A DNA stretch of 27,837 bases from a virus. The stretch is from positions 1 to 27,837 of IMG/VR virus record IMGVR_UViG_3300022602_000330. One strand, 5' to 3'. Below are positions 1-27,837 of the stretch, piece after piece; the stretch's first letter is position 1, and each line of letters starts with the position of its first letter. A program made the position numbers and the translations under genes. The notes below the pieces were generated by a model. It was not told where the DNA came from. It made no database searches and saw nothing but the letters and a program-made list of their open reading frames with translations.

Positions 1-2
1 CG

Positions 3-1685
3 GCCAACTCTGCAGATGTATTAAAAACCGTGCAAAGTGATCCTAGCCTGCAGAATGCGAGAAATGCTGTAGTTTCAGTAGGTGGAAACGATTTTAACGA
101 CGGACAAAACAATCCTGGTCAAACTACAACTAATCTCGAAAATATACGTAAAAGTCTTAATGCGCAATCATATACTTGGATATTACCAACTGATCCAACT
201 GCTAAGGCAACAGTATATGGATTTGCTGCAGGACACGGGGATATTACCCAAGATATACCCACTAATCCAGACGGAAGCCCTGATTACAGCACCTTATCAA
301 GCAATATAAATGCCAGCCTAACGCCTGGTCCTCCTCCACCTACGCCCCCTGCTAACCAAACCAGTACAAGCGGCACTGCACCTGCTAGCCCACCAAAGGC
401 TACATTAGCAAGTGTCTCGCAAAATTCAGACGGTAGCCAAACCATACTACAGGTAGTATTTGCTGCTGGTAATCAGGCGCAAGTAAGTAATGCGTCTGTA
501 ATCACCGGAACATTGCAAAACGATACCACTAATGATAATGTAGTAGTTACAAATAACAACACCACTCAGGCTGGTGTGATTATGATTAATGCTGCATTAG
601 ACATGCATGTGACTAGCAACAGAGATATGTATATCCAGAGCGGCGGATTAATGGCTAGAACTGCTCAGAAAAACATGTTTGATTATTCGTACGGCAGCTA
701 TGATCTATCAGTAGGCGGATATCTAACCATGCAAAGCAATGGCTTGCTGAGCATTGGCACAACCAATAATATCGTTATGGAAGGAGCAAAGATTGATTTA
801 AATGGCCCAGCTGCTGCCGGGGCGAAGGCAGCTCCTGCAGCACTACAACCTATTGACACACAATTCAAAGACGCGGTAGTGAGTGCACCGGGTCAGATAA
901 CTTTTACTTTAAAAAACACGATAGTAAGCCAATTGCCAACTCACGAACCATATGATGGACACGCTGCAACTTCAGCAGGATTCAACGGCCACGTAGAAAC
1001 AGGAAGCGCTGTTGATCCATATACTAACCAGCCGCTGAAGGCTGGACAGATCATAAGTTCACAGCAAAAACCGTTGGATCTCAAGGGCGCACCAAATACC
1101 AGTAGTCCGCCCGGAACCTATCAAGGTGAAGGATATGATAATCAAGGCAATCCGCAGTATTCGTATAAAGGTCCTACCAATGATCAAGTGCCGGCTGGAA
1201 GTCTAGTAACAAGCCAGGCTGGTGTTGAGTTCATAGCAAAGGCCGAAGGTAAGAAATCAACTGTATATCCAGACGTTGCACATTTGCCAACTATAGGAAT
1301 AGGACATTTACTGCTGCCGGACGAAAGAGCTGGTAATTACGTGACCATAAACGGTGTTAAACGACCACTAACCTCACCACTGAGCGATGCTGAAATTTTA
1401 GATCTGTTTAAGCAGGATCTTGCGCCTCGAGAAGCAAAAGTTCAAAAAAGTGTTCAGGTAAAGATAAGCCAGACGCAGTTTGATATGTTGGTAAGCTTTG
1501 TGTACAACATAGGTAACTGTAACAGCATAGCTGCTATATTGAACACGGGTAGCTTTGATGTGACTGAGAAATGGATGAGCTATTGCCATGCAGGCGGTAA
1601 AGTGGTGCCAAGCCTACAACAGAGGCGTAGCAAAGAAGTTACAAACTTCTGTAAGGGCGATCCAATAAACAACGGCGGTTTGTAA
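3..1685 (+). CDS. 5: Baseplate hub protein with C-terminal T4-type lysozyme (gp5-like), 5' partial
   Basis: The reading frame is open from the window's left edge, so the gene starts upstream; the GTG at 30 is only an internal codon. Numbering from that GTG, residues 1-95 resemble the SGNH-hydrolase-like domain of phage tail proteins (VSVGGND at 15-21, then WILPTD). A Pro-rich linker follows at about 98-123, then a beta-rich Asn/Gly stretch at about 155-258 like the gp5 beta-helix region. From about 395 to 551 comes a GH24 lysozyme. Its Glu406, Asp415 and Thr421 reproduce the spacing of T4 lysozyme Glu11, Asp20 and Thr26, with TIGIGH following. Known role of gp5: at the tip of the contracting tail it cuts peptidoglycan. 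Here the lysozyme is C-terminal, not central as in T4 gp5, and the expected SGNH block V histidine seems lost (DGSP at 81-84). The lysozyme call is firm; the hub role rests on architecture and the gp25/gp6 neighbours. Confidence 0.88.
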   Translation, partial: ANSADVLKTVQSDPSLQNARNAVVSVGGNDFNDGQNNPGQTTTNLENIRKSLNAQSYTWILPTDPTAKATVYGFAAGHGDITQDIPTNPDGSPDYSTLSSNINASLTPGPPPPTPPANQTSTSGTAPASPPKATLASVSQNSDGSQTILQVVFAAGNQAQVSNASVITGTLQNDTTNDNVVVTNNNTTQAGVIMINAALDMHVTSNRDMYIQSGGLMARTAQKNMFDYSYGSYDLSVGGYLTMQSNGLLSIGTTNNIVMEGAKIDLNGPAAAGAKAAPAALQPIDTQFKDAVVSAPGQITFTLKNTIVSQLPTHEPYDGHAATSAGFNGHVETGSAVDPYTNQPLKAGQIISSQQKPLDLKGAPNTSSPPGTYQGEGYDNQGNPQYSYKGPTNDQVPAGSLVTSQAGVEFIAKAEGKKSTVYPDVAHLPTIGIGHLLLPDERAGNYVTINGVKRPLTSPLSDAEILDLFKQDLAPREAKVQKSVQVKISQTQFDMLVSFVYNIGNCNSIAAILNTGSFDVTEKWMSYCHAGGKVVPSLQQRRSKEVTNFCKGDPINNGGL

Positions 1686-1686
1686 G

Positions 1687-1714
1687 CGGCAATTAGCGGT
1701 AGATTGCCGTTTTT
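1687..1714 (+). terminator. Rho-independent terminator after the hub gene
   Basis: A perfect 7-bp stem, CGGCAAT (1687-1693) paired with ATTGCCG (1703-1709), encloses a 9-nt loop and is followed by five T (1710-1714). It begins one base after the hub stop codon and just before the late-promoter-like motif of the next unit, as expected for a boundary between two transcripts. The short T run suggests partial read-through. Confidence 0.75.
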
Positions 1715-1720
1715 ATCATG

Positions 1721-1728
1721 GCTAAATA
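1721..1728 (+). promoter_or_regulatory. Late-promoter-like motif GCTAAATA upstream of gp25
   Basis: GCTAAATA resembles the T4 late promoter box TATAAATA, which is read by the phage sigma factor gp55 and has no -35 element. It sits between a terminator and the gp25 start, about 33 nt before the ATG. The same eight bases recur in the other two gene junctions at 16582 and 17335. Function is inferred from position and recurrence. Confidence 0.6.
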
Positions 1729-1760
1729 TCACAACATAGATAGAGGTTTAGCCAATAATC

Positions 1761-2159
1761 ATGGCCATGGTAGCTCCAACTAAGGTATTCTACGGGTTTA
1801 GCACTCTAGATACCAATAGCAAGCAGCAGTCATTTGCAGACGTTGCGCTAATAAAGCGTGATCTCTACAACCATTTTAACACGCTACCCGGTGAACGTGT
1901 GATGATGCCTACCTATGGTTGTACTATCTGGGACATGTTATTTGAACCATTTGATGACGCTTTGGTCCAAGCAGTTATAGCAGAAGCAACTAGGATAGTG
2001 CAAACTGACAGCAGAGTTATTTTAGAAAACATACAAGTGACAGAATTTGGGCAAGGATTGATGGTACAATTGACCTTGATATATCAGCCATATGGTGTCA
2101 TTGATACATTTTCGGTGCAGTTTGATCAGGCTGCTGTAAACTTGGATAGAATAGGGTAA
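1761..2159 (+). CDS. 25: Baseplate wedge protein gp25
   Basis: This 132-residue protein matches the gp25 / GPW_gp25 family in length and pattern: an N-terminal stretch with an ALIKRDLYNHF segment, then LPGERVMMPTYGCTIWDMLFE, the family's hallmark region, and a beta-rich C-terminus. In T4, gp25 joins the wedge to the tail tube/sheath start and helps initiate sheath assembly; related proteins occur in type VI secretion baseplates. Two in-frame ATG codons compete (1761 and 1767). A GAGG at 1743-1746 is rather far from both, so the exact start is uncertain. It lies directly before gp6, as in many T4-like phages of aquatic hosts. Identity is confident. Confidence 0.93.
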   Translation: MAMVAPTKVFYGFSTLDTNSKQQSFADVALIKRDLYNHFNTLPGERVMMPTYGCTIWDMLFEPFDDALVQAVIAEATRIVQTDSRVILENIQVTEFGQGLMVQLTLIYQPYGVIDTFSVQFDQAAVNLDRIG

Positions 2160-2170
2160 GAAGAGATACT

Positions 2171-5100
2171 ATGGCAGTAAGTCAACAACAACGTCAGAAG
2201 CAGCTGTTTGCAGCAGAAGATTGGCAGGTAATTTATACTGCATTTACACAAGTCAACTTCAATGCTTATGATTTTCCAACCATACGTAATGCTATGGTTG
2301 AGTACATTCGCCTCAACTACCCAGAAGACTTTAATGACTGGATTGAATCCAGTGAATTTGTCGCCATCATCGATCTGCTGGCATATCTAGGACAGAGCCT
2401 AGCATTCAGGATGGATCTTAATACTCGCGAGAATTTCCTCGACACGGCGCAGCGCCGTGACAGTATTTTCCGATTGGCTCGCATGTTGAATTACCAACCT
2501 CAGCGCAGCATACCTAGTGCCGGATTACTGAAGGTTACACAGATAGTAACTAATCAAGAAATTTACGACGCAAATGGATTGAATCTAAGCAACACTCCTA
2601 TCAATTGGAACGACCAAAACAATCCAGATTGGCAGGAACAATTCATACTTGTATTGAATGCAAGTCTCAACAGTACCAATTATTTTGGGAATCCTGCTAA
2701 GAGTGGTATCGTAAACAACATACCTACAGAATTGTATGCTATCAATAACACTGCTATACCAAGCAGTGCAATTGGTTTCACAGCTACAGTGGGTGGCAAT
2801 ACCATGAATTTTGAGTTAGCTAACCCAGATTTCACAGGTGCATCTGGTGGCAATGCTACGGTTTTGGGTACGACTGGTTATTTCTTTGAACGTGAACCAA
2901 ATCCTATAAACAGTTGGTATATTGTATACCAAAATGATGGTAACGGTTATAGCAGTGCTAACACTGGGTTCTTCTTGTTTTTCAAACAAGGTAACATGGG
3001 CTTTGCAGATTATCTATTGGATTTGCCAATTGCCAATCGAGTAATTGATGTAAACGTAAACGGTATCAACCAGACAGATGTTTGGGTACAGAATGTAAAC
3101 ACAGTAGGGTTAGTGACTGCTAGTTGGACGCAGGTGCCTAGCGTTAATGGATTCAATGTTATCTATAATAGTCTTGAAAAAAGCATAAGAAACATCTATT
3201 CAGTAATAACCAGAGATAACAACGGCGCTGATCAGATAAGTTTAAGATTTGCCGACGGTAACTTCGGCAATGTTCCTATTGGACTGATAAGAGTTTGGTA
3301 TAGAGTTAGTAACGGATTGCAATATCAGATACGTCCTACAGATATGAGCAATCTAAAGTTTAACTTTGCTTACAATGATAACCTGTTTAATACCTATAGC
3401 GTTGCATTCAATACTAGCTTGCAATATACAGTCGCCAACAGCCAGGCTACACAAAGCAATCAGCAGATAGCATTGGCAGCAGAGCAGGTTTATTATACAC
3501 AAGATCGTATGGTAAACGGTGAAGATTACAACTTATTCCCGCTGCAGAGCAGCTTGGCTTTGAAAGTTAAGGCAGTAAACAGAACCTATAGCGGACAGAG
3601 CCGTTATATAGATATCAACGATCCAACTGGGTTCTACCAAGATCTAAACGTGTTTGCTACAGATGGAATCTTGTATCAAGAATCTGATATCAACGCACAA
3701 GATATTGTTATCACTCCGGGTACTCCTAATTTAAAATACGTGATAGATAACATTCAACCAATGATTGACGGCGGTAACAATTTTGCATCTGCTGCAATAG
3801 AGCTTCAAGCATTTTACTACAAGTACGATCCTGCTAGCCCTGGATCTACATTTCCTAGATATACAGCACCTGGACTGTATTGGAAAACGACTACTATTAG
3901 CACTGGTAGTTCTACAGGTTCCTTCCAATTAGGTGGCATTGCTCAGAGATTGGGCGCATTTGGCACAGCTGGCAGCGGGGAGCAGTATATAGCAGCAGGC
4001 AGTTTAGTACAGCTGAGTAACTCCTCTGGCGAAACAGTTTGGTGCAGCGTAGTCAGCGTAGTAGGCGATGGCACAGGGCTGAATAATTCGGGCATACTTG
4101 CTACAGGACTGGGTGCTGTTACGATAACTGGTATACCTGATGATCTAAGCACAGTTGTAAGCATATGTGCGCCATTCCAAACGACCCTAACAATTGACGA
4201 ACAGAATGCTATAGCATCAGCTATGGACGCCAAGATGACATTTGGTATAGGATATGACCAACTGTCTGAGATGTGGTACGTCATATCAAATCAGGATCTT
4301 AGTTCAAATCCGGAATTCAGCGTAGCACATGCACAAGATCAGACAAACACAAATGCCGACGCAAGTTGGTTATTAAAGGTGATTTATAATATAAATGTCT
4401 GGACGGTACAGAGTAGAGCACAGCGATACGTATTTGAAAGCGTGGATCAAGTTCGCTTTTTCTACAGCAACACCTCAAAGACCATAGATCAAACTACTGG
4501 TAAACCACAATTTGATTATGTTAGCGTGTTAGGAGTTAATTCAGCACCTCTTCCGCCGTCACCTGCTCCTGCCCTCGGACAGGATTATCTCTGGCAGATA
4601 TATGGACAAGAGATTTATCCAGATGGTTATGCTGATCCTAGCAGCGTGCGAGTGACATTTTGGAGCAATGTAAATACTCCATTGCCGGATAACCCTGATG
4701 AATTTACTACACTAGTGAATCCGTATGTAACTCCGCCAGTGAAATACGTCTTCTTTGCATTATATACAGATCCCCAAGGCTACCAGTATTGGCAGCCAGT
4801 TGACATCAGTTATTCTCGTATATATTCAGTGCCTTCGGCTGTGCCACAACCGCCATCTGGTAACTGGACAGCAGGTGAACTTGCCTATGTGATTTCAACT
4901 GGAGCATTCTTGCAATATTACTACGGCGCATTGGTTGACGTTAGCAGTGATTATAAGATGAGAATAGGGCGTAATAATATCAGCTATCTATGGAAACATT
5001 ATGCAACCTACGATCAACGCATTAATCCGGCTATAATGAACATTATAGATACCTACATTCTTACATCTACCTACGATACTAATCTAAGAAATTGGATAGC

Positions 5101-5599
5101 TATCAATGGCAACGCTGACACGCAACCGTTGCCGCCTACCACTGCCGAATTAAACAGTGCCTTTGCTTACTTTGAACAGTATAAGATGATGACTGATCAA
5201 ATAATTTGGCATCCAGTTACGTACAAACTATTGTTTGGAGCACAAGCACAACCCGAATATCAAGTTATATTCAATGTCGTGAAAGTTCCGGGTACAAGCT
5301 ACAGTGACAATGAAGTTAGAAGCTTGGTGAAGTCGCAAATTGATCAGTACTTCTCTCTGTCTAATTGGGACTTTGGACAAAGCTTTTTCTTCACTGAAAT
5401 GTCTACCTACATTCAAATGAATCTAGCAACGATAGTGGCTACCATCGTGATGGTACCTGTCAGTGGCACTGCTAAATTTGGAGATCTCTTTGAGATAATT
5501 GCTAATCCGGATGAAATTTTCATTAGCTGTGCTACTGTGCAAAACATTGTCATAGTAAGCAGTTTAACAGAAGCACAATTAGGAATAACCAATGGTTAA
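2171..5599 (+). CDS. 6: Baseplate wedge protein gp6, enlarged
   Basis: The N-terminal about 120 residues carry the gp6 signature: FPTIRNAMVEYIRLNYPEDFNDW, then a helical FVAIIDLLAYLGQSLAFRMDLNTRENFL stretch (quoted in two parts: FVAIIDLLAYLGQ and RMDLNTRENFL). The last about 130 residues resemble the gp6 C-terminal domain (YQVIFNVVKVPG through the STYIQMNLATIV helix). In T4, gp6 dimers form the continuous ring of the baseplate and drive its change from hexagon to star. At 1142 residues this is far longer than T4 gp6 (about 660). The extra mass is a Gly/Ser/Thr-rich middle, about residues 560-830, that I cannot assign. The start ATG follows an AAGAGA purine tract by about five bases and lies 11 nt after the gp25 stop. 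Its end overlaps the giant gene by 8 nt, implying translational coupling. Confidence 0.88.
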   Translation: MAVSQQQRQKQLFAAEDWQVIYTAFTQVNFNAYDFPTIRNAMVEYIRLNYPEDFNDWIESSEFVAIIDLLAYLGQSLAFRMDLNTRENFLDTAQRRDSIFRLARMLNYQPQRSIPSAGLLKVTQIVTNQEIYDANGLNLSNTPINWNDQNNPDWQEQFILVLNASLNSTNYFGNPAKSGIVNNIPTELYAINNTAIPSSAIGFTATVGGNTMNFELANPDFTGASGGNATVLGTTGYFFEREPNPINSWYIVYQNDGNGYSSANTGFFLFFKQGNMGFADYLLDLPIANRVIDVNVNGINQTDVWVQNVNTVGLVTASWTQVPSVNGFNVIYNSLEKSIRNIYSVITRDNNGADQISLRFADGNFGNVPIGLIRVWYRVSNGLQYQIRPTDMSNLKFNFAYNDNLFNTYSVAFNTSLQYTVANSQATQSNQQIALAAEQVYYTQDRMVNGEDYNLFPLQSSLALKVKAVNRTYSGQSRYIDINDPTGFYQDLNVFATDGILYQESDINAQDIVITPGTPNLKYVIDNIQPMIDGGNNFASAAIELQAFYYKYDPASPGSTFPRYTAPGLYWKTTTISTGSSTGSFQLGGIAQRLGAFGTAGSGEQYIAAGSLVQLSNSSGETVWCSVVSVVGDGTGLNNSGILATGLGAVTITGIPDDLSTVVSICAPFQTTLTIDEQNAIASAMDAKMTFGIGYDQLSEMWYVISNQDLSSNPEFSVAHAQDQTNTNADASWLLKVIYNINVWTVQSRAQRYVFESVDQVRFFYSNTSKTIDQTTGKPQFDYVSVLGVNSAPLPPSPAPALGQDYLWQIYGQEIYPDGYADPSSVRVTFWSNVNTPLPDNPDEFTTLVNPYVTPPVKYVFFALYTDPQGYQYWQPVDISYSRIYSVPSAVPQPPSGNWTAGELAYVISTGAFLQYYYGALVDVSSDYKMRIGRNNISYLWKHYATYDQRINPAIMNIIDTYILTSTYDTNLRNWIAINGNADTQPLPPTTAELNSAFAYFEQYKMMTDQIIWHPVTYKLLFGAQAQPEYQVIFNVVKVPGTSYSDNEVRSLVKSQIDQYFSLSNWDFGQSFFFTEMSTYIQMNLATIVATIVMVPVSGTAKFGDLFEIIANPDEIFISCATVQNIVIVSSLTEAQLGITNG

Positions 5600-8500
5600 T
5601 CAACGTCGACCTATTCAGCTACTTCCGGCGGTAAATCAAACCGATACGTTGACGAAGTTTTTTGCAGCTACAGTTGACCATCTTTTTCAACCTGAAAGTG
5701 TAGAGTTTCTAGGTGGGTATATTGGTACTAAACCACCATACTATGATCAAACTAAAGATTATTATGTAGGCGAGCCTACTAAAAGCAGAAGCGATTATCA
5801 GTTACCAGTAACTGCTATTAGCAGCAACCAATTCAGCGCCCGAGTAACAAACATCATGTTTTATCATGATTATGTGAATCATTTGCAGTTTAATGGCGCT
5901 GTTGTTAGTAATGAAAGCAGATTATTTGAACAAGAATACTACAGCTGGTCTCCTCCAATTGATTTAGATAAGCTACTAAATTATACCAATTACTACTGGG
6001 TTCCAGCAGGCCCTGATCCAATAGTTCTTTTAGATAAAACTGACATTGGATCCGTTATCGGTAAGTTACAGTACACCTATAACGGAGTATATCAGCTTAC
6101 CAGTAACGACGAGATATTTGGTGGATCTTTAGTGTTCACTACTGGACTTGTTATTAAAACTGCAAATGATATTAATCCTGCTCTTAATAACATACCATTC
6201 ATAATCAACAATGTTGGTCGAGGCATACAACTGTTACCTCTTCCAGATTTTATTGATCCTAGTTGGGATACTCGAGCATGGGATACGCTTGGCTGGGACG
6301 GCGACGATAGCCTGTATGTCAAAGATTATATCACCATAGAGCGAACACTAAATCCAAACAATCAATGGAGTGCTAACAATAGGTGGTTCCATATAGATGT
6401 CTTGCAGGTCAGCCAAACTGTAAGTACTGCTGATTTCCAAAGCAGAGCAGCTCGACCAATAATTGAATTCCAAGGCGATTTACAACTTTACAATAACGGC
6501 ATGAACGGTCGCCAACCTGTAACTTATATACTATCAAACGTAAGCGATGTCCTCGGAAGTATAGTAGGTAAAACTAGTTATAATATAGGTGATAGATTAC
6601 TAGAAGATGGTAATACCATATTAGTAACCGGTGATAGCAATCCGCTGGTAAACAATAGAGTTTATCTAGTTGGCGGCATTGCTAATTTAGGAGTTATAAC
6701 TTTGACTGAGGTGGGCGGATCACCTGTCTTAGGTGATTCTGTATTGGTAGAATATGATGATATTACAATTTTAAATGTTGTTTATATTGGACGAGTTCAA
6801 TATTGGTACAACGGAACAGCATGGATAAGGTCTCAGCAAAAAGTTCAGTATGCTGCTCCTCTGTTTCAATTGTATGATCTATATGGCAATGCACTGGACG
6901 ATCCTAGCATATATCCGGGTAGTAATTTCAAGGGTAATACTATCTTTACCTATGCTACTGACCAATATGCTGCACTTGATACTATTCTAAATATACGTCC
7001 GTTGCTAGATCAGTTTGGAGCATATGTTTTTAACAACACTTTGGTTACAGATACATACAACTATCTATATAATGCCACTACGACTAGCATTCGGGGATAT
7101 TCGTATTACAGAAACAACACGTCTGTTGGTTATGAATATAACAACGGTTGGTACCGATCACCTGTGGCAAGTAGACAGTATATAGTAAATGACTTTGCTA
7201 TATTGTCTACAACCTCTAGCTTTACTATTGATCAAGTTCCTGATCCTAATCCGGGATTGCTACCTAGCATCTATGTATATCTAATCAGCAATGGTTATAG
7301 CACCACTTTAGTCAATGGTACTGACTATTCAGTTTCTGCAAACATTGTAACATTAACTTATCCAGCAATACCTGGCCAACGTGTGCTAGTACGTAGTTGG
7401 AATCGATCGGCGAGGATCAATAATGTTGGATATTACGAATTACCTTTAAATCTCACTGCAAATGCAAACAATCAACAAGTAACTGTAGTGAGCCAGGATC
7501 AATTGCAGGCTCAGTTTGGTAGCATTATAGGAAACCAACCGGGAATAGAAGGTTCTCCGCTAGGTAACAACAATTGGAGAGATACCTCACAAATACGAGG
7601 CCTTGGGCTAGAAATCCTGCAGCATACAGCTCCATTGATTAAACCGATGATATTAACCAGCGGCAACATCACGGTTGGAATAAACAGCGTCCAGTCAAAT
7701 ACTGATCCGTTGCAGGCTATGCAATATGCACAGAACCAATACGTTAGGTTTTATAATAGATTTATTTCTGCGCTATTCAACCTATCAACCAATGGGTACA
7801 CTGCAGCAGAGCCACCTCAAACTTGGATTAATACCGCGCTCACCCAGATAAATCTCGGGAAAAGTCCTGCTAGTCCTTGGGCCAATAGCGGACCAGATGG
7901 GCCGCAAGGTAGATATACTTACGCAAAAAGCACCGCACCAACTTGGGTGCCACCGACTGCCACTAGATTAGGAATGGCAGATGCGTATTATCCAACCGTT
8001 TATTACAGCGGCGAAGATTTATTCATACAATGCCACGATGGTGCAAGAATTGCCATGTCGCAAGACGGGACCCCGTTAGGTGGCATAGAGTATGGACTTA
8101 CTAGCACATCTGATGTAAATCTTTTAAACAGCCCGGTTGCTGCAGCATGGCTTCAATTTGAATTGAATCTATACAACAACATGCCTGCGGTTTATTCTAA
8201 TCCTCAAGCCAAGCTAGCATTAGATATTTCTGCTTACACACCCGGCAGATGGCGTTCAAGTGATTACACTTTAATTGAGTATCTGACTGTTACCTATCCA
8301 ATGTTTGATAGGTGGGTAATTGGAAACCAAATACAATGGCAACCAAATATTACCTACAATGCAAACGATCCGTTTACATGGAATTATGGTGCATTAAGAG
8401 ATCTTGCTGGACAACCTGTTCCTGGCTACTGGCAAGGCATTTATCGTTGGTTCTACGATACCGATCGCCCTCATCTAGCACCATGGGAAATGCTTGGATT

Positions 8501-11500
8501 TAGTCAAATGCCTCCGTGGTGGACAGCTCAGTATGGACCGGCACCATATACTCGAGGCAACACTGCAATGTGGAGCGACTTAGCTGCTGGTATCATCCGG
8601 CAAGGCTCTAGAGCAGGTATATACATACAGGGTATACGACCAGGATTGTTAAAATGTATCCCAGTCGACGATCAGGGAAATCTTTTACCTCCGCAGGCAG
8701 CAGGTTGCGTGCAAGGAATACCGTCTGTATCGCAAGCATCAGCTGACTGGAAATTCGGCGACGGGTCACCTATAGAATCAGTATGGATTTATAGCAATGA
8801 TTACAATTTCGTAATAGCTCAGTACAGTTACTTGATGAAACCTGCCCAATTTATAGAATATAATTGGGACACATTGCGCCAAGTTGAAGTGTTCAGCAGC
8901 CAGCCAACAGCTCAATCTATATACATTGACACAGACAATAGGCGTGCTAACAGTCAACTGTACATGCATAGAGAAAACCCTAGTCTGATAGGGGGTAACA
9001 TAAACATACCAAATGAAAGCACGTTAACATATTATGGTAGCGGCGGTGTTCAGCACTGGATTAGCGAATATTTGATTAGTCAAAATCTTAGCGTGACCCA
9101 ATACCTTGGCAGTATTGTCAGAGGTACTGGTGCACAATTAGCACATCAATGCGGAGGCTTTGTTGCAAGTAATCTCTATCTAACAGCAGATAGCTTCGGA
9201 CAGATAGGTTACACATCGCAGATAGTTCCTGCAGAAAATGTGAAAACATATTTGTATAAGAGTTCTAGCATTAAAGAATCTTTCTATACAGGTGTCATAG
9301 TCACACAGGTACGAGATGGTTGGAAGGTAGTTGGATATGATGCGATTAATCAGCACTTTTTAATAATACCTAGCAATGTTTACGGTACCAAGACCACAAT
9401 AATAGTTGGTAATGATAGAGTGACATGGTATAAGACTGGAGTAGATGCCGCACAAGAAGTTGCTTATGGTACAGTTTATAATACTAAACAGCAGGTATTT
9501 GACTTTTTAATAAGCTTACAACGTTATCAAGAATTCCAAGGTTGGATTTTTGATCAATTCAATCCTGATAATAATACAACGTTAGACTGGACTCAGAGCG
9601 GCAGAGAATTCTTGTTCTGGAGTCAAGGTAATTGGTCAGACGGTAATTTCATAGCATTGAGCCCGCTAGCATTAAGCGCGAAATTTGTTCAGCAATTTGG
9701 TAGCGTACAGTTTGTAAATGCAATAGTTGGCGGTACATATCCGATCATAGATAAGACTGGCAACAGGATAGATGGTCAAAATATAGAAGTGCTTCGATAC
9801 GATGACACTGTGACTATCAATGTCTTGGGAACTCAAAACATATACGGCATACGTCTATTTGCCACCACGTTAGAAAGTGTAATCGTAATCGATAATCTAA
9901 CCAGTTTCGATGATATGATATATGACCCGTTGTTTAATCTATATCAACCTCGTCTAAAACTGTTTGCATATAGAACCAATGACTGGAACGGCCGCGTAGA
10001 TGCACCTGGATACTTCCTATACCAAGATGGTACAGATAACCAATGGACATTGGTATCAAACTTTGAAAAAACTGCCAATGATTTCACAAAGTATTACAAC
10101 ATAGATCAACCAAAGAATTTCAACTCCGTGGATCCGATCTCTGGTAATATTGTTACTACAAGCACGGTTCTATCAGCAGTCGATGTACAGGCAATATCTG
10201 ATCTCAGTAAGCATCAGATAGGTTATCAACATCGTCCGTACCTAGCTAATCTCCTTTTAGAAGAAAGCACCGAATTCCAATTTTATCAGGGATTCATAAG
10301 ACAGAAAGGTACGTTAAAGTCGTTCGAGGCACTATTGCGTAACAACACCATAGTACCTAGCACCAGCAATTATGTTTACTACGAAGAATATGCATTGAGA
10401 ACAGCCAGATTTGGATCAACTGCGCTCAATACAGGTATAGATTTTATCATACCTCAGAATCAATACCTAAATGATCCACAACAGATAGCTGTATTCAGCA
10501 CACAGGGCACTGACAGAGAAATAGGGGGGGTGATTAACCTCATTCCAAATGATCCTTTGATAGTGGTACCTCCTACCAGCTATAGCAGTATTACGAATCC
10601 ATTATTCCCTCTGCGAACAAATCCGGGGCCGGATTGGCAAACTGACCTACCTAATGCTGGTTATGTCTTGCAGGGAGAAACGACATTTACAGTGTCAAAC
10701 TCTGCGGTGTTAAGCACATTTTGGGAAACTCAGAACGCAGCTGGTGACCCTATTGTAAATGGTGATACTGTTTGGCAGTTTATAGATCAACAACAAAGTT
10801 GGAATGTATGGAAATATACAACAGCTAATGTATACGTAGTTAATACCACACCTAGCATATCAACAGGGCAGCCAACGGTTATAAACTGCAGCGGTAATGT
10901 GGGATTAAATCCTGGCGATGTTATCGTACTGGACGGTATAAGCAATGTAAACACCTTACAAGGTACTTTTACAGTTGGAAATATAGTAGGCAATGGTAAT
11001 AGCTTCACCGTCGGTGTTAACACGTTCACCATAGGCGCTGGTGGTAATGTATCGGCTTATAAATCCACTAGATTTGCAACAGTATACGATAGAGATCTGT
11101 ACCCACCTCTCAATGGCTGGCAGCCAGAGGACATAGCATATGTTGATAAAACCAATTACGGAATCAACGGTTGGACAGTATACCAATATCTCAATAACCA
11201 GTGGATGCCAACTCGCAGCGAACAATACAAGATCAATTCCGAGTTGATGTTGCAGGCAAAGTTGTACAATCAACAAGATGACACAGTATATAGTTATCTA
11301 GAATACTATGATCCTGCAACTGGTTATATACCAGGACAAGCTCAGAAAAACATAGATCGTAGTTCTGTTTATGATCCTGCATATTACAATACAGGTAATG
11401 TTGAAATCTATCCAATAGACTCAGCAAGAGCGTGGGGCCCAGAGCACATAGGCGAAACCTGGTGGAACCTAAATGCAGTAAGATATTACGATTATCAGAT

Positions 11501-14500
11501 AAGCACAACTGCCTATCGTTGGCAGAACTGGGGTAAAATTGCCCCCGGTACAAGCGTAGACGTTTACGAATGGGTTCAAAGCCCAGTGACCCCTGATATG
11601 TGGTCAACGTATGTCGCAAATCAAACTAGTTTTAGCCAATACGGTCTTAATTATGTTCCATCTGGCACTGTGCTAAATTCAAGCGATCCTGCTTATACAG
11701 CGATCACTACCTATAATTCTAACAATATTGCACAGACTTACTATTATTTTTGGGTGGCTAATGCAACAACACTGCCGTTGCCGCCTACTCGAGACCTAAC
11801 TACATTACAAATAAGGAATATCATCACTTATCCAAACCAATATGGGGTGCGCTGGTATGCTGCTATAGATGATCGTAACATCTTGGTTGGCAACATAGGC
11901 TATGCTTTAAACGGACTTAACACGGTATTGAGCCTGCTTTATACTCATACACCTAACAATCAGAATGATTTCAAGCAGTGGGATTTGATTAGAGAAAAAG
12001 ACCCAACTAGCATACCCGATGATTACTTCTGGTTAAAACTAAAAGATAGCCTTACCAGCAAAGATGGAGACGGGAATAATGTTCCCGATCCATATCTTAG
12101 CAATATCATGCGCTACGGAACACTAATCAGACCTCGACAAAGTTGGTTCAAATTGCGCACAGTTGCAGCACAAACTTATGTGGCTGAAGCCAACACATTA
12201 CTAGCAACAATACTATTAGTGCCAGACATCAGTCGCGGCAGCTGGGTTGATTATTTTTATATTGAGCAACCTCCGCCGACAGCTGATTATACAGTGGGTA
12301 CCATCAGTAGCCGCGATGCCTTGGCAGGAACTATTTCTGATGGATCTACAGTATTGGTTTTAGCGGGAGCTGATACCAACAATCTGTGGATTTTGTATCA
12401 ATATCAATACAATAATGGCAATTACGCTTGGATCGAACTGCAGGTGCAAGCATATAGAACAAAAAATTATTGGTACTATGTTGATTGGTACTTAGTTGAT
12501 AGTTTGGTAACAGCTGATACAATAATCACCAATACAGTAGCTGATCGCAATGGTCTGACTGCATTTGAAGGTACAGATGGTACCATTGTCAAAGTGACAA
12601 ATCGCGACGATGGATATTGGGCAATTTACAAATGGACTGGTGGCGATTCCAGATCATGGACAACAGTTGGATATCAAAACGGAACCATACAGATTAGCAC
12701 AGGTGTATATGATGGTAGCATCAATACAATGTTGTTTGGTACTACACCATTTGATACAACAGGATTTGATATATTCCCTCATGTTGAATTTGGCAACATC
12801 ATCGACGGTTTAAAGAATGCTATATTCAATAATCCAAATCCTGCAATACCAGGCGAAAGCGTATATCTAAATCAATTATTCTTTACTATGATAAACTATG
12901 TTTTAGTAGAACAAGGATTTGTTGATTGGATATTCAAGACAAGCTTCCTGTACTTGGATGGGTTCAACGTTCCATTAAGCACCAGCCAACTGTATCAACC
13001 AGATTACAATGAGGCTCTTTTAGCATATCTGAATGAAGTAAAACCTTACCATGCCAAGGTAAGGGCTTTCGTTACTCACCGCACAGCATCTGATATTGAT
13101 TACGTCACAGTGACAGATTTTGATAATCCGGCTGCGATACCTGCTGGTGTAAATGTGACTAATACAAGTCCGTTTAGCAACTCATTCTGGCAACAGAACT
13201 ATATAGCCAATCCAGAATTAATCAGAACTCTCAAGATAAATCTACTCTTTGACCGCGTGGCTAGTTCGGGGAACATACAACTAGGCGATAGCGGTGCCTG
13301 GGATAGGATTCAAGCGTACTATTCTCCCACTGCAGATATGATAAGGAAAGACGACCCTAACCTCATACCGAATAGTGATTATCGCGGGATAATCATGGAC
13401 GGGTATCAGTTTATTTTCAAACCAGGATGGGATTACGCTGCTTGGGGAAGCCCAACTGGCTGGGATGCAAGTCAGTCTAGCTTTACAGACTATCTCGATA
13501 TCCTTGTGCAAGGCGGTGTTGTGCCGGCGTATGATAAATTTTTTGGAACCGGCCTAAGGCGGTCATTTACCCTAAGCAAGCGGCCGCAAGGTCCTGATCT
13601 AGCAGTAGTTTGGGCAGACGGCAAGCTTGCGCAGTATGGAACAGATTGGATTATCCCTAATTTTGTAACAGACCTGTTGATTGCATCAAGCGGATCTGAT
13701 TACATGATAGGCGACGTATTGACTCTTGAAATATCACCAAAGGTTGCGCCAACTGAGTTTACTGTTACATCGATAGATGGCAATGGCGGTATTACAGGAT
13801 TGCAACTTAATACCAGCGGTCGCTATGATATATTTGTAGCCGGACAAGTCAGTGCAACCTACGGACAATATGTAACTGGTACAGGAACAGGGGCGGTTTT
13901 CCAGCCGGTCTGGGGAGGAAATAATCTGATTTTCCTATCTCCTCCTAACAGCAGTGCAGCTCCCAACGTGTTTGTTCTTTATGTTGGTACTACATTCTTG
14001 CCGGCTCCTACCGGTCCTATAGATATAATCAATGACGGTAACCAATTTGTGCAACCATACATTGAAGAAGACCATCCAGAAGAATTGTATAAGTTCCGCG
14101 CTCCGGAAAGCACACGAATAGATGTATATCAACGAGCTGTCGGCGGGGCACCGTTGATATACATGACTATCTATGATATCACTCCTTTAAGAGATAGATA
14201 TCTATTAGGAGCTGTTCCTATGGATACTGCATCAGTTATTGCACAGATAGACGGTCGCATGCTAACTTATGGCTTAACCAATGATTTTGTGATAAATTGG
14301 GCAACCAACGAAATGGTATTCCTTGTTCCGCCATCTGGAAATATTCTACAGATCATGACTATATCTACCGGAGGTACAGGCATAAGCATGATCAACACAT
14401 ATGTTGTAAATCCAGGTATGGGTTATCAACCAGGTGAGAGAATCACATTAGCCGGGGGCATTACTGCAGCTAATCAGCAGGCTATAATTGCAGTCGAAAC

Positions 14501-16586
14501 TGTTACAGCAGCATCGATTACGATCCTTGCTGCAGGCAGTGGTTATACCATCGGTGATATCTTATTACTGAAATCTACAAATTATACTGTATCTACTAGT
14601 ACTTTAGAGCTTACAGTATCCGAGGTAACCATCACAGGCGGCATTGCAGCGATAACTATATCTCAGCCTGGGCAGTACACCTATCTACCACTTGAATATC
14701 AGTTCTACACAGGTAGTAACGGTACAGGAGCACAGATAGGTGTATCATGGGGTGTTAAAACCACTACTCAGGTATCACAAGGTCTTTATACCACTAAGCC
14801 AATTGAGCCTATATCACAATCTTCGTCGTCTGGAACTGGTGTAGGGGCAACATTTAACGCACTATATTCTAATACAATTGCTCAAAATACGTTTACTGCA
14901 GACGGTAGCACCACTGACTTTGTGATAGACATCGCACCTCCTAACAATGATGTAAATCTATTAATGATTACCGAAGACGGTGTGGTAATGACTGCTAATA
15001 ATTCTGTAATTACTGCTAATGGAAGGATAATCACCATATCCCCAGCGCCTGCGGCTGGTAGCACAATCACTATCACCTTATTTGATACAAACATCTATAG
15101 TGTAGTTAATGACCAAGAAATATTGGTGCAGAACGGAGTATATTCATACCAATTGAATTACCAGCCTTACAGCACGCAACCGACTTATTTCAGCACTACT
15201 GTTGCAGTAAACGGAAGAGAAGTTACGCCGCCGCCAATGCAGTCATTTGTCAGTGACGGAATAGACGTTGGATTCATTACTAGCCTACCACTAGGTAATC
15301 CAAATTACGTGCAAGTGTATGCAGGCAATTACTTAAAAGTTTACGGGACTGACTACACCATAGTTGGTAATTCTATTGTGTTTTATACAGCACTTAGCGC
15401 CGGTACGGTGGTTACATTAGTTCTTATAGATCCAACCTACGGATACAATTATTCAATAGAAAATGGATTTATAAATTTTGCCTATCCTTCTACGATAATA
15501 CATGCAGGCGATGTGATTAAAGTAATTACCTATAGCCAAGATATTGGATATCAATTTACAGTTCAAGAATTTTCAGAACCAGATTTTGTAGATGATAATG
15601 GGCACGCTTATTATGAATTGATAAATGATCCTTATAACGATAGCAGCGCTATGGTTTGGGTGAACAATAGCATGAAAACATTGCTGTATGATTATCAGAT
15701 CGAAATACGCCAAAAGTATGGCCCTGGATGGGAAATAGTAGCCTGGGATCTAATAGGTTGGGACAGCGAGGTCGTGATAGCGTCATTCCTGAAACAGACC
15801 AAGTACACAATTGGTGATTCTGTAGTCATCCAATACATGTCGGCTAAGCCAGATCGTCTTCCTATAGCATGGCGCACAGTGTCGACAGGATTGCATACTA
15901 CATCCACGGCTATAGATGATAACAACAAGACAATATTGCTATCAGATGTGTCAGTATATAGCGAAAGCATTGAAGTAGCTGATATTTCAGTGCTTGATAT
16001 GCCAACTGAGTATCAACCAGGTACAATATGGATTGAAGACGAGCGAATCGATTATTGGTCGGTAACTCCTGTACCTACATCGTTGCTGCCTTACAGAGGT
16101 TATTTGCAGCAACTGGTACGAGGGACCTATAACACTCCGTCTGGCAATGTTTCAACATTATACGATACTATATTCTACGATGGCAACGGTGTGAACGCAT
16201 ACTTTGCAACACCTAGCGGAACACTACCAGCTGGTGGAAATTTTGTGGTTTACATCGGAACTAACATGCAAGTTGATAATGAAATCGATTCTGTTAGAGG
16301 AACATATAGCGTTGTTAAAAATCCATCTGGGCAACCTCCTGGACAATATATAAAATTTGATACAGCACCTGCGGTTGGCTGGCGCAATGTGAGAATAGCA
16401 AGCCCGAGATATGAGGTTGCATTTAATAGTCAGATCAGCCATAGAGCTGGATCAACTGTCATTGCAGCAGGTATAAGCCAGACTATACCGGGCGGATATC
16501 AATGGGTTTCGACTCCAGACGGTATGCAATACAGTTCATCTACTCTGGCGAGCTTCTTGTTAAATCACAGCGGAACCAGGAGCTAA
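5592..16586 (+). CDS. Giant baseplate/tail structural protein (3664 residues; position of gp7)
   Basis: One unbroken frame of 3664 codons overlaps the gp6 stop by 8 nt. Position suggests a wedge component in the place of T4 gp7 (about 1030 residues), but I see no direct gp7 match. The N-terminus (KPPYYDQTKDYYVG; YYSWSPPIDLDKLLNYTNYYW) resembles giant structural proteins of T4-like cyanophages. At about residues 2470-2500 lies ALLAYLNEVKPYHAKVRAFV, also typical of those proteins. Past about residue 2650 the sequence becomes beta-repeat-like: GSDYMIGD, GMGYQPGE and GSGYTIGD segments, then FTADGSTTDF, FVSDGIDVGF and FYDGNGVNAYF units of the kind found in fibre and adhesin stalks. A Trp-rich motif occurs at about 225, 2613 and 3380. 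There is no signal peptide or membrane segment. I infer a wedge-anchored N-terminus with an extended, surface-facing C-terminal part. Structural role likely; precise role unknown. Confidence 0.75.
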   Translation: MVNQRRPIQLLPAVNQTDTLTKFFAATVDHLFQPESVEFLGGYIGTKPPYYDQTKDYYVGEPTKSRSDYQLPVTAISSNQFSARVTNIMFYHDYVNHLQFNGAVVSNESRLFEQEYYSWSPPIDLDKLLNYTNYYWVPAGPDPIVLLDKTDIGSVIGKLQYTYNGVYQLTSNDEIFGGSLVFTTGLVIKTANDINPALNNIPFIINNVGRGIQLLPLPDFIDPSWDTRAWDTLGWDGDDSLYVKDYITIERTLNPNNQWSANNRWFHIDVLQVSQTVSTADFQSRAARPIIEFQGDLQLYNNGMNGRQPVTYILSNVSDVLGSIVGKTSYNIGDRLLEDGNTILVTGDSNPLVNNRVYLVGGIANLGVITLTEVGGSPVLGDSVLVEYDDITILNVVYIGRVQYWYNGTAWIRSQQKVQYAAPLFQLYDLYGNALDDPSIYPGSNFKGNTIFTYATDQYAALDTILNIRPLLDQFGAYVFNNTLVTDTYNYLYNATTTSIRGYSYYRNNTSVGYEYNNGWYRSPVASRQYIVNDFAILSTTSSFTIDQVPDPNPGLLPSIYVYLISNGYSTTLVNGTDYSVSANIVTLTYPAIPGQRVLVRSWNRSARINNVGYYELPLNLTANANNQQVTVVSQDQLQAQFGSIIGNQPGIEGSPLGNNNWRDTSQIRGLGLEILQHTAPLIKPMILTSGNITVGINSVQSNTDPLQAMQYAQNQYVRFYNRFISALFNLSTNGYTAAEPPQTWINTALTQINLGKSPASPWANSGPDGPQGRYTYAKSTAPTWVPPTATRLGMADAYYPTVYYSGEDLFIQCHDGARIAMSQDGTPLGGIEYGLTSTSDVNLLNSPVAAAWLQFELNLYNNMPAVYSNPQAKLALDISAYTPGRWRSSDYTLIEYLTVTYPMFDRWVIGNQIQWQPNITYNANDPFTWNYGALRDLAGQPVPGYWQGIYRWFYDTDRPHLAPWEMLGFSQMPPWWTAQYGPAPYTRGNTAMWSDLAAGIIRQGSRAGIYIQGIRPGLLKCIPVDDQGNLLPPQAAGCVQGIPSVSQASADWKFGDGSPIESVWIYSNDYNFVIAQYSYLMKPAQFIEYNWDTLRQVEVFSSQPTAQSIYIDTDNRRANSQLYMHRENPSLIGGNINIPNESTLTYYGSGGVQHWISEYLISQNLSVTQYLGSIVRGTGAQLAHQCGGFVASNLYLTADSFGQIGYTSQIVPAENVKTYLYKSSSIKESFYTGVIVTQVRDGWKVVGYDAINQHFLIIPSNVYGTKTTIIVGNDRVTWYKTGVDAAQEVAYGTVYNTKQQVFDFLISLQRYQEFQGWIFDQFNPDNNTTLDWTQSGREFLFWSQGNWSDGNFIALSPLALSAKFVQQFGSVQFVNAIVGGTYPIIDKTGNRIDGQNIEVLRYDDTVTINVLGTQNIYGIRLFATTLESVIVIDNLTSFDDMIYDPLFNLYQPRLKLFAYRTNDWNGRVDAPGYFLYQDGTDNQWTLVSNFEKTANDFTKYYNIDQPKNFNSVDPISGNIVTTSTVLSAVDVQAISDLSKHQIGYQHRPYLANLLLEESTEFQFYQGFIRQKGTLKSFEALLRNNTIVPSTSNYVYYEEYALRTARFGSTALNTGIDFIIPQNQYLNDPQQIAVFSTQGTDREIGGVINLIPNDPLIVVPPTSYSSITNPLFPLRTNPGPDWQTDLPNAGYVLQGETTFTVSNSAVLSTFWETQNAAGDPIVNGDTVWQFIDQQQSWNVWKYTTANVYVVNTTPSISTGQPTVINCSGNVGLNPGDVIVLDGISNVNTLQGTFTVGNIVGNGNSFTVGVNTFTIGAGGNVSAYKSTRFATVYDRDLYPPLNGWQPEDIAYVDKTNYGINGWTVYQYLNNQWMPTRSEQYKINSELMLQAKLYNQQDDTVYSYLEYYDPATGYIPGQAQKNIDRSSVYDPAYYNTGNVEIYPIDSARAWGPEHIGETWWNLNAVRYYDYQISTTAYRWQNWGKIAPGTSVDVYEWVQSPVTPDMWSTYVANQTSFSQYGLNYVPSGTVLNSSDPAYTAITTYNSNNIAQTYYYFWVANATTLPLPPTRDLTTLQIRNIITYPNQYGVRWYAAIDDRNILVGNIGYALNGLNTVLSLLYTHTPNNQNDFKQWDLIREKDPTSIPDDYFWLKLKDSLTSKDGDGNNVPDPYLSNIMRYGTLIRPRQSWFKLRTVAAQTYVAEANTLLATILLVPDISRGSWVDYFYIEQPPPTADYTVGTISSRDALAGTISDGSTVLVLAGADTNNLWILYQYQYNNGNYAWIELQVQAYRTKNYWYYVDWYLVDSLVTADTIITNTVADRNGLTAFEGTDGTIVKVTNRDDGYWAIYKWTGGDSRSWTTVGYQNGTIQISTGVYDGSINTMLFGTTPFDTTGFDIFPHVEFGNIIDGLKNAIFNNPNPAIPGESVYLNQLFFTMINYVLVEQGFVDWIFKTSFLYLDGFNVPLSTSQLYQPDYNEALLAYLNEVKPYHAKVRAFVTHRTASDIDYVTVTDFDNPAAIPAGVNVTNTSPFSNSFWQQNYIANPELIRTLKINLLFDRVASSGNIQLGDSGAWDRIQAYYSPTADMIRKDDPNLIPNSDYRGIIMDGYQFIFKPGWDYAAWGSPTGWDASQSSFTDYLDILVQGGVVPAYDKFFGTGLRRSFTLSKRPQGPDLAVVWADGKLAQYGTDWIIPNFVTDLLIASSGSDYMIGDVLTLEISPKVAPTEFTVTSIDGNGGITGLQLNTSGRYDIFVAGQVSATYGQYVTGTGTGAVFQPVWGGNNLIFLSPPNSSAAPNVFVLYVGTTFLPAPTGPIDIINDGNQFVQPYIEEDHPEELYKFRAPESTRIDVYQRAVGGAPLIYMTIYDITPLRDRYLLGAVPMDTASVIAQIDGRMLTYGLTNDFVINWATNEMVFLVPPSGNILQIMTISTGGTGISMINTYVVNPGMGYQPGERITLAGGITAANQQAIIAVETVTAASITILAAGSGYTIGDILLLKSTNYTVSTSTLELTVSEVTITGGIAAITISQPGQYTYLPLEYQFYTGSNGTGAQIGVSWGVKTTTQVSQGLYTTKPIEPISQSSSSGTGVGATFNALYSNTIAQNTFTADGSTTDFVIDIAPPNNDVNLLMITEDGVVMTANNSVITANGRIITISPAPAAGSTITITLFDTNIYSVVNDQEILVQNGVYSYQLNYQPYSTQPTYFSTTVAVNGREVTPPPMQSFVSDGIDVGFITSLPLGNPNYVQVYAGNYLKVYGTDYTIVGNSIVFYTALSAGTVVTLVLIDPTYGYNYSIENGFINFAYPSTIIHAGDVIKVITYSQDIGYQFTVQEFSEPDFVDDNGHAYYELINDPYNDSSAMVWVNNSMKTLLYDYQIEIRQKYGPGWEIVAWDLIGWDSEVVIASFLKQTKYTIGDSVVIQYMSAKPDRLPIAWRTVSTGLHTTSTAIDDNNKTILLSDVSVYSESIEVADISVLDMPTEYQPGTIWIEDERIDYWSVTPVPTSLLPYRGYLQQLVRGTYNTPSGNVSTLYDTIFYDGNGVNAYFATPSGTLPAGGNFVVYIGTNMQVDNEIDSVRGTYSVVKNPSGQPPGQYIKFDTAPAVGWRNVRIASPRYEVAFNSQISHRAGSTVIAAGISQTIPGGYQWVSTPDGMQYSSSTLASFLLNHSGTRS

Positions 16587-16589
16587 ATA
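16582..16589 (+). promoter_or_regulatory. Late-promoter-like motif GCTAAATA at the end of the giant gene
   Basis: The second copy of GCTAAATA contains the TAA stop codon of the giant gene. A Shine-Dalgarno AGGAG lies immediately upstream at 16578-16582 and the next ATG is at 16594. If initiation follows T4 late geometry (about six bases past the box), the transcript would begin at or near that ATG and lack the AGGAG. It may therefore serve mainly the gene at 16732. Confidence 0.55.
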
Positions 16590-16593
16590 ACGT

Positions 16594-16728
16594 ATGCAAG
16601 AACAACCAAAAGAACAACCAAAGACCGAAGAAAAACTGCCAGATGAAGACGGCACAGTGTTGGTATATGGTTTTTTAAAGATTACAGACGCGCAGACCGG
16701 ACAGGTCTTAGTAAGTACGAGGTCCTGA
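16594..16728 (+). CDS. Small protein (44 residues) resembling the N-terminus of the next gene product
   Basis: ATG at 16594 opens a 44-codon frame ending at TGA 16726-16728, with AGGAG 11 nt upstream. Residues 2-19 are a charged Gln/Glu/Pro/Lys leader containing a short repeat (QEQPKEQPK). Residues 26-40 read GFLKITDAQTGQVLV, which aligns without gaps to residues 13-27 of the downstream protein, GHVLIRDTLTGEILV; seven positions are identical and most others similar. It sits between two virion genes and ends 3 nt before the next start. A virion-associated or assembly role is plausible from location, but the function is unknown. That it is a real gene is supported by the ribosome site, tight packing and the paralogy, not by any recognised domain. 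Confidence 0.65.
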   Translation: MQEQPKEQPKTEEKLPDEDGTVLVYGFLKITDAQTGQVLVSTRS

Positions 16729-16731
16729 TAC

Positions 16732-17328
16732 ATGTCAATGGTAGAAAAGAGCGCCGAACGTATCACGGGACATGTGCTGATCAGAGATACTCTAACAGGT
16801 GAAATCCTAGTAGATAAGATGAATGCTATAAACTATGAGAATTTTTCAATTAGTTTAGCACGCACTGTTGCCAACAGGCCAGATGGATGGATACAGGAAA
16901 TGTGCTTTGGCAATGGCGGAGCGACGGTTAGCGAGATAGGAACTATAACTTATCTACCCCCTAATGTAGTAGGACAGACTGCACAGTTATATAATCAAAC
17001 CTATTATCAAGTGGTGGATGATCAGAGCCCATTAGACCTCGACCCTGCCCAAAATTATATCAGCACATCTCACATAGATGGGACAACTTATACTGACGTA
17101 ATTGTCACATGCCTATTAGATCTCGGCCAACCGGCTGGCCAGGATGCATTTGATACTGCGACCAATATAGGCGGTACATATGTTTTTAATGAGTTAGGCT
17201 TGAAAGCATACAGTTCGAATGGACCAAATACGGGTAGATTGCTTACGCATGTCATCTTTAGTCCAGTTCAGAAGAGTTTGAACAGACAGATACAGATCGT
17301 TTATACTATTAGAATACAGACGGTATGA
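16732..17328 (+). CDS. Phage virion structural protein (198 residues)
   Basis: I recognise the general type: a structural protein of T4-like aquatic phages, usually annotated only as a virion protein. Typical features are the opening ITGHVLIRDTLTGEILVDK, then NAINYENFSISLA, MCFGNGGATV, and the ending THVIFSPVQKS with NRQIQIVYTIRIQ. There is no enzyme motif, signal peptide or membrane segment. GAGG at 16719-16722 gives a good ribosome site 9 nt before ATG 16732. It lies between the giant protein and the tail fibre, so a baseplate-to-fibre connector or fibre accessory role is reasonable but inferred. Its first 30 residues share the GxxxIxDxxTGxxLV pattern with the small protein just upstream. 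Confidence 0.75.
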   Translation: MSMVEKSAERITGHVLIRDTLTGEILVDKMNAINYENFSISLARTVANRPDGWIQEMCFGNGGATVSEIGTITYLPPNVVGQTAQLYNQTYYQVVDDQSPLDLDPAQNYISTSHIDGTTYTDVIVTCLLDLGQPAGQDAFDTATNIGGTYVFNELGLKAYSSNGPNTGRLLTHVIFSPVQKSLNRQIQIVYTIRIQTV

Positions 17329-17334
17329 TGAGGT

Positions 17335-17342
17335 GCTAAATA
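17335..17342 (+). promoter_or_regulatory. Late-promoter-like motif GCTAAATA upstream of the tail fibre gene
   Basis: The third identical GCTAAATA lies in the 41-nt gap between the structural protein and the tail fibre. With T4 late spacing, transcription would start near 17348. That leaves a short leader containing AGGTGA (17359-17364) before ATG 17370, a sensible arrangement for a late gene. Confidence 0.6.
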
Positions 17343-17369
17343 TGAAGCCAATCATAGCAGGTGAATTAC

Positions 17370-18839
17370 ATGTCAACTAATATCTACGAGTTTAATGGTA
17401 CTCTTCTCGTTACGATAGCCGACGGGGTCTTGAATACTACAGCTTCTCCGTTACAGTTACCGGGCAAGGGCTATACCAACTATGGTGCACCTGTGCTGCA
17501 AGACATACTCTGGACGATGACAAATTTTGCAGGAAGCGTTGCACCTACGCCTCCGTTGCAAGGAATATTGTGGTATAATACTGGCTCTAATGCACTGCAG
17601 ATTTACACAGGTAGCGTATGGTCAACCATACTCAAGGATAATCAGAACAATCTGCCTGCTATTACCTTAACCTATGATCTCGGATCATCTGCATTGCGTT
17701 GGAACAATGTATGGGCAGGTACCATAAATGCTTCAACCATTAATGCAGGTAATATCACAGGCGATAATACCCTATATCATACTAATCAAACAAATATTCC
17801 AACTCAAAACAATCTATACGATCTTGGATCGTCGTCATATCAATTTAATAACGTTTATGCAAATACAGTGCATGCTGGTACTGTAGCTGGTGCAACTAAT
17901 CTGTTTTATACAACACAAACCAATACACCGACAGTTAGTCTAACATATGACCTTGGATCTGCATTGCTGCAGTTCAACAATGTGTATTCATACAAGTTTG
18001 TTGGTAATGTGCAGGCCACAGCTAACAACACTTTAACATTTACAACTGCTAGCACAGAAGCCATGCGTATCAATACCAATGGTAATGTTGGTATTAGTAC
18101 AACAAATATAGTTACTGGATTTGAATCAGCTGCAGCTATGAACATGTTCACTGGACGTGTTGGTATTGGTACTAGTGCTAATAGCTATCCGTTAAGCAGC
18201 AATGTCATCGCTGTGTTTGGCAACCATATTGCATATGGTAACATAGTCATACAGAATTCTACTCAAGGTGGGACAGGTATCTATTTTGCCGATGGTACGT
18301 TCCAGACATCAGCAGGCGGTGCCAATAATGCTATGGTCAAGAATGCTACTAATTTACCAAATGCCACCTCAACATATGACCTTGGTTCTGCAAGCTTTCT
18401 TTGGTCAAACATATATGCTACAACATTCCATGGTACTGCTACTCAAGCCCAATATGCAGACGTTGCAGAGCGTTATGCTGCTGATGCTGAGATGGAAGTT
18501 GGTGATGTGGTTACGATTGGCGGTGATGCAGAAATTACCAAGACTACAATAGATTGTGATACTTTTGTGTTCGGAGTTATATCCGATAAACCTGCACTGC
18601 AGATGAATAGCAAGGCAGGTACTGATGCAACACATCCGTATGTAGCGCTCTTAGGTCGCACTCCGTGCAAGGTGATAGGCCGAATAGCAAAAGGTAATCG
18701 ATTAGTGTCAAGCAGCATACCTGGTGTTGCGAGAGCTGCTGACAGTGGCGAAAATTCGCTCTGTATCATAGGTCGAGCTCTGGCAGACAAGATGACTGAT
18801 GATGTCGGATTAGTTGAGATAGTGATCGGAAGGGCCTGA
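17370..18839 (+). CDS. Tail fibre protein with YDLGS repeats and C-terminal chaperone-like domain
   Basis: I place the start at ATG 17370 (MSTNIYEFNG), 5 nt after AGGTGA; the in-frame GTG at 17361 is part of that ribosome site. The 489-residue product opens with a fibre-type segment containing GILWYNTGSNALQIY. It then carries four copies of YDLGSxxxxxNNVY-type repeats beginning at residues 102, 150, 193 and 336, a stretch with MRINTNGNVGIST and GRVGIGTS, and a C-terminal domain from about 362 (YADVAERYAAD, VGDVVTIGG, FGVISDKPA, VALLGRTPCKVIGRI). That end resembles the C-terminal domains of phage fibres related to intramolecular chaperones (Peptidase_G2-like). I cannot identify a self-cleavage residue. 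Likely role: trimeric host-contact fibre. The next gene begins 1 nt after the stop. Confidence 0.82.
   Translation: MSTNIYEFNGTLLVTIADGVLNTTASPLQLPGKGYTNYGAPVLQDILWTMTNFAGSVAPTPPLQGILWYNTGSNALQIYTGSVWSTILKDNQNNLPAITLTYDLGSSALRWNNVWAGTINASTINAGNITGDNTLYHTNQTNIPTQNNLYDLGSSSYQFNNVYANTVHAGTVAGATNLFYTTQTNTPTVSLTYDLGSALLQFNNVYSYKFVGNVQATANNTLTFTTASTEAMRINTNGNVGISTTNIVTGFESAAAMNMFTGRVGIGTSANSYPLSSNVIAVFGNHIAYGNIVIQNSTQGGTGIYFADGTFQTSAGGANNAMVKNATNLPNATSTYDLGSASFLWSNIYATTFHGTATQAQYADVAERYAADAEMEVGDVVTIGGDAEITKTTIDCDTFVFGVISDKPALQMNSKAGTDATHPYVALLGRTPCKVIGRIAKGNRLVSSSIPGVARAADSGENSLCIIGRALADKMTDDVGLVEIVIGRA
17673..18419 (+). repeat. Four YDLGS tail-fibre repeats
   Basis: About 45-bp coding units start at 17673, 17817, 17946 and 18375. 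Each encodes Tyr-Asp-Leu-Gly-Ser, a variable hydrophobic/aromatic part, then (N/S)N(V/I)(Y/W). Copies 1-3 are 43-48 residues apart, while copy 4 is separated by a 143-residue insertion. The pattern is typical of repeating beta units in phage fibres; the DNA copies are diverged, so the repeat is maintained mainly at protein level. Confidence 0.8.
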
Positions 18840-18840
18840 T

Positions 18841-19797
18841 ATGACCTATAGTATCGGTGGGCAGATACAGGCAACTGACTATAACAATTTCACCGGTACT
18901 ACGGCGGTAAATGCTGCTTATGCAAGTTCCGCTGCAGCTACAGCCAAGATGGCTGCTCTAATCGGCGTTGGATACGGCGACAGGGGTTATGGGCAAACTT
19001 CGGCAACATTAAGTACAGTCGCAGCAGGTAATACAGTTACAGCTGCGCAATGGAACAATCTTCAATCTACGATGAGCACTATGAACACTCACCAAGGATC
19101 GGGATTAACTTTGCAACCTGTAGTATCAGTAGGTGGTACTATACTAGCCGAAGATGGCGAACTTAGTCGCCCAAATATCTCTTCGTTGATATCATCGTTA
19201 GATACAAATAGGCTTAATGCTACAGTTACAGATATGACTGTCACCGCTGCATTATCTAGCAGTCAAGCTACAGGTTGGTCTGGTACTGTACAACATGTTT
19301 TTACAGCAGTATTTGCCACGGTTGATCAAGCTAGGTATTATTTCAACACTGGCGGACAGATACGATTTGCCGGATCCAATACCGGAAGCACTACGCCTGC
19401 TGGTGCAGCATGGGCAACGTTGCTTTCTGCTATGGGTACTATCAGCTTTGGTGCAGGTGGCACTTCGTATACTGGATCGGGTGGTACTATAACTAATAAC
19501 ATTGGTTATTATAATCTTACAACAAGCCCTACGCAGATATTCATACATAACGGTGCTGCGCCATATGCTGGCATTTACTATGCGATATCTATCCAAACTA
19601 ATGCCACAGGTACTGCCAATGGTAGCAACGGTAGCACAATAACATGCACGGCTACATTTAATGATTCGTCTGCTCCGCACGGACCAGTCACTGGTACCAC
19701 TACTAGCAGCATTAGTTCCTATAAAGCATCTAATTCCGGAGCATTGAATAATCCTGCTGTAGCTGCTCCGACCTTCACGACCACGACACCTCTGTGA
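18841..19797 (+). CDS. Phage virion protein, Gly/Ala/Thr-rich (318 residues)
   Basis: It starts 1 nt after the fibre stop with a purine-rich GGAAGGG just upstream, so expression is probably coupled to the fibre. The N-terminal 85 residues show a pattern seen in structural proteins of T4-like aquatic phages: IGGQIQATDYNNF, GVGYGDRGYGQT, then VTAAQWNNLQSTM. The remainder is Ser/Thr/Gly-rich and low in charge, suiting a beta-sandwich or fibre-tip protein. No catalytic motif, signal peptide or membrane helix is seen. From its place after the fibre it may be a fibre accessory, adhesin or decoration protein; this is inference. Function not recognised. Confidence 0.7.
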   Translation: MTYSIGGQIQATDYNNFTGTTAVNAAYASSAAATAKMAALIGVGYGDRGYGQTSATLSTVAAGNTVTAAQWNNLQSTMSTMNTHQGSGLTLQPVVSVGGTILAEDGELSRPNISSLISSLDTNRLNATVTDMTVTAALSSSQATGWSGTVQHVFTAVFATVDQARYYFNTGGQIRFAGSNTGSTTPAGAAWATLLSAMGTISFGAGGTSYTGSGGTITNNIGYYNLTTSPTQIFIHNGAAPYAGIYYAISIQTNATGTANGSNGSTITCTATFNDSSAPHGPVTGTTTSSISSYKASNSGALNNPAVAAPTFTTTTPL

Positions 19798-19801
19798 TTT
19801 C

Positions 19802-19830
19802 TTGACTTGCTGCTGTGATGCAGTAACAAT
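19802..19830 (+). promoter_or_regulatory. Candidate sigma70-type promoter before the glycosyltransferase cassette
   Basis: TTGACT (19802-19807) and AACAAT (19825-19830) are 17 bp apart, matching the -35 hexamer at five of six positions and the -10 at four. It lies in the 59-nt gap separating the structural genes from the cassette, where no GCTAAATA box is found. The hairpin arm at 19827 overlaps the -10. Weak evidence; it could be chance. Confidence 0.3.
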
Positions 19831-19848
19831 CGTTAGATAAAACGATTG
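19827..19848 (+). promoter_or_regulatory. 8-bp perfect hairpin upstream of the start codon at 19857
   Basis: CAATCGTT (19827-19834) pairs perfectly with AACGATTG (19841-19848) around a 6-nt AGATAA loop. No T run follows, so it is not a standard terminator. It ends next to GGGAT, the only ribosome-site candidate before ATG 19857. It could affect translation or protect an mRNA end; role unproven. Confidence 0.5.
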
Positions 19849-19856
19849 GGATCACC

Positions 19857-20213
19857 ATGGACGAGCGTTTACAAAAAGCATTAGAATTTTCTAAATATCG
19901 CATATCACTCTTCAATCGCAAAGAGGATCTCAAGGTCAAGGTCAACAATATGTTGCTACATGCCCATAACGGTGGCATTTTTAAAGCAACACAGGAATTG
20001 CTATCATTCACTAAACTCATGCTTGATAGCGGGCATACCACTGTGGTATTGATAGACGAAAATGGTAATCCGATAGAGATAACAGATTTAGAATCATTTT
20101 TAGATGACTGTATCAGCAAATATTTTGAAGCTACAAATTATTATCACATAGAATATAGCAAGCTTCGCAAGGCAAGATCTGTGAACAGCATCTATGAGTT
20201 TGTGAATGATTGA
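19857..20213 (+). CDS. Small conserved phage protein of unknown function (118 residues)
   Basis: This begins the cassette. It has a charged N-terminus (LQKALEFSKYRISLFNRKEDLKVK), a helical middle (NGGIFKATQELLSFTKLMLDSG), a short beta segment VVLIDENGNPIEI, and an ending YFEATNYYHIEYSKLRKARS. That layout matches a small hypothetical protein I associate with T4-like aquatic phages, where it often lies among late genes. It looks soluble and mostly helical, with no catalytic motif or membrane segment. Its last 8 bases overlap the next start codon, so it is co-translated with the glycosyltransferase-like genes. Function unknown; a role linked to the adjacent fibre or sugar genes would be guilt by association only. 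Confidence 0.7.
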   Translation: MDERLQKALEFSKYRISLFNRKEDLKVKVNNMLLHAHNGGIFKATQELLSFTKLMLDSGHTTVVLIDENGNPIEITDLESFLDDCISKYFEATNYYHIEYSKLRKARSVNSIYEFVND

Positions 20214-21111
20214 TCATCCAGATGGATTTACATTACCTCGTGGTTATCTAATCTATGCTCACAATAATGATAACATAGATTATGCCAGCTTAGCCGTGTG
20301 TAATGCTCTGTTGATAAAAAAACATCTCAGAGAAAATGCAGTAGCATTGGTTACTGATTCGCACACAGCAAGATATATGGAGCAGCTTTACGATCCTGGC
20401 ATATTGCGCATGGCATTTGATAGGATAATCTACGACGACAGCATCACCAACAGCGCGTCGCGTCGATATCATGATACTCGTTATACGACGTTTACTGACA
20501 GCTACAACAATACTAATCGTCCAAACGCATTAGATCTTTCGCCGTTTGATGAGACTGTTTTGATTGACAGTGATTATCTCATGTTAGATAATACCATGGA
20601 TTTAGTTTGGGGTAACTTTGAAGATTTCATGTGTAATCGCAAGACGTCTGATTTAAATCATAAAGTTGACAATTTTGGATTCGATAACAGATTTAGCGAT
20701 ATGAGCATACCGCTCTACTGGGCAACTGCTGTATACTTCCGCAAGACTGAAAAAAGTAAGCTTATATTTCAGATGATGAATTTTATCAAGGAAAATTATG
20801 TTTATTACCAATATCTGTATCAGTTTGCACCAACTGGATATTTTCGCAATGATCATGCGCTGAGCATTGCTATACATCTATTGAATAATCTCATGGAATA
20901 TGGTAGCATCGCATCTCTGCCTAACAATCGATTGTTGTTCAGCATGGAAGAAGATGAAATGCACGGATTTATAGACGGAGCATGTGTCATAACCAGCGAA
21001 CCAGAACAGGGAGATTTTCGCTTGCATGTAGTATCTCAAAATGTGCATGTTATGAACAAGCGTGCTATAATTCGAAACAAGGATAAGATAATAAACTATG
21101 CAATCAGCTGA
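20206..21111 (+). CDS. GT8-like glycosyltransferase (GT-A fold), copy 1
   Basis: The 301-residue protein has the layout of a GT-A, family-8-like transferase. A beta strand RGYLIYAHNN near the N-terminus is followed by a nucleotide-binding half with VALVTD and FDRIIYDD. The segment SPFDETVLIDSDYLML then carries the Asp-Ser-Asp motif (residues 121-123), expected to hold the metal and sugar-nucleotide phosphates. Family knowledge: such enzymes move a sugar from UDP- or GDP-sugar to an acceptor while retaining anomeric configuration. The sugar and acceptor cannot be read from sequence. The start overlaps the previous gene by 8 nt, and the end overlaps the next gene by 14 nt. The next gene is a diverged paralogue with the same PYDET...D-x-D plan. 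Activity is inferred from motifs alone. Confidence 0.6.
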   Translation: MIDHPDGFTLPRGYLIYAHNNDNIDYASLAVCNALLIKKHLRENAVALVTDSHTARYMEQLYDPGILRMAFDRIIYDDSITNSASRRYHDTRYTTFTDSYNNTNRPNALDLSPFDETVLIDSDYLMLDNTMDLVWGNFEDFMCNRKTSDLNHKVDNFGFDNRFSDMSIPLYWATAVYFRKTEKSKLIFQMMNFIKENYVYYQYLYQFAPTGYFRNDHALSIAIHLLNNLMEYGSIASLPNNRLLFSMEEDEMHGFIDGACVITSEPEQGDFRLHVVSQNVHVMNKRAIIRNKDKIINYAIS

Positions 21112-21973
21112 GATACGATCCCGTCGGCGTGGATTTTTCACCTTTGCTCAGAATAATCCAGATACTGATTATATCAGAATGGCATATGCATTAGCGTTGA
21201 GCCTCAAGGCAAGTCAGCATTCGACACCGTATCTAACCATAGGAATAACACCAGGTACAACAGTGCCGGAGAAATACGCACATGCATTTGATAACATCAT
21301 AGAGATACCGTGGGGCGATCATGCAGCTGATAGCATATGGAAACTCGAAAATGAATGGAAGTCTATCCATATGAGTCCATATGATGAGACCATTAAACTT
21401 GATGCAGACATGTTGTTCTTCAATGACATAGGATCGTGGTGGGAAGCTCTGGCTAACAAGGAATTTTCCATATGCAATAGAGTATTAGATTACAGAGCTT
21501 ATGAAATTACAGGGGACTATTACAGAAAAACCTTTACGGATAATGATTTGCCTAACGTTTATACCGGATTTATGTATTTTAAGAAGACTCCGGCTAGCAT
21601 GGAAATTTTCGATCTTGCTAGGTATGTATATTATAACTGGCAGAGTTTTTTCGAACTCGTTTTAAAACCTGACAGCAGACCTACATATGTTAGTACTGAT
21701 GTGGTATTTGCAATAGTTTTAAAATTGTTAGATCTCGATCAAGATTTTTATACTACCAAGCAACTGCCGACATTTGTGCATATGAAAAGCCAGATACAGG
21801 GCTGGGGTGCAGATGCATTAGATGAAGACTGGAACAAGATACTAAGCGTCTTTTTTAATCCGGCATTAGAATGCAAGTTAGGTAATTATTTGCAGTTTTT
21901 TCCGTTGCACTATCATGTAAAAAGCTTCTTAACTGATGAGATAATAGAATATTATGAGCGAAATACTGTCTGA
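21098..21973 (+). CDS. GT8-like glycosyltransferase (GT-A fold), copy 2
   Basis: At 291 residues this follows the same plan as the gene before it: RGFFTFAQNNPDTDYIRMA near the start, YLTIGITPG, FDNIIEIPWGD, then SPYDETIKLDADMLFF with Asp-Ala-Asp at residues 102-104. Further along, NVYTGFMYFKKT and STDVVFAIVLKL resemble the acceptor-side half of GT8 enzymes, and the C-terminus has a His-containing FPLHYHVKSF segment. The shared PYDET and D-x-D features, with otherwise moderate similarity, suggest an old tandem duplication followed by change of specificity. It starts inside the previous gene (14-nt overlap) and overlaps the next by 20 nt. A metal-dependent sugar transferase is likely; substrate unknown. 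Confidence 0.6.
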   Translation: MQSAEIRSRRRGFFTFAQNNPDTDYIRMAYALALSLKASQHSTPYLTIGITPGTTVPEKYAHAFDNIIEIPWGDHAADSIWKLENEWKSIHMSPYDETIKLDADMLFFNDIGSWWEALANKEFSICNRVLDYRAYEITGDYYRKTFTDNDLPNVYTGFMYFKKTPASMEIFDLARYVYYNWQSFFELVLKPDSRPTYVSTDVVFAIVLKLLDLDQDFYTTKQLPTFVHMKSQIQGWGADALDEDWNKILSVFFNPALECKLGNYLQFFPLHYHVKSFLTDEIIEYYERNTV

Positions 21974-22493
21974 TAAGAAAGCATGGGCTTGGTATGATAC
22001 CGAGTCATTAAAACTATTACACGTGGGATTCCATGAGAATTCTTACGACGAGCCCGGTCTTAGCAAGCTAGAAATAAGTTATAATACTGCACTTGACATT
22101 GCATCGGGTAAGAGCACTTTTCATCAATATAAAATTGTTATTGCTGGTAAAACACCAACTCTTTATTTTAAAAAATTGAGACCATTTACGAAGAAATTCT
22201 GGAACCTCGTAGACACAGAAGCCAACCAATTTGTCAGCAAGTTTGATTCGGCTGAAACTAATAAGAGCCCCGTTACAATATTGAGAAAAACCCCTGCTAA
22301 ATTTGTTGTTAGTTTAGTTGGTGATGCTAAAAACATAGTTTTTTATATCACTATGAAAAATGATCCGAATTATCTTATCAAGAAGTTAGATTTTTTAGAT
22401 TATGCTCACACAGTGGGATCGGTAACTGGTATTGAGATACCAGTTGAATCTGAAGTAGATTACAGCATATATGTGAGGTACGATGCAGCGTGA
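21954..22493 (+). CDS. Unknown protein embedded in the glycosyltransferase operon (179 residues)
   Basis: I do not recognise this protein. It is soluble-looking and Lys-rich with no D-x-D, Rossmann or membrane signature. Visible landmarks are AWAWYDTESLKLLHVGFHENSYDEPG near the start (AWAWYDTESLKL and GFHENSYDEPG), a Thr/Lys-rich middle, and a beta-rich C-terminal half ending DYSIYVRYDA that could be an immunoglobulin-like or jelly-roll fold. The 20-nt overlap upstream and 11-nt overlap downstream show it is an integral part of the coupled operon. Possible roles are an accessory or sugar-binding subunit for the adjacent transferases, or a small virion protein they modify; both are guesses from position. 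Confidence 0.6.
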   Translation: MSEILSDKKAWAWYDTESLKLLHVGFHENSYDEPGLSKLEISYNTALDIASGKSTFHQYKIVIAGKTPTLYFKKLRPFTKKFWNLVDTEANQFVSKFDSAETNKSPVTILRKTPAKFVVSLVGDAKNIVFYITMKNDPNYLIKKLDFLDYAHTVGSVTGIEIPVESEVDYSIYVRYDAA

Positions 22494-23388
22494 TATGAGT
22501 GAATTTGATTTTGTATTTCTCAGCTATGATGAACCAAATGCTGAAACACTCTTTGCAGAACTATTAAACATAGTGCCGTGGGCAAAGCGCGTACACGGTG
22601 TAAAAGGATTTGACACTGCGCATAGAGCATGTGCCGATGTAGCTGACACTGATTTCTTTGTAACAGTTGACGGTGATAACAGCGTAGACGAACAGTTTTT
22701 AAATGTAAAACTTAACATTGGCGATGGACAAGACGATCACGCATGGACCTGGGCCGGACGCAATCATATCAACGGTTTAGTATATGGTAATGGTGGTCTA
22801 AAGTTATGGAGCAAGCAATTCGTGCGCACCATGAACAGCCACGAAAATAGCAATGCAGATGCCAGCAAGGTTGATTTTTGTTGGAGCACCAAATATCATG
22901 AGGTGTTTGGAACATACAGCACAACCAAACCGAATGCAAGTGCATATCAAGCATGGAGAGCAGGATATCGAGAAGGTGTGAAGATGAGCCTCGATAGCGG
23001 CAACAGATTAAAACCAGCAGAATTTGCTCGTAAAGTATGGGTATATAATCTGCATAAACTTTTGATATGGTGCAGCGTTGGTGCTGATGTTGAGAATGGT
23101 ATATGGAGCATATATGGTGCCCGTCAAGGTGCCTTTGACTGTAATCTGACTGACGATGATCACACCATGATACGGGATTATGATTGGTTTCAAGATAAAT
23201 GGACCCAAGTGCAAGATCTCGATCCTATGACAGAATCTGCTAAGCTTAGGGAAAAACTAAGACACGGTTTAAACATAAACATTGCTGATCTAGATGCAGA
23301 CAGTAGCAGATTTTTTAAGAGGATATACATCAACCCGCCGCGTCCGTTGGTTGGTTATGATCAGATAAGTCACTTAGCAGCTATGTAA
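22483..23388 (+). CDS. GT-A-like protein of the SYDEPN family, copy 1
   Basis: This 301-residue protein belongs to a phage family repeated three more times downstream. Landmarks in order are VFLSYDEPNAE, AKRVHGVKGFDTAH, FVTVDGDNSV (Asp63-Gly-Asp65, a D-x-D candidate), NHINGLVYGNGGLKLW, AYQAWRAGYREGVKMS and DVENGIWSIYGARQG. A C-terminal tail has DADSSRFFKRIY and PPRP. The strand, D-x-D and acceptor-loop order fits a GT-A glycosyltransferase, but activity has not been shown as far as I know. The start could be 22483 (GAGGT only 3 nt upstream) or ATG 22495 (MSEFDFVF), whose position better matches the relatives. Its stop overlaps the next ATG by one base. Confidence 0.6.
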   Translation: MQRDMSEFDFVFLSYDEPNAETLFAELLNIVPWAKRVHGVKGFDTAHRACADVADTDFFVTVDGDNSVDEQFLNVKLNIGDGQDDHAWTWAGRNHINGLVYGNGGLKLWSKQFVRTMNSHENSNADASKVDFCWSTKYHEVFGTYSTTKPNASAYQAWRAGYREGVKMSLDSGNRLKPAEFARKVWVYNLHKLLIWCSVGADVENGIWSIYGARQGAFDCNLTDDDHTMIRDYDWFQDKWTQVQDLDPMTESAKLREKLRHGLNINIADLDADSSRFFKRIYINPPRPLVGYDQISHLAAM

Positions 23389-24842
23389 TGTATGACATCG
23401 TATTTGCTAGCAAGCACGATAAGAATGTAGTCGCATTCAATCGCTTCAAAATTAGATATCCAAATGCTAAATGGTTGACTAATGTCAAGACATTGAGTCA
23501 AGCAGTCTCGGCATCTGTGAAGATGTGCATGACTAGCATGCACTGGTTAATTACAGATGATGTGCTGTTGCATCCTGATCTAGATCTAACATGGAAGACC
23601 GACACCTGGGACAGACCGTATCCGCATATCTGGATTACAGTTGACAGCCTCGGAAATCCTGTAAATGAATATGCTGGGGTTTATCTCATACCGAATAGAT
23701 ATAAGGTATCGTCTGATGAACTAGAAACTGGTATATTATCACAATTCAAGGTAATGCCAGATCATCAACAGGTATTGATACCGTATGATATGGTTAAAGC
23801 TTCCTATGATGATTTTAGTAACGTAGCACATGCATGTGAAAAAGTTAGTGATTTGTGCCATACAGAAATGCATTGGGTCATCATGGACGATGTTGTGCTA
23901 AACAATGATTTTGATCTCAACTGGCGACCGCCTGTATGGGACAGGCAGTATGTACATGTGTGGAAGACCGCAGATAACAACGGTAATGAACTAGATAATA
24001 ACACAGGAGTATATCTAGTACCATGCAATTATCAACCTACTAACATTGAATTAGAACAAGGCAGCCTAAGTTCTATCAAATTTGTAGACCCGATTGCCTC
24101 TACAGTTGTGCCGTATGACATATTTTTCATCAGCTATAATGAGCAAAATGCAGAGAGTAACTTCCGTGCACTGCAGACAAGATTCCCGGCTGCGCAGCAT
24201 GTAAGTGGCATCAAAGGCATCAATAATGCTCACATGCGCTGTGCTGAACTAAGCAAGACCAGCATGTTTTGGACAGTAGATGCTGACACTATAGCAGACG
24301 ATAGCTTTACTTTCAGTTATAGGCCACCAGATCATGATAGGCAATATCTGCATCTATGGCATAGTAGAAATCCCGTGAATGGTCTAAATTACGGATGGGG
24401 AGCGATAAAACTGTGGCCGACACGTTTGGTTAGAGAATTTAAATCAAACTGGTTAGATTTCACGACCACAGTAGGCAACATCAAGATTATTCCCGACATT
24501 ATAGCAACTACAAACTATAATTGCGATGAAATGAGTACCTGGCGCAGCGGATTTCGCGAAGCAGTGAAACTATGTGTTAATGTTAATAAAGGTGACTTTC
24601 AAGAAAGCATGGAACGCCTCATGGTTTGGTTAACAGCAAAAAGCAGCGCCGATTGGTCAGAAGCTAGCAAGCAAGGTGCAATGGCGGGAACTGATTTCTA
24701 TCTAGAATGCAAGCGCTCAAATGACACCGCCGGTTTAAAACAAATAAACGATTTTGAATGGTTAGAAATTAGATTCAATAATCGTACAGAAAAATGTTTA
24801 GAAATGTCTAGGTCTGATCTATTATCAGTATTAAGAGAATGA
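23388..24842 (+). CDS. Three-module GT-A-like protein of the SYDEPN family
   Basis: The 484 residues divide into three related modules. Module 3 (about 243-484) is complete: YDIFFISYNEQNAE, SGIKGINNAH, WTVDADTI (Asp298-Ala-Asp300), NPVNGLNYGWGAIKLW and STWRSGFREAVKL. Modules 1 (2-125) and 2 (133-236) contain only the N-terminal half. They keep YD(I/M)V.AS, (M)HW and WDR.Y.H.W, but have Asp-Asp-Val (57-59 and 167-169) where active relatives have Asp-x-Asp. They also lack the NGL.YG loop. Modules 1 and 2 end alike (GVYLIPNRY, GVYLVPCNY). I infer two non-catalytic modules, for acceptor binding or spacing, fused to one probable transferase. The TAATG junction upstream and 3-nt gap downstream support co-translation. 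Confidence 0.62.
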   Translation: MYDIVFASKHDKNVVAFNRFKIRYPNAKWLTNVKTLSQAVSASVKMCMTSMHWLITDDVLLHPDLDLTWKTDTWDRPYPHIWITVDSLGNPVNEYAGVYLIPNRYKVSSDELETGILSQFKVMPDHQQVLIPYDMVKASYDDFSNVAHACEKVSDLCHTEMHWVIMDDVVLNNDFDLNWRPPVWDRQYVHVWKTADNNGNELDNNTGVYLVPCNYQPTNIELEQGSLSSIKFVDPIASTVVPYDIFFISYNEQNAESNFRALQTRFPAAQHVSGIKGINNAHMRCAELSKTSMFWTVDADTIADDSFTFSYRPPDHDRQYLHLWHSRNPVNGLNYGWGAIKLWPTRLVREFKSNWLDFTTTVGNIKIIPDIIATTNYNCDEMSTWRSGFREAVKLCVNVNKGDFQESMERLMVWLTAKSSADWSEASKQGAMAGTDFYLECKRSNDTAGLKQINDFEWLEIRFNNRTEKCLEMSRSDLLSVLRE

Positions 24843-24845
24843 AAC

Positions 24846-25532
24846 ATGTACGACGTTGTCTTTATTAGCTACGAAGAATCAAATGCCGAAGAAAACTGGC
24901 AACTATTAAAAGCTACTGTACCAACCGCCAAGCGGTTGCACGGGATCAAAGGTATACATTTAGCGCATATTGCTGCAGCTAACATGGTATCTAGTGAAAT
25001 GTTTTATTGTGTTGACGGTGATGCTGTAATCGTTGACGGATTTAAATTTGATTATATGGTACCTCAACATCAGTTAGACCATGTGCATGTGTTTAGGGCT
25101 AGAAATCCGATAAACGATCTAGTCTATGGATATGGCGCAGTAAAACTATTGCCTACTCAAGAAGTTAGGCGGTTAGTTCATAAAGATTTTAAGCCAGATA
25201 TGACCAGCAGCATCAATCGCAACTATAAAATAATTCATCAATTATCAAATGTAACAGCATTTAATACTGATGCATATAACACATGGCGGAGTGCATTTAG
25301 GGAATGCTCCAAACTGGCCAGCGGAGTAATAGATGGCCAAGTTAACACTGAGACACAACAGAGATTAGAAACATGGTGCATAAAAGGCCAAGACCGAGAA
25401 TATGGCCATTGGGCATTGCTCGGAGCTCAGGCTGGCCGTAAATTTGGATTTGAAAACAAAGGTACTGACCAATTAATGAAAATAAATGATTGGCAATGGT
25501 TACGAAGTCAATATGAAAGAACCCTGACATGA
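24846..25532 (+). CDS. GT-A-like protein of the SYDEPN family, short single-module copy
   Basis: At 228 residues this is the most compact complete member: YDVVFISYEESNAEENW, AKRLHGIKGIHLAH, CVDGDAVIV (Asp57-Gly-Asp59), NPINDLVYGYGAVKLLP, NTDAYNTWRSAFRECSKL, and a C-terminal helical part ending WALLGAQAG and INDWQWL. It shares the NPIN/YGYGAVKL and WRSAFRE variants with module 3 of the preceding gene rather than with the longer copies at 22483 and 25529. I associate this form with T4-like aquatic phages, where it is normally listed as hypothetical. A glycosyltransferase is the best guess from the D-x-D and strand pattern. An ATGA overlap links it to the next gene. Confidence 0.6.
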   Translation: MYDVVFISYEESNAEENWQLLKATVPTAKRLHGIKGIHLAHIAAANMVSSEMFYCVDGDAVIVDGFKFDYMVPQHQLDHVHVFRARNPINDLVYGYGAVKLLPTQEVRRLVHKDFKPDMTSSINRNYKIIHQLSNVTAFNTDAYNTWRSAFRECSKLASGVIDGQVNTETQQRLETWCIKGQDREYGHWALLGAQAGRKFGFENKGTDQLMKINDWQWLRSQYERTLT

Positions 25533-26398
25533 CCGCTGCATGGATGCGAGACCTAGAAGTTTTTTATATAAGTTACGACGAACCTAACAGGGAATCAAAC
25601 TGGGCACGAGTACAGGAATTATTACCGAACGCTACTCATATACAAGGTGTTAAAGGTTTTGAGGCAGCACACAAGATATGCGCTCACGCAGCCTTAGCTG
25701 ACCGATTTTTAACCATAGATGGCGATAATTGGCTATTAGACAGCGGATTGGACACTTTCCTAGATGATGCTGGTATGGAAGATGTTGTGTTTAGCTTTAA
25801 GAGCAAAAACATAATCAATGGCCTAGAATATGGCAATGGCGGCTTAAAATGTTGGAACAGAGATGTGTTACTAGCCAGTAATACACACGAAAGCAGCAAC
25901 ACCACAGATTTCTGTTGGGCATTGCGCTATTACCAGATAGACACACTTGCTAGTATTAGCGTGAATAATTCTAGTGCCTATCAAGCATGGCGTGCAGGCT
26001 ATCGCGAAGGTGTCAAGATGAGTTATCTCAATGGCCTTCCGATGAAGAATCCTGTAACAGATATTTCTCTACTCTATCAGGGAAATCTCAGCAAGCTTAA
26101 CCTATGGATGGCAGTAGGTAGAGATGTTGAGAACGGTACCTGGGCTATGTTAGGAGCTAGACAGGGTTTCTATGAGCTATATGCTAACATAATAGACAAT
26201 ACTGTAATCAATGATTACCATTGGTTTGATAGACACTGGAAGAAAACTGAGCATGTAAACACGGAAACGGTGCTGAAGAGATATGCAGATCTATTACAGA
26301 ATGAGTTCGGAGTGTTCGTACCAGAATTAGATGCTTCTACCAGTTTGTGGTTAAAACAAAATTATTTGCATCCGCCTCGTAAAGGTATGATGCTGTGA
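25529..26398 (+). CDS. GT-A-like protein of the SYDEPN family, copy 4
   Basis: This 289-residue protein is closest to the one at 22483. Shared landmarks are FYISYDEPNRESNW, IQGVKGFEAAH, TIDGDNWL (Asp64-Gly-Asp66), NIINGLEYGNGGLKCW, HESSN, TDFCWA, AYQAWRAGYREGVKMS and DVENGTWAMLGARQG. The same C-terminal extension appears (LDASTSLWLKQNY, then PPRK). The two genes therefore form a subfamily separate from the shorter members between them. It starts within an ATGA overlap and ends in a GTGA overlap, so ribosomes can pass directly to the methyltransferase-like gene. Likely a sugar transferase; donor and acceptor unknown. Confidence 0.6.
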   Translation: MTAAWMRDLEVFYISYDEPNRESNWARVQELLPNATHIQGVKGFEAAHKICAHAALADRFLTIDGDNWLLDSGLDTFLDDAGMEDVVFSFKSKNIINGLEYGNGGLKCWNRDVLLASNTHESSNTTDFCWALRYYQIDTLASISVNNSSAYQAWRAGYREGVKMSYLNGLPMKNPVTDISLLYQGNLSKLNLWMAVGRDVENGTWAMLGARQGFYELYANIIDNTVINDYHWFDRHWKKTEHVNTETVLKRYADLLQNEFGVFVPELDASTSLWLKQNYLHPPRKGMML

Positions 26399-27249
26399 TC
26401 CCCGATCTAAAAAATCGAGATATTTTATCTAAGCTGGCAAATAATTCTAATGTTTTAGAATTTTTATTAAAACTACGACCCGATGAAATAGAGTCATTTT
26501 TGACCATTACACGTTGGTCACCCAGCCTTTTAGTCAAGCTGCGAGATCAACCAGAGCATATGCGGGTGCTGCACAGGATGTGGCCGATAGTACCTGATAA
26601 GGATGAATTTATAAAATCTTATTTTGATATCTATTATCACGAAAGTGCTAGAGAGCTTAGCATATTAGATGCATTTAGCCAAGGCCAGATTGACAGCAAG
26701 ATATGGTTGATTGATGCATTGATTAAGCTTGATAGAAATCTAGGTAGAGTTTGGATAATGTGCGGTTGGATAGGATCGCTTGCGTATCTCATTTTCAAAA
26801 AACAAGCTAGATTAACGGTAGAATCTATACGCAGTTTTGATATAGATCCGGTTTGCGCAGATTTGGCTGATAGATTGAACAAGCGAGAAGTAAAACAGAA
26901 TTGGAAATTTAAAGCTAGCACCATAGATGTAATGGATCTTACCTACGATGATTGCTTCTGGCATACAAAAAAATCAGATGGATCGATGGAGAGAGTCTGC
27001 GAAACTGCTGATACCATTATCAACACTAGTTGTGAACATCTTGTTGATTTTGATAGGTGGTTTTTCAACATACCAGACGGGAAATTGATAATTCTGCAGT
27101 GCAGTGATCACGAATCATACGAAGGCCACGTGAATAGCATGAATAACATGTATGAGCTTTCATATAGAGCTAAATGTAGGAGAGTTTTATACAAGGGCAC
27201 GCTGGACTGCGGTGAGTATTCTCGTCACATGCTCATAGGTGTAAAATGA
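26395..27249 (+). CDS. Class I SAM-methyltransferase-like protein, copy 1
   Basis: A GTG start is embedded in the preceding stop (GTGA). The 284-residue product has a helical N-terminal part of about 90 residues, then a Rossmann-type core: VWIMCGWIGSLAYLIF (123-127 CGWIG in place of the usual glycine-rich loop), SIRSFDIDPVCADLADRLN (Asp149-Ile-Asp151, the usual ribose-binding acidic strand end), WKFKASTIDVMDL, ADTIINTSCEHL and GKLIILQC. This order matches class I S-adenosylmethionine-dependent methyltransferases, though the altered loop means SAM binding needs proof. The target is unknown; as the genes before it look like sugar transferases, methylation of a glycan end is a reasonable inference. 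The next gene is a paralogue beginning in an ATGA overlap. Confidence 0.55.
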   Translation: MIPDLKNRDILSKLANNSNVLEFLLKLRPDEIESFLTITRWSPSLLVKLRDQPEHMRVLHRMWPIVPDKDEFIKSYFDIYYHESARELSILDAFSQGQIDSKIWLIDALIKLDRNLGRVWIMCGWIGSLAYLIFKKQARLTVESIRSFDIDPVCADLADRLNKREVKQNWKFKASTIDVMDLTYDDCFWHTKKSDGSMERVCETADTIINTSCEHLVDFDRWFFNIPDGKLIILQCSDHESYEGHVNSMNNMYELSYRAKCRRVLYKGTLDCGEYSRHMLIGVK

Positions 27250-27837
27250 ACCCAACTGTTGGCAACGACGATGCTATATTAAACGGTGTTAAAAAGCATC
27301 TTTCTAACCTATCTCATGTTTTTAATCATGTAATAGACAGAGAAAAATTATTTGAACGGTATCTAGCACTATATGACCATCCTGATTCCAGACTTATAGA
27401 CACGATGGATGCATGGAGTCGTGGGCAGATAACGAGCAAAATATGGTTAATAAATCAATGTTTAGAACTTGAGCTCAAGCTTGGAAGAACTTGGATACTA
27501 TGCGGATGGATAGGCACGCTGAGCTATCTAATGCTTGAACGCAGGGATTTGCTTGCTATATCTACTGTGCGTAGCTTTGATATTGATAAATCTTGCACAG
27601 CATTAGCCGACGAACTTAATCGATTTGATGTGAAAGACAGTTGGCGTTTTAAGGCAACTACTATTGACGTAAATTCTTTGATATACACAGATTTTAAGTA
27701 CGAAACTTTGAGATATGATGGCAGCATACAACCCCTATACGAATCAGCTGATACTATAGTTAATACCAGCTGCGATCACATGGGTAGCAATAATGCCTGG
27801 TGGGATAATATTCCTATTGGTACAATAACCATTCTTC
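27246..27837 (+). CDS. Class I SAM-methyltransferase-like protein, copy 2 (3' partial)
   Basis: ATG 27246 overlaps the previous stop (ATGA) and the frame stays open to the window edge (197 complete codons), so the 3' end is missing. It aligns throughout with the preceding protein: GQITSKIWLIN, TWILCGWIGTLSYLM (Cys86-Gly-Trp-Ile-Gly), VRSFDIDKSCTALADELN (Asp112-Ile-Asp114), WRFKATTIDV, DGSI, ADTIVNTSCDHM and IPIGTITIL. Its N-terminal helical part is about 37 residues shorter. The core motifs are kept but surrounding residues differ widely, so this is an old tandem duplication rather than an assembly artefact. Same likely activity, possibly a different target position. Confidence 0.6.
   Translation, partial: MNPTVGNDDAILNGVKKHLSNLSHVFNHVIDREKLFERYLALYDHPDSRLIDTMDAWSRGQITSKIWLINQCLELELKLGRTWILCGWIGTLSYLMLERRDLLAISTVRSFDIDKSCTALADELNRFDVKDSWRFKATTIDVNSLIYTDFKYETLRYDGSIQPLYESADTIVNTSCDHMGSNNAWWDNIPIGTITIL

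Follow-up and report, generated by a model that had tools for sequence, protein, structure and literature searches.

A fixed block of glycosyltransferase, methyltransferase and radical-SAM genes linked to one fibre-like protein in uncultured aquatic phages

Introduction

Glycosyltransferase genes near phage fibre genes are common, usually variable and annotated one by one, and worked examples of phage virion glycosylation are very few. In pelagimyophages, the host-recognition cluster (HRC) lies as a hypervariable, non-syntenic island among the structural genes, between VrlC and gp14, and its GT8 and radical-SAM genes were read as modifying the host surface, specifically the O-chain (Zaragoza-Solas et al. 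2020, PMC7029224). Certain mycobacteriophages use their own glycosyltransferases to glycosylate phage structural proteins, the glycans reportedly lying on capsid and tail-tube proteins (Freeman et al. 2023, cited in PMC12619734). Here, we analyze an enzyme-gene block that lies, in an uncultured freshwater giant phage, downstream of the tail-fibre genes.

Results

The window, that is, the whole stretch of DNA analyzed, is a 27.8-kb fragment that ends inside the gene MT2, short of the end of the block. The open reading frames (ORFs) listed in an earlier note on this sequence were all recovered at the coordinates given there and on the + strand, and the features discussed below are as follows.

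16583..16589, + strand: CTAAATA late-promoter-like motif upstream of p16732 (pattern only)
16732..17328, + strand: p16732, 198 aa, conserved virion-associated protein (phrog_11259, E 2e-71); backbone, outside the block
17336..17342, + strand: late-promoter-like motif CTAAATA(T), some 25 nt ahead of p17361
17361..18839, + strand: p17361, 492 aa, tail-fibre-like (PHROG tail fibre phrog_19602, E 9e-17)
18841..19797, + strand: p18841, charge-poor, Ser/Thr-rich fibre-like protein (S+T 28.3%); putative acceptor
19857..20213, + strand: p19857, 118 aa, small conserved protein that opens the block; possible adaptor
20206..21111, + strand: GT1, 301 aa, GT8/glycogenin-like glycosyltransferase
21098..21973, + strand: GT2, 291 aa, GT8/glycogenin-like glycosyltransferase, ancient paralogue of GT1
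21954..22493, + strand: mostly beta protein, 179 aa, between GT2 and SY1
22483..23388, + strand: SY1, 301 aa, predicted GT-A-fold glycosyltransferase of an unnamed family
23388..24842, + strand: SY2, 484 aa, full SY domain and two truncated SY-like repeats
24846..25532, + strand: SY3, 228 aa, short SY-family glycosyltransferase, homologous to SY1
25529..26398, + strand: SY4, 289 aa, long SY-family glycosyltransferase, 41% identical to SY1
26395..27249, + strand: MT1, 284 aa, GTG start, class I methyltransferase-like
27246..27836, + strand: MT2, second methyltransferase-like gene, open ORF cut at the contig end

The tight coupling from GT1 to MT2 was also found as described before, with overlaps of 14, 20, 11 and 1 nt, a 3-nt gap and then overlaps of 4, 4 and 4 nt; GT1 additionally overlaps the upstream p19857 by 8 nt.

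The block follows gp25, gp6, a giant structural protein and the fibres, and its downstream neighbor in relatives is ThyX/ThyA. It resembles the HRC in that fibre genes are followed by several glycosyltransferases, GT8 being the commonest, and by radical-SAM cassettes in T4-like aquatic myoviruses. Unlike in the HRC, the genes keep one invariable order, p18841-p19857-GT1-GT2-(unknown)-SY, and are tied to one fibre-like protein, the block includes a glycosyltransferase family without a family-model match, and the lineage has a baseplate matching those of jumbo phages, with ThyA/ThyX rather than gp14 downstream. The likeness to the mycobacteriophages, which are unrelated phages, consists in phage-encoded glycosyltransferases, which here would act on a structural protein, and in the weak match of the SY1 model to the Che8 glycosyltransferase. 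To our knowledge, neither the SY family nor radical-SAM partners occur in virion-glycosylating mycobacteriophages. Among cultured jumbo phages, Phosso (Sinorhizobium) and Atu_ph07 (Agrobacterium) share the backbone gp25-gp6-giant protein-p16732-p17361, followed by a radical-SAM-rich operon, with a p16732 orthologue in the equivalent position and a p17361 homologue in both; however, their slot holds a cupin gene and uncharacterized proteins instead of the block, and profile searches of the two genomes found no homologues of p18841, p19857, GT1, GT2, SY or MT. Searches of cultured phages by tblastn yielded no relatives with SY1, SY2, SY3, GT2, p19857 or a marine SY as the query, nor with a GT2 from a Bdellovibrionales bin or the twitch radical-SAM protein.

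By contrast with this slot in Phosso and Atu_ph07, the block is present in hundreds of uncultured aquatic phages, which are jumbo/T4-like myoviruses, in the conserved order p18841, p19857, GT1, GT2, beta protein, SY, MT and two radical-SAM/twitch proteins. Its contents vary from one to four SY glycosyltransferases and from one to two class I methyltransferases, and orthologous proteins are mostly 48-90% identical. The gene order is the same in 98/98 GT1-carrying loci, with p19857 directly upstream of GT1 in 90 of them and 6 of the other 8 lying at a contig edge. Linkage was counted on contigs recruited without the enzymes as query, through p19857 or the backbone gene p16732. All 69 p19857-recruited contigs with enough downstream sequence continue with GT1-GT2-(unknown)-SY. 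The synteny of the cassette with fibre genes, which the earlier note had proposed to look for in related phages, is supported. Among 57 contigs sharing the baseplate backbone, 35 carry p18841 together with glycosyltransferases, 1 is cut at the contig edge and 21 have neither, and p18841 is present in 31/31 p16732-recruited contigs that carry the block. GT1 and GT2 were not found in the 20 block-less records that were searched whole. Five apparent occurrences of p18841 without the block were rejected, four having glycosyltransferase genes farther along the contig and one ending there.

Phage fibres are S/T-rich in general. The S+T content of p18841 is 23.7%, versus 19.3% in the adjoining fibre ORFs (p 1.5e-8) and 20.3% in fibre ORFs of block-less phages (p 1.4e-6), although linkage and S/T content are both correlations among related genomes, for which reason these p-values overstate independence. 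The strict linkage to p18841 suggests that these phages attach a modified sugar to their own tail fibres, and the virion or adsorption role toward which the earlier note leaned is favored, since gain or loss of the block goes hand in hand with that of this one fibre-like protein.

GT1 and GT2 are homologous to each other (hhalign E 1.4e-12), and their joint profile matches glycogenin-1 (E 1.5e-4), over the N-terminal half only; as single proteins, neither matches Pfam GT8. The profile similarity bears out the earlier classification of the two copies as GT8-like. The DxD motif is present in 85/85 GT1 relatives, with the C-terminal H and K in 86/86, and both DxD and HY are present in 89/89 GT2 relatives; the C-terminal metal-binding His is invariant in both families, and the Lys that follows it is found in 100% of GT1 and 73% of GT2 sequences. 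In record G025, a suspected recoding of TAG within GT1 was rejected, the stops lying only before the start codon. The slot between GT2 and SY1 holds a family match or an ORF, mostly of 173-222 aa, in nearly all loci, and fold comparison of the beta protein model (pLDDT 77, pTM 0.44) gave no informative match.

The four genes previously grouped as a 'SYDEPN' family, SY1-SY4, are mutually homologous, and none has a match beyond chance level in Pfam, PHROG or NCBIfam; a search of PDB sequences with the SY profile returned only implausible weak matches. The AlphaFold model of SY1 (pLDDT 85.5, pTM 0.82) has a GT-A glycosyltransferase fold, as anticipated from the D-x-D motif, with D63-x-D65 at the end of strand 58-63, where the nucleotide-binding domain ends. 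Its best PDB matches, at E 4e-5 to 1e-3, are GT-A transferases or sugar-nucleotidyltransferases, with SunS/ThuS, TarS, WrtF and RmlT heading the Foldseek list; its BFVD matches are largely annotated as glycosyltransferases, and the Che8 glycosyltransferase is matched weakly (E 2.6e-4). That the SY proteins, a family absent from curated libraries, are GT-A-fold glycosyltransferases is well supported. The invariant DxD (259/259 SY family sequences covering the site, 89/89 for GT2 and 85/85 for GT1) argues for GT1, GT2 and the SY proteins being active transferases.

In the SY tree, every slot (SY1-SY4) forms its own old orthologous clade, the SY3 clade being related to the short SY of marine phages. 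The SY enzymes are thus long diverged and probably specialized. SY2 carries at its N terminus two degenerate, truncated SY-like repeats, 43% identical to each other (E 2e-33), the first of which matches the SY profile with E 1.5e-7. The paralogues in the block are ancient; the earlier picture of a pathway grown by duplication holds for the deep past, but recent duplication of the SY genes is ruled out by the tree. Beyond phages, SY relatives occur in Streptomyces and predatory bacteria; in bacteria, SY homologues adjoin GT4, GT2, FkbM methyltransferase and radical-SAM genes. Bdellovibrionota loci resemble the block in pairing a long and a short SY with a twitch radical-SAM gene (L183, L189 and L191, the last also with an MT homologue) but lie on bacterial contigs that lack GT1/GT2, p19857 and fibre genes; they show that the later steps of the pathway can act on other targets, which counts against the fibre reading.

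MT1 and MT2 are homologous in an alignment with the MT1 family. MT1 itself has no direct family match, and its relatives match Spermine_synth (5.6e-5), Methyltransf_25 (4e-4) and Methyltransf_12/11, which places the two methyltransferase-like copies of the earlier note in class I. Motif I is variable (GWxG), and the acidic loop and NTSC(E/D)H are conserved. The only tblastn hit of the MT query among cultured phages is the 'putative methyltransferase' of Pelagibacter phage Mosig, 25% identical to MT1, and a profile search of PDB sequences gave nothing significant. That MT1 and MT2 belong to class I of the methyltransferases, as divergent members, is well supported. Two radical-SAM genes come after MT2 in the majority of near relatives whose contigs run on further; these genes escaped the earlier note because the window ends before the block does. 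The downstream protein of L011 is a twitch radical-SAM protein (NF033640, 424 bits versus a curated cut-off of 170), and the short blocks of L019 and L024 contain no MT or radical-SAM genes within the stretch covered.

The CTAAATA motif before p16732 lies at the equal position in L006, L021, L022, L023 and L107, and in nearly all near relatives that have a gap there, CTAAATA(T) lies within 26-32 nt of p17361; in the cultured phage Phosso, the core TAAATA precedes the homologues of gp25, p16732 and p17361. CTAAATA is a pattern match, no more frequent in the window than in shuffles, and its conservation is positional only. No conserved late-promoter-like motif was found inside the block, the classic T4 late promoter TATAAATA has zero occurrences in the window, and sigma-70 promoters and terminators are at chance level there. 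The block is probably expressed late, together with the structural genes.

Discussion

Our best reading, which we consider an even call, is that enzymes expressed late assemble a glycan on a fibre protein of the phage itself, with methylation and radical-SAM tailoring of that glycan. As we infer the acceptor, sugar, order of steps, function and late expression, the block would be transcribed late alongside the fibre genes, and GT1 and GT2, possibly assisted by p19857 and/or the beta protein, would attach the first sugars to Ser/Thr of p18841. The SY enzymes would extend the chain, and the methyltransferases and radical-SAM enzymes would trim the chain and cap it; every step would take place in the host cytoplasm and draw on the nucleotide sugars of the host. 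The completed fibre, bearing a phage-specific glycan, may show altered host attachment or be protected.

The main rival to fibre glycosylation, which we regard as rather unlikely, is that the block remodels the host envelope, changing LPS/O-chain or another surface glycan and thereby preventing superinfection or aiding release. Enzymes of family GT8 are known from LPS (PMC7029224), and the loci of bacterial SY homologues also hold GT4/GT2/FkbM genes; yet no membrane flippase or polymerase, nor any membrane or lipid-carrier gene, was recognized among the block genes, and such remodelling neither requires that the block be tied strictly, one to one, to a given fibre-like protein nor sits easily with probable late expression. 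An adsorption-linked block could also act in remodelling of the host surface, the role put forward for pelagimyophages.

It is improbable that the block instead modifies a peptide or small molecule in a RiPP-like or secondary-metabolite-like pathway, in which SPASM/twitch radical-SAM proteins, S-glycosyltransferase-like GT-A enzymes and methyltransferases would work on a small precursor such as p19857 or the beta protein. The glycocin S-glycosyltransferases SunS/ThuS are the closest solved folds to SY1, but they are merely the best among many GT-A matches, with low TM-scores (about 0.3). The twitch/SPASM radical-SAM partner and the fibre-free SY+SY+twitch radical-SAM(+MT) loci of Bdellovibrionota would fit such a pathway; against it, p19857 and the beta protein are unlike short precursor peptides, and the short blocks of L019 and L024 show none of the MT or radical-SAM genes within the stretch covered.

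Glycosyltransferases acting on DNA occur in phages, and relatives carry a thymidylate synthase gene downstream of the block, but glucosylation or other glycosylation of the phage DNA, one of the glycan targets entertained by the earlier note, is very improbable here: the downstream genes serve dTMP synthesis and include no hydroxymethylase, because they are ordinary ThyX/ThyA equivalogs that score above cut-off and replace one another in this position; the block adjoins fibres rather than replication genes; and the fold neighbors of SY1 are protein and polysaccharide glycosyltransferases.

Returning to fibre glycosylation, we tentatively propose, with some doubt, that the block may be a widespread, previously undescribed system in giant and T4-like phages of aquatic habitats, in which a dedicated S/T-rich fibre protein, an initiating GT8 pair, an adaptor-like protein, extenders from a new GT-A family and tailoring by methyltransferases and radical-SAM enzymes would yield an unusual capped virion glycan, the later steps being common to predatory Bdellovibrionota. 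The block is fixed and bound to one fibre-like protein across many uncultured phages, and it pairs a glycosyltransferase family absent from curated libraries with radical-SAM enzymes. SY would constitute a new enzyme family whose relatives extend to Streptomyces and predatory bacteria, and p18841 offers a concrete candidate acceptor for phage virion glycosylation.

Organization and Conservation of the Gene Block

Inspection of this 27,837-b IMG/VR virus fragment bore out the nine plus-strand ORFs, GT1 through MT2, that the earlier note had placed and described as mostly overlapping; the last of them, MT2, is cut by the contig end. Upstream, the gene order is endolysin-domain protein, gp25, gp6, a giant protein of 3664 aa, p16732, two fibre-like proteins (p17361 and p18841), and p19857, the latter overlapping GT1 by 8 nt. 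A 44-aa ORF (16594-16728, + strand) lies between the giant protein gene and p16732, and its end (VLVYGFLKITDAQTGQVLVSTRS) is similar to the p16732 N terminus; comparable extra copies of this N terminus occur in locus L017 (3877-3978) and Agrobacterium phage Atu_ph07 (L216 36807-37106). The best cultured matches to gp6, at ~40% identity, come from Sinorhizobium phage Phosso (469 kb), Atu_ph07 (490 kb), Serratia phage BF, and Erwinia relatives, and judged by this protein sequence, the virus belongs with the jumbo myoviruses; L107, a contig with the same block, spans 518,643 b. The relatives and metagenome numbers suggest a freshwater origin.

Scanning IMG/VR with SY1 retrieved 14 contigs sharing the gene order. 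Profile searches for SY and for MT turned up more than 500 relatives apiece, of which the best 80 were used. Across all these loci the genes run p19857-GT1-GT2-(unknown)-SY...SY-MT-radical SAM-twitch radical SAM; the later half varies from phage to phage, parts being absent or multiplied. The twitch protein matches NF033640 at 424 bits (cut-off, 170). Beyond the radical-SAM genes, relatives encode a kinase-like protein and a thymidylate synthase, either ThyX or ThyA; the ThyX/ThyA swap downstream of the same block is seen in contigs L011 (16597-17250), L023 (19621-20508), and L107 (16241-17080). In the SY tree, the four copies of the window fall into four separate old clades common to several phage lineages and are thus ancient.

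Predicted Enzymes

None of the nine ORFs matched Pfam above the cut-off, and the single PHROG match, a weak one, linked GT2 with a functionally uncharacterised family. GT1 is homologous to GT2 (hhalign 97.7%, E 1.4e-12), their joint profile matches glycogenin, a GT8 enzyme (E 1.5e-4), and both keep the DxD motif and a C-terminal His in every relative. The SY1 structure model (pLDDT 85.5, pTM 0.82) has its best solved matches among GT-A folds, namely, SunS and ThuS (both glycocin S-glycosyltransferases), TarS, TarP, WrtF, and RmlT, and also sugar-nucleotidyltransferases, with TM-scores of ~0.3 that assign SY to a fold class but to no subfamily; its viral structure matches are largely annotated glycosyltransferases. 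The SY DxD is invariant in all 259 sequences covering the position. GT1, GT2, and SY are very probably glycosyltransferases. In SY2, two truncated SY-like repeats, possibly noncatalytic binding domains, precede a full SY domain; the repeats (23388-24107) share 43% identity, and their DxD region now reads ITDDV/IMDDV. Several MT1/MT2 relatives match Spermine_synth or Methyltransf families, and both proteins are highly likely to be divergent class I methyltransferases. The protein between GT2 and SY1 is mostly beta, and fold comparison of its model gave no informative match.

Linkage to p18841 and Expression

Because loci selected by SY or MT carry these genes by construction, we ran two scans with nonenzyme baits. 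GT1-GT2-(unknown)-SY follows p19857 in all 69 p19857-bait loci whose downstream sequence spans 4 kb or more (two GT1 matches in 4/69). Among 57 loci recovered with the backbone gene p16732 and having at least 9 kb downstream, p19857-GT1-GT2 is present in 31, all of which carry p18841, and absent from the examined stretch in 26. In five of these 26, p18841 lies at the very end of that stretch; these apparent cases of p18841 without the block were rejected, since GT genes occur farther along the same contig in four and the contig ends in the fifth. The remaining 21 lack p18841, and a search of 20 block-free records over their full length found GT1/GT2 in none; in the block-free loci inspected, fibre-like genes are followed directly by thymidylate synthase or other genes. 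Thus, p18841 and the GT block are gained and lost together; the Fisher value of 3e-11, obtained before the five loci were corrected, overstates the linkage because the genomes are related. The p18841 protein is charge-poor and Ser/Thr-rich: these two residues together account for 28% of the window copy and for 23.7% on average, versus 19-20% in other fibre ORFs.

The motif CTAAATA(T), which is similar to the T4 late promoter, occurs shortly 5' of p17361 and p16732 in near relatives; in cultured Phosso, its core TAAATA also stands before the counterparts of gp25, p16732, and p17361.

Candidate late promoters (CTAAATA/TAAATA) in these jumbo phages
Window, 1722, 16583, 17336: shortly before gp25, p16732, p17361
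Locus L215, 19580, 37266, 37915: shortly before gp25, p16732, p17361

Over the full window, CTAAATA showed no over-representation. Given the motif before the fibre genes, the failure to find a conserved copy inside the block, and the mostly overlapping junctions, the block is likely co-transcribed late with the fibre genes.

Occurrence in Bacteria and Cultured Phages

Viral contigs in bins aside, SY homologues in GTDB genomes are found mainly in Bdellovibrionota, with a few actinomycetes and Dyadobacter. Bdellovibrionota contigs L189 (9980-15420), L183, and L191 (9998-15054) combine a long SY, a short SY, and a twitch radical SAM protein, an arrangement that may have come about by gene exchange of these predatory bacteria with block-bearing phages or may point to a host link. 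No fibre gene lies near these genes; the contigs also encode further radical-SAM proteins and, in the case of L191, a homologue of MT. SY-like proteins of Streptomyces, Actinosynnema, and Dyadobacter (L199-L201, L203-L205) adjoin GT4/GT2 glycosyltransferase, FkbM methyltransferase, or radical SAM genes; L203 encodes an apparent SY-GT2 domain fusion. A tblastn search of the INPHARED phage collection with SY, GT2, and p19857 queries found no record with a recognisable copy of any of these three. In Phosso and Atu_ph07, a different, radical-SAM-rich operon occupies the slot of the glycosyltransferase block (L217 17272-25015 and L218 16909-23647, respectively), with several radical-SAM genes and unknown proteins of ~300 aa, plus a cupin gene in Phosso. 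The Atu_ph07 virion-protein cluster (CDS 170-215) extends into this operon (PMC6102473).

Possible Targets of the Block

That the block would act on the virion, as in the proposed glycosylation of p18841, is the favoured reading, at about even odds. Host-envelope remodelling, the reading given for pelagimyophage clusters (PMC7029224), is rather unlikely here: the strict linkage of the block to one S/T-rich fibre-like protein, its likely late expression, and the failure to recognise a membrane-glycan gene among its members all favour the virion. The bacterial SY neighbours (GT4, GT2, FkbM, radical SAM, twitch, and MT) support glycan or peptide chemistry. A peptide or small-molecule product of the block is improbable, though less so than DNA as the target, which we consider very improbable. 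The system is of a known kind, phage glycosyltransferase clusters adjoining fibre genes; new here are the fixed gene order, the unnamed glycosyltransferase family, the strict p18841/p19857 linkage, and the radical-SAM tailoring partners.
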